From contig JAUWMT010000003.1 in NCBI GenBank assembly GCA_030613025.1, positions 1 through 64,000 on the forward strand: 64,000 nt of DNA, given 5' to 3'. This DNA comes from Candidatus Cloacimonadota bacterium (lineage in GTDB: Bacteria > Cloacimonadota > Cloacimonadia > JGIOTU-2). Below are positions 1 through 64,000 of this stretch, piece by piece. Positions within the stretch are counted from its first letter, which is position 1, and the number at the start of each line of letters is the position of its first letter. The notes beneath the pieces are model-generated. The model did not search any database. It worked only from the letters and a program-made list of their open reading frames with translations, and was not told the DNA's origin. The translations under genes were made by a program, and so were the position numbers.

Positions 1-118
1 TGCTGTATATGATTTTCGTTCGTATGAAACATAGTGATTTCCTTAAAAAATATTACTTATTTAACCATACTAATATTTGATCATTACTTTGTGTAAAGTA
101 TTTTGTGAACTATATTGA

Positions 119-141
119 AAGGTTTTTAGAGTGAACTCATA
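119..141. repeat. Lone MITE terminus
   Basis: The stretch reads GTTTTTAGAGTGAACTCA and closely resembles the termini of the two MITE-like elements at 21238-21435 and 59312-59534 (CTTTTTTAGAGTGAATTC and CTTTTTAGAGTAAACTC). No matching second end or internal palindrome is visible in bases 1-118, so the rest of the element is either lost or lies left of the window. Bases 1-118 otherwise show no gene. Confidence 0.4.
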
Positions 142-157
142 CATTGAAAAAAACTAA

Positions 158-287
158 CCACAACAATGTATATAAAAAATAGGCGGGAGTGTAGTAAATT
201 CATGGGTTGTAGCCCGCTTCAACCTTTGCGTAACTTGATAGTGAATTGCCACGCAATCGCCTACTTTTCATATACTAAACGTTATAC
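158..287 (+). other. attC-like recombination site (plus array)
   Basis: The site starts with an R''-like CCACAAC at 158-164 and ends with an R'-like GTTATAC at 281-287. The interior is an imperfect inverted repeat: TAGGCG near 180 pairs with CGCCTA near 259, and AATTCA with TGAATT. It shares AACAATGTATATA and CATATACTAAACGTTATA with the next site at 1136-1214, as attC sites of one array often do. The cassette junction would fall after G281. The gene of the preceding cassette lies left of the window or has decayed. Confidence 0.65.
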
Positions 288-304
288 CACATAAGAAAAC
301 AACT

Positions 305-1123
305 ATGGCATTAATACCACCATTTTTTATCGACACTGTTATTGCAATTGGAAAACAAATTGGAGCAGGTGCATCGATGCGAAAGCAATGGATTGGCACA
401 GGATTCATTTTTGCTACATTTAAAAATATAAATGCAGATGATCCTACAAAGTCAGATTATAAGATACATCTAATAACAAATAAACACGTCCTGCAAAATC
501 AGGAAAATATAATAATTAGATTTAATCCACAAAACGGTCAAGCTGCTACCGATTTCCCAATCGCATTAAAAAAACCAGATTGGTCTTTCATTTGGACAGG
601 ACATCCAAATGCAAATGTCGATGTTGCTGTTATCTGTCTAAATGGTCAAATGCTCATTGATGCTGGAATGAAATTTTCATATTTCAAATCAGAATCTAAC
701 ATACTTGTTAAGCAGGACATGATTGATCAACAAGTTAGCGAAGGAGATTTTATTTATGTATTAGGCTTTCCTATGGGTATGATGCCTTCTGACCGACAAC
801 ATGTTATTGTAAGAGGAGGAATCATTGCTAGAATTAGAGACGTCTTCGAAAGTAGAAGTGATTCATTTACAATTGATTCTTTAGTTTTCCCTGGCAATAG
901 TGGTGGTCCTGTTATTATAAAGCCTGAGGTTACTTCCATTCAAGGAACCACGGCAATGAATAAAGCTGCACTCATCGGAATAGTTAAAAGTTATATTCCA
1001 TATACTGATGTAGCAATCAGCCAACAGACTGGAAAAGCACGAATTACTTTTGAGGAAAATTCCGGACTTGCTAATGTTGAAACTGTTGATAAAATAATTG
1101 AAACAATAGCTGAGAATATATAA
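305..1123 (+). CDS. Trypsin-like serine protease, integron cassette gene
   Basis: This 272-residue protein has a chymotrypsin/trypsin-fold catalytic triad in the usual order: His in LITNKHVL (about residue 60), Asp in NVDVAVICL (about 103) and Ser in PGNSGGPV (about 200). There is no signal peptide or PDZ domain, so it is likely a cytoplasmic stand-alone protease rather than a DegP type. The gene is the only ORF between two attC-like sites. The bases just before it (GTTATACCAC, 281-290) are the exact reverse complement of the bases just after it (GTGGTATAAC, 1133-1142), which is the signature of a mobile gene cassette. Short trypsin-like proteases occur in some phage-defence systems, but nothing here proves that role. 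The protease call is firm; the substrate is unknown. Confidence 0.85.
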   Translation: MALIPPFFIDTVIAIGKQIGAGASMRKQWIGTGFIFATFKNINADDPTKSDYKIHLITNKHVLQNQENIIIRFNPQNGQAATDFPIALKKPDWSFIWTGHPNANVDVAVICLNGQMLIDAGMKFSYFKSESNILVKQDMIDQQVSEGDFIYVLGFPMGMMPSDRQHVIVRGGIIARIRDVFESRSDSFTIDSLVFPGNSGGPVIIKPEVTSIQGTTAMNKAALIGIVKSYIPYTDVAISQQTGKARITFEENSGLANVETVDKIIETIAENI

Positions 1124-1135
1124 AGAAATAACGTG

Positions 1136-1214
1136 GTATAACAATGTATATATTTCAATGCCGCACAAGGCCAACACACTGCCAAAGCCCCGAAACATAT
1201 ACTAAACGTTATAC
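1136..1214 (+). other. attC-like recombination site closing the protease cassette
   Basis: R'' is GTATAAC (1136-1142) and R' is GTTATAC (1208-1214), a perfect 7-base inverted pair. Inside, GTATATATTTC pairs with GAAACATATAC with one G-T wobble. The 10-base complement to the start of the same cassette (281-290) is perfect. No attC follows on this strand, so this looks like the distal end of the array. Bases 1215-1407 hold no gene, only the leader of the following operon, with a GAAGGAG ribosome-binding site at about 1389. Confidence 0.75.
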
Positions 1215-1407
1215 GATAATTTCATATTACACTGAGTGTGTCCATTTCTGATAAAATACATTACTTATTTTTCTATAGTTTCACTCGCGAAAATCGAGGC
1301 GGTTACGTTTCAAATCTCTTGACGTGTATTCAGTTCTACAACATTAATTAACCACATTAAAAGCAGTGTCCACTGCCGAATAAAGGTCGAAGGAGCACTT
1401 AATAGAA

Positions 1408-2640
1408 ATGAGTTACCGTGATGATTATCTCTATTTAAGAGACAGGTTCAATCAGAAGGATGAGTTTATTACCCTTAAAAAATTCCGCCAGAATATATTC
1501 AACACTCCTTTTGAATCCTTTAATTATGACATTCTGCCCGGTGAGGAGCATTATCATTGCCAGATCCATAATGAGAGTTTTGAAGATTCCTATTCATTAG
1601 ATAGCAAGGTTTCTGCTCCACATCTCGATGAACTCCTGCGCATTGACGATTCGCGTATTGAAGAAAATATATTTTTCACCTACCCGATCTTCAAACCTTT
1701 TACTTTGAAGAAATCAAAGGAAGTTATTATCCTGCTACATGGTTTGAATGAAAAAAGCTGGGAAAAATACCTGCCATGGGCGCATAAATTGGTCGAATAT
1801 ACTGGTAAAACATTAATCCTTTTCCCCACTGCATTTCATATGAACAGAGCTCCTGAAAGTTGGGCAGATCCAAGATTCATGAACAAGGTGTGCAAGGAAC
1901 GGAAACAATTCTACCCGAAGGTGACGAATTCCTCTCTTGCAAATGCTGCGATCAGCACCCGTCTGCAATTTCTCCCACAAAGATTTTTCTGGTCTGGGCT
2001 GCAAACCTACTATGATATTCTGCAGTTGATAAATCAGGTTCGTACCGGTGACCATCCTCATATTCACAAGGATGCGCATATTGATTTCTTTTCTTACTCG
2101 GTTGGTTCTTTTTTAGCAGAACTGATGCTCATGGTAAATGAAAATGGTTATTTTGAAAATTCAAAACTTTGTATGTTCTGCGGCGGACCGCTCCTCAACA
2201 GAATGTCGCCGGCTTCCAAATATATTCTGGACAGCGAAGCAAATGTCGCGATCTATTCTTTCTTCATTGAGCATCTGGAAGTCGAGCTTAAGCGTGACAA
2301 ACGGCTGGCACATTATTTCAGCGATCTTCATCATATAGGAAAATATTTTAAGAGCATGCTTGACTATAACAGGATGATCACTTTCCGCGAAAATCGATTT
2401 AAAAAAATCGCAAAAAGAATATCTGCTTTAGCTCTTCAAAAGGATGAAGTTGTGCCCTCGATCGAAGTTGAGCTTTCATTGCATGGACATGATAACAAAA
2501 TCCCCATCAAAGTAAAATCCTTTGATTTTCCCTATCACTATGATCATGTGATCCCTTTCCCTATAACAGAAAAAAACGAAAAGGAAATTGATAGATGGTT
2601 CACAAAATCCATGAAATTTATAGCAGGACAGTTGAAATAA
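1408..2640 (+). CDS. Alpha/beta-hydrolase-like protein (DUF6051-like)
   Basis: The 410-residue protein has no signal peptide. A central part looks like an alpha/beta hydrolase: the oxyanion-type strand VIILLHGLNEKSWEKYLPWA (about residues 106-125), a nucleophile-elbow-like FSYSVGS (about 228), an acidic KDEVVP (about 347) and a late histidine in YHYDHVIPF (about 376). The combination HGLNEKSW plus FHMNRAP reminds me of the Bacteroidota family DUF6051; that assignment is from memory. It is the first gene of a tight plus-strand run with ptb (13-base gap). A good GAAGGAG Shine-Dalgarno supports the ATG. Substrate and reaction are unknown; a lipase or thioesterase role would be speculation. Confidence 0.6.
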   Translation: MSYRDDYLYLRDRFNQKDEFITLKKFRQNIFNTPFESFNYDILPGEEHYHCQIHNESFEDSYSLDSKVSAPHLDELLRIDDSRIEENIFFTYPIFKPFTLKKSKEVIILLHGLNEKSWEKYLPWAHKLVEYTGKTLILFPTAFHMNRAPESWADPRFMNKVCKERKQFYPKVTNSSLANAAISTRLQFLPQRFFWSGLQTYYDILQLINQVRTGDHPHIHKDAHIDFFSYSVGSFLAELMLMVNENGYFENSKLCMFCGGPLLNRMSPASKYILDSEANVAIYSFFIEHLEVELKRDKRLAHYFSDLHHIGKYFKSMLDYNRMITFRENRFKKIAKRISALALQKDEVVPSIEVELSLHGHDNKIPIKVKSFDFPYHYDHVIPFPITEKNEKEIDRWFTKSMKFIAGQLK

Positions 2641-2653
2641 CTGCAGAGAATAT

Positions 2654-3547
2654 ATGATAAAAAATTTTGATGAACTGCTTGATAAAGTGAGGAAACTTCC
2701 CCCGAAAAGAGTTGTAATTCCTGCTGCTCACACAATGTCTGCAGTCTATTGTGCAACACTTGCAAAAGAGGAGCGGATCGGAGATTTTCTTCTTATTGGT
2801 GATAAAGCACAGATTATCGATTATATTTCGATGTCAGAAGAAAGTCTCATCGATGCTTTTGAGATCATAGATGAAACTGATCCGGTGAAGTGCGTGGAAC
2901 TCGCTGTTGATGCAGTGCTGAACAATAAAGCAGATCTCATTTTGAAGGGAGCAACAACGACGGGAGAACTCATAAAAGGTGTGCTCAATAAAGAGAAAGG
3001 GCTTTTTACGGGAAACATTCTCAGCGATGTGCTTGTTATTGAAACAAAAGACCGGCTGACACTCATGACTGATGGTGGTATAGTGCGCTACCCGGATGTA
3101 AATGAAAAAGTTACTCTGATAAACAATGCTGTATATGTAGCCCATAGACTGGAGAATCCCTGTCCGAATGTTGCATTACTCTGCGCTCTCGAGGTTGTCA
3201 ATCCCACAATGCCCCCCACAATAGAAGCAGCGGAGATAACAAAAATGTATAAAGAGGGTAAGATCACCGGTTGTGTGGTTGAAGGTCCCCTTGCTCTCGA
3301 TGTTGCTGTTTCAGAACATGCAGCAAATATAAAAGAGATAGTTTCACCTGTGGCAGGCAATGCTGATATTCTCATTATGCCTAATATCGAAGCAGGAAAT
3401 ATATTTGGAAAGGCAATGACCTATTACGCTCATCTGCGTGTTGCTCATGTGATAATGGGAGCTAAGGTTCCGATCCTTATAACCTCACGTGCAGATGATG
3501 CTTGGACAAAACTACACTCAGTGGCGCTGGGAATTATCTGCGCATAA
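2654..3547 (+). CDS. ptb: Phosphate butyryltransferase
   Basis: The 297-residue protein matches the phosphate acetyl/butyryltransferase family over its whole length, with the usual short (about 300 residue) size of Ptb rather than the longer Pta. Recognisable stretches are PAAHTMSAVYCA near the N-terminus, ADLILKGATTTGELIKGVLN (about 93-112), EGPLALDVAVS (about 214) and the C-terminal NIEAGNIFGKAMTYYA (about 248) with ITSRADD near the end. The family converts butyryl-CoA plus phosphate to butyryl phosphate and CoA, the step before butyrate kinase. No kinase gene is adjacent. The close relative phosphate acetyltransferase cannot be excluded from sequence alone. Confidence 0.8.
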   Translation: MIKNFDELLDKVRKLPPKRVVIPAAHTMSAVYCATLAKEERIGDFLLIGDKAQIIDYISMSEESLIDAFEIIDETDPVKCVELAVDAVLNNKADLILKGATTTGELIKGVLNKEKGLFTGNILSDVLVIETKDRLTLMTDGGIVRYPDVNEKVTLINNAVYVAHRLENPCPNVALLCALEVVNPTMPPTIEAAEITKMYKEGKITGCVVEGPLALDVAVSEHAANIKEIVSPVAGNADILIMPNIEAGNIFGKAMTYYAHLRVAHVIMGAKVPILITSRADDAWTKLHSVALGIICA

Positions 3548-3557
3548 AAGGAGTATA

Positions 3558-4562
3558 ATGGCACAAATTGGAATAACTTACGATGATATTCTGCTAATTC
3601 CTAATTACTCGGAAATACTTTCCAGAAGTGATGTGGACCTCTCAACAAGGGTTACTAAAAATTTCAAAATCCAATTGCCCATTCTTTCTGCAAATATGGA
3701 TACAATAACTGAATACGATATGGCAAATGTGCTCAGTGGATTCGGAGCGCTCGGTGTTATTCACAGATTCTTTTCCATTGATGAAGAAGCAAGTATTATT
3801 GAGCGGCTTCGCCTTGCTGAAAACCCGATCAGGGCTGCATCTATCGGTGTTTCCGGAGAAAATAAGGAACGTTTGAAAGTTCTCATCGATGCAGGAGCTC
3901 AGATCATCTGCATTGATATTGCACATGGTCATCATAAGCTGATGGCAGACACTATCAATATGTGCAAAAAATTCAACGTGGACATTATCGCTGGAAATAT
4001 TGCCACTGCTGATGCTGCAAAATTCTTGTGTGAAAATGGAGCAGATGCGATCAAAGTCGGTATCGGACCCGGTTCGATGTGTACAACTCGTATCAATACC
4101 GGATTCGGAGTGCCGCAGGTAACTGCTATCGAGGATGCTTGCAGCGTGGCAAAAAAATACGATATACCGGTTATTGCAGATGGCGGAATACAGAATTCCG
4201 GAGACGTTGCCAAAGCCCTGGCAGTTGGAGCAGATTCTGTGATGATTGGAGCACTTTTTGCAGGATGTAAAGAAACGCCTGGCACGATCCATAAAGAAGG
4301 AAATTTCCCGAATTATAATTTGTACAAACGTTATCGAGGTTCTGCGAGTCTCGAATCCAAACAGCTCCGAAATGATGAGAAGAGAAACGTGGAAGGCGTC
4401 AGCACAACTATTGATTATAAAGGGCCTGCAAAATACGTGATCCGCAATATTGAGGATGGACTCCGCTCTGCATTTTCTTATGCCGGAGCCACGAATATCA
4501 AGGAATTTCACCAAAAAGTAACCTATATTCAGAAACATCATAAAGATATTCGAACTGTATAA
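3558..4562 (+). CDS. guaC: GMP reductase-like enzyme (CBS-less IMPDH/GMPR family)
   Basis: I chose the ATG at 3558, which follows AAAGGAGTATA; the longer frame overlaps ptb. The 334-residue TIM-barrel protein has the nucleotide loop [11 protein letters not shown] with the catalytic Cys (about residue 175) and the phosphate site IADGGI (about 210). The CBS domains that interrupt typical IMP dehydrogenase are absent. The C-terminal flap reads [15 protein letters not shown]; the Arg of the IMPDH flap (EGxxGRVPYKG) is missing and the segment resembles the KKNVEG of Bacillus-type GuaC. This favours GMP reductase (GMP to IMP, NADPH-dependent) over IMP dehydrogenase, though much of the barrel looks IMPDH-like. 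It sits 10 bases after ptb and 3 bases before rlmH. Confidence 0.6.
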
Positions 4563-4565
4563 TTG

Positions 4566-5036
4566 ATGAATATCACGATCCTTGCAATCGGCAAAAATAA
4601 GGATGAGTATATTTCACTGGCCGAAAGCGAATTTCTAAAACGGCTCTCCGGTTTTTGTTCTCTTACAATCAAAACCGTGTCAACACCAAAAAATACAAAG
4701 AATCAATCTGTTGATAAGATCAAGGAATTAGAAGGAAAAGCAGTGCTGAACAAACTCCCGAACCAGTGTTATGTAATTGCACTTGATGAAAGCGGGAAAG
4801 AATATACATCAAAAATTTTTGCCCAGCACTTGAACAAGATACTTGTTACTCACAATAAGCCCCTTTATTTTTTGATCGGCGGTCCTTATGGATTTTCTGA
4901 TGAAGTGAAGCATCGATCCGATGAGCTTCTCGCACTTTCACAGCTCACCTTCACCCATCAAATGGTGAGGATCATTCTACTCGAACAGCTTTACCGGGCA
5001 TTCACAATTCTTAAAGGGAAGAAGTATCATTATTAG
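4566..5036 (+). CDS. rlmH: 23S rRNA (pseudouridine-1915-N3) methyltransferase RlmH
   Basis: The 156-residue SPOUT methyltransferase has full family length. The C-terminal knot carries FLIGGPYGFSDEV (about residues 103-115), the LSLSxxTxxHQ-like LSQLTFTHQMVR (about 126-137) and the terminal EQLYRAFTILKGKKYHY, all hallmarks of RlmH. The enzyme uses S-adenosylmethionine to methylate pseudouridine 1915 in helix 69 of 23S rRNA in assembled ribosomes. The gene starts three bases after the preceding stop codon, so it is probably co-transcribed with it. Confidence 0.95.
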   Translation: MNITILAIGKNKDEYISLAESEFLKRLSGFCSLTIKTVSTPKNTKNQSVDKIKELEGKAVLNKLPNQCYVIALDESGKEYTSKIFAQHLNKILVTHNKPLYFLIGGPYGFSDEVKHRSDELLALSQLTFTHQMVRIILLEQLYRAFTILKGKKYHY

Positions 5037-5147
5037 TCTGTCGATCACCAATCTCTAAATAGCTTTCATGAAAATGAATAAAAAGCTTGCATACAAGATG
5101 ATGATTTGTTTTTTTTACCTTAGTAATTATTCAAGAAATGAGATGTT

Positions 5148-5534
5148 ATGGTCATTAAAGAACTTATAAAAGCAGCAAAAGAAGCTTCTACCCGCTCTTA
5201 TTCTCCCTATTCCAGATATAAAGTAGGAGCTGCACTGCTTACAAAGAATGGAAAAATTTACACCGGAACCAATATTGAAAATGCATCATTTCCTGCCGGA
5301 ATGTGTGCAGAGAGGGTCGCATTATTTGATGCGATCAAAAATGGAGATACTCAATTTGAAGCGTTGGCAATTTATGCAGAGGGTGAAAACTTTCCCTTCC
5401 CATGCGGGATTTGCAGGCAGGTTATTTCGGAGTTTACTCGCGATCTAAAGATCATCATAGCCAGAAATGAAGATGACTATGTGGTAAAAAATATATCTGA
5501 ACTGTTGCCTGATTCGTTTGAATTCTCAGTGTAA
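5148..5534 (+). CDS. cdd: Cytidine deaminase
   Basis: The 128-residue protein is the short homotetrameric type. It shows SPYSRYKVGAALL at the N-terminus, the substrate loop NIENASFPAGMCAERVA with the first zinc Cys and catalytic Glu (about residues 42-58), and the second zinc pair PCGICRQ (about 86-92). It converts cytidine and deoxycytidine to uridine and deoxyuridine in pyrimidine salvage. It is separated from rlmH by 111 bases and may have its own promoter. It is the last chromosomal gene before the minus-strand cassette array. Bases 5535-5749 show no gene. Confidence 0.95.
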   Translation: MVIKELIKAAKEASTRSYSPYSRYKVGAALLTKNGKIYTGTNIENASFPAGMCAERVALFDAIKNGDTQFEALAIYAEGENFPFPCGICRQVISEFTRDLKIIIARNEDDYVVKNISELLPDSFEFSV

Positions 5535-5749
5535 ATGAAGAAATAAGAAACTTCTTTTTAGGGATAGTTAGGGTTTATCAAAATCTACCTCTGCATTTTA
5601 GGAATTAAATTCACAATTTGTAAAAAAGGCAGAAGTAAAAAATTATTAGGGACATTCAAGGTTCGTTAACACATTGAGCGTTTGATCATATATAATGTAC
5701 AATTCTTACTTTTGTGAATGCTAAAGTAAAAGAACTGCTTGCTATGAAT

Positions 5750-5883
5750 GACTAACGACAGAGGTCACTTGCTGCCAACACTGCGAGGTACTGAACCTTG
5801 AAAAACCACCTACTTTGATGCGAGGTAGAGCATTTCAAAAAGCGCCACGCTGTTGGCGGTCAAGTGGAGTGATTTATTAGGCG
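5750..5883 (-). other. attC-like site, distal end of minus-strand array
   Basis: On the minus strand the site begins with CGCCTAAT (5876-5883) and ends with R' GTTAGTC (5750-5756). Between them CCACTTGACCGCCAACA pairs imperfectly with TGTTGGCAGCAAGTGACC, giving the long stem with unpaired bases typical of attC. The R'' CGCCTAA complements the start of the DUF3175 cassette (GTTAGGCG at 6482-6489). An additional R''-like CGGCTAAC lies at about 6060-6067, so an extra gene-less cassette may be present in 5884-6110, where I see no gene. Confidence 0.7.
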
Positions 5884-6110
5884 AAAATGTCTATTGTCAA
5901 GGGCTGACCACATTGTCAAATTCATGAAACACCTGCCGAAGGCTTACTTGAACATCCGCCATCACCAGCTAGCAGGGTAAAGGGTCCTTGGTTAATGCCA
6001 AATAAACCCAAAATTTGTTAAAAGCTCAAAGTGCCATGACATTGCCCATCTTCGGCGGAATGTTAGCCGATGGATTCGGATGATTGGGACATTCAAGCCG
6101 CACAGAATTA

Positions 6111-6407
6111 TCAGACCTTACAATATAATTTGCGCAACTCATCCTTTGCATTTTCCAGAATACGCTTCTGGTCCTTGTCCAAATTCTTACCTGCTCGATT
6201 AATATAGAACACCAGCATGGACATGGCAGAACGAAACGGCGGAGCCTTGCGGTGCTTGCTGGTATCTGCCGACTTCTTAAGAGACAGTGCAATCCTTTTT
6301 GGATCTCTCCAGGTAAAGACACCTTCTTCCAGATCCAGTGCATAGCTCTCGTGGGTCACTTTTGCTGACCACTTTCTAGATGCTGTAGTTTTGGATCCTT
6401 TTCCCAT
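6111..6407 (-). CDS. DUF3175 family protein, cassette gene
   Basis: The 98-residue basic protein matches DUF3175 over nearly its whole length: WSAKVT, ALDLEEGVFTWRDPKRIA, then PPFRSAMSMLVFYINRAG and a C-terminal helical KDELRKLYCKV. No catalytic residues are known to me and the function is unknown. There is no signal peptide or membrane segment. The cassette begins with GTTAGGCG at 6489 (minus) and ends in the attC at 5750-5883. The gene has higher GC and different codon use from the AT-rich chromosomal genes, consistent with transfer, since DUF3175 is more usual in Proteobacteria and Actinobacteria (from memory). Confidence 0.8.
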   Translation of the reverse strand: MGKGSKTTASRKWSAKVTHESYALDLEEGVFTWRDPKRIALSLKKSADTSKHRKAPPFRSAMSMLVFYINRAGKNLDKDQKRILENAKDELRKLYCKV

Positions 6408-6482
6408 TTTCTATGCTTCCGGATTGATTAATCTTCAAGTGATCAGAGACAGGGCACACATATCCACGTTATGACAGTAAGC

Positions 6483-6543
6483 GCCTAACGTGAAGCTCAC
6501 CAGCAGCGGCGGTGCCGCTGTCGGGTGCAGCGTTTTGTTAAAA
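6483..6543 (-). other. attC site between methyltransferase and DUF3175 cassettes
   Basis: This 61-base site is compact and canonical. On the plus strand it runs from GCCTAAC (6483-6489) to GTTAAAA (6537-6543). GCTCACC pairs with GGGTGCAGC, leaving one extra G as the extrahelical base that integron integrases use. The terminal hairpin CAGCGGC-GGT-GCCGCTG is perfect. GTGCTTTTTAAC at this end of the methyltransferase cassette complements GTTAAAAGGCAC at that cassette's start (11 of 12 bases). Confidence 0.85.
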
Positions 6544-6547
6544 AGCA

Positions 6548-7342
6548 CTACACTTTCTCCGCACTGATCATGACCATTCCGTATTGCACGAAATGTTTGT
6601 TTTGATCCATAACGTTGAAAAGAAAGTTCTCAATTCTTTCCATTTCTTCTGAATCAGGGTCATTCCCCAAAAAATGATTATAAAGAGATGCTTCACGAAA
6701 AACGTACTCTGCAAAACGCTGATGGTCGATTTCCTGATTGTTGAAAGGCTCGAACTCGATATCTGTTACCTTGAAACCCACCTCATCCAAGATAGGCGGT
6801 AGTTTGGTGCCGATCCGGATTTCTACCGAATGTTGGTCACAGAATGTTTCAACAATATCTCGGATTAAGATAAACTCAGGTTGTTCTGGTTTACAGATGT
6901 AATGATCCAAATCGAGGTCAAATATCCAGAGTTTGGTGCCGTTTTGTACTGTTTTACAAATTTGTAAAAAGGCTTCACGTGTATTAGGCATGTGCAGGAC
7001 AAAGTAACGCATCAAGATGCCATTGATTGTGCTCAGGGCAATTCGCGTCTCTTGTTCCAAAGCATCGCCAAGACACCAGACGCAGTTGAGCAATTGTCTG
7101 GTTTTGGCCTTTTCGATCATGTGAGGTTTGTTATCGATGCCATGAAACTGGATTTGGGTATGTTTTTCAGCGACTTTTGAAAGAAAAAGGCCGTTACCCG
7201 TTCCAATATCCATGACTTTTTGGCAATCGGAAAGGCCATGTTTGAGCATGAAATTGTGATGACGTTCTAAAGAAAGATCAACCTGGAGTTTAAGTTGATC
7301 TTCGATGGTCTGCTCTAATTCAATCCAAATGTTTTGATTCAT
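6548..7342 (-). CDS. Class I SAM-dependent methyltransferase, cassette gene
   Basis: The 264-residue soluble protein has the Rossmann-fold SAM motif I VMDIGTGNGLFLSKVA (about residues 43-58), an acidic motif II in FHGIDNKPHM (about 66-75), a motif III-like CLGDALEQ (about 90) and a motif IV-like FDLDLDHYICKP (about 144). The substrate is not predictable from these motifs. The gene is the payload of a cassette that starts GTTAAAAGGCAC at 7361 (minus) and ends at the attC 6483-6543. An AAAAGG ribosome-binding site lies inside the cassette's first bases. Directly upstream is attI-like module C, with a promoter and a leader micro-ORF that stops at the cassette junction, so the gene is probably expressed from that module. 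Confidence 0.8.
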   Translation of the reverse strand: MNQNIWIELEQTIEDQLKLQVDLSLERHHNFMLKHGLSDCQKVMDIGTGNGLFLSKVAEKHTQIQFHGIDNKPHMIEKAKTRQLLNCVWCLGDALEQETRIALSTINGILMRYFVLHMPNTREAFLQICKTVQNGTKLWIFDLDLDHYICKPEQPEFILIRDIVETFCDQHSVEIRIGTKLPPILDEVGFKVTDIEFEPFNNQEIDHQRFAEYVFREASLYNHFLGNDPDSEEMERIENFLFNVMDQNKHFVQYGMVMISAEKV

Positions 7343-7356
7343 ACCATTAGTGCCTT

Positions 7357-7413
7357 TTAACTAGGGATTAACACGCCAACAGGCGTGATAATATCCTTAT
7401 ATACAATCTTCAT
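7357..7413 (-). CDS. Leader micro-ORF of attI-like module C (18 codons)
   Basis: An 18-residue ORF starts MKIVYKDIITPVGVLIPS and is preceded by GATATGTGTT. Its stop codon TAA is created by the first bases of the methyltransferase cassette (AG-TTAA across the junction at 7361). It is the counterpart of micro-ORFs in modules A and B. Whether it is translated is not known; the shared start position and the conserved first residues MK argue for it. The role could be like ORF-11 of attI1, which helps translate first cassettes. Confidence 0.45.
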   Translation of the reverse strand: MKIVYKDIITPVGVLIPS

Positions 7414-7560
7414 AACACATATCCATATTTAATATTTATTTCATTATAAAAAACTATCTGTTAAAAAATTAATAAAAAAAATGTTGTCAATTATCTTATC
7501 AAAAATCTTGTTAGAAATTTGCGGGATTTTTTGCGTCAGTGGTTTTTATACCCCCGAAGT
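7360..7560 (-). repeat. attI-like promoter/leader module, copy C
   Basis: This module recurs upstream of three cassettes (A 10476-10610, B 8403-8602, C here). Read on the minus strand it has TTGACA (7485-7490), an AT-rich stretch, an ATG 77 bases from the TTGACA, a hairpin CACGCC-TGTT-GGCGTG (7370-7385) and the cassette junction 52 bases after the ATG. Copies B and C also match further upstream (GTTTGC..GGGATTTTT..GTCAG, then CGAAG). It may be an attI-like insertion site with its own cassette promoter. Bases 7561-7754 beyond it show no gene; an attC of the HNH cassette, if present there, is badly decayed. Confidence 0.6.
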
Positions 7561-7754
7561 GCCAATACGTTTTGATGCTCCAACAATTTTTCATAGTCTC
7601 CAAGAATTGGTCAGGCTAACGGTAAACGCATCATTTACGATGAATGTGGTTTTAATGTCCTTTAAACATTTCAAAAATACAATATAAACTCTTCAAATTA
7701 TCAATAAAAAAACTGTTTCCACCGTCAGGAGCATGCAATGGTTATTCCTATTTT

Positions 7755-8366
7755 TTAATTCCTTCTGCTTAAAATATAATTGATTGCTTTAGTAAAAGCT
7801 TTAATGACTTTACCCATATTTTCCTCGAAGATAATAATTCTGATATCGTCGGATCTGCCTTTTTCGTCAGCTCTTAATTCACTAAAAACAACGTACTTTG
7901 ATTGGTTTTTTGCTTCCCTTACTTCTATACGAAAATGTTGCTTACCTGATAGTACAGATTCAGATAATAATGCTTCTTTCTTTTTATGTTCTATCTGTTT
8001 TTTATGAATCTTATAATGACAGTCCTTGCATAGCACTTGCAGATTATCAAGGTTGTCATCTTTGAAATTTGCGGGATAAGTCCTATGATGAACAACCTGT
8101 GCAGATTTCCCACATATTTCACAAGTGTTATTCGCTGTTTTCAATGCAACATTTTTTAAATCTTCCCATTTTTTTGATTTTCTATATTCTTTATATTTAT
8201 TCTGATAATTACGCCGATTTTTTATATCAGAATCAATCGGAATAAATTTTCTTATACGTGCTTTAACTCTTAGATATAATATTAATGCAGCTATTAGTAG
8301 TAAAGCACCTATTATGATGAAAAGGGCGGGCGTATTCGCTATCAAATAATTTAGAAAGTTTTCCAT
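7755..8366 (-). CDS. Membrane-anchored HNH endonuclease-like protein
   Basis: The 203-residue protein has an N-terminal membrane helix (about residues 12-33), a basic linker and an HNH domain in the middle. The domain shows CEICG (zinc Cys pair), VVHHRTYPANF (catalytic His region), NLDNLQVLCKDCH (Asn plus second Cys pair) and a final IHKK. HNH domains of this kind cut DNA; a membrane-tethered one with a C-terminal extension is typical of small accessory proteins of unknown target. The gene lies directly downstream of attI-like module B (junction at 8403) in the minus-strand array. It is AT-rich like the host. A defence role is possible but not shown. Confidence 0.75.
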   Translation of the reverse strand: MENFLNYLIANTPALFIIIGALLLIAALILYLRVKARIRKFIPIDSDIKNRRNYQNKYKEYRKSKKWEDLKNVALKTANNTCEICGKSAQVVHHRTYPANFKDDNLDNLQVLCKDCHYKIHKKQIEHKKKEALLSESVLSGKQHFRIEVREAKNQSKYVVFSELRADEKGRSDDIRIIIFEENMGKVIKAFTKAINYILSRRN

Positions 8367-8402
8367 AATGTAATAAATATGGTTATTGCTGCACTCTCAT
8401 AA

Positions 8403-8456
8403 CTATTTATTATAATACGCCAGCAGGCTGGATAGCATTCCTAATACATTCTTCAT
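8403..8456 (-). CDS. Leader micro-ORF of attI-like module B (17 codons)
   Basis: The ORF encodes MKNVLGMLSSLLAYYNK and its TAG stop ends exactly at the junction base G8403. Its start lies 77 bases after the TTGACA of module B, the same spacing as in copy C. The DNA sequence of copy B is diverged from A and C, yet an open frame of similar length is retained, which suggests selection or recent common descent. Translation is unproven. Confidence 0.4.
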   Translation of the reverse strand: MKNVLGMLSSLLAYYNK

Positions 8457-8602
8457 TACTCACATCCTAATATATTATGTATTTTACTTTAAAATACAAA
8501 ATTATTAAAATGATATCAAAATTTCCCTGTCAATATTTTCACGAAACATTGCAATGAGTTTGCAGGGATTTTTGTGTCAGCAGGATAAGTACTCCTCGAA
8601 GA
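8403..8602 (-). repeat. attI-like promoter/leader module, copy B
   Basis: On the minus strand this copy has TTGACA (8528-8533), a TTTAAT-like -10 about 18 bases later, the leader ATG (8454-8456), a palindromic CCAGCCTGCTGG (about 8419-8430) and the junction G-TTATGA at 8403. It is the most diverged copy. It lies in a gene-less segment between the attC that ends at 8656 and the HNH cassette, so it could itself be carried as a promoter-only cassette of about 255 bases. Confidence 0.55.
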
Positions 8603-8655
8603 TTCACTCCTTTTTAATATTCCGGCAATTATTCATGTTTTCAGAGTATTTGGTC

Positions 8656-8762
8656 TTTAAACGAACGAGGCGTGAACCTTTTAATAAGTTCAATTATAAG
8701 AAAACTCATAAATCTGACAAAATTGGACAGCTTTAAGCGTCGGCTCCACGCGAATGTTAGGT
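8656..8762 (-). other. attC site after the 8785-9465 cassette
   Basis: On the minus strand the site starts with ACCTAAC (8756-8762), followed by GCGTGGAGCC, which pairs with GGTTCACGC near the other end, leaving an unpaired base. It ends with GTTTAAA (8656-8662). The ACCTAAC exactly complements GTTAGGT (9484-9490) at the start of the same cassette. This proves the cassette limits for the unknown gene between them. Confidence 0.8.
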
Positions 8763-8784
8763 AAAAAATTATTCACTCGTTTTA

Positions 8785-9465
8785 TTATTTATCCAAATCC
8801 GACAGAAATTTTCCCTCAGCTTTGCTGACCAATTTCGTAAGATAGTCTATATATAATTGACATAAGTATTTCGGGGATTTATCTGGTAAAGTTTTACCCA
8901 AATGTATATTTGGTGGATTTTCAAAAAAAACATCTATATCTGCTGCGTTAGAGGGAATATAGACATATTGTTTAATCTCTTTACCATCGGGAGTTTTTAA
9001 AACAAAACCACTTCCTCCCTCCTGATCACCCAAGAATTTTGAAATTGTATTTTGTGGTTGTGGATGAAAAAGAATATGCTCTATATTATTATCATCTATA
9101 TACTTTACATCAATACCTTTTGGATTTAGGGATATTGAAGCATTTGATCTTGCGCTTACTCTAACCCCTTTTATTTTGTCATCTCCTTTCTTAAGCGTAC
9201 TAGTTCTAAGTTGATAAAAATATTTTAAAAGGGGATCATTACTCATTTCAACAACAAATGGTTGATACCACACATCAAAATTATCAATAACACTTCTAAG
9301 ATTTTGAATAATATTTGTTATAGATCTCCCTTCGACTGCAACACGGCTAATAGTATCCCTATTTTGTCCAGGGATAGGATCAGATAATATTTCACCTAAT
9401 CTTTTTAACCCGTTCATTCTTCTATTTAAGCGAGTGAAAATATCTATCTTTTGGGTTTGATTCAT
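8785..9465 (-). CDS. Unknown cassette protein
   Basis: I do not recognise this 226-residue protein. The N-terminal half looks helical and charged, with VAVEGRSITNIIQNLRSV (about residues 43-60) and EMSNDPLLKYFYQLRTS (about 73-89). The C-terminal half has short strands and ends in a helical ADIDVFFENPP...CQLYIDYLTKLV segment. There is no signal peptide, membrane segment or nucleotide-binding motif. It is a single-gene cassette: it starts right after GTTAGGT and ends right before ACCTAAC. The cassette has no attI-like module of its own, so it probably depends on transcription through the cyclase-like gene from module A. Confidence 0.75.
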   Translation of the reverse strand: MNQTQKIDIFTRLNRRMNGLKRLGEILSDPIPGQNRDTISRVAVEGRSITNIIQNLRSVIDNFDVWYQPFVVEMSNDPLLKYFYQLRTSTLKKGDDKIKGVRVSARSNASISLNPKGIDVKYIDDNNIEHILFHPQPQNTISKFLGDQEGGSGFVLKTPDGKEIKQYVYIPSNAADIDVFFENPPNIHLGKTLPDKSPKYLCQLYIDYLTKLVSKAEGKFLSDLDK

Positions 9466-9483
9466 TACTTTAGTTTATTATAT

Positions 9484-9540
9484 ACCTAACGCTTAAATAA
9501 GCGGTGCGGCTTTTTGCGTCCGCTTGATTTTTTGTTGTGC
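9484..9540 (-). other. attC site between cyclase-like and unknown cassettes
   Basis: This short site (57 bases) reads on the minus strand from GCACAAC (9534-9540) to GTTAGGT (9484-9490). AAGCGG (from CAAGCGGACGC) pairs with CCGCTT (from GCACCGCTTA), and AAGCG follows before R'. R' GTTAGGT matches the ACCTAAC at the other end of the downstream cassette. Confidence 0.8.
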
Positions 9541-9546
9541 AGTCCT

Positions 9547-10460
9547 TTATTCATAAGGTTTTATAGGCTTGAGGTTAATTCTGCTCGGTATAGCAGCGAA
9601 CGTTTCGATATCTATGCGATAATTAGTTAATAATTGTGCCTCTTCAGCCGCAGAAACAAGAATTTCGTCTGCATCAGGATTATTTGGAATGGGATGATTT
9701 TCAGCAAATTCCTGGCAAATGAAATTGTGATACCTTGCAGCCCACTCATATTTTGCTCTTACGCCAGAGTTGCCTTTGTATTTTTTCAAACCTTCAATAA
9801 TTGTATTTTTGTGCCCTTCAATGACTTCAAAAAAAATACCTCCATCGGGAAATGCCAAAAATGCTTCATCAAGATAATTCAAAAAAAATGTTCCATCTGA
9901 ATCTGCAAGTGTGTCACGGTACTGAGGTGCCCAATAAGTTTTCCCATAAAATCCTAATTGACGCTGGAGTATTTTAACCGCCGAAGGAGCGAGAGAAATA
10001 CGAGGAGGTCCACCTCCCTTGTCTTGGGCTATTGCTTCAAGAAGTGCATCACCGAAAACAATTTCATTATCCATGTAATGTTTCCCGAACGCTATCCTCT
10101 TATCATGAATCCTTCCAATGCTAGACCAACTTGAAACTCTGCAAAAATACTAAAAATATCCCCCAATTCTGATTCGCCGTAATCTTTTTTATAGTTTGGG
10201 ACTGGATAACCAACCACAATATTGTCGGTAAATATTTTTATTGAGAAAAAATCATCATTTCCACGCCACCCTTTGGCGTGTTTTTTTACGCGTTTATACG
10301 CCTCAGATAATGCTTTTCTTAATTTTGAAAGAAATTGTTCGCCTTGTCCTGATTTGACGGCCTCATTACTAAGATGCGTGTATCCCAAGATATCTGCATA
10401 GCAGACAAATGAAGGGCGCATGTTGGAGGATGTCTTGGAATATTTATATGGTTTTTTCAT
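9547..10460 (-). pseudogene. Nucleotidyl-cyclase-like gene, one-base frameshift
   Basis: Two ORFs join if one base is restored. The first (10092-10460, 122 residues) ends GFMIRG-stop; the second (9547-10074, 175 residues) starts MDNEIVFG. Adding an A in AGAGGATAGCG near 10094 gives GFMIRGIAFGKHYMDNEIVFG, the expected continuity. The joined protein of about 304 residues resembles class III nucleotidyl cyclase domains: FVCYADILGYTHL holds the first metal Asp and KIFTDNIVVGY the second. It has no signal peptide. The size and soluble single-domain form resemble Pycsar cyclases (cCMP/cUMP makers in phage defence), but base specificity cannot be read here. The leader micro-ORF of module A overlaps its start codon (TAATG), so translation may be coupled. 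The frameshift may be real decay or a sequencing error. Confidence 0.7.
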
Positions 10461-10528
10461 TATATTGATGCATAATGAGGGATTAACACGCCAACAGCCG
10501 TGATAATATCCTTATATCCAATCTTCAT
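10460..10528 (-). CDS. Leader micro-ORF of attI-like module A (22 codons)
   Basis: The ORF starts MKIGYKDIITAVGVLIP and runs across the cassette junction. Its TAA stop overlaps the ATG of the cyclase-like gene as TAATG (10458-10462). That is a classic arrangement for translational coupling. The first 15 codons differ from copy C in only two residues. Confidence 0.5.
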   Translation of the reverse strand: MKIGYKDIITAVGVLIPHYASI

Positions 10529-10610
10529 AACACACTTTCATATTTATTATTTATTTTGTTTTGAAATCAAAATGTTAAGAAATTAATCAAAAATAATTGT
10601 CAATAATTTT
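10476..10610 (-). repeat. attI-like promoter/leader module, copy A
   Basis: This copy is the most array-proximal. It has TTGACA at 10598-10603 (minus), the leader ATG 75 bases later, a hairpin-like CACGGC-TGTT-GGCGTG (10481-10496) and a junction at 10476 followed by ATTATGC. That degenerate R' matches the R'' GCACAAC of the same cassette with G/A changes. Upstream of it, where an integrase gene would normally lie, the addAB-like gene begins at 10679, and no integrase is found. Confidence 0.6.
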
Positions 10611-10678
10611 ATAAAAAAGTTGCCAATAATTAGCATAGTCTTTTGCTTCATACTATCAATGTCAACGAGCAAGCAATA

Positions 10679-13600
10679 ATGAAAGAAAAATCTCCTCTAC
10701 AACGCGCACTGGACCTCTCAACCAACCGGATAGTGTCTGCATGTGCAGGCGCAGGAAAAACCTATGCGCTCTCCAAACGCTATTGCAAGATCCTTGATGA
10801 ATTTACCAGACAAAATCTGCAAAAACCAAAATCCGAATGGCTCGGTTATAAAAATATACTTGTTATCACTTTCACAAAAAAAGCTGCCGCAGAGATGTCA
10901 CGCAGAATCTATGAAGATCTACACAAGCTGCTTCAAGGAAATACAATTCAAGAACTCGAGGATCAAGGAATTTCCATAGGAGAGAATATCCGAACTGCTC
11001 CTGAGGAATATAAACGCTGGCTGCGCTCAACTTTCTCTCAAAATTATATCATGACAATCGACAGCTTCTGCGGCACCATACTTCGGGAAAATGCATTTCT
11101 ACTTGGGATCGATCCTCAATTTAAGACTTCGGACGAACTGCTTGCGAGCAAGATGTACCAGGAAACTCTTTCTGAATTTCTCACTGCCAAAAGCAGATCT
11201 TTCAATGAAGAACTGAAGAATATTCTTAATTATACTGACAAAAAGGGGTTAGAGGGATTCTTTTATTACTTTGAGAATAATAAGGTTTTTCTTGAGGAGT
11301 GGATCGATTATATACAAACTCACACCGAAAAAGAGATTTATGATCGGTGGCTCGAAAAGTACCTTCATGAGTTCGATGCGGACTCGATCCTTTCTGAATT
11401 ATCAAAGATCGCAACACTTTCTCAGACCGTGAAGCCGAATGAAGAGAATGCTTTGCAGAAACTTCATGAGCTTATCAACAGCGTTCCACAGGATTCCATT
11501 CTGGAAAAGCGACGTTATATCATGACTGAAATTCTTCCAATATTTATGACCGCAAAAAGAGAATCCTATTATTCTGATAGGGGCTTCCATTACATTCAGA
11601 AAAAATCTACTTTTATAAATGATGCTGCCTATAAAGCGTTTAAGCAGATCACCTCAGAAGTAATCTCTATTTTGGAACAGGAAATCCCTGCAGAAAAAGT
11701 TTTGCTTGCCCCATCTTCAGAAGACATCCAATCCATTGCCGTCTTTAAAGATTTCGTTTCAATCTATACAGAATTCGAAGAGAAACTCTGGAACACTCAG
11801 CTTCAGAAAAATTATCTCACTTTCAATGAAGTGATAATCAAAACCCGCAAATTGTTGAATGAGCATGATGATGTAAGGCGACGGATCGCAGAGCAGTTCA
11901 AGCATATCTTGGTTGATGAATTTCAGGATACAAATAATCTTCGTTGGGATATTATCAAATACATAGCTCAAGCAGAAAAAGGCATCATTCGAGATAAGGG
12001 GCTCTTTATCGTTGGCGACAAAAAGCAATCCATTTACAGATTCCAGCAAGCAGACGTGGAAGTGATGAATAGAGCTCAAGATGAACTTTCAGAATTTTCT
12101 GATGATACGCTTATTGAATTTAATGATAACTACAGAGCATCAAAAGAATATATCCGGCACGTGATCAATCCCATTTTTACAAATGTTTTTTCTTCTCAGG
12201 AACACTCTTTTGAAGCCACTTTTGAAGAGACAACCTATCCAGACCACAATAGCTCGGAAGCTGAAATCTCTGATAAAACACAAATCCTTTGCGACATTCA
12301 TGCCACATCTTATGAGCCCAATGAACCTGAATATGTGCCGGCACTTCATGCTGCATTCATGGCAAAGAAATATCTCCAGTGGGCTGATGGAGTTGGCATT
12401 AAAGAAGGTGCTGTAGTTGGAATCCTACTGAGGAATTTTATTCACATTAGTAAGTATTTAAGGATCTTCCAAAAATATGACCTGCCCTTCCAGATTATTG
12501 GTGAGAGAAATCTGTTTTCTCAACAGGAAGTTTATGATCTTTTCCATTTTATCAGCGTTATGATCAACCCTCATGATGATGTCGCCCTTGTTGGGCTGCT
12601 GAGAAGTCCATTCTTCTGTATGAAAGACACATTTATCTATGAATTTAAGGATCGTAAAAAAGAAAGCTCGATTTTTAACTTCATGGAAGAGGATGAAACT
12701 TTTGCATTTATCCATAATACCATTGTGGAATGGCGACAATCTGCCCAATCTATGCCCTTGGATAATTTATTACAAAATATTCTTTCCAAAGATCACAGAG
12801 AACTTGGATATGTTAGTGAAATTGGAGGTCCGCAGCGGCTGGCAAATATTGATAAGATCATCCACATCCTACATTCACTCGAACTGGACGGCATTCCGCT
12901 TCAAGAAATTCACGAATATCTTTCCTATCAATTAGACCATAAAAGCGACGTTGCACAAGCAGACATGCCATCATCGGCAAAAGTACAGATAATGACGATC
13001 CATAAGGCAAAAGGACTCGAGTTCCCGGCAGTAATTATTCCCGAACTGGATAGCACTTCTACAAAGAAAAATGCAGGTATAATATATCACAGCAGATTGT
13101 TGCCAGGAGAACAAATTGAAGTCGGTATCACAATAAAAGAGAGTTTTGAATCAATAAAGACAAACTTACTTGAGAATATTAAGAGACAGGATAAGATAGA
13201 GCAGGAAGCTGAGGATAAACGTCTTTTTTATGTTGCTGTAACACGAGCGAAGTATCGTGTGGCATTGCTTGCGGATTTCAAGGGTAATCCTAAAAAGAGT
13301 TCATGGTGGTATGAATATGTCGCCAAAACTTTTATACTTCCGAAAACTTCTATTCGAGAAGAATGGGATTCTATACAGCCACCCGAAAAAATTAGCATTT
13401 CCTGTGAAAGTGTCGAAGAAATGCTGAATGCACTGCATAAAGATGAGGATACTCAAAGCAAAAAAATGACATGGAGAGAGCTTCCTGCACGCAAGAAACC
13501 GCAGAAAATGTGGCAGGTTACCCCACATACTATCATGGAGAGTGTATTTCCAGAAATAATATTTGATAAAAAAACACCACAAAATAGTTCTAGTGTACAT

Positions 13601-16600
13601 CAGCTGGTTTCAAATCAAGACTCAAGTGCCGTATCACATAGACAATATCCGGCTAATTGTTGCGTTCCCAAGCAGGGGGTTGGGAACGAGAACACTCTTG
13701 ACTTTATACTAGCATTCGGCTCGATCTTCCATGAGGTCATTGCGAACCATTGGTGGGATTTGACCATTCACAAAGAAGATATTTTAATTTATATGGAGCG
13801 GACTTATCCTGAAATTAATTTTGAAAAGATCGAACCGCAGTTACGAATTCATTTATCCAATTTTCTCTCCAGTGACCTTTATCAATTAATAAACTCTCTC
13901 CCTTCAGACGAGATCTTTCATGAACTGCTTGTTCGGGGATGGCTGGATAATGGAGAACTCTTTCTAGAAGTAAATGGAATCTTAGATTTGCTCTATAAAG
14001 AGGGCGACAAGTGGCATATAGTTGATTTCAAGACTGATAATACCCTGCGTGCTCATCACATATATGAGATCCAGCTTCAGACTTATCAATGGATGGTAAA
14101 ACAACTCTACAACATCGATGCACAAACTTTCATTTACTATTCTTCAATTAATGAACTTCGTGAAGTGAAGTGGGAGGATGAATACTTTATTAAAATATTT
14201 CCGGGGGAACAGCACCCCTTTGCGTTCTCCAAACTTAACGATATATCAATATCAGAAAATATCTTAAGCAAACTGAGTTTTCATGATCGCATACTAATTC
14301 TTAATCCTTCCGGGTATCAATCAAAAAGGTTGATACAGGCACTAGTAAAGAGAAAACTCCTTACTCCAAATATCCAGATCACTACACTTAATAACATAAT
14401 GATGATGCTTCCTGAACAGGAAAAAAGAATATCACCAGAATGCGGCACTTTGCTCGTAAAAAAAGCTGCTGAAGAGGTTTCCCTGAATGAAGGAACGGCA
14501 GAATTACTTTCTGATGCATTTCAAAAATGTGGGCTTTGGGAGCAAAAATTTAGAGCAAGTGATGAATTTAAGAAAATTCACTCAAACTATGAACAGCTCC
14601 GCCAGGAAAAACATTACAAATATGATTTTGAAATCCCAAATAAAGATCTCGAAAATCTCTTTGAAGGAAAAACAGTTATCCTGAACGGATTCTACAAAGA
14701 AAGTCCGCTTGAATATGAAGCAGTGTCACAGATATCAAAACATACTGAGAAATTCTATTTTATTAATAATTTTGATGCTTTTAAAATAAATTCCTCTTTT
14801 GATATCACTCCAAAGATATGGAATACTGTCACACAAAAAGAGATCGAGTCCAAACCCCGCTATACTCAACAATACTCTATCGAAACTGAGATCGACTCGA
14901 TTGCCGGACAGATACACCACTTGATGAAAGATGGTCGAAACATCTCTAAAATAAAAGTGGCTGCATCCAGTATGGATGCATATCTTCCAGTGATACGGAA
15001 AATCTTTCCCTCCTATGGAATCCCCTATCACTCACTTGCGGGTAATAGATTGATCGAAAAACCTCTCACAAATTTTATGATCTCTCTGCTCACAATTATG
15101 CTCTCATCGGAAAGACTTACCTGGAATACAGTATCCTCTCTTGTGCTCCATCCTCTTTTTGATACCGTAAGGGACATTTTCGAACTCGACTCACATTTGA
15201 GAATAAATGGAATTCACTATTTTAGTGATATTACCGAGATCAAAGACATCAAAACATATTCTGAAGCTATTCATCGCATTACAGATTTGTTCAGCAATAT
15301 AAAAGATATAGCAATCAATTTATCAGGCACTTCACTTCTTGAGAGAATTGATAATTTGTTTAATGAAACTGGTATCAGCACAAAGATAGAACAGAATGAA
15401 ATCATGCAGGAATCCTATCGCTATATTCAAAAATGTATAAAAAATACTGTAAACATTTATCGTGATATTGGGCTTCAGTTCAAACCTGATAATCTTTTAA
15501 AAGATATAAAAAAAGCTCTGAAAAACCAGGAGATCCCTTCTCGAAGAGGAGAAAAAGGCATTGAGGTCCTTGGGTTCGTGGATACGCTTGAACTTAATGG
15601 TGTGATCCTTTTCATTGCCGGATTATCAGAAAACTACTTCCCTGTTCCGCAGAAAAATAATCCCTTTGCTTCATCCATTCCGGCATATAACTGGGAAAAA
15701 AGTGTGATGCTTCTCAACCATTGGCAAGAACTGGATTCTGAGCTTTACTACTCCTGCGCAGAGCGGGATATGGACGGAAATGTTCTCAATCCATCAACCC
15801 TGCTGGAAACATTTACACAAACTAATGAAATCAATGATCAAGCCACCGAACCGATCACTGCCCGCCAGCATTATCTTACATATTATGATCATATAATTGA
15901 AAACCCGATCCTGCCCGTTTTGAAGCGTCATAATGAATATCAAACCGACGCAGTTGGTTCTTACAAAGGTTTGGTGAAAACCGATGGAAAATCCACATTC
16001 GCCTTTTCTGCAAGTGATATGAACACGCTCATTCAATGCCCTATGCAGTATCTGTTCAAAGATGTACTTAATTTAAAACGGCTCTTCTATGATGAAGATG
16101 CGGAGCAAAGACTTCAACTTGGAAATGTTATTCATAAGGCGCTTGAATATTTCGGAAAAAATAACGGATTCCCAATATTAATAGAAAGCACTGCAAAAGC
16201 TCTCGATCTGCTTGCAGAATCCCTTTCCTATGCCCTTAATAAATTTCATATTGATACCGATAGAGACCTTTTCTTCAGAAGAGTATATTCACCCTATGCA
16301 GATGGACTAAGCTCTGGTAAAGATGATAATCTGCTGGTACAGCTTCTTACATTTGACAGCGATTATTTAAAAGAATATTCACCAATCAATTTTGAGCAGG
16401 TTTTCGGTATGCTGGAATCCGGAAAAGATGACACATGGACTGTTTACCCTCTCAAGAATGAAGAAGTCACACTGCACTTTCGAGGAAAGATAGATGGCAT
16501 TTTCCAAAAGAACGATCAACCTGAAATACTTGGCATAGATTACAAAACCGGCTTCAACCCCAGTCCTACCGAGATCGAAAATTTCTGGGATATTCAACCG

Positions 16601-16948
16601 TTCTTATACATTCTTGTCATGAAATCACATTTTCCAGAAAGCAAGATCGCATTTCTCTACGAATCATTAAAAGACATTGCAAAATCAAAGGACAAGCAGC
16701 TTACTTTATATGAAGATAATGAGCTATTCATTATCACTCAGAAAAAAACAATGCTCAGTCAATCCAAAGAAGCCACAAAGAATCTCCTTCTTCATTATGG
16801 AACAAAAGCGACGAAAGGTGAGTTTCATATTCGGGAAAGGGAGTATGGCAGCAAACCATGCAGCTATTGCGATTTCAAACGACTCTGCCGAAAAGATTGC
16901 TTCCCTTCTCAAATAAAAGACCTCCTTCAAATCACAGAAAATATCTAA
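10679..16948 (+). CDS. Fused AddA-AddB-type helicase-nuclease
   Basis: The frame opens at TTG 10643, but I prefer ATG 10679 because the conserved part begins there; length is then 2089 residues. The first half is AddA-like UvrD helicase: ACAGAGKT (about 21-28), TFTKKAAAEM, DEFQDTNNLRW, GDKKQSIYRFQQAD, NYRAS, MTIHKAKGLEFP and FYVAVTRAK, then a PD-(D/E)XK nuclease (EVNGILDLLY, HIVDFKTDN, QLQTYQW; about 1095-1140). From about residue 1200 a second, AddB/RexB-like part starts (LILNPSGYQSKRL). It ends in another nuclease (GKIDGIF, GIDYKTG) with iron-sulphur cysteines: one in IQCPMQY (about 1787) and three in CSYCDFKRLC (about 2060). AddA and AddB are normally separate subunits that process double-strand breaks for RecA. 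A single chain would tie both nucleases in a fixed 1:1 ratio. No recC-like or separate addB gene is adjacent. Confidence 0.8.
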   Translation: MKEKSPLQRALDLSTNRIVSACAGAGKTYALSKRYCKILDEFTRQNLQKPKSEWLGYKNILVITFTKKAAAEMSRRIYEDLHKLLQGNTIQELEDQGISIGENIRTAPEEYKRWLRSTFSQNYIMTIDSFCGTILRENAFLLGIDPQFKTSDELLASKMYQETLSEFLTAKSRSFNEELKNILNYTDKKGLEGFFYYFENNKVFLEEWIDYIQTHTEKEIYDRWLEKYLHEFDADSILSELSKIATLSQTVKPNEENALQKLHELINSVPQDSILEKRRYIMTEILPIFMTAKRESYYSDRGFHYIQKKSTFINDAAYKAFKQITSEVISILEQEIPAEKVLLAPSSEDIQSIAVFKDFVSIYTEFEEKLWNTQLQKNYLTFNEVIIKTRKLLNEHDDVRRRIAEQFKHILVDEFQDTNNLRWDIIKYIAQAEKGIIRDKGLFIVGDKKQSIYRFQQADVEVMNRAQDELSEFSDDTLIEFNDNYRASKEYIRHVINPIFTNVFSSQEHSFEATFEETTYPDHNSSEAEISDKTQILCDIHATSYEPNEPEYVPALHAAFMAKKYLQWADGVGIKEGAVVGILLRNFIHISKYLRIFQKYDLPFQIIGERNLFSQQEVYDLFHFISVMINPHDDVALVGLLRSPFFCMKDTFIYEFKDRKKESSIFNFMEEDETFAFIHNTIVEWRQSAQSMPLDNLLQNILSKDHRELGYVSEIGGPQRLANIDKIIHILHSLELDGIPLQEIHEYLSYQLDHKSDVAQADMPSSAKVQIMTIHKAKGLEFPAVIIPELDSTSTKKNAGIIYHSRLLPGEQIEVGITIKESFESIKTNLLENIKRQDKIEQEAEDKRLFYVAVTRAKYRVALLADFKGNPKKSSWWYEYVAKTFILPKTSIREEWDSIQPPEKISISCESVEEMLNALHKDEDTQSKKMTWRELPARKKPQKMWQVTPHTIMESVFPEIIFDKKTPQNSSSVHQLVSNQDSSAVSHRQYPANCCVPKQGVGNENTLDFILAFGSIFHEVIANHWWDLTIHKEDILIYMERTYPEINFEKIEPQLRIHLSNFLSSDLYQLINSLPSDEIFHELLVRGWLDNGELFLEVNGILDLLYKEGDKWHIVDFKTDNTLRAHHIYEIQLQTYQWMVKQLYNIDAQTFIYYSSINELREVKWEDEYFIKIFPGEQHPFAFSKLNDISISENILSKLSFHDRILILNPSGYQSKRLIQALVKRKLLTPNIQITTLNNIMMMLPEQEKRISPECGTLLVKKAAEEVSLNEGTAELLSDAFQKCGLWEQKFRASDEFKKIHSNYEQLRQEKHYKYDFEIPNKDLENLFEGKTVILNGFYKESPLEYEAVSQISKHTEKFYFINNFDAFKINSSFDITPKIWNTVTQKEIESKPRYTQQYSIETEIDSIAGQIHHLMKDGRNISKIKVAASSMDAYLPVIRKIFPSYGIPYHSLAGNRLIEKPLTNFMISLLTIMLSSERLTWNTVSSLVLHPLFDTVRDIFELDSHLRINGIHYFSDITEIKDIKTYSEAIHRITDLFSNIKDIAINLSGTSLLERIDNLFNETGISTKIEQNEIMQESYRYIQKCIKNTVNIYRDIGLQFKPDNLLKDIKKALKNQEIPSRRGEKGIEVLGFVDTLELNGVILFIAGLSENYFPVPQKNNPFASSIPAYNWEKSVMLLNHWQELDSELYYSCAERDMDGNVLNPSTLLETFTQTNEINDQATEPITARQHYLTYYDHIIENPILPVLKRHNEYQTDAVGSYKGLVKTDGKSTFAFSASDMNTLIQCPMQYLFKDVLNLKRLFYDEDAEQRLQLGNVIHKALEYFGKNNGFPILIESTAKALDLLAESLSYALNKFHIDTDRDLFFRRVYSPYADGLSSGKDDNLLVQLLTFDSDYLKEYSPINFEQVFGMLESGKDDTWTVYPLKNEEVTLHFRGKIDGIFQKNDQPEILGIDYKTGFNPSPTEIENFWDIQPFLYILVMKSHFPESKIAFLYESLKDIAKSKDKQLTLYEDNELFIITQKKTMLSQSKEATKNLLLHYGTKATKGEFHIREREYGSKPCSYCDFKRLCRKDCFPSQIKDLLQITENI
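13663..13690. repeat. Palindromic repeat inserted in frame in the addAB-like gene
   Basis: The sequence CGTTCCCAAGCAGGGGG followed by TTGGGAACGAG is a short palindromic repeat. A sister copy with the same arms lies between genes at 32249-32277. Inside the gene it adds about ten residues (CVPKQGVGNE) in the low-complexity linker between helicase and first nuclease without breaking the frame, much as Rickettsia palindromic elements do. Confidence 0.75.
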
Positions 16949-17251
16949 AAGGGGTACTATGAAGACAGGATTAGTTTCTGTTTTTATCCCGACAATGATT
17001 TTGATCTTCAGGTAAAAGTAATTATTAATGGAAAAACCTATTTCGATAATTAAATCGAAACAGGTCGAGAATTCATGATGGATAACTTTCTGAGAAACCG
17101 CGACAGGACAGCACTCTGGGTAAAGAAAGTGGAGTTTGGGTTGTGAAACAGAAGTACGATTGTTTAAAAATAAATTTGACAATGAGAATTATACATTTAT
17201 ATTCTCGTTGCAAAATACAAAAAAATAATCTTTATAAGTTAAGGTGGTTAT
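16949..17251 (+). pseudogene. Possible remnant of a small gene
   Basis: Two in-frame pieces look protein-like: YEDRISFCFYPDNDFDLQVK onward to a TAA at about 17054, and IETGREFMMDNFLRNRDR onward to a TGA at about 17146. They suggest a decayed gene of perhaps 65 residues, but I recognise no family. The rest (17147-17251) holds the leader of the next gene. Confidence 0.25.
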
Positions 17252-17908
17252 ATGAAAAAGATTAGTATGTGTTTTATTTTCATTTTATTCACAGTTTCTT
17301 TTTTGCACGCTCAATTTAATCCACCACAAAATTTTTATATCGAACATAATTATGTTTGTCCCTGTAATTTTTATCATTTATATTGGGATCCACCTGAACC
17401 GGGAACACCACAACTCGTTAATTATAATGTATATAGAAATTGGGAAGTGATTGCCACAGTTTCACCAAATACATTATCGTACTCTGAGATCGATCCTCCA
17501 TGGTATCAAGGTACTCCATATATTTATTATTATATCACTGCCCTTTATGAAAATCCTAGTGGAGAATCGACTCCGACAGATACTATATGCTGTGGAGTTG
17601 CAGTAACGAATGATGATGAAGTCACACCTTCTTCCAAACCGGTGTTAACGAACCGACCTAATCCTTTCATGAGCACTACAACTATTGATTTTAGCATTCA
17701 GAAGGATTCTTATGTAACTCTATCTGTGTACAATGTGAAAGGCGAGGTTGTTACGACACTTGTGAATGAGCTAAAATCCATTGGTGATTACCACCTTGCA
17801 TGGAATGGGAAAGATGCGTCGGGTACAGATGTCCCTTCTGGAATGTATTTTTGTAATATAAAGACTGAATTTACTACGATTTCTAAAAAACTCGTCGTAA
17901 TAAGATAA
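17252..17908 (+). CDS. Secreted Fn3-like protein with FlgD-type sorting domain
   Basis: The 218-residue protein has a signal peptide (KKISMCFIFILFTVSFLHAQ), a fibronectin-III-like domain (YWDPPEPG, NYNVYRN, YYYITALYENPSGES; about residues 30-115) and a C-terminal FlgD-like or type A sorting domain (NRPNPFMSTTTIDFSI, VYNVKGEVV, HLAWNGKDASG, PSGMYF). Such tails direct export through a type IX-type system and surface attachment in FCB bacteria. Its partner is unknown. It converges with the barrel gene at 18042. Confidence 0.75.
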   Translation: MKKISMCFIFILFTVSFLHAQFNPPQNFYIEHNYVCPCNFYHLYWDPPEPGTPQLVNYNVYRNWEVIATVSPNTLSYSEIDPPWYQGTPYIYYYITALYENPSGESTPTDTICCGVAVTNDDEVTPSSKPVLTNRPNPFMSTTTIDFSIQKDSYVTLSVYNVKGEVVTTLVNELKSIGDYHLAWNGKDASGTDVPSGMYFCNIKTEFTTISKKLVVIR

Positions 17909-17921
17909 TTATTTAAAGAAT

Positions 17922-18019
17922 TACCTTGTCATAAGTCGAAGAGCTTGTGACAAGTAATTTGTATGAGGAGTCAGAGACCACTCCCTGACTGATTCGTATG
18001 TCATGGAATGGTCCATGAC
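17922..18019. terminator. Bidirectional terminator region with three hairpins
   Basis: Between two convergent genes lie CTTGTCATAAG...CTTGTGACAAG (17927-17955), AGTCAG...CTGACT (about 17969-17990) and the perfect GTCATGGA-ATGG-TCCATGAC (18000-18019). No long T-run follows, so termination strength is uncertain. Confidence 0.45.
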
Positions 18020-18041
18020 ACCCCCAGCCATAGTATTATAT

Positions 18042-18794
18042 CTATATCCTGAACATCACTCCAAACACGATATGATGAAAGAGTGCGTAGTTATACACTG
18101 CATCTTTATCTGCGCCGCCTTCGAGGAATCTGTAGCCAAGTTTCACACTTACTTTATCAGAAATACAACCAGTCCATGCAAAAAGGATATCCTCTGCTCT
18201 TCCATGAGGAGTTGCAATCGCATCACCTTCAATACGAAAATTCATACAGGGAGTGAATTTCCATACAAAAAGGAAGTTGATGAGCGGCATAAATCCGACA
18301 TTGCTTTTTGAAGATTCAACTACTGTGCCAAAATTATCCTGACCCTTAATGCTGATCTTGGCATCTCTGATCATACCGGTCAATCCAATTCCGATCTGGA
18401 AGTGTTTGGAATTAATAAAATCCCACCTGTAGGAAAGCCGCCAGGAATTGAATTTATATATCGCTTTTACCTCATGAATGCTGGAATAACTTTGTCCCGC
18501 AAAATTAAAATTCTGTTTTGGTTTCCCCTTATAGGTTTTCGTAAAGGGAGCTAAAAGCACAGATATGGTATGTCGTTCCGCAAAAGTATAGTTGAATTTC
18601 ACTCTAAAAAACAGGGAAGCATTAGATCCAATATCTTTTTGTAAAGAAAACGGACTTCCAGTGTTGCCCGGCACTCTTACATCATTATATCCGCTCAAGT
18701 TTAGTCCGGTTTCCAGGTCTGCTATGAATTGCGCATGAATTATTGGAACGCATAAAAAAAGAATTAATAAACAAATTACGATTAATTTTCTCAT
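18042..18794 (-). CDS. Small outer-membrane beta-barrel protein
   Basis: I place the start at ATG 18794, because AGAGGTATAATA precedes it and MRKLIVICLLILFLCVPIIHAQ is a clean signal peptide; the longer frame runs into mscS. The mature part (about 228 residues) alternates polar and aromatic residues (SLFFRVKFNYTF, WRLSYRWDFIN, VSVKLGYRFLEGG) and ends HHIVFGVMFRI. That pattern fits an 8- to 10-strand outer-membrane barrel. Function is unknown. It follows mscS on the same strand by 34 bases. Confidence 0.65.
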   Translation of the reverse strand: MRKLIVICLLILFLCVPIIHAQFIADLETGLNLSGYNDVRVPGNTGSPFSLQKDIGSNASLFFRVKFNYTFAERHTISVLLAPFTKTYKGKPKQNFNFAGQSYSSIHEVKAIYKFNSWRLSYRWDFINSKHFQIGIGLTGMIRDAKISIKGQDNFGTVVESSKSNVGFMPLINFLFVWKFTPCMNFRIEGDAIATPHGRAEDILFAWTGCISDKVSVKLGYRFLEGGADKDAVYNYALFHHIVFGVMFRI

Positions 18795-18828
18795 TATTAT
18801 ACCTCTAAACTGTATTTTAATATGACGC

Positions 18829-19659
18829 TCACTTGTCTTCTTTGAACAAATGTACATCTGTCTGCGGGAAGGGAATAGAGATATTTTCCTGGTCAAAGGT
18901 TAGCTTCACCTTCTCCTGCATATCATAATAAACATTCCAGTATTTTGCATTATCACACCAAACTTTTACTGCAAAATTAACAGAGCTGTCACCCAAGCTG
19001 GAAACTGCAATTAGTGGAGACGGATCTTTCAATATTCGGGAATCTTCCTTAACCAACCCGGCTAACACCTCTTTTGCTTTCTTTATATCATCACCATATC
19101 CTATCCCAAAAGTCATGTCCACCCGCCGAATGGGTTCATTTGAATAGTTTGTGATATTACCATTCGAGAGAGTACCATTCGGGATATAGATCATTTTATT
19201 ATCGAAAGTTTTCATAATAGTATTGAAAATCTGTATCTCATGAACTTTCCCGACAAATCCCTGAGCTTCGATAGTATCCCCAACTTTGAATGGTTTGAGT
19301 AGAAGTATTAGTACGCCACCGGCAAAGTTCGACATACTACCTTGCAGTGCAAGACCGATCGCAAAGGTTGCAGCACCGAGAATTGCAATAAATGATGTTG
19401 TGGCAATTCCTATCATAGATGCCACACTGATCAAGAGCAACACTTTCAGCAGAACTGTGATCATACTGATGAGAAATTTCTGCAATGATATCTCAACATG
19501 TCCTTTTTGCATTGCTTTTGTAACAAGTTTTTTGATGCCTTTTATGATCCACATACCGATAATGAGAACCAGAATTGCCAATATTAATTTGGGACCATAC
19601 TCCATAACTAGTTCAATCGCCTTATTCAAATATGGTTTTGTTGCTTGAACCGCATCCAT
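18829..19659 (-). CDS. mscS: Small-conductance mechanosensitive channel
   Basis: The 276-residue protein has the size and plan of MscS: three N-terminal membrane helices (about residues 20-42, 62-85 and 90-125), the pore-lining TM3 rich in Gly and Ala (GAATFAIGLALQGSMSNFAGG), the beta domain (KPFKVGDTIEAQGFVGKV, IYIPNGTLSNGNITNYS) and an alpha/beta C-terminus. It opens under membrane tension to release solutes on osmotic downshift. An AAAGGATT ribosome-binding site lies before the ATG. Confidence 0.92.
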   Translation of the reverse strand: MDAVQATKPYLNKAIELVMEYGPKLILAILVLIIGMWIIKGIKKLVTKAMQKGHVEISLQKFLISMITVLLKVLLLISVASMIGIATTSFIAILGAATFAIGLALQGSMSNFAGGVLILLLKPFKVGDTIEAQGFVGKVHEIQIFNTIMKTFDNKMIYIPNGTLSNGNITNYSNEPIRRVDMTFGIGYGDDIKKAKEVLAGLVKEDSRILKDPSPLIAVSSLGDSSVNFAVKVWCDNAKYWNVYYDMQEKVKLTFDQENISIPFPQTDVHLFKEDK

Positions 19660-19686
19660 ATTAAAATCCTTTCTTTAATATATTAT

Positions 19687-20151
19687 TCATTCTTTGGGTT
19701 TGATATACCAGTGTTTTTTACCTTTCAAAAATTCCTGTTTCCCCTTTTTCTTTATGATCTTCATGTTTTGCAGGTGTGCATCGCCATGGTTGGTTTTCAG
19801 GAATGCGAGCTTCCCACAGGACATGAAATCATCACACTCCCAGCAACCGTCATACCTCTTCTTCACACAACAGCTTCTGATATTGCAAAAAGGGTTTCCA
19901 CCGCCGTCTCTGCAAGATTTTCTGCAACGAAGCTTTACCATTGCACCCAGCACTTTGTAACAGGTATGATAATCCTCGAACTCCTTGAAAAATGGAATCT
20001 CAGAAAGCGCATCAGCGGTCTTATCAAACCTGTAGTTCCTTAATTCTTTTCGTAGATCACGAGCCAGGTCTGCGATTGTTCCTGTGTAACTAAAACACTC
20101 GCTGCAGTATAAGCCACAATAGGCAATTAAATCAATTTTACTTTTTATCAT
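19687..20151 (-). CDS. DUF3795 family cysteine-rich protein
   Basis: The 154-residue protein begins with the family-typical AYCGLYCSECFSYTGTI. It carries further Cys clusters (LRCRKSCRDGGGNPFCNIRSC and GCWECDDFMSC), about a dozen cysteines in all, which suggests metal or iron-sulphur binding. DUF3795 proteins are small cytoplasmic proteins of unknown function in anaerobes. It lies 27 bases upstream of mscS on the same strand and may share its transcript. Confidence 0.8.
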   Translation of the reverse strand: MIKSKIDLIAYCGLYCSECFSYTGTIADLARDLRKELRNYRFDKTADALSEIPFFKEFEDYHTCYKVLGAMVKLRCRKSCRDGGGNPFCNIRSCCVKKRYDGCWECDDFMSCGKLAFLKTNHGDAHLQNMKIIKKKGKQEFLKGKKHWYIKPKE

Positions 20152-20437
20152 ACTTGATCATCCGAATAATCATATTGATAAACTGGAGAATTTCTCCAAG
20201 AAGTCAACTTTTTTAAAATATTGTTTCCTAACTGGGATAAACAGAAACCAAAAATAATTCACCACAGAGAGCACAGAGAAAATCTCCTCTTGTTCGTCTC
20301 GCCATAATGAAATGAAGGCGGAAGAGGAGTACTCCGCCAGCTGGCGGAGGGAGGTGTGTTTCATTGGAAATTCATCCCGAAAGCGTTTGAGATTTACTCC
20401 CGAAGACATTCGAGATAAGAAATTTAAGATTAAGTGC
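20152..20437. repeat. Gene-free stretch with palindromic repeats
   Basis: This stretch holds no credible gene. It contains TCCGCCAGCTGGCGGA (20333-20348), a perfect palindrome, and imperfect repeats around it (ACCACAGAGAGCACAGAG, CCCGAAAGC...CCCGAAGAC). These look like the short intergenic repeats seen elsewhere in the window. Confidence 0.5.
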
Positions 20438-21088
20438 CTATTTGGGTGAGGTGCCGCAGCCATTATATTCTTTTCCGTTAAAAAAAAACTCAACATGATA
20501 AGGAAAAGTCTGATCACTTTTTTTATCATAGCATTTCTTCTCTGTGATGATAACTTTCAGAGTATGCTCTTCCGATTGTGCATTATACACTTTTGCACCT
20601 TTCCCCGTTTTCTCTAAAGATGATGAGGAGAATCGGTACACTTTATTTTTCTTATCAAAAAATACTGCAATTTCATTATCAAAGATCGTTAGTGACCAAC
20701 GCGGATCATTGCTCATAGCCCAGAAATAATCTGCTGGTAATTTTACCTGCCGTTCATTAGGATGCACCAATTCGCAGTTCTGATAGGATTCATCACCGAT
20801 CGTGATCATTGCCATATCACCCTTATTCCAGAACTCATTCACACCATCACTATAGCGTGCTCCCGAAGCGGAAAGTGCACGTGGCAATTTGTACACCTCG
20901 TAACCGTGATACAGATACGCAGCATCATCCTGAAAGTGGACTGTGTAAAACTCATCATTTTCACACTGAAATACAAACACATTATCAGCAGGGATGTTAT
21001 ATTTAGGAGGAGAATTGAAATGGCACTTTTTTGTACATGAACACATAAGAAGAATAATGGCAAGTATCGGAATCATGATTTTTTTCAT
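20438..21088 (-). CDS. Lipoprotein of unknown function
   Basis: The 216-residue protein starts MKKIMIPILAIILLMCSC, a lipoprotein signal with a Cys after LMCS. The mature part has no domain I know. It contains strand-like pieces such as VFVFQCENDEFYTVHFQDD and WSLTIFDNEIAVFFDKKNK, suggesting a beta-rich fold that may repeat (FYTVHF, AMITIGD, EIAVFF, LKVIIT). The upstream 150 bases are non-coding before the MITE at 21238. Confidence 0.65.
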   Translation of the reverse strand: MKKIMIPILAIILLMCSCTKKCHFNSPPKYNIPADNVFVFQCENDEFYTVHFQDDAAYLYHGYEVYKLPRALSASGARYSDGVNEFWNKGDMAMITIGDESYQNCELVHPNERQVKLPADYFWAMSNDPRWSLTIFDNEIAVFFDKKNKVYRFSSSSLEKTGKGAKVYNAQSEEHTLKVIITEKKCYDKKSDQTFPYHVEFFFNGKEYNGCGTSPK

Positions 21089-21237
21089 GGCATCTCCATT
21101 GCTTAATTGAATACAAAAGATATAATTTTTCTCATATAAGTTTTGTCAATGTTATCGGAAAACTTGCGAATAAATAATGCTGACAGGAAATTTTGTTCAT
21201 CTAAAAATGTTAACTAAAAAACAAAATATTCACTCAT

Positions 21238-21435
21238 GAGTTTGCTCTAAAAAGGCTATAATTAGAAATATGTTAGAGAAATTATTAAATATTTGGAAAC
21301 AGATGAATCGGTTGAAAGTTACTATCTTCCTATTAACCACCAACTTAAGTTGGTGGTTAATGAAACAAAAAAACATTAACCGTTTTAACGGTTTCTTGTT
21401 TTATTAAATCTGGCTTTTTTAGAGTGAATTCACTC
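21238..21435 (+). mobile_element. MITE-like element, copy 1, abutting mfd
   Basis: The 198-base element has terminal inverted repeats (GAGTTTGCTCTAAAAAGGC at 21238-21256 and GCTTTTTTAGAGTGAATTC at the right end). A perfect 30-base palindrome of two ATTAACCACCAACTT-type arms lies at 21332-21361, and a second one (AACCGTTTTAACGGTT) at 21379-21394. A diverged inverted copy is at 59312-59534. No transposase is encoded. Its right end stops one base before the mfd start codon. Confidence 0.75.
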
Positions 21436-24400
21436 ATGTTTTATAAAAAATTAGAAACCTATCTCAACCGATCAAGCCAATTTTCGAAATTGCTTCAATT
21501 GGTAAACACTGTACAGAAGCTCCGCCTCTCCGGATTGAACAGCTCTGCAAAAGCTCTTGCACTTAGCCATGTTTTCAGTAATTCTGATAAATCCATATTG
21601 CTCGTTACCGAAAATGATTCAATTGCTCAACACACCTGTGATGATCTTGAAGTGCTTCTGGGCAAGGAAAGAATATTCCATCACTCTGGTTATGAACTTC
21701 TTCCCTACGAGCGATTCTCTCCAAGAAAAACAGTTCAACTCGAACGAAGCAATACACTTTCCGCAGCAGTTTCAGGAAAAACAGGCATTTATGTTGTTTC
21801 ATTAAAGGAATTACTTAGATCCATCAGTCATCCGCAAATATATAAAAAACTTCTTCTCATTCTTGAAAAAGATAAAGAATACAATATTGATTCTGTGCTA
21901 TCACACCTTGTTTCAGCGGGCTACGAAAACACCTCACAGATCACCCAAGCCGGTGAGATAAGTAAACGCGGCGGTATTCTTGATATTTTCTCTCCCCAAT
22001 ATAAGAATCCTCTCCGATTGGAATTTTGGGGTGATGAGATAACTTCGATCCGTGAATTCGATCTGTCATCCCAGCTTTCATTAAGAGAAGATCTAACCGA
22101 AATAATTGCACAGCCAATACGCGAACTTTCGCTGGAGCATTTAAAAACAAATATTCCGGAACGCCTTCAGAATCGAATTGCCGAACATGGATTTTACGAG
22201 GGAATCGAGCATGATATGTCATTGCTTCTTGATAAAACTTCCTCTTTTCTATCCTACTTTACTTCAGAGGATTGTATATTAGCTTTCGATAATGAAGAAA
22301 AATTTGCAGGTGCAGAAACGTATCTATTAGAAGAAGTTCACGAAAATTATACAAAAAAAATTTCACATGTGAATCTGGAATTTGTCCCTGAACCCAGCGC
22401 ACTTTTCAAAAAACGAACTGACCTTGACATAAAACCCTTTCAGACACTTCATCTCACACAAGCTGATATAAAAACAGTAACCTCGTATATCGATTTTCCC
22501 TGCAAAGCGCAGATGAATTATAATAGCAAATTGTCACTGCTTACAGATGATATCGACCAACTTATAAAAAAACACTATTCTGTTTTCATCCAGTCCGATA
22601 ATAAGAGCCAGAGCAACCGCATGCAGACAATGCTTTCTGATCATGAAGAAAATATTCATTTTCATGTTGGGGTATTTCAAAAAGGATTCATTCTTGAAGA
22701 TGCTGCACTTGCAGTCTTCACGGATCATGAAATTTTTAACCGCTACAGGCAGAAACGCAGGTTTGCTCATTTTAAAAAAGCAGAAGCACTTTCGGATTAC
22801 GAAGCTCTCAAACCAGGTGATTATGTCGTTCATATAGATTACGGCATTGGAATTTTTCAGGGTATTGAGAACATCTCGGTTCAGGAACGGAATATGGACT
22901 GTCTGCTACTTTTGTATGCAGATAATGACAAAATCTATGTCCCGACAGATCAGCTTCAGCAGGTGGCTAAATTCGTCACACAAGAGGGAATCATACCTGA
23001 ACTGCACAAGCTGGACAGTACTCGCTGGGAAACCACAAAGAAGAAGCTAAAGAAAGATGTTGAGCAGATCGCTGCAGAGCTCCTCTACCTGTATGCTCAG
23101 AGAAAAATTGCTGCCGGATATGCATTTTCTGATGATACCGAATGGCAGAAGGATGTTGAATCTTCTTTCATTTATGAAGATACACCAGATCAGATAAAAG
23201 CCACTGAAGAGGTCAAAGCAGATATGGAGACGGCAATCCCCATGGAACGCCTCATCTGCGGTGATGTGGGATTTGGAAAAACAGAAGTAGCTGTCCGGGC
23301 TGCCTTTAAAACTGTAATGGACAGCAAGCAGGTTGCCCTTCTTGTCCCAACTACGATTCTCGCAGAACAGCATTATGTCACTTTTTCAGAGCGATTAAAG
23401 GATTACCCTGTTCGAATAGAAATGTTAAGCAGATTCGTCACACCAACCAAACAAAAAGTTATCATCGACAGGATCAAATATGGTGAAGTTGACATAATAA
23501 TCGGCACACACCGTTTGCTTTCAAAGGATGTTGAATTCAAAGAACTCGGGCTGATCATTATTGACGAAGAACAGCGATTCGGAGTTCGGCACAAAGAAAG
23601 GTTGAAAGCTCTCAAGCATAATGTGGATGTGCTCATGCTGTCTGCAACACCGATACCGAGAACGCTGAACATGGCACTTACAGGTGTTAAGGACATGACT
23701 ATCATGAACACACCTCCGGAAAATCGGCTTCCTGTGCGAACTGCTGTGATCGAATATAATGAAGATATGATCATCGCTTCAATACGCAGGGAGATAGACC
23801 GGCAGGGACAGGTCTTCTTCCTTCATAATAGAGTTGAAACCATTTACGGCATGGAAGAAAAACTGAGTGCTTTGATTAAGGGCGTGGACTTCCGGGTTGC
23901 TCATGCACAGATGTCCGCGCGTGAACTCGAACAGGTCATGCTGGATTTTTATCATCACGAGTTTGATGTGCTCATATGCACTACAATTATTGAATCGGGC
24001 ATTGATATTCCCAATGTTAATACGATAATCATAAACCGTGCTGACAAATTCGGGCTTGCACAACTCTATCAATTACGCGGTCGGGTCGGGCGCTCTGACC
24101 ATCAGGCATATGCCTATCTCATTGTGCCCAAAAAGATAACCAAAACTGCACATGAGCGTCTTAGAACCATTGAACAACATGAAGCTCTCGGTTCCGGTTT
24201 ACATATTGCCATGCGTGATCTTGAGATACGTGGTGCGGGAAATATTCTCGGTAAAAAACAACATGGCATTATGAACACGATCGGTATGAACTTCTACAAC
24301 CAGCTTTTGAAACGAGCCATCGAGAAGATCAAACAAGGTGAGGATAGAGATATTTTTGATGTGGAGCGATATCATACAAAAATACAATGCGAAATACCTT

Positions 24401-24828
24401 TTTCCTTGCCTGAAACTTATATTGAAGATGATGCGATCCGACTGAATTTTTACAAACGCCTGAACAATGCTGAAGATGAAGCTGAATTTCAATCCTTGCA
24501 GGAAGAGATGCGTGACCGCTTCGGTCCGCTTCCCCAGGTTGCAAAGTATGTCTTCCAATATTATCATGTATCTTTCCTGCTTGCAAAGACTTCCATCTTA
24601 TCAGTTTACATCGGAAAAAGAAAGATAACGATAGAAGTTGACTCAACAGTGCTTACTAGAAACAGGATCGAGGAGATCATGAAAAATATTCCACATGAAG
24701 TCCAATTCAGCATGACCAAAGGAGCAAAAATCATTGTCAAACTGTCCCACAATAAAATTGACAGCTTCAAGGCGAACTTTGACGTTTGTATTCAAATAAT
24801 TAAAATATTAGGTAAGAAAAAAACCTGA
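21436..24828 (+). CDS. mfd: Transcription-repair coupling factor
   Basis: The 1130-residue protein is a full-length Mfd. It has the UvrB-like N-terminal module, the CarD-like RNA polymerase interaction domain (KPGDYVVHIDYGIGIFQGI, about residues 457-475), the translocase with Walker A GDVGFGKTEVAVRAAF (about 607), DEEQRFGV, SATPIPRTLNMAL, ATTIIESGIDIPN-like CTTIIESGIDIPN and QLRGRVGRS, and the C-terminal regulatory domain. It displaces stalled RNA polymerase and recruits UvrA. I chose ATG 21436 (MFYKKLE); the GTG at 21424 lies inside the MITE terminus. The TAGAG about 12 bases upstream, the only ribosome-binding candidate, is part of the MITE. Three PpiC-type genes follow closely. Confidence 0.96.
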   Translation: MFYKKLETYLNRSSQFSKLLQLVNTVQKLRLSGLNSSAKALALSHVFSNSDKSILLVTENDSIAQHTCDDLEVLLGKERIFHHSGYELLPYERFSPRKTVQLERSNTLSAAVSGKTGIYVVSLKELLRSISHPQIYKKLLLILEKDKEYNIDSVLSHLVSAGYENTSQITQAGEISKRGGILDIFSPQYKNPLRLEFWGDEITSIREFDLSSQLSLREDLTEIIAQPIRELSLEHLKTNIPERLQNRIAEHGFYEGIEHDMSLLLDKTSSFLSYFTSEDCILAFDNEEKFAGAETYLLEEVHENYTKKISHVNLEFVPEPSALFKKRTDLDIKPFQTLHLTQADIKTVTSYIDFPCKAQMNYNSKLSLLTDDIDQLIKKHYSVFIQSDNKSQSNRMQTMLSDHEENIHFHVGVFQKGFILEDAALAVFTDHEIFNRYRQKRRFAHFKKAEALSDYEALKPGDYVVHIDYGIGIFQGIENISVQERNMDCLLLLYADNDKIYVPTDQLQQVAKFVTQEGIIPELHKLDSTRWETTKKKLKKDVEQIAAELLYLYAQRKIAAGYAFSDDTEWQKDVESSFIYEDTPDQIKATEEVKADMETAIPMERLICGDVGFGKTEVAVRAAFKTVMDSKQVALLVPTTILAEQHYVTFSERLKDYPVRIEMLSRFVTPTKQKVIIDRIKYGEVDIIIGTHRLLSKDVEFKELGLIIIDEEQRFGVRHKERLKALKHNVDVLMLSATPIPRTLNMALTGVKDMTIMNTPPENRLPVRTAVIEYNEDMIIASIRREIDRQGQVFFLHNRVETIYGMEEKLSALIKGVDFRVAHAQMSARELEQVMLDFYHHEFDVLICTTIIESGIDIPNVNTIIINRADKFGLAQLYQLRGRVGRSDHQAYAYLIVPKKITKTAHERLRTIEQHEALGSGLHIAMRDLEIRGAGNILGKKQHGIMNTIGMNFYNQLLKRAIEKIKQGEDRDIFDVERYHTKIQCEIPFSLPETYIEDDAIRLNFYKRLNNAEDEAEFQSLQEEMRDRFGPLPQVAKYVFQYYHVSFLLAKTSILSVYIGKRKITIEVDSTVLTRNRIEEIMKNIPHEVQFSMTKGAKIIVKLSHNKIDSFKANFDVCIQIIKILGKKKT

Positions 24829-24849
24829 TCGAACATAAGAAGGATTTAC

Positions 24850-26193
24850 ATGAAAAAATCTACAAAAATTATTCTCATAATCATTGTTATCATTTCTGCT
24901 GCATTGATCATCATTAACAATTTCATACGAAAGGATACAGATGTACTCTTTGCTAAAGTAAATGATAATGAAATTTTTCTTTCGGACATTGAAAATACCG
25001 CTGCCATGTATGGTTTGCAGGTCAATCAGGAAGACACGGGTCTCATTCTCGACCAGCTTATAAATAATGAAGTTGCGAAAATCTACGCTCAAAACACAGG
25101 AATGGTTAACGAGCCGGGCTTCAATAAAGATTTTGAATGGCAAAAGAACGAGATGCGGAAGGAACTGCTCATTAACACCATGCTTGAGGATATTGTGAAA
25201 ACTCAAACCACTATCTCCGACGAAGAACTCCTTAAATATGTGGAGGTGAATCCTTTTGTAAAGATCAGGACGATCTTCATCCCTGTTCAGGATGATAGTG
25301 CAAAAGCGGAAGAAGAGATTTACGAAGCTTATGGAAAACTTGAGAAGGGATATGATTTTGAGAGTCTGCAAAAAAAATATACGGATAAAGCATATCGTAC
25401 ACCAAATAACAAAGCTGAATTGATCAAGCTGGAAGTCCTGCAGAACATTTTGCCCTATGACGGCAACCTTCCAGAGATCGATGCATTTACGCAGCCAGTG
25501 CTTACAAAATACGGATATTACATCATCAAACGTTATGAAGATCCTACTCTTGCTGAGATCAAAGAAGAAGTGGGCACAACAATTCGAAGTGAAAAAGAAA
25601 ACTCCTTTCTAAATGATTATCTTGAATCTTTTAAAGAAGATATCATCATCAATGATACGAATCTGGAGAAGGGTCTTGCTTCTCAAACTAATGCCAATGA
25701 TGACCTTGTTGTCGCAACAAAGGGAAATGTGACACTTCTTTACGGAACGCTGAAAAAAATTCTTGATTTCTTCCTCACCACAGAGCAGAGACAAAATCTG
25801 GATTATCTCGATTACAAGGATATCTCGGAACAAATCGCTCTGCAGGAATTCTTACTCAGAACTGCGCTTGATGATAATTATGAATCATCAATGAATTTCA
25901 TCTCCCAATGGGATGCGCAGTCACAGGAGTTCGACAAAAATCGGGGAGACTATGTTGTTCAGCAGATGTATAAGGATGTGATCAGTCCTGCAATACAGGT
26001 CAATGAAGATGAAATTCTGAATTACTATGATGCTCACAAAAATGAATTTATTATAGACGGCGTTCAGCAGCCACTCTCCGAAGTCCATTATGATATCGGT
26101 CTTGAACTGACGAATAAAAAGTACCAGGAGTGGTTCACAAATGTTATCAATGAATATAACATAACAGTTGAAAAATATGAAGAAAATTTGTAG
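24850..26193 (+). CDS. PpiC/SurA-like periplasmic foldase, first of three
   Basis: The 447-residue protein has an N-terminal membrane anchor or signal (residues 5-25) and a SurA-type architecture: VNDNEIFLSDIENT (about 38-51), a helical chaperone part and a PPIase-like region (KIRTIFIPVQDD, YDFESLQKKYTDKA, FTQPVLTKYGYYIIKRYEDP; about 135-235). A second helical part follows. The PPIase core is degenerate, so chaperone activity is more likely than isomerase activity. The gene follows mfd by 21 bases and overlaps the next gene by 17 bases. Confidence 0.75.
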   Translation: MKKSTKIILIIIVIISAALIIINNFIRKDTDVLFAKVNDNEIFLSDIENTAAMYGLQVNQEDTGLILDQLINNEVAKIYAQNTGMVNEPGFNKDFEWQKNEMRKELLINTMLEDIVKTQTTISDEELLKYVEVNPFVKIRTIFIPVQDDSAKAEEEIYEAYGKLEKGYDFESLQKKYTDKAYRTPNNKAELIKLEVLQNILPYDGNLPEIDAFTQPVLTKYGYYIIKRYEDPTLAEIKEEVGTTIRSEKENSFLNDYLESFKEDIIINDTNLEKGLASQTNANDDLVVATKGNVTLLYGTLKKILDFFLTTEQRQNLDYLDYKDISEQIALQEFLLRTALDDNYESSMNFISQWDAQSQEFDKNRGDYVVQQMYKDVISPAIQVNEDEILNYYDAHKNEFIIDGVQQPLSEVHYDIGLELTNKKYQEWFTNVINEYNITVEKYEENL

Positions 26194-26968
26194 TCTTTTA
26201 CTGTGCCTAATTCTTATATTATTGATCCTCCAGTGCAATAAAGAGGAAAATAAGAAGGGCATCGTCGTTGCTGAAGTGAACAAGGAGAAACTCTATGAGC
26301 ACGAATTCCGCTCACTTTTCACAGAAGAGGAATGGCTCAAAGCTACTCCCGAAGAAAAGAACAAGATAATCAATGATTGGATTGAGATAACTCTTCTTGC
26401 CCAGGAAGCGGAGAAGCTTGGTCTGGACAAAAAGCCCGAAGTGAAATTCAATATCAAATATGCAAAAAGAACACTTCTTGCGAATGAGATCCTTGCATAT
26501 AACCTCAAGGATATTTTTGTATCTCGTGACGAAGTTCTGGATTACTATAATCTACATAGAAATGATTTCTTGAAAGACAGAACATTATACAAGATCCAGC
26601 AATTCATTGTGCCAAACTGGGCTATTGCCGATTCAGCGATCAAACTCTTTAATGGAGGTGAAGCATTCTACACAGTTGCAAAAAATACCGGCTCCAATTA
26701 TCTTGTGAGGACTATCACAAAGAATGAAGTCACTCCTGCATTCTGGGATTTTGTTTCCGGTATGAAGAAGTGGCATATTCGTATTATTGATGACGAAGCA
26801 AAACTTAAGGTCGTGCAACTCCTTGATATTCAAGAAGAAGAATCCCCTATACCCTTCCAGGAAATAAGCGACTCTCTTCTAATAGAGCTTCTGGAGATCA
26901 AGCGAAATGAATTTCTGACTAATGCATTAGATAGTCTTGAAATCAGTTACAAAGTAAAAATTTATTAG
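26177..26968 (+). CDS. PpiC/SurA-like lipoprotein, second of three
   Basis: I place the start at ATG 26177 (MKKICSLLLCLILILLILQC); it overlaps the previous gene by 17 bases. The Cys after ILQ makes it a lipoprotein. The mature part of about 245 residues has VAEVNKEKLYEHEF, resembling the VNGxxI start of SurA-type chaperones, and a long helical segment (LAQEAEKLGLDKKPEVKF). A weak PPIase-like part follows (YKIQQFIVPN, GGEAFYTVAKNTG, VQLLDIQEEE). The PPIase active site is not recognisable. It probably works with its two neighbours in outer-membrane protein maturation. Confidence 0.7.
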   Translation: MKKICSLLLCLILILLILQCNKEENKKGIVVAEVNKEKLYEHEFRSLFTEEEWLKATPEEKNKIINDWIEITLLAQEAEKLGLDKKPEVKFNIKYAKRTLLANEILAYNLKDIFVSRDEVLDYYNLHRNDFLKDRTLYKIQQFIVPNWAIADSAIKLFNGGEAFYTVAKNTGSNYLVRTITKNEVTPAFWDFVSGMKKWHIRIIDDEAKLKVVQLLDIQEEESPIPFQEISDSLLIELLEIKRNEFLTNALDSLEISYKVKIY

Positions 26969-26975
26969 GAATAAA

Positions 26976-28244
26976 ATGAAATTATTACAAATCCTCTTAT
27001 TTATCAGTATCTTGGCTGTTGCCGGTATGCTTCATGCAGATCAAGTGGACGGCATTGCTGCGATCGTTGGCAATAAGGTCATTCTCAAATCAGAGATTGA
27101 AACCAATTATGAAGAGCTGAAAGCATCTGCTGCACTTGGTGAAAATATCACAAGAGAAAATATTCTCAGATTACTTATTGAAGAAAAACTCATCATAGAG
27201 AAGGCAGAACGTGATGATATCACTGCATCTGAAGGTGAGATTCAAATGCAACTCGAACGTGTCATGAAAAATATCATTGCCCAGTTTCCCACCTACCAGG
27301 ATTTCCTGAAAGTACTTCAAAACGAAGGGCTAACAGTAGATGGATTAAAGGATCGTTACAGAAGCCAGATCGCAAAACAGGTTATGCGTGATAAATTGCT
27401 TCAGCAGGCAGTTTTTTCAAAGATCGATGTGTCTGAATACGAAAAGAGAAATTATTATGAAACTCATTTAGATAGTTTCCCTGATCGACCCAAAATGGTA
27501 AAGATCGCAGAAATAGCTATAAAACCGGCTATGGGTGGTGAGAGTCTCGATCAAGCATTGCAGGAGATAGAAGATATTCAGAATGAACTAAATAAAGGTG
27601 CTGATTTTGAAACCCTTGCACAAACGTATTCTGACTGCCCTTCTGCCGCACAAAACGGTGATCTCGGTTACTTTTCTCGAGGGCAGATGGTCCCGGAATT
27701 TGAGAAAGCTGCCTTTGAACTGGAGATCGGTGAAGTCAGCGAACCTGTACTTACTGAGTTTGGTTACCATCTAATAAGAGTTGACGACAAACGTGATGGT
27801 GAGGTCAAAGCACGTCATATTCTTATAGAAGCAGCAATGTCGGACAGCGATAAAGAAAAGATCACTCAACTCGTAAATGAAGTATATCAAAAATTACAAG
27901 ATGGGGCTGATTTCATGGAGTGTGCAATAGAGTATTCAACCCCGACAGAGGAAACCGTTGAAGAAGTTGTTATTGATGAATATCCTATCGATCAATTGGA
28001 TCAAATACCTCAGATCGGTACATACATTAAGGATCTGCAGGAAAGCGAATTTACAGAAGTCCTTGAAATTGATGATACTTATTATATCTTCAAAAATATC
28101 GGATACACAGAACCTCGTCCTTATACATATGATGAAATCACTCCGCAATTAGAGCAGATCGTGTATCAGCAAAAACAGCAAAAAGCGATCGATGAATGGA
28201 TCGATAAACTTAAATCTGAGATCTATGTTAAAGTGATCGAGTAA
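26976..28244 (+). CDS. SurA-like peptidyl-prolyl isomerase, third of three
   Basis: The 422-residue protein has a signal peptide (to about LHADQ), the SurA N-terminal domain (GIAAIVGNKVILKSEIE, LIEEKLIIEKAERDDI) and one clear parvulin domain (EIAIKPAMGG, GADFETLAQTYSDCPSA, GDLGYFSRGQMVPEFEKAAF, VLTEFGYHLIRVDDKR; about residues 175-268). A second, partial parvulin repeat follows (KARHILIEA, GADFMECAIEYS). SurA-type proteins escort outer-membrane proteins through the periplasm. This fits a genome with many barrels and surface proteins. It is followed by a rho-independent terminator. Confidence 0.88.
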   Translation: MKLLQILLFISILAVAGMLHADQVDGIAAIVGNKVILKSEIETNYEELKASAALGENITRENILRLLIEEKLIIEKAERDDITASEGEIQMQLERVMKNIIAQFPTYQDFLKVLQNEGLTVDGLKDRYRSQIAKQVMRDKLLQQAVFSKIDVSEYEKRNYYETHLDSFPDRPKMVKIAEIAIKPAMGGESLDQALQEIEDIQNELNKGADFETLAQTYSDCPSAAQNGDLGYFSRGQMVPEFEKAAFELEIGEVSEPVLTEFGYHLIRVDDKRDGEVKARHILIEAAMSDSDKEKITQLVNEVYQKLQDGADFMECAIEYSTPTEETVEEVVIDEYPIDQLDQIPQIGTYIKDLQESEFTEVLEIDDTYYIFKNIGYTEPRPYTYDEITPQLEQIVYQQKQQKAIDEWIDKLKSEIYVKVIE

Positions 28245-28270
28245 CTATTATAATTATTTGTAAAAACACC

Positions 28271-28304
28271 GAAGGTTCGATTGGCAAATCGAGCCTTCTT
28301 TTTT
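28271..28304 (+). terminator. Rho-independent terminator of the mfd-ppi run
   Basis: A 12-base stem GAAGGTTCGATT / AATCGAGCCTTC with one G-T pair and a four-base loop is followed by six T residues. Confidence 0.9.
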
Positions 28305-28335
28305 GTGTTGAGATACATACAAAAAATAGAATAAA

Positions 28336-28365
28336 CTTTGCGAAAGATAGGAAACTTTCGCAAAG
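28336..28365 (-). terminator. Palindromic repeat acting as terminator
   Basis: CTTTGCGAAAG and CTTTCGCAAAG form an 11-base stem just beyond the stop of the minus-strand lipoprotein gene. The same arms recur at 32326-32354 behind another minus-strand gene, so this looks like a repeated terminator sequence. Confidence 0.6.
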
Positions 28366-28371
28366 ATACAA

Positions 28372-29199
28372 TTACGGTACGATCCTCCTGCCCATAGCAT
28401 CTTTTCTGCCGGGAGAGTTATCATAAATTTCTGAAACAAAATATATCACAGCAGGATAATCGCGTGGAAATTTTCCATGAAAATAGCTGTGCACATCATT
28501 AATATAGCGCACAACCAGCTTCTCATATTCTGTCAGATCGGGGTCATCCGGATGAAGCAGACGAGCAATGGTCTTCAATTTATAAGAAGGAATATCAAGA
28601 AATACTATCGTCGAAGATGGATCTGTCATCTGGTTCAAGAAGGTTTGTGTCTCGAACTCCGGAATTGCATATAATTCTAGGGAAACCTGACGGTCTAGGT
28701 CGAAGAGAGAATCAACATTAGTATAAAAATAGCGGAGTATTTCCAGTTTTTTCACAAAAGAAGAATCGTCAGTATCTTCCATCAACTGGATAAGTTCCTG
28801 AAGTTTATCTGCTTTTGGCAAAAACCCCATACCCTTGACTGCGTTGTTCAGTTTGAACTGCGAATCCTCTCTCTTATAGCCATAAGTTGCAACAATTCCA
28901 TTATGCGGTCCGGCAAGTTCAGGTGGTTTCATTTGCAAAAACCTATCAAGCGTTTCAATCCTTTTCTGAACATCCCATTCCATGAATTTTTCCGGAAATT
29001 CTACAAGCTGAAATTTTCCCCATTTCCCGTCAACACGAGCTTGTATGACAGAATCTCCTGGCTCGGGAGTTACCACGCAATCCTGCTGAAAGTAATTATC
29101 TATCCAGAAATTTGTTTTTACTGATTTTTGTGTGTCCTCACAGGAAACAAGTGCGAAAACAATTCCGAGAATAAGGCATAAATTGATTATTTTTTTCAT
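28372..29199 (-). CDS. Lipoprotein of unknown function
   Basis: I place the start at ATG 29199 (MKKIINLCLILGIVFALVSC), which gives a good lipoprotein signal with Cys at position 20; upstream codons lack a signal. The protein is 275 residues long. The mature part is mostly helical, with RIETLDRFLQMKPPEL, DKLQELIQLMEDTDD and LEILRYFYTNVDSLFDLD, and no domain I recognise. It ends in the basic DAMGRRIVP. It is divergent from malQ, and the 139 bases between them should hold both promoters. Confidence 0.65.
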   Translation of the reverse strand: MKKIINLCLILGIVFALVSCEDTQKSVKTNFWIDNYFQQDCVVTPEPGDSVIQARVDGKWGKFQLVEFPEKFMEWDVQKRIETLDRFLQMKPPELAGPHNGIVATYGYKREDSQFKLNNAVKGMGFLPKADKLQELIQLMEDTDDSSFVKKLEILRYFYTNVDSLFDLDRQVSLELYAIPEFETQTFLNQMTDPSSTIVFLDIPSYKLKTIARLLHPDDPDLTEYEKLVVRYINDVHSYFHGKFPRDYPAVIYFVSEIYDNSPGRKDAMGRRIVP

Positions 29200-29338
29200 T
29201 ATCGCTGCTCCTATTTTTTTTCTGTGATTCGAATACATTTGAATTCTCAATTGATTGTCAATTTTCACAAGAAAAGAAACATTGACAGTCAGCTGCCATT
29301 ATCTGAATTCCAAATCAACTTAATCTCAAGAGGTTAAC

Positions 29339-30829
29339 ATGAAATTCAAAAGATCCTGTGGTGTTTTACTGCATCCCACTTCTCTGCCCGGCAGATTCGG
29401 CATTGGAGATCTTGGTCCGGAAGCATATAGATTTATTGATTTCCTGGTAAAATCGGAACAAAAAATCTGGCAGATACTTCCGCTAAATTATCCCGGCTAT
29501 GGAAATTCACCATACAATCCGATCTCTGCTTTTGCAGGTAATCCTTATTTGATCAGCCCGGAAAAACTAGTTGAGCAAGGATATCTTGACCCAGAAGAGA
29601 TCGAAGATCATCCCGAGTTTGATGCTCATAAAGTTGATTTTCACAAAATTATTGAATACAAAGATTTATTATTTAAGAGAGCTTTTCAGAATTTTCAAGA
29701 TCACACCCCACATAAAATTTTATCTGATTTCGATATTTTCTGCTATGAAAATACTTCTTGGCTCGATGATTTCAGCTTATTCGCTGCACTTCGTGAGAAA
29801 AATGATTTTCGTTCGTGGAATACATGGGAAAAAGATGTGCGGATGAGAAAAGAAAAAGCACTCATTCTTTCCAGAAATAAACTCGCAGAGCAGATACGTT
29901 ACCATAAATTCGTACAATACCTTTTCTACACTCAATGGCAGGAACTTCTGAATTATGCTCACAAGAAGAATGTTCAGATAGTTGGTGACATTCCGATATT
30001 TGTTGCTTATGACAGCGCCGATGTATGGGTGCATCAAAACCTTTTTTATCTTGATGAAAATGGAAATCCGACTGTCATTTCCGGAGTACCTCCTGACGAA
30101 TTTTCCAAAGAGGGGCAACTCTGGGGAAATCCGCTCTATGATTGGGATGTGATGAAACAGAATGACTATCTCTGGTGGCAGGAACGCATTTCTCATTTAC
30201 TGAATTTTGTTGATTATATCCGTATTGATCATTTTATAGGATTCATCCGGTATTGGATGGTGAAACCCGGTTCAAAAACTGCCCAAAAAGGTAAATGGGG
30301 CAAAGGACCAGATGCTCATTTCTTTTCTACGATAAAGAGCCATCTGGGAGAACTTCCCATTATTGCAGAAGATCTCGGAATTATCATTCCCCGCGTGAAT
30401 GAGCTTCGTGATGAGTTTGGCTTTCCGGGCATGAAGATCCTGCAATATTCTTTTGCTGAGCAAGATCAGCGTCCTCATGAGTTTGAGCAGAATTCAATTA
30501 CTTATCCCGGTACTCATGATAATGATACTATGAAAACCTGGTTTGTGAATTTGAAAAAGTATGAACCCGAGATATATAAAACCTTAACTGAATATATTAA
30601 TTATAATGAAGAAGAGTCCTTTTGCCAGCAGATGATCGAGTGTGCCTATTCAACTCCTTCCAATTGGACGATCATTCAATTGCAGGATATTCTCTGCCTT
30701 GGTGCTGAAGCACGGATGAACCGACCCGGTACAGTTGAAGATAATTGGGTCTGGCACTTTACTGATGAAATGATCACGAATGAAATAATTGAGAAGCTTC
30801 GGGAATTGGTTGAGAAGTATAAGAGATAA
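29339..30829 (+). CDS. malQ: 4-alpha-glucanotransferase (amylomaltase)
   Basis: The 496-residue protein is a full-length GH77 enzyme. It shows SCGVLLHPTSLPGRFGIGDLG at the N-terminus, WQILPLNYPGYGNSPYNPISAFAGNP, IVGDIPIFVAYDSADVW, the nucleophile region YIRIDHFIGF (Asp about residue 298), the acid/base IIAEDLG (Glu about 344) and the stabiliser TYPGTHDNDT (about 396). It transfers alpha-1,4-glucan segments between maltodextrins and releases glucose in the cytoplasm. It fits the large alpha-glucan locus that starts about 1.5 kb downstream on the other strand. AAGAGG precedes the ATG. Confidence 0.96.
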   Translation: MKFKRSCGVLLHPTSLPGRFGIGDLGPEAYRFIDFLVKSEQKIWQILPLNYPGYGNSPYNPISAFAGNPYLISPEKLVEQGYLDPEEIEDHPEFDAHKVDFHKIIEYKDLLFKRAFQNFQDHTPHKILSDFDIFCYENTSWLDDFSLFAALREKNDFRSWNTWEKDVRMRKEKALILSRNKLAEQIRYHKFVQYLFYTQWQELLNYAHKKNVQIVGDIPIFVAYDSADVWVHQNLFYLDENGNPTVISGVPPDEFSKEGQLWGNPLYDWDVMKQNDYLWWQERISHLLNFVDYIRIDHFIGFIRYWMVKPGSKTAQKGKWGKGPDAHFFSTIKSHLGELPIIAEDLGIIIPRVNELRDEFGFPGMKILQYSFAEQDQRPHEFEQNSITYPGTHDNDTMKTWFVNLKKYEPEIYKTLTEYINYNEEESFCQQMIECAYSTPSNWTIIQLQDILCLGAEARMNRPGTVEDNWVWHFTDEMITNEIIEKLRELVEKYKR

Positions 30830-30848
30830 AAACTTACCTTGTCATTTT

Positions 30849-30928
30849 TGAGGAGCGGAGCGAAGAATCTCGTTAAAGGATAAACTATTCTATCGGGAGA
30901 TTCTTCGCTCCACTTCGTTACTCTCAGA
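30849..30928. repeat. Palindromic intergenic repeat after malQ
   Basis: GAGCGGAGCGAAGAATCTC and its partner GAGATTCTTCGCTCCACTTC flank about 25 bases. The element may terminate malQ and the IS110 remnant from both sides. It abuts the IS110-type gene, and such palindromes are known targets of IS110-family elements. Confidence 0.6.
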
Positions 30929-30951
30929 ATGTACTGTGTTTCAAAGTCAAC

Positions 30952-31914
30952 TTATTTTGCATATTGAGGGTTCCATTCTCTATCATATTTTACAATAGCA
31001 AAGATATGACGTAGTAATTTATGTGCGACTGCAACAAGTGCAACTTTCTTTAATTTACCTGATGCCAATAATCGGTCATAATATTCTCGATATACCGGGT
31101 TATATTTCTTTGCACTCAACGCACTCATGTAAAGAGTCTTACGTATCAAAGCATGTCCCTTCTTACTTATGTTGGAACCTCTTTTTACACTCGTTCCAGA
31201 TTGTCTTGGGTTGGGATTTAGTCCCGCAAAGGAAACCGCCTGCTTTGCTGTCTCAAATTGCTCAAAATTACCATAAAAAGCCATAATCATTGATGCCGTC
31301 ATCTTGCCGACCCCCTTGATAGAGGTCAGCTTCGATGACTGATCTGGAAAATGAGTATCGAGATAATCATAAAGAATCTTCTTAAGCTTGTCTATCTCAC
31401 ACTCTATCTTCTAAACCATCGACCGATAAGTCTTTCCAACTTCCTTCGATACCGGATACCCATGAGTATACGATTCAAGCCGATTACTGAACGCGGTGTG
31501 GGTTTTATGTAAATCTTCGATAGCTTTTGATAACTGGAACAATACCATACGATCATCTGAGTGGGGGGCAAATTCTTCGGGATTTTGTTCATAACCATAT
31601 TCGGCTATTAGTCTTGCATCAATACTGTCCGTCTTCGCTCTTAACATCTTCATCTCGCCATAACGCTTGATGATCAAAGGATTTATTACTGATACAAAGT
31701 AGCCCCAATCATGAGCTTCCAAGGCAATCCTTAAATGATAGATACCAGTAGCTTCCATCACTATCTGAAGATCGTCTGATGAATATTTCTTAAGAAATTT
31801 CACAAAAGCTTTCTTGTTGTTAGCGATGGTAATATTATCATGCTTCTCTCCATTATAAAGAGAAATATCAAGTGTCTCTTTTGACACGTCTATTCCGGCT
31901 GTTAGCTTTTTCAT
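30952..31914 (-). pseudogene. IS110-family transposase with an in-frame TAG
   Basis: A continuous 320-codon frame is interrupted by one TAG (31411-31413). The N-terminal 167 residues are the DEDD/RuvC-like domain (GIDVSKETLDISLY, IVMEATGIYHLRIA, AKTDSIDARLIAEYG). After the stop the same frame continues KIECEIDKLKKILYDYL and LTSIKGVGKMTASMIMA, then the C-terminal serine domain (FAGLNPNPRQSGTS, KKGHALIRKTLYMSALSA), the usual order for IS110 recombinases. A CAG to TAG change would explain the stop. The element is therefore probably dead unless TAG is read through. A strong AAAGGAG lies 6 bases before the ATG, partly inside a hairpin. Confidence 0.88.
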
Positions 31915-32071
31915 CTAAACTCCTTTACAAGATTGTAAGGAATAAGTAATCTATCATTGTGCATTATGCAGGTTATAAACCTAATGTACTGTTCAGATTC
32001 GTGGAAGGTGGGCTTAACATTCCCTGCGGTCTGTAAGACCAATGACAATATAAGCTTGCTCACCTTCCCCT
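31915..32071 (-). ncRNA. Structured non-coding end of the IS110 element, candidate bridge RNA
   Basis: Read on the minus strand, this stretch upstream of the transposase forms a long outer stem GGAAGGTG / CACCTTCC (32003-32010 and 32061-32068) that continues as AAGCTTA/TAAGCC. It has an inner hairpin GGTC-TTACA-GACC (32028-32040), then AGGTT-TAT-AACCT (31970-31982) and TCCTTACAA-TC-TTGTAAAGGA (31921-31941). IS110 elements are known to encode a bridge RNA in the non-coding end next to the recombinase, with internal loops that match donor and target. The location and fold fit that, but I have not shown loop-target matches. Confidence 0.55.
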
Positions 32072-32169
32072 ATTCCTTTCAATTATGCTTTTCATGACTA
32101 TTCTTCTATTTATAAATAATTTGTAGTCAATATACAATGACAATATTGTTTTACCTTTAAACACCATTA

Positions 32170-32354
32170 ATTTCCTTCTCCTCCCAGTAGAGGGCTGGGG
32201 TGAGGTAAAATAAAAAAAGGGGCTGAATATATTCAGCCCCGATATGAGCGTCCCCAACGAGGGCGTTGGGAACGAGAAGTAAAAACCGTCAGGAATTTCT
32301 CCCTGACGGCTCTTGAATATTTAACTTTGCGAAAGTGAAAAACTTTCGCAAAGG
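32170..32354. repeat. Cluster of four palindromic repeats and terminators
   Basis: Within 185 bases lie GGGGCTGAATATATTCAGCCCC (32219-32240), the CCCCAACGAGGGCGTTGGGAA repeat (32249-32277) that also occurs inside the addAB-like gene, CCGTCAGG...CCTGACGG (32287-32310) and CTTTGCGAAAG...CTTTCGCAAAG (32326-32354). The last two lie just behind the stop of the following minus-strand gene and probably terminate it. No gene is seen in 32072-32364. Confidence 0.7.
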
Positions 32355-32364
32355 TTTATTAAAT

Positions 32365-33705
32365 CTATCTCATCAAAATAACTTGCTTCGTTGCGTAATA
32401 CTGTCCATTTACCTGTACAGAATACAGGTAAATACCGTTGGATAATGTTTTGCCATGCTCATCTTTACCATTCCATTGCATAGAAACAGGAACATCAGCA
32501 TTAACATGGAGTGAACTAAAAGATTTAACCAGCGCACCCTTTACATCATAAATCGCAACATCGACCATTGCTGTTTGAGTAAGCATGAACTCGATCTTCG
32601 TTGTCTCATTAAAGGGATTTGGTGAAGCAATTAGATCATACACACGAGGAGGAGTAACGTTTGGATTTGGATCATTGGTTTCGGGAATGGTTATCATTGC
32701 AACTTTATCAAAGTGATGTATTGTACCACTGTAATCTACGCTCTCAAGCCAGTAATAATAAACATCATCAACCTGCGGATTAGCGATTACATCTTCATAA
32801 ATATAGGACTGCATTTGTGTAGTTGTACCGTGACCTTCTATCATGCCGGATACTCTTGTTGCAGAAGTGAAATCCTCTGCCTGATTACGGTATACGAACC
32901 AGCCCATATTATCTGTCTCGGATTGAGTGGTCCAGTAGAGTAAAGGTTTTCCTGCAAGGTATTGAGCAGTGAAGGTTGAGAGCTCAACGGGGAGGGTGAC
33001 ACCACTATCGGGAATACCATCGCTGTTAGAATCAATAGTGATTGACCATAAGTTAGTAAGATGATCAGGCCCGCCATCTCCATCAGTATCAGCATTATCT
33101 GGTGCTGAGTCACAAGCTCCGTAATTATCGCCACCAGCAATAACACCAACAATTTTCAGTGACGCCCCTGAAGGAACAGTCCCTGCCCCTAATCCATAAA
33201 TACTATTCCATGGAATTGCAACCTCAGCAGATGTCGTTCCGCTAATTGTACAGCTACCACTTATAGCATCATCTGAAGTATTATCAGTAATAGTCCAAAC
33301 ACCTGGAGTTCCGCTATCCCAACTTGCGATCATAAGATCAATAGCATCATCCTAATTGAAGATTATATTTCTAGGATATGCACCTGTATATCCATTATTA
33401 CTATTAAAATCAGTTTCACCACCAACAATACTCATATCCAAATAAACAATCATTGCATTGCCTGATGCAGTATATTCTATGCCCACATATAAATTATCAG
33501 CATCCCAAGTTAACCACAGATTATTCATTTCGCTTGATGCACCCCATGCAGAATCATCATTGGGATCATCTACAATTAATTCATCCGAATCCCAATCACC
33601 TGCTGCTATGTTAATAGAACCATCAATAGTAGGTGTGTTATATGTTACACCAAAAAGCAATGATGTACAAAACACAAACACTGTAATTAATATTATTTTT
33701 TTCAT
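32365..33705 (-). pseudogene. Secreted IDG-domain protein with sorting domain, split by an in-frame TAG
   Basis: The first 117 codons (signal peptide MKKIILITVFVFCTSLLFG, then IDGSINIAAGDWDSDELIV and LWLTWDADNLYVGIEY) end at a TAG (33352-33354). The frame continues without a break as DDAIDLMIASWDSG and runs to the end (total 446 codons). The second part has TLPVELSTFTAQ, WTTQSETDNMGWFVYRN and a FlgD-like sorting domain (SPNPFNETTKIEF, IYDVKGALV, QWNGKDEHGK, SNGIYLYSV, QVILMR). The IDG/LYVGIE module resembles CBM9 or DOMON-type sugar-binding domains. The stop may be real or an error. An internal ATG at 33333 has no signal peptide, so it would not make an exported protein. Confidence 0.75.
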
Positions 33706-33790
33706 CGTACCTCCTAAATATTATTTTAGATTTTTCATAATTTTTTAATTACTATTTAAGAAATTTTTGTCAAATTTTATTCTAATTTTA

Positions 33791-36700
33791 TCATTTTCTC
33801 AATAAATATTCTTGTGTTCCAATTTTATAAAAATAAATTCCTGAACGAACTTCCTTTCCTTTTTCATCTTTGCAATCCCAAATAATTTCATGAATTTTTA
33901 ACTTTGAATTTTTAATTTTTAATTTTTTCACAAGTTGACCTTTTACATTATAAATACTAATTTGGGATAATTCGAGTGAATTCGTGGTTGCAAAAAAGTG
34001 TATTGTTGTTGAAGTTTTGAAGGGATTTGGATAGTTCCAGGTTTCTAATCCTACATTATTATTCTGGGGGTGAATTGAGACGATAGGAATTTGGTAGGTG
34101 AAGTATTCATCAAAACCGATGTTGCCATCTACGTTTCCTGAGGGAAGTTGCCCAACCAAAGTTCCACTATCACTGGTTTCATATTCACCAATTGCGATAA
34201 AGAAGCTGTCCACTTCTCCAAGCTCAGAATCAATCGAGAAATATCCTTCGAGTACAGTATTGAGTGCTGCTCCAGTAGTTCCTTCATTATCAAACCATGC
34301 ATGGTAGCCGTTCGAACCTTCCTGGGCAAGAAATAGATCCCACTGGGCTACCTGTCCTGCTTTTGCCCACGGTGCTGCGGTCATTTGTGTAAGTTCACTG
34401 GAAATGAGCATAAACAGATCAGTTGTACTTCCTGCAGGGGTGCATGCAACGTAGCACCAATCTTCATCAACTGCTGCCCAGAGCTCGATTTCTGAGGAAA
34501 AAGCAACAAGCTCTGCCTGAGCATCGACAACGCCGTTCATAATAAAAGGAACACTTGCTCCTTGCACCTGCACATGCCAGTCCTGCCCATTGTTATTATC
34601 CCAGTTGCCCTGTCCGTCATGGAAACAGAAATCAACTACTGTAGTACCGCTTTCAATTGTGAAGGTAAACACCCAAACTGAATCCTGCGCATTGAAGGTC
34701 ATTGCAAAATCATCCACATTCTGCCAGCAATTCATACCTTTATGAATTTGTAATTGAGTCACATCATACAAAGGTCCTTCCGCTCCATAGGTAATGTTGA
34801 GCTCATCTCCGACTTCCGACTCTTCCGGACTCCACTGTACATAGTCCTGCACAGAGACACCGCCTGAACCAACATATACATGCTGGATCGGAGACTTCTT
34901 CACATTGCTATGGTTGTCTTCAGCTTGGACATAATAATCAATCAAACAGTCTGAATACCCTGCAATTTCTGCATAGTATTCATCAGCAATATAGTCCGGA
35001 AGTACAAAGAAATCAATTGCAGGATTGCCTGTTACATTACCTGTGGGAAAATCTCTCACAGACATTATTATTGAATTCCACGAGCCCACTTCCGAACCGC
35101 CTGCATAGGTTTCATTATCATAAGAAGTTAGAGAATTTTCTCCGTCATTATCAATACGGAATTTTAATTCAACTGATGAGAGTCCGGACACATCATACAC
35201 AAAAGTCCATACATGGAAATCGCTTGAATTTTGATGAGTTTGATAGCCATATATCGGACCAAAACCTTCTCCGCCGGGATTGTAAGGAAATCTTTGAGGA
35301 ATGAAAATTGTGGGTGCAACATCGTCTTCACCCGGATTGGCATCAATTTCATAATCTGCATACTCTACTGCGTTGTTGCATGCAATGGTCTGCTTCACTT
35401 CCATATCCAGCGAAGTGCCGTAATACATATATCCACTTGTAAGAGAAGGCAGGAAGAAATGCCATGCCAGTTCTGCATTATTTGCACTTGCATTCGGATA
35501 CACGATCTTGCTAATATCAACTGAGCCAATTAGCTCTTCTGCTGTTTCCACCCTGTTCTGAGCCGCGGTTATCACTGCCCAATTGCGCACATCCTCGGTC
35601 CAACCATAAGGATCGAACCGATAATTTCCATTATACATAGGCCATATCCAGTTTATGAACTGCGGATGCCCCCAATCATTGGCGGCGTTCACCCAGCTTC
35701 CGTCTTCCACATGCACGATGTCGTTTGAAGGAACGGGATTGTTATCAAGAAATTGCTGAACTGTCGAGGGAATGTATCCCTGCGATGCTGCTGCGTTTGC
35801 AAAATTCGGCACTGAATTCATATAGTAATCGTATCCGCCACCCCATGCATTATCGCCGTCATGTGCAAGGAGTACGATGCTCGGATGTGAAGGGTCATTA
35901 TAGGGTGCAATATGAGAATCGATCTCGCCGGTTCCCATTGAAGAATAGCCGTTCATATAGCTGAGAAGATCGCACATAGGCACGACATTGATAGTATATA
36001 CCTGTTCGGTTTCAGGATCGACATACTGAGCTTTGTGTGCCTGATAACAGAATGGTGCAGCAAAAGTGCCACCTCTGCCATCGATCTGACCACTCCACCA
36101 ATTGCTTCCGACAGGTCCGAGAATATCTGCCGGATTGGGTGGATCAATATTACATCCCGAAGTTCCATAACTAAGCGGGTAATCCTGGCAAGTCCGTGCA
36201 AGATGGCTGTTCGCGATAACCGACCATTCGAGTCCTTCCTCCGCAAGCGTTTGAATAATTCTCTCAGAGAAAGAGCATTCTGCAGGCCAGAATCCTTTTG
36301 AATATACCGGGTCATTTCCGAAGAATTGTGAGTAAATATAGCGGTGAGCTTGAATTTCTTTATGCAGTGCGTTCTCATCGATGAGCGGTGCAAGTGCATG
36401 ATGAAAGGTGAAGGCAGTAATATCCATTCGAGGATTCCCGCCTGATGTCTGCCATGAACGAGCAGTCTGGAAATTGCCCTGCCATCCGGAGTTGTATCCC
36501 CATTGGACGGCTTCTGCCAAACTTTGCACATTTTCAATAAGGCAGCCGGAATAGTTCACTTGTGCTCCTGCGTCTGCATGGACGAGGAGGGTTTGCACTG
36601 CGTCTTTTGGGCGCCATTGATACGCGGCAACTCTGTCATCCTTGTTGAATATATCCTCAAGATCATTCAAGGGATGCTGAAGCCCGTCGGAATACCAGTT

Positions 36701-36883
36701 GCCATTGTTCTGCTTTAGCCATTGGGACTCCCGGCAGGTTTGGTAACGGTACGTATTCCATGTGCCTTTGTCGGGCCAGTAGATCGGTTGCTGAAGGTGC
36801 CATAGATAGGTAGTATGTACCGGAGCGGATACCCCGGTGTTTGATATAATGAGCAGCAGTACAAAGAGAATCGTTTTTTTCAT
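33791..36883 (-). CDS. Exported GH57-type alpha-glucan hydrolase with sorting domain
   Basis: The 1030-residue protein has a signal peptide (to about VSAPVH) and a GH57 catalytic domain: motif 1 YLWHLQQP (residues 26-33), the nucleophile motif GFWPAECSFS (Glu 202) and the acid motif LLAHDGDNAW (Asp 342/344). GH57 enzymes cleave or branch alpha-glucans and most known ones are cytoplasmic. The middle part (about 545-850) carries beta-sandwich modules (VQDYVQWSPEESEVGDELNI and a CBM25-like WDNNNGQDWHV). The C-terminus is a sorting domain (NYPNPFKTSTTIHFF, IYNVKGQLVKKLKI, WDCKDEKGKE, SGIYFYKIGT). It likely works on the cell surface. A GAGAGGATT site precedes the ATG. Confidence 0.82.
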   Translation of the reverse strand: MKKTILFVLLLIISNTGVSAPVHTTYLWHLQQPIYWPDKGTWNTYRYQTCRESQWLKQNNGNWYSDGLQHPLNDLEDIFNKDDRVAAYQWRPKDAVQTLLVHADAGAQVNYSGCLIENVQSLAEAVQWGYNSGWQGNFQTARSWQTSGGNPRMDITAFTFHHALAPLIDENALHKEIQAHRYIYSQFFGNDPVYSKGFWPAECSFSERIIQTLAEEGLEWSVIANSHLARTCQDYPLSYGTSGCNIDPPNPADILGPVGSNWWSGQIDGRGGTFAAPFCYQAHKAQYVDPETEQVYTINVVPMCDLLSYMNGYSSMGTGEIDSHIAPYNDPSHPSIVLLAHDGDNAWGGGYDYYMNSVPNFANAAASQGYIPSTVQQFLDNNPVPSNDIVHVEDGSWVNAANDWGHPQFINWIWPMYNGNYRFDPYGWTEDVRNWAVITAAQNRVETAEELIGSVDISKIVYPNASANNAELAWHFFLPSLTSGYMYYGTSLDMEVKQTIACNNAVEYADYEIDANPGEDDVAPTIFIPQRFPYNPGGEGFGPIYGYQTHQNSSDFHVWTFVYDVSGLSSVELKFRIDNDGENSLTSYDNETYAGGSEVGSWNSIIMSVRDFPTGNVTGNPAIDFFVLPDYIADEYYAEIAGYSDCLIDYYVQAEDNHSNVKKSPIQHVYVGSGGVSVQDYVQWSPEESEVGDELNITYGAEGPLYDVTQLQIHKGMNCWQNVDDFAMTFNAQDSVWVFTFTIESGTTVVDFCFHDGQGNWDNNNGQDWHVQVQGASVPFIMNGVVDAQAELVAFSSEIELWAAVDEDWCYVACTPAGSTTDLFMLISSELTQMTAAPWAKAGQVAQWDLFLAQEGSNGYHAWFDNEGTTGAALNTVLEGYFSIDSELGEVDSFFIAIGEYETSDSGTLVGQLPSGNVDGNIGFDEYFTYQIPIVSIHPQNNNVGLETWNYPNPFKTSTTIHFFATTNSLELSQISIYNVKGQLVKKLKIKNSKLKIHEIIWDCKDEKGKEVRSGIYFYKIGTQEYLLRK

Positions 36884-36905
36884 TTTAAATCCTCTCCCTT
36901 TGATT

Positions 36906-36980
36906 CCCTCTCCTTGCGAAGGAGAGGGTTAGGGTGAGGTGAAAAATCAAACCCGGCTACCACACTATGTGATAGCCAGG
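36906..36980 (-). terminator. Palindromic repeat and terminator between two surface-protein genes
   Basis: On the minus strand CCTGGCTA / TAGCCGGG (36950-36980) is followed by TTTGATTTTT, a rho-independent terminator for the gene at 36997. Next to it CCCTCTCCTTGCGAAGGAGAGGG (36906-36928) is a perfect palindrome of the common 'gagggttagggtgaggt' repeat type; a relative lies at about 32178-32206. Confidence 0.7.
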
Positions 36981-36996
36981 TCTGTTTGTATAATCA

Positions 36997-38376
36997 TCAG
37001 TCGATCATTAATTTTTTGGTTTCTTGATAATCTTCGGTCTTGAGCTGATAGAAATAAATACCGCGTCCAAAATTCTCAGTATTCCATTCAACTGTGTAAT
37101 TATTCACCACACGATCATCATTGACCACTTCTGCCACACGCTGTCCAAGCACATTATAAATATTCAACTGCACAGGACGAACTGTTCCTTCCATTCCGCC
37201 AAGACAGAAATTGAATGTGACAGACTGTCCCATTCTTGCAGGATTCGGAAAACTTGGAAGCAAGTTTGAGTTTATAATATTCATCTCACCATTCTGATCA
37301 ACATCGATAGGTGTAAACTCGATCGAGCCGTAAAGATCATTCGTTCCACCAAAGTTCACCACTTCAAGCCAGTAATAGTAGGTTGTATAATAAGGATCAG
37401 CACTGAGATCAGTAAATTCGTATGTATGAGGAGTGGTAGTGGTTCCATGTCCGGGGATAATGGAAGTATTTACTTTTTGAACAGTTGAGAAATCATCCTC
37501 TTCGGAACGGAAAATGTTATAGCCAATAACATCTGTCTCTGTAGCGGTCTGCCATGAAACAGTTACAAATTCATTCACATATACTGCAGTGAATGCAGAA
37601 AGTTCGACAGGAAGAGTGTAATATGATGAATGATATGGACCGCCACTCAAAGTTGAATAATCGGGATTATTACCAAGATCTCCTGAAGGAGGGGTACCTG
37701 GTGCACAATCCTGACAGAACCATCCAGTATTACTGACAACCATTCCAAAAGCAGCCAATGTTCCAGATGAAGTAACACCTAACTCAGCAAAAGGAATTGC
37801 AAACTCAACACCATGATCTCCGGTGTTATCATTATTTACAGCAAAGGCAACTGAATTTTCACTAAATATACCAGCAGGAGATGGTCCAGTAGCTGACGTA
37901 CCAACCTGATCACATGTGCCGATGTATGATGGAAACCCTACACCTGCATTAAATACTAATGCATCAAAATAAACATTTGTTGCTCCACCTCCAGTATTCC
38001 AGGCAAACATATAGTCTACTTCAAAATCTGCTTTATAATCATTATTACCAGTATCACCCATATAACTACCTGCACTGGCTGTTCCTCCAAGAGAAGTTCC
38101 TGCGGGCATTCCAGTTAATTGGTTGAATCCAAGCCATAAACCAAAAGCATTAGAACTACCTGTACAAAGATTGCCAACTAAACCAATGTACAATACATTA
38201 GCTACTACGTCAGGATAATAAACAATTTTATCAATGTTCATACCCCAAGTACCTAATCCATTTCCCGTAGCTATTTGCACATATTCAGCATCGCTCATAT
38301 CGCCATCGATTGTTGGTGCTCCATATGCAAATGAAGCAATGAATAATAACACAACTAAAACACTAATTTTTTTCAT
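36997..38376 (-). CDS. Secreted IDG-domain protein with sorting domain
   Basis: The 459-residue protein has a signal peptide (MKKISVLVVLLFIASFAYG), an N-terminal IDG-type module (APTIDGDMSDAEY, VLYIGLVGNL) and YTLPVELSAFTAVYVN leading to an Fn3-like part (VSWQTATETDVIGYNIFRS). The C-terminal sorting domain is clear (FPNPARMGQSVTFNF, IYNVLGQRVAEVV, VEWNTENFGRGIYFYQLKT). It is a paralogue of the broken gene at 32365, sharing the VELSxFTA linker. It probably binds carbohydrate at the surface. An AAGGAGAATTAAG site precedes the ATG. Confidence 0.75.
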   Translation of the reverse strand: MKKISVLVVLLFIASFAYGAPTIDGDMSDAEYVQIATGNGLGTWGMNIDKIVYYPDVVANVLYIGLVGNLCTGSSNAFGLWLGFNQLTGMPAGTSLGGTASAGSYMGDTGNNDYKADFEVDYMFAWNTGGGATNVYFDALVFNAGVGFPSYIGTCDQVGTSATGPSPAGIFSENSVAFAVNNDNTGDHGVEFAIPFAELGVTSSGTLAAFGMVVSNTGWFCQDCAPGTPPSGDLGNNPDYSTLSGGPYHSSYYTLPVELSAFTAVYVNEFVTVSWQTATETDVIGYNIFRSEEDDFSTVQKVNTSIIPGHGTTTTPHTYEFTDLSADPYYTTYYYWLEVVNFGGTNDLYGSIEFTPIDVDQNGEMNIINSNLLPSFPNPARMGQSVTFNFCLGGMEGTVRPVQLNIYNVLGQRVAEVVNDDRVVNNYTVEWNTENFGRGIYFYQLKTEDYQETKKLMID

Positions 38377-38477
38377 CTTAATTCTCCTTAAAGTTTTTTT
38401 TGTGGGTTAACAAATTTGAATCACAAACCTTCCAAAGAAATTAACATTCCTATCTACCTATCTAAGATATTTCCAGT

Positions 38478-41400
38478 TTATTTATGTAAATACACTACCT
38501 TCTCGGTACAATATTCTGAAGAAGTGGAAAGTTGAATGAGATATACACCGGAAGTTATTTTTCTGCCCATAAGATCGCAACCGTTCCAGGTAAGTGAATG
38601 TGATCCCTGTCTGAGTTCATTTTCTACCAGAGTACTTATTCTCTGTCCTTTTATATTAAATATTTCAATACTTACTTTTGAGGGCTGGCGCACATAGTAA
38701 CCGATAACGAGCTGTTCATAGAATGGTGAGGGATGTGGAGATGAAAGGGTAAGATTGACTTCCTCTTGAGGATACTCCGACTCATCGACCGACACGCCTG
38801 CAACTTCCGCCCAGACGAAATTTTGTGACATATCATAATGAAAATATACATCGCTGTTCGCAATCAGACTCAAAAAGAGATTTTCCCCTGTAGTATTTTG
38901 ATCCCAGTTGTTATTGAGCACGATCTTGTATTCATATTCACCTGATGGGATCGCACCAAAGAAAGTGTAGATGCCATCAAAGGCAGCAGCATCACCATCA
39001 ATACCCTCATCGTTCATTTGTGTAAGAGTGGTTTCCTGATTCCAGTCAATCCCACCGATCTCAGAGAGAAAATCTCCTACAACCAGAGGAGGATTAGGAC
39101 TATGAAAAACATACTCGTCATAATTCTTTTCTCCCACCATAATACCACAGTTCGCATAGATGGTTACCACGGAAGCATCTCCAAGGACAAAGGATTGATT
39201 TTCGCCGGGCCAGTCATTGCCATCCCAGCTATTGCTTTCTATGACTTTATAATTGTATGAACCTGCAGGAAGCGACAGAACCGCCTGCCACACACCATTA
39301 TCCATGAGCATCAGATCGTAATCATGATTGCTAGGAGTCCAGCTATTCATACTGCCAACAATATGGGGAATGATTATTTCTGTGACTGTGGCAGTATCAT
39401 AATCTGGATCAATGACATTGCCATGCAGATCTTCTATATTTGACACAACCACGTCGCCAAAATCTCCAGTCAGGAAGGTTTCATTTATTGTGATTGTAAC
39501 TTTTCTAATATGTGACAGCTTTATATTATCAATTGAATAGGAACCCGTGAAATTTTCAAATGAGTAATTGGCTACATTGACTGCACTTGTTTCTTCGACT
39601 GGTTCGTTATATATGATTTGCAACTTATTATCGCTTACAAGGTATGCTTCTCCATTCACGATGCGCGGAGCATAGGTATCCTGAAGCTCATCAGCAAGGT
39701 CGTCCAGTTCAACTACTTTATTATTATTAACATCATATGGCTCGCTCGTAAATCCTGCAAACAGGTATATCACAAAGCTGCCCTGCCCTCTTATTTCATC
39801 ACCTTTAACAAGGGTGCCTTCAAACTCAGTATTGAATTCTGCGCCAGCATCTCCGAGAACTATCGCAGCAGTTGCGCCTGATGAGGAATTTCTCTGTCCG
39901 CAGTATTCACCCCAGTCACCCCACATTCTCTGCAGATTGGATTTTCCTGACCATATCAGATCGAGCAGATCGGGCGACCAGCCGGATTTTATATATCCTG
40001 TTTCGTAGCCAAAATTGTACTCAACTGTTAGATGTGAATCACCAGTTTGAAGAGAAACAACTTTGCTTACTTCATTCTTCATCAATGTCGCCTGCACGCT
40101 ATCACCAGTTCCTGTATTCACAACCATTGCATAGAGATCATGCTGATAATTTGGAGAGACTTCGGACAGTGCTGCAACGTGATTATTCGAACTTTCATTA
40201 TAATCACCGTCAGTTTCAGACCAATATGCCACATCCGAGCCGACGATAGAATAACAATTGCCGTAACCATCTTTGACGAAGATCCAGTTTGCCTTTCCAC
40301 CTATAGTTTCGAACACATAAAATGCCACATCATTATACATGATAAGCTCGTCAACACCATCCCGATCTATATCAGACAAATAGGATGCAGTGGTTTCTGT
40401 GTAGTCGCCATTCGCCCATCTGGATGCTTCTGCATAGACATTTGCATTTTTCATGTGAGCTGAGTAACGGTGTTCCCAATCAGCTATCTCACCGCTTGTA
40501 TGCCAGCCGGTTTCATGAAGATTTATCATAAGCGTGTACCAGGCAAGTTGAGAAAGTCCGTTATCGGGACATGTTATGATATTGTTATATACATCATTCC
40601 ATACATACCCGTAGGTCCATTTTGGCGAATGATAATCCGAATGAGATTCAGCAGCAGCCCAATTTATATACCAACTGTTATTACTTCCTCCGTAACCGTC
40701 GCCACCGCCAAGGAGTCCATAGGTGCCTGGGGTAATATCAAAGCTAATTCCATTGAAGTCAGTATTTGCCAATGCGTCATCGAGCTTCCATACATTGATT
40801 GCATTATCATGGCAGTACCAGAGTACGCTTTCATAATTATCCAGAAAGAAGGTATTATGATGCTCGTTCATTTCAGCTGCAACTTCCCAGTCCGTTCCGT
40901 ACACAGCAAGTTCGTACTGCCCCTGGGAGCTGATATAATTCTTTGCACCATTAGCATCATAGTGCATTTTGCCGACGAATTCATTATCAATTGGAATTAC
41001 GCGCAAGTTAATGCTGCTTCCACTACTCATCCAATGAATTTTATTTTTATTAACATTCCAGCAGTGTGGACTGTCATCGAGAATAACTGCATCGACATCG
41101 TACTGTTCCCAGTTATCTCCAAGCCAGTCGATCACACCTGCTTCGGGATATTGTCCGGGATTGAGCCATACACGTTCGGGAATCCAGGCAACATGCGGAA
41201 TATAATTATAGCGGTAATCTACCATATCGCATTCGATATTCACTGACCAGTTATTCATATCATTCTGCATAAAAGGCATAATGTGCTGTCCGAGCGCTGA
41301 GGTAAGCATTGCCACCCATCCTTCTGAAGCGCCGGTTTCCAACCAGTCATTGAATTCCGGATTATGCCATTCCGCAGCAGGCATGAGTGTTCCGGACATG

Positions 41401-42065
41401 TGAAAATTGCCGGGAATATTTGTCGCCTCATGCACTTCGAGCACTTCGTCAAAACCACTTGTTTCCTGGGGATCCTGTCCGTAAAAGACTTCAGTATAGG
41501 TCAATCCCTGATTGCCGTGATGTACAAAAGCACAGTTACCTCCACGATACTGAGTGTTTCCTTTACTGATAAAACTATCTACAAGAATATCATCAATAAG
41601 AATATCAACTTTGTAGGTGAGCTGCTCTTTGGAAAATTTATGTATGAAGGGTGTTGAGCACTCTGCCAAATTGAATGTGGGTGTTCGAAGTATCTTTTCA
41701 CCTCCGGTTTTCTCAAGAAGAGATTTCAGGGGAAATGTATGCTGACAGATTACCTTATTCTCTTTACCTGCAAACAAACTTATTCTTGCAAAAATATCCT
41801 TATCCAAAAAATTATCTTTTACTACCTGATTGTGCGAGCGCTGTACCATATCATCAAAAGTGATGCGTATAAAGAGAATTTCATTTTCGATACGGGAAAA
41901 AACAGAAGTTATATCTCCGCAGGATGCTGCACAGTCACCGACTTCATCAAAGCCGATAAAATCTTCTTTTTGCCAGACGGAAACATCTCCGGTTATGTCA
42001 AATGCGTATGCATTGATGGCGACAAGAAGAAAAACCATCAACACTGCTGATAATTTTCTATTCAT
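38478..42065 (-). CDS. Large exported GH57-like glycosidase with E-set and sorting domains
   Basis: The 1195-residue protein has a signal peptide (MNRKLSAVLMVFLLVAINAYA). The catalytic part (about residues 180-500) shows GH57 features: FVHHGNQGLTYTEVFYG, FHMSGTLMPAAEW, HVAWIPERVWLNPGQYPE (the WxPER nucleophile motif) and an acidic YGTDWEVAAEMNEHH. It resembles glucoamylase/pullulanase-type GH57 more than the gene at 33791. A glycogen-binding E-set-like module (GSMNSWTPSNHDYDLMLMDN, GSYNYKVIESNSWDGNDWPG; about 905-980) and a second (WNQETTLTQMNDEGIDGD) follow. It ends in a sorting domain (FNIKGQRISTLVENEL, SGVYLIQLSTSS). It is the largest enzyme of the locus. Confidence 0.75.
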   Translation of the reverse strand: MNRKLSAVLMVFLLVAINAYAFDITGDVSVWQKEDFIGFDEVGDCAASCGDITSVFSRIENEILFIRITFDDMVQRSHNQVVKDNFLDKDIFARISLFAGKENKVICQHTFPLKSLLEKTGGEKILRTPTFNLAECSTPFIHKFSKEQLTYKVDILIDDILVDSFISKGNTQYRGGNCAFVHHGNQGLTYTEVFYGQDPQETSGFDEVLEVHEATNIPGNFHMSGTLMPAAEWHNPEFNDWLETGASEGWVAMLTSALGQHIMPFMQNDMNNWSVNIECDMVDYRYNYIPHVAWIPERVWLNPGQYPEAGVIDWLGDNWEQYDVDAVILDDSPHCWNVNKNKIHWMSSGSSINLRVIPIDNEFVGKMHYDANGAKNYISSQGQYELAVYGTDWEVAAEMNEHHNTFFLDNYESVLWYCHDNAINVWKLDDALANTDFNGISFDITPGTYGLLGGGDGYGGSNNSWYINWAAAESHSDYHSPKWTYGYVWNDVYNNIITCPDNGLSQLAWYTLMINLHETGWHTSGEIADWEHRYSAHMKNANVYAEASRWANGDYTETTASYLSDIDRDGVDELIMYNDVAFYVFETIGGKANWIFVKDGYGNCYSIVGSDVAYWSETDGDYNESSNNHVAALSEVSPNYQHDLYAMVVNTGTGDSVQATLMKNEVSKVVSLQTGDSHLTVEYNFGYETGYIKSGWSPDLLDLIWSGKSNLQRMWGDWGEYCGQRNSSSGATAAIVLGDAGAEFNTEFEGTLVKGDEIRGQGSFVIYLFAGFTSEPYDVNNNKVVELDDLADELQDTYAPRIVNGEAYLVSDNKLQIIYNEPVEETSAVNVANYSFENFTGSYSIDNIKLSHIRKVTITINETFLTGDFGDVVVSNIEDLHGNVIDPDYDTATVTEIIIPHIVGSMNSWTPSNHDYDLMLMDNGVWQAVLSLPAGSYNYKVIESNSWDGNDWPGENQSFVLGDASVVTIYANCGIMVGEKNYDEYVFHSPNPPLVVGDFLSEIGGIDWNQETTLTQMNDEGIDGDAAAFDGIYTFFGAIPSGEYEYKIVLNNNWDQNTTGENLFLSLIANSDVYFHYDMSQNFVWAEVAGVSVDESEYPQEEVNLTLSSPHPSPFYEQLVIGYYVRQPSKVSIEIFNIKGQRISTLVENELRQGSHSLTWNGCDLMGRKITSGVYLIQLSTSSEYCTEKVVYLHK

Positions 42066-42090
42066 CGTTACCCCATTTCTCAGGAAAGAT

Positions 42091-45009
42091 CTATTTCAAG
42101 ATCGCTCCGCTCATTGCCTGAAGAGTGATCTCTACTTCACCTTTGTTGATCTGATAAGATATATCATTCAAAAGATTTATTACTGATTTCTGACCTTCAT
42201 TGAAGGGAATCTTCACTGTATGAGCTTGTGTGTCATTATTGATCACGACTGTGATAGCACACTCATCATCACTTCTCTTATAAGCATAGACCATACCGTT
42301 AGTGAGCACTGTATGGAAATCACCGGTTCGAAGGCAGGAGAATTTTTTCCTGATTTGAATAAGCTTTTTATACCAGTCGCGCAAAGCAACCTTTTCTTTG
42401 TCTTTAGTATATTTCCAGTTCATTGGACGACGGCAGTCAGGATCATGTGCTCCCATCATACCGATCTCGTCGCCATACCAGATATGAGGAGCACCGACAT
42501 AGGTCATCGAGAACAGCATTGTGATTTTAAGTTTGTCAGTATCCCCTTTGATGGATTCAAGATATCGGAAGGTATCATGACTGTCTATGAGGTTCATCAT
42601 ACATTGCACTGCTTGAGTAGGATAGGCAAGCAATCCCTGTTTGATGTCTCTGTCAAAGGTCTTTGCACTGCAGCTTCTCATTGCAAAGAAACGCATCACA
42701 GGATCTTTAAAGAATGCATAGTTCATGACCGCATCAAAATAATGACTATTTACCCAATCGGTTGCATTGCCCCAGATCTCACCAACGAGATAGGCATCCG
42801 GTTTGATAGACTTCACCTTATCTCGGAAAAGCTCCCAGAACCAAAAAGGTACTTCATTAGGCACATCAAGACGGAAGCCGTCGCAATCCATATCCTTGAT
42901 CCAATATTCTGCTACATCGAGAACATAATTCACCACATCCCAGTTAGGGTCTGCATCATTGATATTCTTTATACTGTTCTCAGCAGGATTGGGCAGTGTG
43001 AGATCCCAGTTAAGGTCAGGCATTTCACCCACTCCCCACCAGCATTCATAATAATCTGATGGATTATATTTTGCTGGGATCGGATCCGGCAGAGGCCATT
43101 TCTTTATCTCATACCAGTGCCAGTACGGTGAATCCGGTCCTTTCTCCAGCGCATCTTGAAATGCCCAGAAAGTCTCACCTGTATGATTAAAAGCACAGTC
43201 AATAATAATATGAATCCCGTGTTCGTGAGCTACCTTTACAAATTCTTTGAATTCCTCGGCTGTACCAAAATGCGGATCGAGTTTCATATAATCAACTGCG
43301 TCATATTTATGATTGGATTTCGCTTCAAAAAGCGGGTTGAAATAAATCACAGTAATTCCAAGATCTTCCAGATAATTGAGTTTTTGACGAATACCGTTAA
43401 TGTCGCCGCCATAGAAAGACCACCAGTCCGGTTTGCCGTCATGCCTGTATGGATTGCTCTTCAAGCTTGAGATATCATACCAGTCTTCGACCAGATGAAA
43501 ATACTGTTTGTTTGAGGGTAATTTCTTTCCCGGCGCAGGTGGCTGGTTAACACCTTCATAATACCATTCTGTAAAATCCTGATCATTTGATTTGTCGCCA
43601 TTATAAAATCTGTCACAGAATATCTGGTAAATAATGCCGTTCTTTACCCACTCCGGCGTGAAGAAGGGTTCGACTGATTCCTTTGAATAATGGAAAACCA
43701 TATCTTCATCAAAGTTCTCTGTCAGTGCGCCATTAAGAAGGTAATATTCCTTTCCACCATCAATATATATGAAATAATAATCAAATTCATCTTCAGGTGA
43801 ATTTAGTTCTATTATTTTATGATAATAATCAAATGTATCGTCTGCATCCACAAAATCCAATTCGATCTTCTCTCCATCCTTCCAGAGATAGATATTTTCG
43901 AGGTCATTTCTGTGGGCACGAGCTTTGAATTCTATTTTTGTATCGGATATTGGATTAATCGTTTCCAGCGATTGGCTGGTTGGAATTCCATAAGTCATGA
44001 TGTTTCCATCACTCATTTCAATCTGGACTTTGGAGAAGCGATTGTCCACATCGAGCACGGAATTCTGTCCGCCAAAGCCGTCATCAGCAAAACGGGATGC
44101 GCTCATATCTGTGACCCAGTCCATACCGTTCACCACAAATTTGTACTGATATTCTCCGCCTTTGAGAAGAAGCGTTGTGCTGAAAAGTCCGTCTTCTGCT
44201 TCGTCCATTTTATTGGCTTTTGCATTCCATCCATTAAAGGAACCCGCAAGATATACTTCGGTGACGGCTTCCTTATCGGGTCTAAAAGAAAATTCGACTT
44301 TATAAAGAGCTTCGACATCCTCTTTGTTACCCACGAACACAATGGAATTCTGCCCACCAAGTCCGTCGCCGACAAACTCAGTTGCGTTCTCATCAGTAAC
44401 CCAGTTGCCATCCACAACGAATTTATAGGCATATTTTCCTTTGGGAAGCTGAACTGTGGTTTTGTATATTCCGTTATCTTCTTCAAGTTTTATGTCTTTA
44501 TCTGACCAATTATTGAATTCACCTGCCAGATATACTACATGTTTACCACTGGTGAGTGGTTGATATTCAAAGGTAACAGGGAAGACTCCGCTTTGGGGTT
44601 TCGTTTCTTCTTGAATATAGGTTGTCATTGATTCTTCTCCAATAGTTATTACTGAGTTTTGTCCACCAAATCCGTCATCAGCAGTAGTTGTATTATTGGG
44701 ATCGGGTTTCCATTCCGAACCGTTTATCACAAATTTGTATTGATAGGTTCCGGGTGCAAGATCGAGGGTGACCACCCAGATATCATCCTGTTTTACCATA
44801 GGATCAGCTTTTGGATCCCAGCTATTGAAATCGCCTGCAATATAAACATTGGCTGCGTCAGGTGCTTCATACGAGAAGATTGTTCCGCCTTCTGGTTGGG
44901 TTGTTGTGGCTGTTTGAGGTGGTTTGCCCTCAAAAGAGCCAAAGCCCAGAGTTCCGCATCCTGCAAGAAGCAGTGGAATGATCAGGAGTAAAAAAGAAAT
45001 ACGTTTCAT
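42091..45009 (-). CDS. GH13 alpha-amylase-family lipoprotein with three glycogen-binding domains
   Basis: The 972-residue lipoprotein (LLLAGC, Cys 18) begins with three tandem E-set/CBM48-like domains (about 45-130, 145-225 and 230-325), each with AGDFNSW or AGEFNNW type and ending in DGFGGQNS or DGLGGQNS. A linker domain and a GH13 barrel follow: YQIFCDRFYNGD, YGGDINGIRQKLNYLEDLG, IIIDCAFNHTG, the nucleophile GFRLDVPNE (Asp about 711), the acid YLVGEIWG (Glu about 744) and the stabiliser NLIDSHDTFRY (about 808). The layout fits neopullulanase/cyclomaltodextrinase-type enzymes. Being a lipoprotein, it acts in the envelope, most likely on the surface. A GGAGGTAAATAC site precedes the ATG. Confidence 0.92.
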   Translation of the reverse strand: MKRISFLLLIIPLLLAGCGTLGFGSFEGKPPQTATTTQPEGGTIFSYEAPDAANVYIAGDFNSWDPKADPMVKQDDIWVVTLDLAPGTYQYKFVINGSEWKPDPNNTTTADDGFGGQNSVITIGEESMTTYIQEETKPQSGVFPVTFEYQPLTSGKHVVYLAGEFNNWSDKDIKLEEDNGIYKTTVQLPKGKYAYKFVVDGNWVTDENATEFVGDGLGGQNSIVFVGNKEDVEALYKVEFSFRPDKEAVTEVYLAGSFNGWNAKANKMDEAEDGLFSTTLLLKGGEYQYKFVVNGMDWVTDMSASRFADDGFGGQNSVLDVDNRFSKVQIEMSDGNIMTYGIPTSQSLETINPISDTKIEFKARAHRNDLENIYLWKDGEKIELDFVDADDTFDYYHKIIELNSPEDEFDYYFIYIDGGKEYYLLNGALTENFDEDMVFHYSKESVEPFFTPEWVKNGIIYQIFCDRFYNGDKSNDQDFTEWYYEGVNQPPAPGKKLPSNKQYFHLVEDWYDISSLKSNPYRHDGKPDWWSFYGGDINGIRQKLNYLEDLGITVIYFNPLFEAKSNHKYDAVDYMKLDPHFGTAEEFKEFVKVAHEHGIHIIIDCAFNHTGETFWAFQDALEKGPDSPYWHWYEIKKWPLPDPIPAKYNPSDYYECWWGVGEMPDLNWDLTLPNPAENSIKNINDADPNWDVVNYVLDVAEYWIKDMDCDGFRLDVPNEVPFWFWELFRDKVKSIKPDAYLVGEIWGNATDWVNSHYFDAVMNYAFFKDPVMRFFAMRSCSAKTFDRDIKQGLLAYPTQAVQCMMNLIDSHDTFRYLESIKGDTDKLKITMLFSMTYVGAPHIWYGDEIGMMGAHDPDCRRPMNWKYTKDKEKVALRDWYKKLIQIRKKFSCLRTGDFHTVLTNGMVYAYKRSDDECAITVVINNDTQAHTVKIPFNEGQKSVINLLNDISYQINKGEVEITLQAMSGAILK

Positions 45010-45033
45010 GTATTTACCTCCATTTATATTTTG

Positions 45034-45996
45034 CTAATATTGTCTACTGAAGACTGTCATAAAGGTCATGGGGTTATCCTGCTGGGGGATCGTGTCGTCA
45101 GCAATATATTGGTCACCACCACCACCGATAATAGCTATCAATGCAATCTTTGAGCCGATTGGCACTTCACCATTTTCATAAATTTCAGCAAAAGGAATTG
45201 CCATTTCAATGACCGAAGTATTTACCACAATATTCGCATTAAAAATATGTTGATCGACAGCGTAAGGATCTTCCAGACTCACCACAGCAATTTCATAATT
45301 CAATGACCATCCTGAGTATGCAAGATCTGCTCCAAAGTTTTCTGGCGCTGTCACTGTTTTACGGAGATGGTCACCATACCCACCACCTGTAATAGTTGAG
45401 AAATCATTGATGCCGGTTCCGTCACCGTAATCCTTATCAATATATATATTCACTGCGTTCCCACCAGCATCAAAACCACCATCAACAGCGATATACAAGC
45501 TGTCGTCACTTCGAGCAAGATAGAGATTTTCAAAGTTGTTCGAAGGTCCCCAATTGGAAATGTGTGTGTTTTCATACACAGAATTCCAACTCGGATCGAT
45601 CGTGCCGTCTATGGTAATGACTTTCACTACAATCGTTTTTATCACGACGAGTTCGACAGTATCGATCGTGGTCGTTGAAAAGGCATTGACCTGAATATCG
45701 CTGACTGTGAAATCATCATAATTAGGTGCTGACACATTAAGCTGATAGGTGCCTTCAGAAAGATTGCCTATCTCGAAGAAACCGGTAGTATCTGTTGTTG
45801 ATTCTCCCATTAGTGTAGAAACACCAATTTTATATGCTCGAACAGTTGCGATTATCGTATCGGGGGTTGCTTCTTCGAATTGAATAATTCCCTGAATTAT
45901 TGCGTTATAGCTGAAAGGTGAACCAGTCGGTGTTTTCTCGCATCCAATATAGAACAGTATTGCGAATATTGAAAGTATCAAAATTATCTTTTTCAT
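45034..45996 (-). CDS. Lipoprotein with carboxypeptidase-regulatory and IDG-type domains
   Basis: The 320-residue lipoprotein (FYIGC, Cys 19) has a carboxypeptidase regulatory-like beta-sandwich (AIIQGIIQFEEATPD, GFFEIGNLSEGTYQLNVSAPNY; about 30-115) followed by an IDG-type module (ITIDGTIDPSWNS, NLYLARSDDSLYIAVDGGFD, VNIYIDKDYGDGTG). The second module is related to those in the proteins at 32365, 36997 and 50829 and probably binds glycans. Its place between the GH13 lipoprotein and a small E-set lipoprotein suggests a starch-binding surface lipoprotein. Confidence 0.75.
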   Translation of the reverse strand: MKKIILILSIFAILFYIGCEKTPTGSPFSYNAIIQGIIQFEEATPDTIIATVRAYKIGVSTLMGESTTDTTGFFEIGNLSEGTYQLNVSAPNYDDFTVSDIQVNAFSTTTIDTVELVVIKTIVVKVITIDGTIDPSWNSVYENTHISNWGPSNNFENLYLARSDDSLYIAVDGGFDAGGNAVNIYIDKDYGDGTGINDFSTITGGGYGDHLRKTVTAPENFGADLAYSGWSLNYEIAVVSLEDPYAVDQHIFNANIVVNTSVIEMAIPFAEIYENGEVPIGSKIALIAIIGGGGDQYIADDTIPQQDNPMTFMTVFSRQY

Positions 45997-46010
45997 AAGT
46001 TACCTCAAAA

Positions 46011-46436
46011 TTAATTTATAATAAGGACAGAATTGCTTCCACCGAAACCGTCATCGATCATTTCGAAGGCATTGGGATCTTTCACCCAAGTATTTCTGTC
46101 TAAGACATATTTATATTCATATCTTCCGGGAGAGAGCTGCTTTATGACAGACCAAATTCCGTCTTCGGCAACTCTGTCGCCGTGGGTTCCGTCATCATAC
46201 ATCTTATCAATATTTTCATTGAAAGTTCCTGATGCAGTTGCAGTTCCGCTCCACATGTTATCAGGAAAATTTCCGGAAAGGGTCACAATTCGTGCAGAAG
46301 GGGCTTCAAGTTGGAATAGAACTCCTTCACCGGGAATTCGATGTGGAGCAGGCAGCCGTTTCTTGATAAAGTTCAATGAACAGGCGGATACAAGGATGAA
46401 CGAAAGCAGTATTATGATCAAAATTATTTTTTTCAT
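46011..46436 (-). CDS. Small glycogen-binding E-set lipoprotein
   Basis: The 141-residue lipoprotein (LVSAC, Cys 19) is a single E-set domain: VLFQLEAPSARIVTLSGNFP, DDGTHGDRVAEDGIWS, SPGRYEYKYVLDRNTWVKDP and the signature DDGFGGSNSVL. It has the glycogen-binding fold seen three times in the GH13 lipoprotein and once in the barrel at 46450. It has no catalytic part, so it should be a carbohydrate-binding accessory. Confidence 0.8.
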   Translation of the reverse strand: MKKIILIIILLSFILVSACSLNFIKKRLPAPHRIPGEGVLFQLEAPSARIVTLSGNFPDNMWSGTATASGTFNENIDKMYDDGTHGDRVAEDGIWSVIKQLSPGRYEYKYVLDRNTWVKDPNAFEMIDDGFGGSNSVLIIN

Positions 46437-46449
46437 ATTTTGTCGATCC

Positions 46450-48393
46450 TTAAAATCTCAGCACAGCTTCGATGCCGATACGCTGTTCTTCTGTGAGCGC
46501 TTTCTCGGCTTCACGTATCTTTTCACCGAGTCCTGTGTAACTGTTCTCGAGATAATTATTGAAATTAGCGATATCATTCATAAATTCAAATCTGCCGATC
46601 GGCATAAATTCATCGGTGACATTGCTGAGGGCAATCGGGTTCACGCCCCAGTATAATGAAATATCAATATTTTTCCTCAGGTGATAAGTTAAGCTGGTAA
46701 AGTTGCACCAGAAAACATCCTGCCATTGGCTGAAGTCTGTTTTAACTTGCAGGAAGGGATCATTGTAGATCGGCACACGGAGATCAGAATATAGTGTCCA
46801 TTGTGGTGAAATATCCCATTGGAGGGAAGCAATATTTTCAATCAATTTTGGCTCATATTTAATATCCTGCTGTGCGATCTTGCCCTCGTATCCCACATGG
46901 AATTTCTGACGAAATAGCTCGAAATTATAGCCCAGTAGAATATCCCAATACATAGCTGTTTCGTAACCCATGAGAGTGTATTGCGCATATGGCACATTCG
47001 TATATTTCTGGAACCAGCGTCCATTTCCGTCCGTCTTCTCCATATACACATAATAATCATTCCAGCTTACAAGACTATCAGGAAAATCGGTTTTCCATGA
47101 GCTTGCAGCAACCTTCGCATAAATTTTCTCTGTAGAGAATTCTCCACCGAGTGTAATACGGTTCTTAACTATATCTCTTGCAAACTCAAGTTTATTTCTC
47201 TGATAATGAGCAAAGATTTTCATTGCTGCAGGAAATTTCACTTCCAGTCCCGCAAATATTCTATCACCTTTTGCAAAAGTAGTTTTCAGAGAATCCATAT
47301 TCTCATTATCACTATCCTTAAAATGATAATATTCACCGGAGAAGATGAGTTGCATCGGTCCCTGCCAGCCGGGCTGGTTCATGGAATAGACAACCTGCAT
47401 ATCAAATTCCGAACTTGTATGCTCTTTTGAGGAAGTTGAAGTTTGCGGAAGTTGTGCATGATATTCACCAAATCCGAATCTCAAGGAAGTAGTTTCTGGA
47501 ATAATATCAAAGAGAACTTTTCCTCTGTAGGCATTGATGTCTGTATCATCGTCACCGACATTATCTGCAAATACTGCTTCTGCCTGGAATTGTATAGGGA
47601 TCGCTGTCATTGGAATGGACAACATCGGCAGGTTTGACCATCCATACACACCCATGACATCATATCCGAAATTGTAGTTATTACAGCCGATATTTCCAAC
47701 AAGATGCAGGGGGTCATCAAAGGTAAGGAAGCCGTATTTATCGAATGCCTGCACCAGAAAATATGGTGTATCAAGCTTGAGGTAGCTTCGCTTGAAATTG
47801 AGGTGGGTCTTCCACATATCAACACCTTCAGCAATGTTGTTGATATTCAATACTGTATAGCCCTCAACCTGTGAGTTGAACTTGATCTTCACGCCAAGGT
47901 TGATATCATGCAGGGGCTTATCGAGCATCAATTTGTCGTTGTAATCCTTTTTCTCAAACAGGTTCTTTGAGTATAAACGCCCATCAAAAAGAACTTTAGG
48001 ATTGAGCAGTGTTCTTATTCCTTGCTGCTGCACAGGTTCCTTCCCTGCAACGAGCCCACCTGTTGCATTGACTTCCACTAAAGAGTTCATTCCGCCAAAA
48101 CCGTCATCCTTCTGCTTGGGATTATCCGGGTCTGCATACCAGTTGTCATCCACAACGAATTTGTACATATATGCACCTGAAGAAAGTGGGACAACAATTC
48201 TCCAAACTCCGTCATTACCGAGTTTCATTACATGAGCTGATGTGTTCCAGTCATTGAATTCGCCAGCTACGCTGACCATACCTGCATTCGGTGCTTCATA
48301 AAAGAATTCCACACCTTTTTGGGTTGTTGAGACACCTGCAGATGCCATGCTGACCCAACAAAATATCAATATGAAAAGTATTACTTTTCTCAC
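46450..48393 (-). CDS. Outer-membrane barrel with N-terminal glycogen-binding domain
   Basis: The start is GTG 48393 with AGGAG eight bases upstream. The 647-residue protein has a signal peptide (to about MASAG). An E-set domain (FFYEAPNAGMVSVAGEFNDW, GAYMYKFVVDDNWYADPD, DDGFGGMNSLVEV; about 28-108) is followed by about 530 residues of alternating polar and aromatic strands that end in VLRF, the C-terminal Phe of outer-membrane barrels. This is an unusual pairing: a starch-binding domain fused to a barrel. It could be a dextrin porin that captures its substrate, an inference from layout and neighbours. Confidence 0.7.
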   Translation of the reverse strand: MRKVILFILIFCWVSMASAGVSTTQKGVEFFYEAPNAGMVSVAGEFNDWNTSAHVMKLGNDGVWRIVVPLSSGAYMYKFVVDDNWYADPDNPKQKDDGFGGMNSLVEVNATGGLVAGKEPVQQQGIRTLLNPKVLFDGRLYSKNLFEKKDYNDKLMLDKPLHDINLGVKIKFNSQVEGYTVLNINNIAEGVDMWKTHLNFKRSYLKLDTPYFLVQAFDKYGFLTFDDPLHLVGNIGCNNYNFGYDVMGVYGWSNLPMLSIPMTAIPIQFQAEAVFADNVGDDDTDINAYRGKVLFDIIPETTSLRFGFGEYHAQLPQTSTSSKEHTSSEFDMQVVYSMNQPGWQGPMQLIFSGEYYHFKDSDNENMDSLKTTFAKGDRIFAGLEVKFPAAMKIFAHYQRNKLEFARDIVKNRITLGGEFSTEKIYAKVAASSWKTDFPDSLVSWNDYYVYMEKTDGNGRWFQKYTNVPYAQYTLMGYETAMYWDILLGYNFELFRQKFHVGYEGKIAQQDIKYEPKLIENIASLQWDISPQWTLYSDLRVPIYNDPFLQVKTDFSQWQDVFWCNFTSLTYHLRKNIDISLYWGVNPIALSNVTDEFMPIGRFEFMNDIANFNNYLENSYTGLGEKIREAEKALTEEQRIGIEAVLRF

Positions 48394-48412
48394 TATTACT
48401 CCTTATATCCTG

Positions 48413-49942
48413 TTAAAACCATGCTTTGAAAACGACTCTAATTTCATCCTGCATTCTGCCGCCGGACACAAAGCTGTCGTCATTTACAAGTCCATACCCG
48501 CCATACCAGCTTGGACCGTATTGAAGATACAGTTCGGAATTACCGCCAATCCTGTATTGAAGCTCCCCGAAGAAACTCATTCGGGAGCCAACTCTATCAT
48601 TCACGACAAGTCCACGGGCAAAGGCACGCCAGCGGTCAGAGAGATTCACTGCACATTCGATTCCGGCGATCTGTTTTTCCCAGGTTTCACCAATATCTTT
48701 TATTTTGAACTGCGTAAGTAATTTTGCCAAGCGGTTTTCTACTGAAAGCTCAACAAAGAAATCATTATGTTTATATTCTTTACCATGCCAGACTTCATCT
48801 TTTTTATTATAATAAATTTTTCCCTTGAAGCCGTTCACGAATTCGATATATGCTTCTGTATATAGATTTGTGACCGGATCGAGACTGACACCTGTGGAGT
48901 ACACTTCACCTTCTAATTTCTTGCGCTGCCAGTAGTTCAGGGTGAACGTTATAGCTCTTTGGGGAACAAAATAATAGGAATTCACCCAAATGCCATATTC
49001 ATCTGATTTATTCTCACCCATGTAATTTCTGTAGCATTTCCCATAAGTCCAGACTCCCGGATTGATGAACCAGTAGCCAATATTTGGAGTGCCGATTCGA
49101 AACCCGCGAAATTCCATTTTTGCAGCAACATTTCCTTTGAAGAACTCACGCAAACCGCTGATGTAATCTCCATCCTTAAAATATTCGTTGCTCTGATCTC
49201 TGTAATATTTCAGAGTATCTTTTATTTCCTGCTCAGATGGAACACTGGAAAATGCCATCTCAAAATTGATCTGATAATTGCCGATCTCGGCATGCTCGTC
49301 AAAGGCAAAAACTTCATTATAGGAATCCTTATCCCCAATTCCATAGTTCTTACGTTGATAGAACATCCCGGTCCTGAACTTATTCTTGAATAAATTCTGT
49401 CGTAGTCTCACGAGATGGATGTCATCACTATCACCCTGAGAGAAATCTGAAAAGACATAAGTAGCGCTTCCGCCCAAGGGCTCCCACAGGTCAAAACGCA
49501 CTCCCTGCCCGTTGCCATCATTATTGACCGAGCCAGTATTGAGCACGTTCAGCAGAGAGCCATCTGTCCAGTAATGATTATTTTCCCGGGAAAAAAGCAC
49601 AGCATTGAATCCCCTGCCGTTAACTTCCTGCCTGTAGGAAAGATGGGCTTCTGCGAGAATCGCTTCAGCATGGTCGGTCATCTGCCCATGCTCGTTCCAC
49701 TTATCGCCGTAAAATTTCACGTATGCTTCAGAATTTGCTATCGGATTTGCATATAATCTGAATTCCACTCTAAAATCAGGATCCCACACATTCCAATGAA
49801 AGCTGTCGGATTCATATTTCGTTCCGAAAACGCTCTCAAGATACCCTTCCAAACGAATTTGGGCATGAATAGAGAATGAGCAGATTACAAGAAAAATCAC
49901 AACAAATAATATACTTTTTTTCACGTTAGAATACATGTACAT
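48413..49942 (-). CDS. Porin-like outer-membrane protein
   Basis: The 509-residue protein has a signal peptide (about residues 7-27, ending IHAQ) and a mature part rich in alternating aromatic strands (FRVEFRLYANPIANSEAYVKFYG, QINFEMAFSS, FTLNYWQRKKLEG), ending FKAWF with a C-terminal Phe. It contains no plug-like or TonB-box region that I can see. It may be a second barrel of the glucan locus. The start could also be the GTG seven codons later, since the signal proper begins there. Confidence 0.65.
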   Translation of the reverse strand: MYMYSNVKKSILFVVIFLVICSFSIHAQIRLEGYLESVFGTKYESDSFHWNVWDPDFRVEFRLYANPIANSEAYVKFYGDKWNEHGQMTDHAEAILAEAHLSYRQEVNGRGFNAVLFSRENNHYWTDGSLLNVLNTGSVNNDGNGQGVRFDLWEPLGGSATYVFSDFSQGDSDDIHLVRLRQNLFKNKFRTGMFYQRKNYGIGDKDSYNEVFAFDEHAEIGNYQINFEMAFSSVPSEQEIKDTLKYYRDQSNEYFKDGDYISGLREFFKGNVAAKMEFRGFRIGTPNIGYWFINPGVWTYGKCYRNYMGENKSDEYGIWVNSYYFVPQRAITFTLNYWQRKKLEGEVYSTGVSLDPVTNLYTEAYIEFVNGFKGKIYYNKKDEVWHGKEYKHNDFFVELSVENRLAKLLTQFKIKDIGETWEKQIAGIECAVNLSDRWRAFARGLVVNDRVGSRMSFFGELQYRIGGNSELYLQYGPSWYGGYGLVNDDSFVSGGRMQDEIRVVFKAWF

Positions 49943-49947
49943 TTATC

Positions 49948-50829
49948 CTATTTGAATTGAATCCCAAAGGAAAGGCGGTAGGTACTACCAAGCTCCTCGT
50001 GTGAATACACCGCTCCATCGAGGGTCCAATTTTTCGCTTTTATGCCGAAGCCGATCGTTAAATAATCTCTGTTCAATCCCATTCTCGGAGCAAACACGTC
50101 AAAGAACCAGATCTCCCATCCAAAATGAAGACTGCTCTCGTCTTTATCCCAGTTATAGTCCAGCAGGAAATTTACTACATCCCGCCATTTATAATGAGCA
50201 CCAAGAGCAAAGTTTTTTTTGATCTTCTCGCTTTCAGAAACCAGCGTTATACTTCTTTCGATGAGATTTCGTGCAGTAAATCCAATTGAGAAATTCTTCA
50301 GGGGAGTAGCTATAATGCCCACATCGACATCGAATTTTCCCGGGAGTTTGATACCAAGCACTTTGGTAGAGGGACTTTCAACATCATCATAACCCGGCAC
50401 GCTGACATAGTAATTATCCAAGCTGATACCAAATCTGACAGGGATGTTCTTATACCGGATAATGCTTGCTGCCGAGAGTGCTATCACCTGCTCAGAATAT
50501 TCATCGAGAAGATTTATCTGAGTCCAGCCCATCCCAAGTCGTACTCTTTTCAAAGGAATGGACAGGGCTACCATCTCATTATACAGATCTCCGATACCAT
50601 ACAGATTCTGGTGAGATACCAGAACAGAGTAGCTGCTTATATAAGATAGACCTGCAGGATTCCAGAACACTGCCGAGGGATCATCCGCAAGCCCCACGTA
50701 TGCTTCGCCCAAAGCCATAGGACGAGCACCCCAGTTCATGCCGATGAAATTCGCCTGCAATGAAATTGGAATCAACAACAGAACAATAAAAAATAACCCG
50801 ATACGTTTATTAATACATTTTTTCATCAT
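49948..50829 (-). CDS. PorV/UPF0164-like outer-membrane protein
   Basis: The 293-residue protein has a signal peptide (to about LQANF) and the start-of-barrel motif GARPMALGEAYVGLADDPSAVFWNPAGLS (quoted here only as its parts GARPMALGEAYVGLADD and VFWNPAGLS), typical of the PorV/PorQ/UPF0164 families. In type IX systems PorV-type barrels shuttle cargo to the surface. Here the gene lies among many putative sorting-domain cargoes. Its start codon overlaps the stop of the upstream gene by one base (TAATG). Confidence 0.75.
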   Translation of the reverse strand: MMKKCINKRIGLFFIVLLLIPISLQANFIGMNWGARPMALGEAYVGLADDPSAVFWNPAGLSYISSYSVLVSHQNLYGIGDLYNEMVALSIPLKRVRLGMGWTQINLLDEYSEQVIALSAASIIRYKNIPVRFGISLDNYYVSVPGYDDVESPSTKVLGIKLPGKFDVDVGIIATPLKNFSIGFTARNLIERSITLVSESEKIKKNFALGAHYKWRDVVNFLLDYNWDKDESSLHFGWEIWFFDVFAPRMGLNRDYLTIGFGIKAKNWTLDGAVYSHEELGSTYRLSFGIQFK

Positions 50830-51965
50830 TATTTAATTACCGAAATAGCTTCATTACGGCTGACCTCTTTTGAGTCCGAGACCACTCTCAGGATGTAAAT
50901 GCCAAAGGGAACTTCATTCCCATTCTTATCTTTGCCGTCCCATTCCCAATCCTGATTTTCCGGATCGATCAGCTCAGCATTGCCAACAAATTCTCCACGC
51001 ACATCATATATCTCGACATTGAAAGCGCTGATGCGGTTTAGTGTAAGCTGAAAAGTGAGTTTTTCACCTTTGCTTGACGCAAATACTTTCCCATCCGGGA
51101 ATTTCACTGAAATAACATTAAGTGGAATCTCTTCAAAAGGAGGAGTTTTATTAAAAGTAACCCTCTCTTTTGGACTTATACCAATATCAGGACTTCCGTC
51201 TCCAGTAGAATCAACACATATTTCTAGATAATTATCGAGCACTGAAGTTGAAATACCGTCACTTGGCATTCCTCCGAGATTATTAGGTATGACATCGGGA
51301 CCGCCAAGATTATCCGAACCCGTGGTGATCACTGCGAGCATTTTCAAGTTTGGAAAATCCTTCATTGTGTGAAGCGAGTCATAATAGATCACTTCCCACG
51401 GAATAGCTGCTTCCATTGCTCTGCCAAGATTACCTGTGTTATATGTCGAGTAATCCTCAATCGAGACTTCATCTGCCTGTAATGACGAGCCCTCGCGCAT
51501 TTTCCAGAACTGCGGATTATCATTTGTATCCCAGGTTGCAAGAAAAAAATCAGGATTGGTGCCGTAGAACTTAAACGCTCTCATCCATGTGTTCAGGTTT
51601 AGCATATCCTGAATGCCATAAGAAGGATACACATCAAGATAATAGATCACGTTATTATCCCAGCAGCAGGCATCGATAGCAACATACAGGTAGGTCAGAT
51701 CCCAGGTCAGGTCGATCTGTTTGACGTCGTTATATTCACCCCACCAGGAATCATCGTCCAGCTCCTGAGATTCGGAAAGGGGCTCCTTTATAAAGAGGCG
51801 TTCATCATCCATAAAATCATCACTGAATCCATCAATAATGATCCTGCCACTGAGGTCATCACCTGTGGTGGCATAAATAGAATTCAAAGAAAATGCAAAC
51901 AATATAAGAAAGAAGAGACCCCGATGCAAAAATCGGGATCCCCTTTTAAAATAGTTTTTCATCAT
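50829..51965 (-). CDS. Secreted IDG-domain protein with FlgD-type tail
   Basis: The 378-residue protein has a signal peptide after a basic N-terminal stretch (KNYFKRGSRFLHRG, then LFFLILFAFSLNSIYA). An IDG-type module (IIIDGFSDDFMDDERLFI, IDLTWDLTYLYVAIDACC; about 45-110) is followed by FGTxxDFFLATWDTN-like strands and a FlgD-like tail (FQLTLNRISAFNVEIYDVRGEF, WEWDGKDKNGNEVPFGIYILRV). Part of the N-terminal basic stretch is encoded by a palindromic repeat (51917-51943). It is translationally coupled to the PorV-like gene. Confidence 0.72.
   Translation of the reverse strand: MMKNYFKRGSRFLHRGLFFLILFAFSLNSIYATTGDDLSGRIIIDGFSDDFMDDERLFIKEPLSESQELDDDSWWGEYNDVKQIDLTWDLTYLYVAIDACCWDNNVIYYLDVYPSYGIQDMLNLNTWMRAFKFYGTNPDFFLATWDTNDNPQFWKMREGSSLQADEVSIEDYSTYNTGNLGRAMEAAIPWEVIYYDSLHTMKDFPNLKMLAVITTGSDNLGGPDVIPNNLGGMPSDGISTSVLDNYLEICVDSTGDGSPDIGISPKERVTFNKTPPFEEIPLNVISVKFPDGKVFASSKGEKLTFQLTLNRISAFNVEIYDVRGEFVGNAELIDPENQDWEWDGKDKNGNEVPFGIYILRVVSDSKEVSRNEAISVIK
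51917..51943. repeat. Palindromic repeat inside the signal-peptide codons
   Basis: GGGGATCCCGATTTTTGCATC followed by GGGGTC forms a stem with CCCGAT/ATCGGG arms. It encodes about nine residues (RGSRFLHRG) at the start of the IDG-domain protein, extending the positively charged part of its signal. A near-relative (CCCCGATGTATCGGGG) lies just upstream at 51991-52017. Confidence 0.6.
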
Positions 51966-51990
51966 AATGTGACTTCTATCGGTAGAAATA

Positions 51991-52017
51991 AGCTGCCCCG
52001 ATGTATCGGGGTCAGCT
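51991..52017 (-). terminator. Palindrome after the PIN-toxin pair
   Basis: AGCTGACCCCGATACATCGGGG then CAGCT makes a near-perfect stem directly after the stop codon of the partner gene (minus strand). It may terminate the toxin-antitoxin transcript. No long T-run follows. Confidence 0.5.
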
Positions 52018-52209
52018 TCATTGGATCGTTAGCGATGTTTTTAATAAACATATTTTCTTTATTAAAGGTCCTAATATACTATTATTAAAAATCCTTTCCA
52101 TTTGAATTTTATTAGCTTTGTCGTCGGGGATACCTCTAAACTCTCGTTCAAGCTTTTTTTGAATATCCCATTTCATTTGTACACAATCAAATCGCTTATG
52201 TTTTTTCAT
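52018..52209 (-). CDS. Small partner of the PIN-domain protein, possible antitoxin
   Basis: The 63-residue basic protein starts MKKHKRFDCVQMKWDIQKKL. Short proteins beginning FDCVxMK are common partners just downstream of PIN-domain genes, where they act as antitoxins. Its start overlaps the stop of the PIN gene by four bases (ATGA). The C-terminal third (LGPLIKKICLLKTSL) does not match the usual partner and ends at a palindromic repeat, so the gene may be truncated or fused to new sequence. Confidence 0.6.
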   Translation of the reverse strand: MKKHKRFDCVQMKWDIQKKLEREFRGIPDDKANKIQMERIFNNSILGPLIKKICLLKTSLTIQ

Positions 52210-52664
52210 TGTTCAATAACCTCTTTGGGTGAATAAATGTTAATAGGTTTATATCCATTTAGCAAATTTACTGCTTTATAGCCGCATATTTTATCATAAT
52301 GTACAATATGTTTGAAATTCCAGCTTATAATTAAATCAACTTCTGCAATGGAAGCAGAAGCAACATGTTCAGCATCTGATTTACAAGAATTACTAACTAC
52401 ACCAGCTTTCAGGTATTCATCCCGGAGAAAACCAATTTCATCAGAATATTCTAAAAGTTCTAATGAACTTGGAGGTAAATCTGCTAAAACTTTCTGAACA
52501 AAATCAGGTGCATTGTTAAGTTCACGCAAGGTGGTTGGTGAAACTATGAGAATGAATTTTCCTGCTTTAATATCATTAAAAAAAGCCTTGCTATCTTCGG
52601 AAAACTCATCATCAAAACAACCTCCAAAAACAGAAGTGTCTGCATAAATTCTAAGCTTTTTCAT
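52206..52664 (-). CDS. PIN-domain ribonuclease-like toxin
   Basis: The 152-residue protein has a PIN fold: an N-terminal YADTSVFGG (first Asp about residue 9), ELNNAP (about 48-53), KSDAEHVASASIAEVDLIIS (second acidic cluster, about 98-117) and SWNFKHIVHYDKI. PIN toxins (VapC type) cut RNA using these acidic residues and a metal. The gene overlaps its small partner by four bases. The pair sits inside the glucan locus between a sorting-domain gene and the caspase-fold gene, probably as a separate inserted unit. Confidence 0.8.
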   Translation of the reverse strand: MKKLRIYADTSVFGGCFDDEFSEDSKAFFNDIKAGKFILIVSPTTLRELNNAPDFVQKVLADLPPSSLELLEYSDEIGFLRDEYLKAGVVSNSCKSDAEHVASASIAEVDLIISWNFKHIVHYDKICGYKAVNLLNGYKPINIYSPKEVIEQ

Positions 52665-52687
52665 AATAAAATACCATTAAAAACAAT

Positions 52688-55600
52688 CTATCTCATCATT
52701 ATCATTTTTTTTATGATCTCTTTCTTATCAGCAGTGAGTTTGTAGAAGTAGATACCGTTACACAAGGTCATTCCATTCTCATCTTTGCAGTCCCACTTAA
52801 GATTACCAGTAGTTCCTTTTTCATTGCTTTCAGGGATAAAGGTCTTTACCAACTGCCCCTTGACGTTATAGATTTTTAGATCAGCATTTTTTGTATTTGC
52901 AGGGATTGAAAAAGAGAATGTTGTTGATAGGGATGCAGGATTTGGATAATTTTGATTTAAGGCAAATTCTATTGTTTGCGGGTATGTTGTAGGAGGTTCT
53001 GAGGTAGGGATCGCTTTATCTAATAGATTTTTTGTAAGATTTTGAGAAACATATTTAAACTCATCAAAAGATCTTGGCTTGAACTTGCATTCAATAGGAT
53101 CGTCTTGACCAACTTGTTCATCCAGCTTGAGATAGCAATATCCTTCGTCAATATACGCAAAGATAGAATCTGCAAAAGATGGTGGATTAGCAAGAATAGC
53201 TTCCAATCTCGTAATTGCAGCTTCATAATCCTTTTCTGCCATATAAGTTGAAGTTATAGTATTATATTTGGTTCTCTCGAGATGTGGATGGGAAACATCA
53301 TCAATAGTTTCAATATAAGCTCGCAAATCCGTATAATCATGTCCGCTGAACTTTTCCAGATACATTAGCAACTGCAGAGCATTTTCTGCGGTTCCTGTCT
53401 CAGGATAGTTATTTACAATATCTTTCATTGTTAATTTTGCAGGTTCAAACTCATTATTATTTATTAGTGAAATACCTTGATCATAAAGAACCTTTTCCGG
53501 TGGTTTTTCACCATCAAAGATATAAGCATCATAGAACGGATGGAATCTATCTTCAAAGTCTAGGTCATTTTCATTTGGGAAAATATTATCTCTTACATCA
53601 ATCGGAATTTCATCATATCTTCCACACATTAAGAGATATTGATCAAGATAATTATAGCCATCAGGATCATATTCAACATATATTGTATTAGGTCCATAAA
53701 TTCCTACGAATGATGTTAAATTTGGGTAACATCTACGATCACCAATTATTTCTGCACCACCATTATTTTCAATTATATTTCCTGCCAATACTGCTGAGCC
53801 CATGCTTCCTTGAGCTACAACACCATGAGAAATATTTTCGCTAATATCATTATTAAAAGATTGTATGTGTGTATCATAATAGGAAATGCCCCAGTATTCA
53901 TTATATTTTATAGTATTACCACTAATATTACCACATTGACTTGAAGGATAAAAAATAGATATACCATTTCCATTATTATTTGTTATAGTACAATTATTAA
54001 TTTGATTAATAGATTCATAACTAACAATAGGACAAGCATTAAGATTGTCAAAAGTGCTATTATCAATATTCAAACCAGAATTATTTTTTGCAATTATTTG
54101 CGAACCATTAGAAAAGGTAGAATTCTCAAATAATAATCCTGAAAAGTTTACCTTTATAAAATTTAGGTTTGATACATCACAGTAGTTGAAATGTGAGGGC
54201 GAATTATCATTTAATTCTATACCATCCCAGAAATAATCACTACCTACTGAACTAATTGTTATCCTGTTTGTCGAGTCCCCAAGAGCATTAAAGCTGCTAT
54301 TGTTAACGATTATCCTATCACCAGGAATTGCATGTTCAGCTCCAATATTTGGAATATTTTGAGATGCTTCTACCCAGGTGTCATACCTCTCTCCTGTTGC
54401 TGGGTCCTCCCATATTGTATGATCCGTGCCATATAAACTGGAGCCAGGTTCTAATCGCAATTCAGAATTATCATTGATTTCTAATAAACTACGGTGGCCA
54501 AGTTGTAAAGTTGAATTGTTATAAACAAACATTTTTGAGTGGTTGTTAATTGTTAAATTGGCAGGTGTGACATCAGGAGTAATATATATATTTGAATTTT
54601 CATTGGCATAAAAATTTGAATGGTTGTCTATTATACAAGCAGATGAAGATTCAAGATCTAACCATGGTGAATTAAAAAAAATATTAGAATAGTTTTCAAT
54701 AATAAGAGTAGCATCACATTGAATCCATAAAGAGGAATTAAAATAAATATTTGAGTTATCAGAAATTGTGAGAGTAACATCATGATATACTGAAAATGCA
54801 TCAGACACTAAAAAATTTCCTGTTACAGTTTGGGTATTTCGAACCCATCCACCAAGCCCCGAAAGTGTGAGAAGATCTTCCTGAAACCCTATCTCAGTGA
54901 AATCTTGTGGAAATTCATCATAACTACCTGAATACGGACAATAATATTCATAAGGACTCCAGGTATCCAGATTATTAGTATAATCAAACGCTTCACCCAT
55001 CTGAACATCGTGATCTCCATTAGTGTCAGGATCATAATCTCCTGGATGATCAATCATTGTATGATACATTGAAAATGGGAAATTTCCTGTAAATGTACCA
55101 TGGTTCCACGGTTCAATTACTATAGTACTAGGACCATAGTGCATTATTAATGGATAATAACCTCTTGCTGCTGCTGTCCAGTAAAAAGCAAACTCAGGAT
55201 ATCTATACCCAGTTATATGACCTTCAAAATAGGCGGATTCATTTTCTTCACAAGAAGTATGAATAGCTCTGTTTTTACATAATGCATCGTTATCATTTGC
55301 AAGTTCATCAATAAAACCTCCTGAATAACATGGCAAAAGCACAAATATCATTTGTGCACAATCGATGTATCTAACACAATCTCGCAATTCTGTATCTCTC
55401 AAATCACCATTTCCCGGTAAACTTATATAAGAATGTCCACCAGAAGGAAATCCATGAGTTGCAACAAATATAAACAACTGGTCATCCGGACCAAGCTCTG
55501 GTACATTAGGGTCATTTGTCTCTTCTCCAGATAAATTACGTAATGTCCTTTTTATACGCCATTCTTGTGCACTATAGTCTATGTCATCAACGTCGTCCAT

Positions 55601-56230
55601 ATTAAAATCATTCGATACACCACTTGTACCATTCTCACCAAAATGTACAAAAATATTTTCATCTGTATAACCATATTTTTCTAATAGAGTACAATATATA
55701 CCAGAAACAGGATTCCATAGACGACCATCATAGAGTCCATCATGCTGACCGATTATTACTGCATATAAATGATCATCAGGATCACGAGTTGGTATTATCG
55801 GGTTTGGATCTTGAGGTATATCCAAAACCTCTGGTCTGGGTGCATAAGAAATCAATTCAAAATCATCTTCAATATTTTTCGGATAGATATTTTTATCGAT
55901 CACCTGATATGCACCGGTCGCTATATCGACAAAAACATAACGACAGGGATGATGCCACATGGCTGATGGGATATCATTTATAAAAAAGACCCAGTTATTA
56001 TCATAAGTAGGAACTAACATTTGACTTTCGTCATTATACATTTCCAATACATCTTGAATACTTATACTTGTGTTTTTTACTTACACATCTACATTTCCAA
56101 TATCATTGGGTAATATCTGATTCAAAACCAAATCTTCTGCATCATTTTTTGTTATCTCTGCATGCAAAGACACAGAAGACACGAATACTAAAAGCACTAA
56201 TAGTGCTATTTTGAATTTTGTTATACTCAT
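52688..56230 (-). pseudogene. Caspase-fold/beta-helix surface protein, in-frame TAA near the N-terminus
   Basis: The open frame starts at 56047, but a signal peptide lies upstream in the same frame: ATG 56230, MSITKFKIALLVLLVFVSSV then SLHAE. One TAA (56081-56083, codon 50) splits them; a CAA to TAA change explains it. The full 1180-residue protein has a caspase/C13-type peptidase (HLYAVIIGQHDG, FIFVATHGFPSGGHS with His about 259, FVLLPCYSGGFID with Cys about 301). A right-handed parallel beta-helix of repeated NNS/NNSxF units (about 470-860) and a sorting domain (NYPNPASLSTTFSF, IYNVKGQLVKTFI, CNGIYFYKL, IMMR) follow. It resembles gingipain-like or clostripain-like surface peptidases by layout only. 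Without the upstream signal the 1119-residue remainder would not be exported. Confidence 0.7.
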
Positions 56231-56262
56231 CTGATTCTCCTTATTCCGATTGTTTATCGGGT

Positions 56263-57723
56263 TTATTTGAGCATTATTACTTTTTCAACTTTTTTACTTA
56301 CTCCATTCAATTTCAAATCCATTAAGTAGATACCGGAACTACAACACCGATTATTTTCGTCTCTTCCATTCCATGTAACATTGTGTTCACCTCCTTTCAT
56401 TTTTTGGTTAATTATTTGTTTAATTAACCCCCCTTTTATATCATAAATTTTTAATTCAACAAATCCATGTTCTTTAATTGAAAAATTGATCATTGTGTTT
56501 ATTTTAAATGGATTAGGATAAAGAGATAAAGTAACTTCTGAAATTGGAGGATATTGGGGATCTGCTCCTACTTGTGGCTCTTGCACAAAATTACCATTCC
56601 CGTCATTGAAAACGATATTTAAAAGTGATGGTGTGGACTGACCAAAGTATCTTATAGAAATCATGTCATCGTATTCATTTCCATCTAAATCTGAACAAAA
56701 AAAATCATAATGATAAGCATACAAACTATCATAAAATAATGTATAGTAGCTTGGTTCCGATAGATTGAAGTTCCCCTCATTATATAGTACATATTCACAT
56801 CCAATAATATCAGGTAAGCTGTCTTTATTTACATCGGAGATTAAAAACTCACTCAAACCAAACTCATAAACTATTTCATGCAGCAAGAAAATATCATCAC
56901 CTAAATTTTCATATATTCTAAAAAAAGTCCAGCCAAGGAAAAAATTATATTCATAACCAATTACATCATTATCTCCATCATTATCCATATCTGCAATTGA
57001 AACTCTTAGATTATAATTTATACTGTCTAAAACCAATGGATTGGGATTAATAGGATAAGAGTACATATATGTTTCTTCCCCTGAAACAACTATCTCATTA
57101 CCTCCATTTTCATTCAAATCTCCACAAGCAAGTCCATTTGGAGGAAAGTATAAATCAAAATATGACGGTAATGAAAACCCTCCATTACCTTCATTCAATA
57201 AATAACCCCAGAAAAAACCATTATTGGAAAGAACTAATAAATCTACATTATTATCATTGTCTATGTCGCCATAGGTAATATAAGAAAAAGTTTCACTATT
57301 ATTTAATGTAAAATCTGCAAATATATTAAAAAATCCATATTCATTATAAAATATTCTAATATACCTATCTGCTGTCCCCGATGAATGGTCTGATCTAAAA
57401 GCAATTATATCGGGGTAATTATCATTATCTATATTTTGTGCAAAAATATTTTGTTGATAACCACAAAAAACAAATGATGTATCAAAAATGGAAAATGTCC
57501 CATTACCTTCATTTTTTAAAATAGAAATCGTTGGATTATTATATTCCCATCCAGTTTTATGTCCCACCACAATGTCATTATCTCCATCCAAATCTAAATC
57601 TCCTGCGTAAACGGACCATGCAGCACAAGGGATGGTATATTCTGCAGCAAAGGTTGTAGTAAAAATTAGTAAGAAGAAAAGGAGCAAAACTACGTATTTT
57701 ATCTTATATATTTTTTCCTCCAT
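56263..57723 (-). CDS. Secreted FG-GAP/VCBS-repeat protein with sorting domain
   Basis: The 486-residue protein has a signal peptide (about 10-27, ending FAAE). A beta-propeller of FG-GAP/VCBS-like units follows, each with an Asp-rich calcium motif: GDLDLDGDNDIVVG, QNIDNDNYPDIIAF, GDIDNDNNVDLLVL, GDLNENGGNEIVVS, ADMDNDGDNDVIGY, SDVNKDSLPDIIG and SDLDGNEYDDMISI, about seven blades. It ends in a sorting domain (LYPNPFKINTMINFS, IYDIKGGLIKQII, VTWNGRDENNRCC, SGIYLMDLKL). Such propellers mediate binding to proteins or glycans on the surface. Confidence 0.82.
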   Translation of the reverse strand: MEEKIYKIKYVVLLLFFLLIFTTTFAAEYTIPCAAWSVYAGDLDLDGDNDIVVGHKTGWEYNNPTISILKNEGNGTFSIFDTSFVFCGYQQNIFAQNIDNDNYPDIIAFRSDHSSGTADRYIRIFYNEYGFFNIFADFTLNNSETFSYITYGDIDNDNNVDLLVLSNNGFFWGYLLNEGNGGFSLPSYFDLYFPPNGLACGDLNENGGNEIVVSGEETYMYSYPINPNPLVLDSINYNLRVSIADMDNDGDNDVIGYEYNFFLGWTFFRIYENLGDDIFLLHEIVYEFGLSEFLISDVNKDSLPDIIGCEYVLYNEGNFNLSEPSYYTLFYDSLYAYHYDFFCSDLDGNEYDDMISIRYFGQSTPSLLNIVFNDGNGNFVQEPQVGADPQYPPISEVTLSLYPNPFKINTMINFSIKEHGFVELKIYDIKGGLIKQIINQKMKGGEHNVTWNGRDENNRCCSSGIYLMDLKLNGVSKKVEKVIMLK

Positions 57724-57776
57724 AATATGCGTAAAATCATTTCAGAAAAACAATCTGTCAATTTTTTTTATTCAAT

Positions 57777-59171
57777 CTATCTCATCATTATCATTTTGTG
57801 TGTTACGGATGCATCGTCAGTAGAGACTTTATAGAAGTAAATGCCGTTGTTAATCTTCTTGCCCTGGATATCTTTACCGTTCCAGTGAATTTCTCCCTGA
57901 CCAAAGGCATTGGTGTGAGTGTGGAATTCATTCACAAGCTGTCCTTTGAGGTTGAAGATCGACACAGTCGCTTCTTTATAGTTATGTGATTTCAGCATAA
58001 ACGAAATAATCGTACCATTGATGAAGGGATTGGGAACGTTCTTTATAAATATGTCACCCTGCATTTGCGGATCATCAATCGAAGTGACTGGTCCCATTGT
58101 TCCATACACACAGTCAATATTTTGCGTGGGATTGGAATCGTCAATATCAAAAGTATGATTTTCTCCAAATCCAGCTTCCAGGTCAAGTCCGTTTCGTCCA
58201 AGTTTAAACTCTACATACTTCCATGAGCCGGCAGGGAATAAAATATCACCGCTCCAGAGCACGTCAGGAGTTACTTCTGTAAGAGGATTGTTCACAATGC
58301 CGAAATCCCAATCCAGGGGTTCAACATTGCCGTACACACCAAGTGAATCAAACACATAGCCAGCACCAGCGGAATCAGCTATATCTACATAGATCGTAAC
58401 TGTAACATCAATATCAGTGAAATCATTAGGATCCAGATCGTTGAAATACACAACCGGCAAGATCATTGTTGGTGAAGAATCATCGATGGTAAGCGTTCGG
58501 TTGCCGATCTGATCTTCCCAATTACCGCCATTTACGAATTTATATTCCTGGCTTGGATTTGTTCCGGCTGTAAATAATACATCACCTGCATAAATATCAC
58601 TACCCTGGTTTGTGAGTACATCTACTCCTGGTGACCAGCCATTAAACGATCCTGCAACTGAAACCGGTTCAATTGGTCCGACAAAACTCATATCAACCTG
58701 GAAGGTAACTGTCACATCCTGACTGATCCCACCAACTATATAATACTCGCCGGGATTATCCGCATCAAAAGGACCTGCACCTGACTGGTCTGTTCCATAA
58801 GAATATGTTGCATCAGTGGAATCATACCCTTCGCAGTAGAAATGAATGGTTTCACCGGAATAAAAGTACGTATCGGGAATAATTCCCATATACTCATCAT
58901 TATCTCCAACATCAGTATTATAAACCATTGCAACATCCAGCCATGAAGTCTCATAAGATTTCTTATAATACAATTTTGCAGAAAGACTATCACCACGACC
59001 TGGTTGATCTGTTACTCCGGATTTCCATATTTGATAATAGACGGTGATATCATCACCATTTGTTTGATTGGTGCCTGAATTAGGCCAGATATTTCCGCTC
59101 CAACCGATTGCCGCATTCAGCATGCTTGCAAATAGTAAAACGAAAACAAACAAAACTATAACTTTTTTCAT
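57777..59171 (-). CDS. Secreted CBM20/E-set-like glucan-binding protein with sorting domain
   Basis: The 464-residue protein has a signal peptide (MKKVIVLFVFVLLFASMLNA). A beta-sandwich (AIGWSGNIWPNSGTNQTNGD, VYYQIWKSGVTDQPG; about 21-140) is followed by a starch-binding-like module (VTFQVDMSFVGPIEPVSVAG, FNGWSPGVDVLTNQG, YKFVNGGNWEDQIGNRT; about 155-235). A second such module (VYGNVEPLDWDFG, WKYVEFKLGRNGL) and a sorting domain (NVPNPFINGTIISFM, IFNLKGQLVNEF, IHWNGKDIQGK, IMMR) complete it. There is no catalytic part. The first 235 residues are nearly the same as in the neighbour at 59618, so one arose by duplication. A GGAGGAGCAC site precedes the ATG. Confidence 0.82.
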   Translation of the reverse strand: MKKVIVLFVFVLLFASMLNAAIGWSGNIWPNSGTNQTNGDDITVYYQIWKSGVTDQPGRGDSLSAKLYYKKSYETSWLDVAMVYNTDVGDNDEYMGIIPDTYFYSGETIHFYCEGYDSTDATYSYGTDQSGAGPFDADNPGEYYIVGGISQDVTVTFQVDMSFVGPIEPVSVAGSFNGWSPGVDVLTNQGSDIYAGDVLFTAGTNPSQEYKFVNGGNWEDQIGNRTLTIDDSSPTMILPVVYFNDLDPNDFTDIDVTVTIYVDIADSAGAGYVFDSLGVYGNVEPLDWDFGIVNNPLTEVTPDVLWSGDILFPAGSWKYVEFKLGRNGLDLEAGFGENHTFDIDDSNPTQNIDCVYGTMGPVTSIDDPQMQGDIFIKNVPNPFINGTIISFMLKSHNYKEATVSIFNLKGQLVNEFHTHTNAFGQGEIHWNGKDIQGKKINNGIYFYKVSTDDASVTHKMIMMR

Positions 59172-59311
59172 GTGCTCCTCCGATTAAGTCTTTCAGATTA
59201 TGTGTTAGACAATTTATTTTGTGTCAAGTTTTTGTGAAATTTACACGAACTTTATGATTAAAGTAAATAATTCTAAGTCCATATCCGTCTGAAAAGTTAA
59301 ATTATAGAAAG

Positions 59312-59534
59312 CGAGAAACCGTTCCCAGTTAAATAATGAAAGATTTAACGGGACAGGTGAAACGGTTAATACATTTTTTTGTTTCATTAACCACCAACTT
59401 ATCCGTCAAAGACGGAGTAAACAGTCCTTTGGTGGTTAATAGGAAGATAGCTAATTGTAACCGATTTATCGGTTTCCAAATATTTGATGCATTTTCTAAC
59501 ATATTTCTAATTACACACTTTTTAGAGTAAACTC
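59312..59534 (-). mobile_element. MITE-like element, copy 2
   Basis: Read on the minus strand this matches the element at 21238: TTGAGTTTACTCTAAAAAG, then AATTAGAAATATGTTAG, AATATTTGGAAACCGAT and the ATTAACCACCAA / TTGGTGGTTAAT palindrome. The palindrome's loop here holds an extra hairpin (TCCGTCAAAGACGGA). The left end is diverged and lacks a clear terminal repeat. It encodes no protein. Confidence 0.7.
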
Positions 59535-59553
59535 AATTCTTTTGATTATTGTC

Positions 59554-59597
59554 ATAAAAAAAGAAAAAGACTCGAACACAGATCATGCATTCGAGTC
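59554..59597 (-). terminator. Rho-independent terminator of the 59618 gene
   Basis: On the minus strand GACTCGAA and TTCGAGTC (stem of 8) are followed by TTTTTCTTTTTTT. Confidence 0.85.
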
Positions 59598-59617
59598 TAT
59601 AATTTATACTGCTTATC

Positions 59618-62287
59618 TTATCGCAGAATTATTGTTTTGTGAATATCGGAAACTTTATCATCAACTTTCAATTTAACGAAGTAAATACCAGCGCTCAAAT
59701 CCGTGCCATCCCACCTGAAAGTGTGAATTCCGGAATCGCGATTTTCATTCATTATAGTAGATACTCGCTCACCTTTTACATTGTAAATCACTATTTCAAC
59801 ATGTGAATTATCCTTAAGAGAAAAGGAGATCGTTGTTGAAGAATTGAATGGATTTGGATAACTTGCATGGAGTGCAGTTTCATAACTTTGTTGCTCATCT
59901 CCCGTATCCATAAGCTCGATGACTGTGATGAATACAGTATCCGGGGCGGACCATGAATCTCCATCATACACTAAGAGTTCAATCGGGAATACCTCGTCCT
60001 GCGTAACCCAGGGGGCAGTAAAACTCGGATCAACAATTGTCGGATCATCAAGTGTGATTTCAGCAGGTGTCGTCCACAAATATGTTAAAGGAAGACCTTC
60101 CGGGTCATAGGAGCCGGATCCGTCAAGCTGAACAAAAACACCTTCGTTAACTGTCTGATCCGGACCTGCATCTGCAACCGGTGTATTATTTATAATATCA
60201 ACTGTGATTGGATTTGTAGGACCGGATTCACCTTCCGGATACATTGCAGTAACGAAATATTCATATTGACCATAAGCTAAATTCATATCATAATATGAAG
60301 TTGTGGGCACATAAACTAAAGCAATTATATCGTAATTACGATAAACTTTATAATAGATCACTTCGCGAGCATCTGATGCAGGAGCATCCCAGTCGATCAT
60401 CACATTACTGCCATTTACATCATAAGTCAGATTGGTGGGCGGATCAAGAGGTACGGCAGCAACAGTAATATAATCCAATTCTGTAATGCTGTCTGTTCCA
60501 AATATATTGATCACAGTGAGAGTAACAGAAAAGGTGCCTGCGGTATTGTAAGTGTGGACAGGATTTTGTACTACACTTGTCCCGCCATCACCGAAATCCC
60601 ACTCCCAGCTTATAATATCCGGATAGGATTCATCATTAAATGTAACTTCCAAAGGTACAGAACCCGTTATAGGAAATCCTTTGAAATCAGCAGTTGGCGG
60701 TACGCTATTCAAGACGGTGATCACAACTTGATCCGGATCGGAGTATAACACTCCATCAAAAACGATCAGTGAAAAAATAAAATCAGTATCTTCAACTACA
60801 ATAGGTGACACGAAGTTCGGATCCACGGCTGTGGAATCAGAGAGTACTATTCCTTCAGGAGAAATCCAGTGGTAGATGAGAGGTAATCCGTCCGGATCAT
60901 ATGAACCGGAACCATCAAGATATACTATGTCCTCTTCGATCACAACTTGATCAATTCCTGCATCTGCAACGGGCGGTGTGTTTGGTCCGATAAAAACCGT
61001 CTGTGTGTTGGAAGGAAGCGATTCGCCTTCCGGATAGAATGCTGTGGCATAATAAATATGACTACCCAAAGGTACCGAAGTATCGGTAAAGCTTGTGGTG
61101 GGAGAATAAATCAGAGCAAAAACTGAATCATCGCGATAGAGCTTGTAATAATCCACATCACGTTTTGCAGGAGCATCCCAATCAAGAAATACATCCGTAT
61201 CATTTACTGTTGCAGAGAGATTTGTTGGTGATTTGGGATTGAAATCATCATAAAACACAGCAGGTATTGTCGTGATAGTATCATCAATAGTAAAATTTCT
61301 ATTTGGCAGTCCATATAATTCATAGTTCTCATTGAGGCAGTATTTATACTCGATCACATCACCGACACTACCGTAGAATGAATACTCTCCTGTATAAATC
61401 TCATCGCCATCTACATCGGTCAGTTCCCATTTTGACCAGTTATTCATCGAGCCGCTCACAGATGAAGTATCAACATCCGGTACGAACCAGTCATTGATTA
61501 TCTGCACAGACATATCAACCTGAAAGGTAACATGTATTTCATCTGGTGGAATATCATTGAAATATACGGGAGGTAACACCATTGTTGGCGAGGAATCATC
61601 GATCGTAAGAATTCGATTCCCGATCTGATCTTCCCAGTTTCCGCCATTTACAAATTTGTATTCATGGCTTGGATTTGTTCCGGCAGCAAACAGTATGTCT
61701 CCTGCATATAGGTCATTACCCTGGTTTGTGAGCACATCTACTCCCGGTGACCAGCCATTAAATGATCCTGCGGCAGAAACCGGTTCAATAGGTCCGACAA
61801 CGCTCATGTCAACCTGAAAAGTCACAGTCACATCTTGATTTAATCCAGCTATGATATAGTACTCGCCGGGATTGTTCACATCAAAAGGACCAGCATTGTT
61901 CTGATCTGTTCCATAAGAATAGGTGCCATCAGTGGAATCGTATCCTTCGCAATAGAAGAAAATCGTGTCGCCTGAATTGAAGATGGAATTAGGTATTACT
62001 CCATAATATTCATCATTGTTGTAAACATCGACATTGAAGGTCATCAATTCTGATGTGTAGGAAGTTTGGGATTGAGTTTTGTAATAGATCGTAACAGAAA
62101 TACTATCTCCCTGCCCGGGTAAGTTCGTCACACCATCTTTCCAAATTTGATAGTACACAGTAATATCAAGGCCATTTGTATGATCGCTATAGGAGTTCGG
62201 CCAAATATTACCGCTCCATCCGATCACTGCGTGAAGAGAGCTTGCCAGTACAAGCATCAAAACCGCAATTATTAGAGATTTTTTCAT
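59618..62287 (-). CDS. Large secreted glucan-binding protein with PKD domains and sorting domain
   Basis: The 889-residue protein has a signal peptide (MKKSLIIAVLMLVLASSLHA) and the same N-terminal beta-sandwich plus starch-binding module as its neighbour. A second starch-binding module follows (VTFQVDMSVQIINDWFVPD, GSMNNWSKWELTDVDGDEIY; about 250-345). Then come two Fn3-like domains (DWDAPAKRDVDYYKLYRD, DWDAPASDAREVIYYKVYRN), PKD-type domains (DAGIDQVVIEEDIVYLDGSG, WEWDFGDGGTSVVQNPVHTY, DAGPDQTVNEGVFVQLDGSG) and a sorting domain (SYPNPFNSSTTISFSL, IYNVKGERVSTI, FRWDGTDLSAGIYFVKL). It is likely a surface starch-capturing protein encoded directly after the MalG-type permease. An AAGGAGTTAAAC site precedes the ATG. 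Confidence 0.82.
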   Translation of the reverse strand: MKKSLIIAVLMLVLASSLHAVIGWSGNIWPNSYSDHTNGLDITVYYQIWKDGVTNLPGQGDSISVTIYYKTQSQTSYTSELMTFNVDVYNNDEYYGVIPNSIFNSGDTIFFYCEGYDSTDGTYSYGTDQNNAGPFDVNNPGEYYIIAGLNQDVTVTFQVDMSVVGPIEPVSAAGSFNGWSPGVDVLTNQGNDLYAGDILFAAGTNPSHEYKFVNGGNWEDQIGNRILTIDDSSPTMVLPPVYFNDIPPDEIHVTFQVDMSVQIINDWFVPDVDTSSVSGSMNNWSKWELTDVDGDEIYTGEYSFYGSVGDVIEYKYCLNENYELYGLPNRNFTIDDTITTIPAVFYDDFNPKSPTNLSATVNDTDVFLDWDAPAKRDVDYYKLYRDDSVFALIYSPTTSFTDTSVPLGSHIYYATAFYPEGESLPSNTQTVFIGPNTPPVADAGIDQVVIEEDIVYLDGSGSYDPDGLPLIYHWISPEGIVLSDSTAVDPNFVSPIVVEDTDFIFSLIVFDGVLYSDPDQVVITVLNSVPPTADFKGFPITGSVPLEVTFNDESYPDIISWEWDFGDGGTSVVQNPVHTYNTAGTFSVTLTVINIFGTDSITELDYITVAAVPLDPPTNLTYDVNGSNVMIDWDAPASDAREVIYYKVYRNYDIIALVYVPTTSYYDMNLAYGQYEYFVTAMYPEGESGPTNPITVDIINNTPVADAGPDQTVNEGVFVQLDGSGSYDPEGLPLTYLWTTPAEITLDDPTIVDPSFTAPWVTQDEVFPIELLVYDGDSWSAPDTVFITVIELMDTGDEQQSYETALHASYPNPFNSSTTISFSLKDNSHVEIVIYNVKGERVSTIMNENRDSGIHTFRWDGTDLSAGIYFVKLKVDDKVSDIHKTIILR

Positions 62288-62317
62288 GTTTAACTCCTTA
62301 TATTTAATTTCATTTTT

Positions 62318-63154
62318 TTATCCTTTTACACTTCCCAGCGTTAAACCCGAAACGAGCCATTTACTGAGGACTAAAAATACAATTATAACAGGGACGCTGA
62401 TAATCAAAGCGCCTGCTGCATACATACCCCATTGTGTGGTCATATTGCCTTGCAGACTTTTCAAACCAAGTGGAATAGTGAACATATCTTCATACCACAA
62501 AACTTGTGCTGCAACCACATATTCGTTCCACGCAGCCATGAAAGAGAAAAGCGCTGTGATAACAAGAGCGGGAGATGCGAGGGGAAGAATGATTTTCCAG
62601 AAAGCATAGAATTTTCCAGCGCCGTCAACTTTTGCAGATTCTTCCAAGCTCGGAGGTATCGTATCGTAATATCCTTTCATGAGCCAGATGCAGAAAGGAA
62701 GAGCCGATGCACTGTACATGACGATCAATCCGAGAAAACTGTTAACCAGTCCAAGCTTGGAGATCATAATATATAAAGGAAGCAAAAGCATCGTTGCCGG
62801 AAACATCTGCGTTACGAGAAGTGCAAGCAAGCCCGACCTACGTCCGGGAAATTTATATCGCGAAAAGGCATAACCTGCTGTTGATGACAGTGCAACACCG
62901 ATGATCGTAACTGCTAATGTAACTAGCAAACTATTTTTTATCCATGTGAGGAATGGCTTTTCTGTAAAGAGCTGAACGTAATTAGCCCATGTTGCGTCTT
63001 CCGGAATAATTCGCAGTGAAGTGTTGAGAAGATTGTCGCCGGGACGTAATGATATCGTGAGAACACGGAGGATCGGGAAAATAGAGATCGCGACAAATAA
63101 AAGCAGGATCGAATAGATAATTACATATTGATACCAATGTCTTGTTTTATTCAT
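62318..63154 (-). CDS. ABC sugar transporter permease, MalG type
   Basis: The 278-residue protein is a six-helix permease of the carbohydrate uptake CUT1 family: LLFVAISIFPILRVLTISLR in TM1, TAGYAFSRYKFPGRRSGLL and the cytoplasmic EAA loop EESAKVDGAGKFYAFWKIIL followed by PLASPALVITALFSF. The C-terminus WLVSGLTLGSVKG is typical of MalG. Such permeases pair with a MalF partner, a binding protein and a MalK-type ATPase to import maltodextrins. It lies nine bases after the MalF-type gene and 30 bases before the gene at 59618, so it is probably in one operon with both. Confidence 0.93.
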   Translation of the reverse strand: MNKTRHWYQYVIIYSILLLFVAISIFPILRVLTISLRPGDNLLNTSLRIIPEDATWANYVQLFTEKPFLTWIKNSLLVTLAVTIIGVALSSTAGYAFSRYKFPGRRSGLLALLVTQMFPATMLLLPLYIMISKLGLVNSFLGLIVMYSASALPFCIWLMKGYYDTIPPSLEESAKVDGAGKFYAFWKIILPLASPALVITALFSFMAAWNEYVVAAQVLWYEDMFTIPLGLKSLQGNMTTQWGMYAAGALIISVPVIIVFLVLSKWLVSGLTLGSVKG

Positions 63155-63163
63155 AGCTTCACC

Positions 63164-64000
63164 TTATGCCTTATCTGCAACTTGCGTTTTTTTCAAAAAC
63201 GTCACGCTAAAAACTACCAGAATGAGGAAAATGATCATCGAAAATGCAGCAGCATATCCGTAACGATACAGATTGAATGCCGCTCGATATACATAAGAAA
63301 CAAGAATGTGAGATTTATCAGCCGGCTGACCACCATTCGTGACCAACCATATCACTGTCAGTTTATTGAATGTCCATACAATTCCCAGTGTGATCGCAGG
63401 GATCATCACAGGTTTGAGAAGCGGAACAGTTACACTCCAGAATTTTTTCCAGGCAGACGCACCATCGATCTCTGCTGCTTCATAAAGCTCTTTTGGTATG
63501 GACTGTAAACCTCCCATTGCAATGATCATCATGAAAGGCACACCGAGCCAAATATTTGTCATGATACTGGCAATGAAAGCAGTTGTCGCCCCGGAAAGCC
63601 AGTGCACCGCAGGAATGCCCAGTTTATGCAATATCAGATTGATCGCACCGGTATCATACATAAACATACCGCGCCAGGTCAAAGCAGTGATATATTCCGG
63701 CACAGCCCAAGGCAGAATGAGTAGTACCCGAATGATCGATTTGCCGGGTAAATGCCGATTGAGCAACACTGCAAGAAATACACCCAGAGTTACATGGAAG
63801 AATACGTTCACAACTGTCCAGACCACCGTCTTAAAGAAAACCGAATAAAATATTTTTTCTGCAAAAACTTTAGCATACTGCCCGAAACCGATAATGGTCC
63901 ACGAATTCACATTCGTCATATTCATGTTGGAGAATGAGAGCACGATATTATAAAAGAAGGGATAAATGACAACTCCGAAAAGAATTACCGATGCGGGAAC
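63164..64000 (-). CDS. ABC sugar transporter permease, MalF type (partial)
   Basis: The frame continues to the right window edge without a start codon: the last 19 codons there read VPASVILFGVVIYPFFYNI, a TM1, so the gene starts outside. The visible 278 residues include VVWTVVNVFFHVTLGVFLAV, WAVPEYITALTWRGMF, the EAA loop YEAAEIDGASAWKKFWSVTV and LPLLKPVMIPAITLGIVWTF-like segments. It is the partner of the MalG-type permease. Binding protein and ATPase genes are expected beyond the window. Confidence 0.92.
   Translation of the reverse strand, partial: VPASVILFGVVIYPFFYNIVLSFSNMNMTNVNSWTIIGFGQYAKVFAEKIFYSVFFKTVVWTVVNVFFHVTLGVFLAVLLNRHLPGKSIIRVLLILPWAVPEYITALTWRGMFMYDTGAINLILHKLGIPAVHWLSGATTAFIASIMTNIWLGVPFMMIIAMGGLQSIPKELYEAAEIDGASAWKKFWSVTVPLLKPVMIPAITLGIVWTFNKLTVIWLVTNGGQPADKSHILVSYVYRAAFNLYRYGYAAAFSMIIFLILVVFSVTFLKKTQVADKA

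Follow-up and report, generated by a model that had tools for sequence, protein, structure and literature searches.

attI-like modules in rows and at loci without an integrase gene in a family of Cloacimonadota

The module array in the window

The window, meaning the whole analysed stretch of 64,000 nucleotides, corresponds to contig C89 of a Cloacimonadota MAG (G000; 2.83 Mb in 98 contigs). As shown in Table 1, it contains an array between a divergent helicase/nuclease gene and a cytidine deaminase gene. Read along the minus strand, the array begins with module A, the 122-aa and 175-aa ORFs, a probable attC, the 226-aa ORF, a degenerate attC, module B and the HNH protein, and it continues with module C, the methyltransferase, an attC and the DUF3175 protein, followed by the cytidine deaminase. 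The modules are about 150 nt in size, and each of the three copies heads different genes. All three lie on the minus strand, on which the original prediction had been silent. In the addA product (2101 aa), the first half is of the UvrD type and a PD-(D/E)XK nuclease forms the C-terminal part; the gene is possibly an AddA-AddB-like fusion. An attC-like hairpin (GTATAAC ... GTTAGTT) is located at 152–287, close to the start of the contig and outside the array.

Table 1. Features of the array and its two flanking genes (window positions).
Feature	Position	Strand	Basis and remarks
Cytidine deaminase, core gene bordering the array at its far end	5148–5534	+	Same neighbour in G006:C42
DUF3175 protein, next cassette	6111–6407	−	Pfam PF11373
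attC of the methyltransferase cassette	6483–6543	−	R′ GTTAGGC; fold z = −2.2
Methyltransferase, 264 aa, behind module C	6548–7342	−	Pfam PF13847
Leader ORF of C	7357–7413	−	MKIVYKDIITPVGVLIPS; stop at junction
attI-like module C	7358–7508	−	blastn, profile match E = 1.5e-25, geometry; TTGACA 7490–7485, leader ATG 7413, junction GTTAAAA at 7361
HNH-domain protein, 203 aa, behind module B	7755–8366	−	Pfam PF01844; ortholog behind module in G001
attI-like module B	8400–8548	−	blastn, profile match E = 1.4e-19, geometry; TTGACA 8533–8528, leader ATG 8456, junction GTTATGA at 8403
Leader ORF of B	8403–8456	−	MKNVLGMLSSLLAYYNK; stop at junction
Possible degenerate attC	8657–8770	−	Starts ACCTAAC, R′ GTTTAAA; folding gives no support, z = +0.9
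ORF, 226 aa	8785–9465	−	No Pfam match
Probable attC	9484–9545	−	Sequence (..GCACAAC..CCGCTTATTTAAGC GTTAGGT); weak; fold slightly better than shuffles
ORF 2 after module A, 175 aa	9547–10074	−	No Pfam match
ORF 1 after module A, 122 aa	10092–10460	−	No Pfam match
Leader ORF of A	10460–10528	−	MKIGYKDIITAVGVLIPHYASI; stop overlaps ATG of next ORF (TAATG)
attI-like module A	10473–10621	−	blastn, profile match E = 1.7e-24, geometry; TTGACA 10603–10598, leader ATG 10528, junction 10476
addA, UvrD-type helicase and PD-(D/E)XK nuclease	10643–16948	+	Anchor gene, divergent from A

The original prediction had described three modules with a TTGACA hexamer, a leader ATG and a cassette junction at set distances, and these distances proved exact on measurement. 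The leader ATG follows TTGACA by 75, 77 and 77 nt in A, B and C, and the junction follows the ATG by 52, 53 and 52 nt. In the blastn comparison, A and C are the most alike pair, with 84% identity over 143 nt (E = 1e-37); A and B share 72% over 129 nt (E = 2e-9), and B and C share 74% over 86 nt (E = 2e-9). A chance likeness is ruled out by these E-values and by the presence of homologs in eight genomes, and the module has no match in Rfam. As had also been predicted, the sequence is repeated 5′ of the junction and different 3′ of it, where three different genes follow: the 122-aa ORF after A, the HNH protein after B and the methyltransferase after C.

The attC of the methyltransferase cassette is the only one in the window that folds clearly better than its shuffles. 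In terms of the CALIN criterion of at least two attC sites without intI, the window contains one good attC (6483–6543), one weak attC (9484–9545) and otherwise degenerate ones. Neither intI nor a remnant of it was found in the array, and the locus is not a complete integron because intI does not lie within it. The unit of module B and the HNH gene is 82% identical to one in G001:C27.

Relation to the integron integrase and its attI region

The only intact integron integrase gene in G000 is located on contig C4, not on the window contig, and its product matches TIGR02249 with 434.7 bits against a cut-off of 265 bits. One copy of the module is directly divergent from this gene with the same geometry (79/53 nt). 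Another copy, on contig C74, is 88% identical to the C4 copy and adjoins a 60-aa N-terminal remnant of intI. Blastn and profile matches, together with the common geometry, show that A, B and C are homologous to the sequence at the attI position beside the intI of the genome, although intI itself adjoins only the C4 (intact) and C74 (remnant) copies and none of the window modules. Because copies adjoin both the intact intI and the remnant, the module is, on sequence grounds, a descendant of the attI region of this integron. The claim that the modules are attI-like, for which locating the integrase gene and a flanking module had been proposed as the check, thus holds, and the attI linked to the integrase is a related sequence. 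A, B and C on the one hand and the C4 and C74 copies on the other form two subtypes, distinguished by the inverted repeat that precedes the core, so that recognition of A, B and C by the C4 IntI is not assured. At the far end of the C4 array (L014, 3855–4069), a 5′ fragment of rsmI is present as a duplicate fused to an attC, and intact rsmI sits just behind intI.

The point at which conservation stops agrees with an attI identity. In 17 copies of type Ia, the subtype of A and C, column identity is mostly 0.6–0.9 up to G|TTA and 0.35–0.5 after it, and this edge is, judging from its motif, the expected integron crossover. Fourteen copies of a second type, type II, end at GTTAG or near it. Taken together, the copies end at a G|TTRRRY crossover and are followed by unrelated cassettes, and the core is intact in most of them, with GTTAG at the end in most relatives. 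The cores in the window are ATTATGC in A, GTTATGA in B and GTTAAAA in C, where only that of C is near-canonical and those of A and B are imperfect. Together with the single well-supported attC, these imperfect cores suggest that the window array may be partly decayed.

The stop codon of the leader ORF is usually located at the core, as the TAG within GTTAG. A conserved function of the leader peptide was considered and rejected because several copies have an interrupted or frame-shifted leader (B, where the frame is shifted relative to A and C, G004:C213 and G001:C7b), which makes a constraint at the DNA level, on attI, more likely. The TTGACA hexamer is invariant in 20 of 20 copies and is the sole conserved promoter-like element; no sigma-70 −10 box was found in the modules at the usual spacing from it, and in a sigma-70 scan the modules did not exceed shuffles.

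The layout is like that of attI1 of class 1 integrons, which has a short leader ORF. In our comparison, made with an attI1 sequence confirmed in plasmid records, a GTTATG leader start, an inverted repeat and a GTTAGG crossover occur in the same order, and the C4 copy also lies beside a divergent intI. Unlike attI1, the modules are found at many loci without intI, and the likeness is one of layout. A GTTATG..GTTRR leader motif upstream of intI was found at 7 of 74 loci, mostly in other phyla (4 of 264 in the control), which indicates that this form of leader is not universal.

Copies, loci and cassettes across the family

Profile searches were performed over 17 genomes of the family with thresholds of E < 1e-9 for type I, to which the window modules belong, and E < 1e-8 for type II attI, whose definition comes from the sequence next to intI in G008, a genome of another genus. 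The searches gave 22 type I copies, in 8 of the 17 genomes, and 18 type II copies. An intact intI was found in 4 of the 17 genomes, one in each, and one further genome of the order has no type I copy. The three modules in one array that had been predicted are real, but they are only part of the pattern, since G000 alone contains at least seven type I and two type II copies. Two or three copies stand together at ten loci (G000 C89, which is the window, and C81; G001 C27, C7 and C131; G006:C42; G013:C28; G002:C9; G011:C231; G012:C96), which indicates that rows of attI recur, with either type and in genomes that were assembled independently. G001 has eight copies and no intact intI. The contigs of the MAGs often end within these arrays.

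At the pcm locus, surE lies directly beside pcm in G003 and G005. In G007, the gap between them contains a complete module, a two-ORF cassette and an attC whose end is joined to the final surE codon. The same attI without intI, and the same 5′ side, are common to G000, G001, G002, G004 and G007, and the cassettes have no similarity between species, matches being found only in distal, attC-like or transposon-type stretches. The cassettes at this intI-less site have thus turned over. At the array end in G004:C213 (L057, 3–904), duplicated C-terminal fragments of surE flank a transposase-like gene, which is of the IS200/REP type by sequence.

The addA locus carries type I in G000, G001 and G006, type II in G007, and neither in G003, G004 and G005. 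In G007:C129 (L182, 335–486), the attI type is thus exchanged at one locus, type II standing behind the same divergent promoter-like region where other species have type I. At the C2/C72/C144 locus, an attI copy is present in G000 and G001, and the segment is absent in G004 with breakpoints at G|TT repeats, possibly as a plain deletion between short repeats.

Over 520 nt, the G007 pcm cassette, which stands behind a type I attI, is 97% identical to one in G013, a genome of another genus, where the attI in front is of type II. This similarity begins at the crossover and ends in attC, so that one cassette is shared by two attI types and two genera, and intI is absent near it at both loci. Other genes shared by G013 and the window genome have about 67% DNA identity, and judged against this background, the exchange of this cassette between the genera is recent. 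The family-wide pattern of putative attI platforms, detached from intI, standing in rows and exchanging cassettes, is a stronger finding than the window array.

The way in which the copies multiplied can, we infer, be read from what precedes the internal ones. In G001:C27 and G001:C131, they come after an attC plus a spacer of 100–300 nt; the corresponding attC sites of the window, ahead of B and of C, are degenerate. The second copy in G006:C42 is preceded by a decayed 5′ fragment of addA (addA′, residues 6–63), and in G013:C28 a decayed 5′ fragment of a LEA-like anchor gene starts within about 30 nt of an attC end. No addA′ fragment was detectable 5′ of B or C in the window. The attC sites with spacers and the decayed anchor-gene fragments suggest that segments were duplicated, or recombined at attC, and then decayed. 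The first intI-less platforms may have arisen by loss of intI after insertion or by transfer of the attI segment itself.

Distributed platforms and alternative readings

We consider it likely that these copies form a distributed integron, in which several attI platforms without intI are filled in trans, with local duplicates such as B and C in addition. The modules would be copies of the attI region (promoter-like part, short leader ORF and crossover core) of a Cloacimonadota chromosomal integron, and the platforms would stand at fixed places, upstream of addA, in the surE–pcm gap, at the C2/C72 locus and elsewhere. Cassettes would enter and leave them at G|TT through the action in trans of an IntI made elsewhere in the cell, each module would promote its own cassettes, as the original prediction had proposed for the three cassette groups of the window array, and local duplication would give rise to rows of units headed by attI, of which A, B and C are an example. 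IntI acts on an attI from a different replicon in standard assays (PMC9668308), which makes loading in trans mechanistically ordinary. A wider form of this reading, in which one IntI serves many promoter-bearing attI platforms throughout the genome, both dispersed and in tandem, with several first-position cassettes expressed per cell and attI-led units multiplying and moving, is offered tentatively and at somewhat short of even chances.

The modules could instead be what is left of separate integrons, or of duplicates of one, that lost intI, where the cassette differences predate the loss and the sites are now inert. The intI remnant beside the C74 module and the eight copies in G001, which lacks intact intI, are in line with such decay, as are the resemblance that the pcm and addA copies show, in their 5′ part, to the intI-proximal region of C4 and the decayed anchor-gene fragments carried by tandem copies (addA′ in G006:C42, LEA-like in G013:C28). 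Nevertheless, five species share the same intI-less arrangement at the pcm locus and have different cassettes there, a cassette has recently passed between genera at intI-less sites (97% against about 67%), and most copies keep intact crossover cores, which makes general decay unlikely.

Local tandem duplication alone, with B and C as passive, delta-attI-like copies of A that have no role, is rather improbable. It leaves the copies at other chromosomal loci and the turnover of cassettes there unexplained, and the internal copies are preceded by attC plus spacer rather than being bare attI, even if the closeness of A and C, the anchor-gene fragment before the second copy in G006:C42 and the conservation of the module B and HNH unit in G001 are what such duplication would give. 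A generic dispersed promoter/leader repeat (a mobile promoter) unrelated to integron recombination is very improbable and largely refuted: there are many copies at many sites with TTGACA in 20 of 20, and the promoter-like upstream part is also present at addA in G005 and at G004:C144, where attI is lacking, but copies flank intact and remnant intI and end exactly at the integron crossover with attC-bearing cassettes next, and two attI types are joined to one common cassette at an identical position. The prediction had named a dispersed repeat without cassette junctions as the finding that would count against it; the copies are dispersed, yet they have such junctions.

The statement in the original prediction that no case of this kind had been described is strictly wrong. 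One attI per integron is the conventional statement (PMC3607928), and internal attI copies are known in class 1 and class 2 integrons as delta-attI-type gene cassettes, a set which includes a full attI1-aacA4-attI1 and a 244-nt attI2, and for which recombination with IntI1 has been shown (PMC12901181). The distributed attI pattern is thus a variant. Like the delta-attI cassettes, it has attI copies inside a cassette array. However, the known ones replace the attC of the upstream cassette and are mostly 14–18 nt, whereas the modules comprise a full promoter-like part, leader and attI, stand behind an attC and a spacer, and occur also at several separate chromosomal loci and across a whole bacterial family. 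CALINs likewise consist of cassettes with attC and no intI nearby, but they are defined by their attC sites, whereas each cluster here is headed by attI. A sedentary chromosomal integron, with one intI-attI platform, is matched by the intact IntI and divergent attI on C4, and differs in that here extra attI platforms stand away from intI. In the open-access literature, no paper was found that deals with chromosomal integrons having several attI platforms or with integrons of Cloacimonadota.

In a textbook integron there is one attI, and the order of the cassettes is the currency of adaptation; with one attI, only the first cassettes are expressed. If the many attI platforms, which have individual leaders and promoter-like sequences, are indeed loaded without an integrase in cis, this lineage would escape the limit of one attI. 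The scope of the term integron would then be wider, attI-headed clusters without intI not being the target of searches based on intI or attC. The natural exchange of a cassette between two attI types and two genera makes loading in trans open to a direct test. In the case of tandem units, excision of a constructed attI1-aadB-attI1 by IntI1 was almost complete (PMC12901181), which indicates that instability is to be expected wherever an active integrase is present. Two type II attI stand in tandem in G000 C81 (L223, 4605–5450), orthologous to the pair in G002:C9. In G007:C26 (L228, 4198–4920), intI is a pseudogene with several stops, and the species still has filled attI platforms.

Follow-up and report, generated by a model that had tools for sequence, protein, structure and literature searches.

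A gene of Cloacimonadota that very probably encodes an AddAB helicase–nuclease in a single chain

The window, a stretch of 64,000 nucleotides of DNA from a Candidatus Cloacimonadota bacterium (contig JAUWMT010000003.1, positions 1 to 64,000), carries a gene of 2089 codons. Its motifs and profile matches make it very probable that this gene encodes a true AddAB helicase–nuclease in one chain, with the AddA part first and the AddB part second. The AddAB machine is of a known kind, while its joining into one chain is unusual. The joined gene is old in one Cloacimonadota lineage, where it replaces the usual AddAB of the phylum.

Layout of the fused gene

The features of the gene are as follows.

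10679..16948, + strand: fused addA–addB gene, 2089 residues, ATG start, TAA stop (open reading frame and alignment)
10709..12085, + strand: AddA part, N-terminal region of the UvrD/SF1A helicase, residues 11–469, with Walker A GAGKT and DEFQDT (Pfam UvrD-helicase, 1.5e-44; motif strings)
12113..13264, + strand: AddA part, UvrD_C region, residues 479–862, with motifs TIHKAKGLEF and LFYVAVTRAK (Pfam UvrD_C, 1.8e-38; motif strings)
13694..14146, + strand: first PD-(D/E)XK nuclease, AddA type, D1103, D1116 and K1118 (own-genome search, Pfam, alignment)
14186..14278, + strand: junction of the AddA-like and AddB-like parts, no stop, under purifying selection (frame, alignment, dN/dS)
14246..16003, + strand: AddB/RexB-like part, degenerate helicase-like region without Walker A (profile matches, motif string search)
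16004..16891, + strand: second PD-(D/E)XK nuclease, AddB type, Pfam PF12705, D1939, D1954 and K1956 (own-genome search, Pfam, alignment)
16037..16039, + strand: first iron-sulphur cysteine, C1787 (alignment, profile match to B. subtilis AddB)
16859..16888, + strand: CxxCxxxxxC cluster CSYCDFKRLC, with C2061, C2064 and C2070 (alignment, motif string, profile match)

The gene is one open frame without an internal stop, as the first-pass annotation had read it. From its first TTG the frame spans 10643–16948, and the ATG at 10679 aligns with the starts of the relatives' genes. By string search, the helicase motifs are Walker A ACAGAGKT at residue 21, DEFQDT at 413, GDKKQSIYRF at 446, IMTIHKAKGLEF at 771 and LFYVAVTRAK at 849. 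The Walker A motif is a single copy in the AddA half, and the same search found none in the second half of the chain.

The Pfam model PDDEXK_1 matches two stretches of the chain, best at residues 1776–2071. In the whole genome (2.83 Mb, 98 contigs), these two places, 13694–14146 and 16004–16891, are the only PDDEXK_1 matches at 1e-3. The D...D-x-K sets of both nucleases and the four cysteines are invariant in all nine complete fused chains aligned (see below). A 1073-residue helicase on another contig of the same genome is a different protein and was set aside.

A repeat-bearing insert in the AddA part

The window chain carries an additional segment in its AddA part.

13607..13711, + strand: in-frame insert that separates the helicase from the first nuclease by ~35 additional residues, boundaries approximate (alignment)
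13664..13687, + strand: palindrome GTTCCCAAGCAGGGGGTTGGGAAC of the insert, a repeat with dispersed copies in the genome (repeat count, folding)

The insert is missing from the eight other complete chains and is present, with a longer hairpin loop, in G114. It accounts for most of the 36 residues by which the window chain exceeds that of G108. With up to one mismatch allowed, the palindrome GTTCCCAAGCAGGGGGTTGGGAAC occurs 37 times in the genome, and the reversed control pattern not once. The flanks of the insert recur in part, at 80% over 98 bases, in one other place, and the insert strand folds far better than its shuffles (z −7). A repeat has thus entered the gene in frame, at the boundary between two domains, and been tolerated. 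As for tandem repeats, Tandem Repeats Finder reported one short array only, at 33893–33927.

Identity as AddAB

AddA is recognised by SF1A helicase motifs followed by a C-terminal PD-(D/E)XK nuclease, AddB by a degenerate helicase-like region followed by a PD-(D/E)XK nuclease framed by four iron-sulphur cysteines, and the window chain has all of these in order. A profile built from the nine complete fused chains (A1) matched B. subtilis AddA with its positions 17–876 (3u44_A; 1.1e-67) and B. subtilis AddB with its positions 1351–2040 (3u44_B; 5.6e-17). A second profile (A5), built from the nine AddB halves and the separate AddB of G107, gave 3u44_B as the best of its five Protein Data Bank matches (1.9e-23), with the CP and CxxCxxxxxC cysteines of the fused chain in register with those of B. 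subtilis AddB. The earlier proposals of UvrD motifs with a first nuclease, of an AddB/RexB-like half with a second nuclease, and of four iron-sulphur cysteines are therefore all borne out: the first by Pfam, the motif strings and the invariant D-D-K set, the second by the 3u44_B match and its own invariant D-D-K set, and the third by cysteines that are invariant in 9/9 chains and aligned with B. subtilis AddB. AddAB is also defined by two separate subunits, which the window chain does not have; we take this as a variant feature and no bar to membership.

The window chain stays far below the curated NCBIfam cut-offs for addA and addB (best 256.5 against 860.75), which marks it as a diverged branch. 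These equivalog models cover narrower clades, so that the cut-off is not a defining bar. With the A5 profile, B. subtilis AddB gave no significant alignment to the fused chains over its first ~300 residues, the part in which the Chi scanner starts. In one low-confidence alignment column, R629, which belongs to the ionic latch of AddAB according to the available text of PMC4824097, corresponds to tyrosine in the fused lineage. AlphaFold models of residues 953–2089 and 1–1189 had mean pLDDT values of 30.9 and 29.7, too low for use.

Distribution of the fusion in Cloacimonadota

We searched 124 Cloacimonadota genomes with the window protein and with the A1 profile, and then read the loci. The fused-type AddAB lineage occurs in 16 of them, including the window genome, and in 13 of the 17 genomes of family f1. 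The whole chain lies in one frame in nine genomes (G000, G108, G110, G111, G112, G113, G116, G120 and G092), the G113 chain being short of about 10 N-terminal residues at a contig end. In five more (G109, G114, G115, G117 and G069), frames on cut contigs span the junction. G118 was excluded from the count, as its contig starts inside the AddB half. Of the 15 genomes of the lineage that could be assessed, 14, among them the window genome, thus have both parts in one frame.

In addition, contig JAVCDK010000102.1 of the public metagenome-assembled genome (MAG) Ca. Celaenobacter antarcticus, to which the window organism is close, carries a 2053-residue chain whose best segment is 75% identical to the window's; its gene is identical to that of G108. 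Between the window and G111, the dN and dS values are 0.073/0.592 for the A part (ratio ~0.12), 0.056/0.273 for the B part (~0.21) and 0.091/0.659 for the 100 codons over the junction (~0.14). The junction gives 0.181/0.899 (~0.20) between the window and G108. Purifying selection therefore acts on the AddA–AddB junction.

The first-pass annotation had named an assembly join at 14200–14300 as a possible source of the frame, and the recurrence of the frame in independent assemblies rules this out. An artefact of assembly or sequencing that merged two genes has a negligible likelihood. The window genome is a metagenome-type assembly in 98 contigs, but the joined frame recurs in further genomes, both from its own family and from others; in five of these it crosses the junction on a cut contig. 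The Ca. Celaenobacter MAG has it as well, and purifying selection acts on the junction codons. In this Cloacimonadota lineage, the fusion is old. The first-pass annotation had also considered that relatives might have two genes. This holds for one of the 15, G107, which nests inside the fused clade; the other 14 are fused.

G107 and the history of the fusion

In maximum-likelihood trees of both AddA and AddB, the split G107 falls inside the fused clade, as the sister of the chains from genera g2–g4. The support for this placement is 100/99 and 98/97, and 100/99 and 99/99 in a second set of trees. Trees that keep the A–B chains in a single clade and G107 outside it are rejected (p-AU 0.007 and 0.006); the outgroup branches are long. 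At the G107 locus (L043), the addA stop codon lies at 7899–7901 and the addB ATG at 7846. Positions 7853–7930 consist of pieces that recur in the G107 genome (73 matches), so that dispersed repeats take in the last part of addA with its stop codon and the greater part of the gap between the two genes. The nested position of G107, together with the repeats that fill its junction, suggests that its split may be a fission of the fused gene. A frame error in the G107 MAG may also be behind the split.

The same trees allow two independent A–B fusions, one in genus g1 with the members of family f12 and one in g2–g4, from a split G107-like ancestor. This course of events is quite possible, though we lean against it. 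The position of G107 in both trees and the rejection of an A–B clade without it are consistent with two fusions, as is the difference in linker length between the two subclades, and two changes are needed, the same number as for a fusion followed by fission. However, the repeats at the G107 junction suit a break by repeat insertion. Moreover, the other split pairs whose order was read (G086, G293, G307, four split loci of the type described below, and the haloarchaeal plasmid relative from Halobiforma) are all addB–addA, so that the A–B order looks derived.

Among the A–B chains, those of G092 and G069 come from a different family of the class but cluster with genus g1 in the AddA tree; that of G092 does so in the AddB tree too. 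This grouping suggests horizontal transfer.

Fusions in the reverse order outside the phylum

We searched 386 genomes, including those of other phyla, with the A5 profile and a broad AddA profile, and 245 of them gave an AddA match. Among the matches listed, three genomes outside Cloacimonadota have long frames: G319 (2000 residues), G279 (2125) and G298 (2556). G298 was rejected as a fusion, since its AddB match lies in another frame that overlaps the one with the AddA match. AddB–AddA fusions thus occur outside Cloacimonadota in at least two lineages, G319 and the class of G279.

In G319, one frame holds AddB at residues 4–923 and AddA at 943–1995, with the iron-sulphur motif CAYCDFKKIC. Its scores from profiles that omit its own sequence are 1.5e-110 and 5.1e-49; those in the wide AddA and AddB profiles, which include it, are partly so by construction. 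G319 is the sole match among the nine genomes of its phylum. Its AddA is the nearest outside Cloacimonadota. G319 branches as sister to the Cloacimonadota fused lineage, with support of 97/96 for AddA and weak support (72/80) for AddB.

In the class of G279, 5 of 45 genomes match the G279 chain at 1e-40; their frames are 2125, 2042, 1826, 1941 and 1559 residues long. AddB precedes AddA in the four whose order was read (G279, G396, G395 and G398); the frame of 1559 belongs to the fifth, G400. In G279, G396 and G395, the AddA match goes no further than the helicase and is followed by 49, 44 and 32 residues, so that the AddA nuclease seems to have been lost in these chains. Two of the three also lack the CxxCxxxxxC motif.

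These fusions raise the idea that AddAB has been joined repeatedly, in both orders. As the nearest AddA outside the phylum sits in a B–A chain, that of G319, the A–B chain may be a circular permutation of a fused B–A ancestor, formed by tandem duplication and loss of the outer halves, and fission could undo it. We put this forward tentatively and consider it rather unlikely as a whole. If it is true, the boundary between the subunits is evolutionarily fluid, and the enzyme is tolerant of either connection.

Replacement of the usual AddAB of the phylum

Most Cloacimonadota have a split AddAB, hereafter called type I. A profile of four split AddAs (A2), at a threshold of 1e-30, matches 101 of the 124 genomes; five of these (G000, G110, G111, G112 and G092) are matched only through the fused chain, which leaves 96 type I genomes. 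These 96 do not overlap with the 16 genomes of the fused lineage, and 12 genomes have neither type at the thresholds used. In the four type I loci that were read, addB comes first and addA second, in overlapping frames. The name AddB for the four upstream proteins is based on their position and size; they have no invariant cysteine and no CxxCxxxxxC motif, and the one that was scanned (L049) has no NCBIfam match. G086, counted as type I, contains another AddA as well, which follows the end of an AddB.

In family f1, G122 and G123 are type I, G119 (59% complete) is matched by neither type, and G121 (99% complete) has no PDDEXK_1 match at all. That the two types never occur together is expected if both do the same job. 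The fused lineage replaces the phylum's usual AddAB, and this mutually exclusive spread within one phylum is a clear case of the replacement of a core repair enzyme.

Proposed working of the fused chain

According to the available text of PMC4824097, AddAB has one SF1A motor and two nucleases, one per strand, of which that of AddA cuts the 3′ strand and that of AddB the 5′ strand, and Chi is held in the AddB helicase-like domain. By analogy, the fused chain most likely works as AddAB does, in end resection. The AddA half would load on a DNA end and move 3′–5′ by ATP hydrolysis, and the AddB half, without an ATP motor of its own, would guide and scan the 3′ strand. The AddA nuclease would cut the 3′ strand, while the iron-sulphur AddB nuclease would cut the 5′ strand, which would give RecA a 3′ overhang. 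We infer the strand assignment, the direction, the Chi response and the 1:1 arrangement in the folded chain from B. subtilis AddAB.

The chain is very unlikely to be a defence or plasmid helicase–nuclease instead of the cell's AddAB. Fusions of a defence-type SF1 helicase with a Cas4-like nuclease do exist, as the accessible text of PMC5704561 describes, but here AddA-type and AddB-type halves are both present, and the AddB half best matches AddB in the Protein Data Bank. Moreover, the chain occurs in 13 of the 17 f1 genomes and never beside the other AddAB. None of 72,556 plasmid and 50,697 phage records has a place covering 80% of the chain, in a search that is blind to fusions with a diverged AddB half; viral contigs gave helicase matches only, none with long coverage.

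It is also highly improbable that the chain is made as one and then processed into AddA and AddB, with an ordinary heterodimer as the working enzyme. The junction is short and varies between the subclades, and G107 manages with two genes, as processing would allow; the junction columns, inspected by eye, contain no conserved cleavage motif. In the one-chain AddAB that we favour, the two halves would be fixed one to one, as the first-pass annotation had proposed. Such a natural enzyme offers a single-gene construct for AddAB biochemistry and cryo-EM.

Comparison with known systems

Literature searches, judged on titles and the starts of abstracts, with most subscription papers outside their scope, found no fused AddAB. 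The available text of PMC1193525 does not contain "fuse", "fused" or "fusion", and that of PMC8542988, on Ca. Celaenobacter, does not mention AddA or RecB. The UvrD–Cas4 defence fusions, in the accessible text of PMC5704561, have one SF1 helicase and a Cas4-like nuclease without the AddB helicase-like region, which the fused chain has.

Like B. subtilis AddAB (PDB 3u44, 3u4q and 4ceh–4cej), the fused chain combines an AddA-type SF1A motor and nuclease with an AddB-type helicase-like half and an iron-sulphur nuclease with the same cysteine pattern. It differs in that B. subtilis AddAB is two chains, and here there is one, with AddA first. Its AddB half is shorter and lacks Walker A, and the N-terminal part of AddB is not alignable.

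RecBCD and AdnAB are, like AddAB, SF1 helicase–nucleases that resect breaks. In RecBCD, RecC has no active nuclease and RecD is a 5′–3′ motor; in AdnAB, both subunits have a motor and a nuclease. The second half of the fused chain keeps its D-D-K nuclease, unlike RecC, and the chain has no RecD-type motor, the NCBIfam recD model matching with only 12 bits. Unlike AdnA and AdnB, the second half has no motor, and the chain has one Walker A only.

The type I AddAB of Cloacimonadota shares the two-part design of the fused chain, whereas it is encoded by two genes in the reverse order, with no CxxCxxxxxC in the four AddBs checked. The chains of G319 and the G279 class have both halves in one frame, as the A–B chain does, but with AddB first rather than AddA. 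Fusions in both orders constrain how the subunits are seated and which termini can be joined.

Fused and split forms of AddA-AddB in other genomes

In the one relative of the fused lineage that carries addA and addB as two genes (G107), the junction of the split pair consists of short repeats, which occur 73 times in the genome.

L043 7845-7930: addA/addB junction of the split pair, G107

The split is possibly a gene fission produced by these repeats. In the AddB-AddA chains outside the phylum (G279 class), the AddA nuclease has apparently gone from three fused chains (L180, L181 and L182), and the iron-sulphur cysteine motif CxxCxxxxxC is also missing from the fused chains of G396 and G395. 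These apparent losses suggest that these chains are single-nuclease enzymes. In G121, a 99% complete genome of family f1, to which the window's genome also belongs, neither the PDDEXK_1 search nor the type I AddA profile (threshold 1e-30) gave any match.

A further helicase gene lies elsewhere in the own genome.

L080 3338-6559, contig C20: 1073-residue protein

By eye, a PHP-like N-terminal part and a UvrD-like helicase appear to be joined in this protein, and the relatives have similarly sized frames with matching helicase hits.

The palindromic insert

Window 13607-13711: in-frame insert with a palindrome, within the fused addA-addB gene

The palindrome is a dispersed repeat with 37 copies in the own genome. 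An imperfect second copy is seen in the window at 32250-32273. The fused gene of G114 carries the same palindrome-bearing insert, with a loop longer than that in the window, and the insert is missing from the fused chains of 8 other relatives. We take the insert to be similar to the palindromic elements known to enter coding genes.

Follow-up and report, generated by a model that had tools for sequence, protein, structure and literature searches.

In the Sus system of Bacteroides (SusCDEFG), an outer-membrane channel, glucan-binding lipoproteins and a GH13 lipoprotein are encoded in one operon. The glycogen-binding domain of AMPK-beta is an E-set of the CBM48 family (PF16561), in which mutation in one study has shown the importance of W100, K126, W133 and L146 for glycogen binding, and in which a role for N150 is given at second hand, from work cited in another (PMC2642990, PMC4032982). 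Cargo proteins of the T9SS can be paired with dedicated shuttles, as in Flavobacterium (PMC12618676), and in the phylum Cloacimonadota a cellulosome-like starch complex with GH57, dockerins and scaffoldin has been described for Ca. Stygibacter (PMC8542988).

The locus analysed here has something in common with each of these systems. Its E-sets are of the AMPK-beta/CBM48 family and keep the sugar-contact residues, but they are fused to a predicted outer-membrane barrel and to envelope lipoproteins, and Phe or Tyr takes the place of L146. As in Sus, a predicted outer-membrane channel, putative glucan-binding lipoproteins and a GH13 lipoprotein share one operon; unlike in Sus, the predicted channel itself carries a binding module. 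Among the ten operon genes we found no Pfam match to a TonB-dependent SusC-like barrel with plug domain and none to a SusD-like lipoprotein, so the locus may work in a Sus-like manner yet is not a member of the Sus family. A PorV-like gene adjoins a gene for a T9SS-tailed protein, as in the PorV/PorP shuttle and cargo pairs, but here two further predicted barrels of unassigned families and an E-set lipoprotein come after them. With the Ca. Stygibacter complex the locus shares the phylum, secreted GH57 proteins and a proposed attachment to and degradation of starch (PMC8542988), whereas dockerins and scaffoldin were not found in the ten genes scanned.

The window, i.e., the whole stretch of 64,000 nucleotides that was analysed, contains a run of ten minus-strand genes from 51965 down to 33791, with intergenic gaps of -1 to 113 bases. 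The genes are listed in their order from 51965, each followed by its modules, and the last line gives a nearby gene outside the run:

50829..51965, minus strand: protein with a T9SS-type C-terminal tail
49948..50829, minus strand: PorV-like (FadL-type, T9SS shuttle family) outer-membrane protein
48413..49942, minus strand: OMP509, second predicted outer-membrane barrel family, C-terminal Phe in 46/46 homologues
46450..48393, minus strand: E-set/outer-membrane-barrel fusion (predicted) of 647 aa, which starts with GTG, has a signal peptide but no lipobox and ends in ...RIGIEAVLRF
48064..48285, minus strand: N-terminal E-set of the fusion (AMPK1_CBM/CBM48-type), with W49, K78, W85, F99 and N103 at the AMPK-beta sugar contacts
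46450..48021, minus strand: C-terminal predicted barrel domain of the fusion, ~523 aa, whose family has no counterpart in Pfam or PDB
46011..46436, minus strand: small lipoprotein with a VSAC lipobox and a single divergent E-set that carries an insertion
46017..46166, minus strand: detected part of the small lipoprotein E-set (profile match)
45034..45996, minus strand: lipoprotein with a CarboxypepD_reg domain and lipobox YIGC, which often follows in the cassette
42091..45009, minus strand: GH13 lipoprotein of 972 aa with lipobox LAGC, three E-sets and a catalytic domain
44632..44880, minus strand: GH13 E-set module 1 (PF16561 match)
44323..44580, minus strand: GH13 E-set module 2, the DGLGGQNS variant (PF16561 match)
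44041..44265, minus strand: GH13 E-set module 3 (PF16561 match)
38478..42065, minus strand: GH57-like protein that carries a T9SS tail and two X25 modules of the pullulanase type, which are related to E-sets
36997..38376, minus strand: T9SS-tailed secreted protein of the same gene run
33791..36883, minus strand: GH57 enzyme with a weak CBM53/CBM25-type match and a T9SS tail
29339..30829, plus strand: GH77 4-alpha-glucanotransferase near the operon, without signal peptide

The catalytic domain of the GH13 lipoprotein is neopullulanase/cyclomaltodextrinase-like and its catalytic-site motifs are intact. C-terminal domains of the T9SS cargo type (Por_Secre_tail, CHU_C or FlgD_ig-like) are present on the products at 33791, 36997, 38478 and 50829, and the source genome contains the T9SS translocon marker SprA_N (115 bits). 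The PorV-like protein scores below the curated cut-off of its family. The approximately 290 aa that precede the T9SS tail of the 50829-51965 product match no Pfam or PDB family; this part is highly conserved in the cassette-carrying phyla, with many invariant Trp, Asp and Asn residues. A short IS110-type transposase frame with the DEDD domain only (31411-31914, minus strand) separates the operon from the GH77 gene.

Five E-sets of the AMPK-beta/CBM48 type are found in the window: three in the GH13 lipoprotein, one in the small lipoprotein and one in the 46450 protein. An earlier note on this DNA had proposed one glycogen-binding module on three envelope proteins, recognized by the signature DGFGGxNS after a YKFV or YKYV strand, and this stands as far as the E-set family and its alpha-glucan contact residues are concerned. 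The signature occurs where the note placed it in the small lipoprotein (YKYV, then DGFGGSNS at residue 129) and at the N-terminus of the 46450 protein (YKFV, then DGFGGMNS at residue 97). The three copies claimed for the GH13 lipoprotein do correspond to three modules, each preceded by YKFV, but only two are exact (DGFGGQNS at residues 112 and 310), the one at residue 215 being the near copy DGLGGQNS. At the DNA level a degenerate pattern for DGFGG has 4 matches in the window, against 0.01 expected. With a curated cut-off of 26.8 bits, the PF16561 (AMPK1_CBM) profile recognizes the GH13 lipoprotein (148 bits, three matches) and the 46450 protein (51 bits); the small lipoprotein, whose module carries an insertion, stays below the threshold at 20.6 bits. 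Beyond these five modules there is no PF16561 match in the 2.8 Mb source genome. The X25 modules of the GH57-like protein at 38478-42065 bring the predicted glucan-binding proteins of the operon to more than the three that the note had named.

Are these modules likely to hold a glucan? The barrel E-set can be aligned to the AMPK-beta2 CBM structures 2f15, 2lu3 and 4y0g over the whole sugar site, where its W49, K78, W85, F99 and N103 correspond to W100, K126, W133, L146 and N150 of AMPK-beta. All five modules of the window have Trp, Lys, Trp, Phe/Tyr/Leu and Asn at these positions. Since residues of the DGFGGxNS motif align to AMPK-beta sugar contacts, the signature is the ligand loop itself. 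The full set of five is kept in 39/50 distinct barrel E-sets and in 46/49 GH13 modules, and several of the shortfalls are gaps in the profile alignment instead of substitutions. We infer from this conservation that the E-sets bind alpha-glucans. Alternatively, the barrel E-set could have lost sugar binding and serve as a structural or protein-docking domain in the assembly of an outer-membrane complex, as the related E-sets on branching-enzyme CBM48 domains and on a T9SS plug protein might suggest; the GH13 E-sets, too, resemble the T9SS plug model. Contact residues are missing from a few divergent E-sets of the barrel, and the cassette is kept where no GH13 gene adjoins it. We nevertheless regard a docking role as unlikely, given that most barrel E-sets from five phyla keep both Trp residues as well as Lys, Asn and the aromatic residue, almost to the extent seen in the GH13 modules.

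The C-terminal part of the 46450 product, which the earlier note had taken for a barrel, is very probably just that, judging by its signal peptide, its amphipathic strands and its C-terminus of the outer-membrane protein type. The product has a signal peptide and no TM helix. Its homologues end in Phe in 56/56 cases, positions -3, -7 and -9 being hydrophobic and those between them mostly not. The domain gives 16 amphipathic-strand peaks (z 6.6 relative to shuffled sequences), compared with z 4.2 for the PorV family and z -0.1 for the GH13 domain as controls. AlphaFold runs on five-sequence alignments, for the full fusion and for the barrel alone, gave pLDDT values of about 20-25 outside the E-set. 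The profile of the barrel domain has no credible match in Pfam and, outside the E-set, none in PDB; the OMP509 profile likewise has no credible Pfam match and no PDB match, and the two profiles do not match each other. DAGK_acc and DUF3567 were considered as Pfam relatives of the barrel domain or OMP509 and rejected, their scores being at chance level. No relatives were found in the viral contigs that were scanned.

To survey the family, genomes were searched with a barrel query from which the E-set had been removed. It is present in 12/125 genomes of Cloacimonadota; the Zixibacteria, Eisenbacteria and WOR-3 groups have it in 8/17, 7/7 and 18/147 genomes, respectively, and one further phylum in 48/80, where some matches are weak. 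The 396 Bacteroidota genomes gave no convincing barrel, only two weak partial matches (frames of 190-194 aa) that were not counted. Some near-complete genomes of the source genus are without the barrel. In at least two genomes of the genus where it was not detected there is a close GH13 orthologue, in one case on a short contig. The earlier note had called the fusion unusual; the survey instead reveals an architecture that is fixed across five phyla or more and not a local oddity, with one or two N-terminal E-sets on the barrel in 55/55 loci from Cloacimonadota, Zixibacteria, Eisenbacteria, WOR-3 and the further phylum. The number of E-sets varies on the barrel, two being found for instance in the orthologues L036 1828-3873 and L038 2597-4876, and likewise on GH13 (1 to 5). 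In two Eisenbacteria-group loci (L045 and L048) an E-set also occurs at the C-terminus of a ParA/Soj-type ATPase, a cytosolic protein that one would hardly expect to carry a glycogen-binding domain.

The neighbours of the barrel are conserved as well. An OMP509-like gene lies upstream in 50/55 loci, mostly adjoining, and an orthologue of the E-set lipoprotein lies downstream in 49/55; several of the missing cases are ends of contigs or loci. PorV-like genes are common near the cassette except in the WOR-3 group, and outside that group T9SS-tailed and PorV-like genes precede the barrels in most loci of sufficient length. This arrangement, the cargo and shuttle gene pairs known from Flavobacterium (PMC12618676) and the presence of a T9SS in the source genome (SprA_N) could mean that the cassette is a T9SS accessory, which anchors or displays the 50829-51965 cargo by way of the PorV-like shuttle, sugar binding merely attaching cells to glucan particles. 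The WOR-3 loci make this quite improbable in our estimation: they keep OMP509, the E-set barrel and the E-set lipoprotein without any PorV-like gene.

GH13 genes are found close to the cassette in 16 loci, including loci from Zixibacteria and the further phylum, so the link to starch is well supported in Cloacimonadota and one further phylum and weaker elsewhere. In the WOR-3 and Eisenbacteria loci examined no GH13 gene adjoins the cassette, and the core may thus serve more than starch use. In the window the link is supported by a GH13 and two GH57-type proteins within the same gene run. From gene content we lean towards reading the operon as one for the utilization of alpha-glucan (starch or glycogen), with a TonB-independent, T9SS-linked outer-membrane complex for capture and uptake at its core. 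The best reading of this predicted core comprises the T9SS-tailed protein, the PorV-like protein, OMP509, the E-set barrel and the E-set lipoprotein.

In such a system, GH57 enzymes exported by the T9SS would cut the polymer at the cell surface, and the resulting glucan chains would enter through one or both barrels with no need for TonB. In outer-membrane barrels with an even number of strands, an N-terminal extension normally faces the periplasm. The barrel E-set is therefore probably periplasmic, where it could hold the chain at the channel's inner mouth together with the E-set lipoprotein. The three-module GH13 lipoprotein would then degrade the chain, and the cytosolic GH77 would complete its processing. 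With the barrel E-set expected in the periplasm and the T9SS-tailed GH57 enzymes outside, the suggestion in the earlier note of one polymer to which enzyme, binding lipoprotein and channel are all attached stays unproven.

The direction of transport could also be the opposite: the barrel might, like PgaA or AlgE, be an export pore, here for an alpha-glucan exopolysaccharide, in which the E-set guides the chain on its way out. Export barrels with N-terminal periplasmic glycan-handling domains are known, and in some phyla the core is found without adjoining hydrolases. However, the operon is without a glucan synthase or branching enzyme and its neighbouring genes encode hydrolases with secretion signals, and we consider export very improbable compared with the uptake that we favour.

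The reading can be widened beyond this operon, though more tentatively and with some doubt on our part, to a polysaccharide-handling complex that is independent of both TonB and Sus, is built on two new barrel families and occurs in at least five mostly uncultured phyla. One of the barrels would always have its own glucan-binding E-set, accompanied by a dedicated E-set lipoprotein and often by a PorV-like protein, and the complex would be essentially absent from Bacteroidota.

The earlier note had a single module reused on three proteins, and the tree of the modules speaks against any recent reuse. Among 164 modules the class of host protein changes 3 times, compared with 77 expected for shuffled labels, and for 161/164 the nearest neighbour from another locus is on the same class of protein. 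The E-sets of the barrel, the lipoprotein and GH13 are thus three separate ancient lineages that travel with their host proteins. Recent local duplication of a module is rejected by the same tree.

In the open-licence full texts we found no description of a CBM48/E-set barrel fusion or of the cassette, and the transport of starch-like polymers across the outer membrane of uncultured Cloacimonadota, Zixibacteria, Eisenbacteria and WOR-3 relatives is undescribed there. A putative channel with its own predicted glucan-binding module, in a conserved gene set, is a concrete and cheaply testable candidate for such transport. The analysis also brings to light two predicted barrel families and one T9SS-tailed family that are absent from Pfam.

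Elsewhere in the window, a frame of 2101 aa (10643-16948, plus strand) has an N-terminal UvrD-type helicase (UvrD-helicase, UvrD_C) and, at its C-terminus, a PD-(D/E)XK nuclease with a cysteine cluster; its product looks like AddA and AddB fused in one chain. The frame at 52688-56047 (minus strand) encodes a secreted C13-type (caspase-like) peptidase with a right-handed beta-helix and a T9SS tail.
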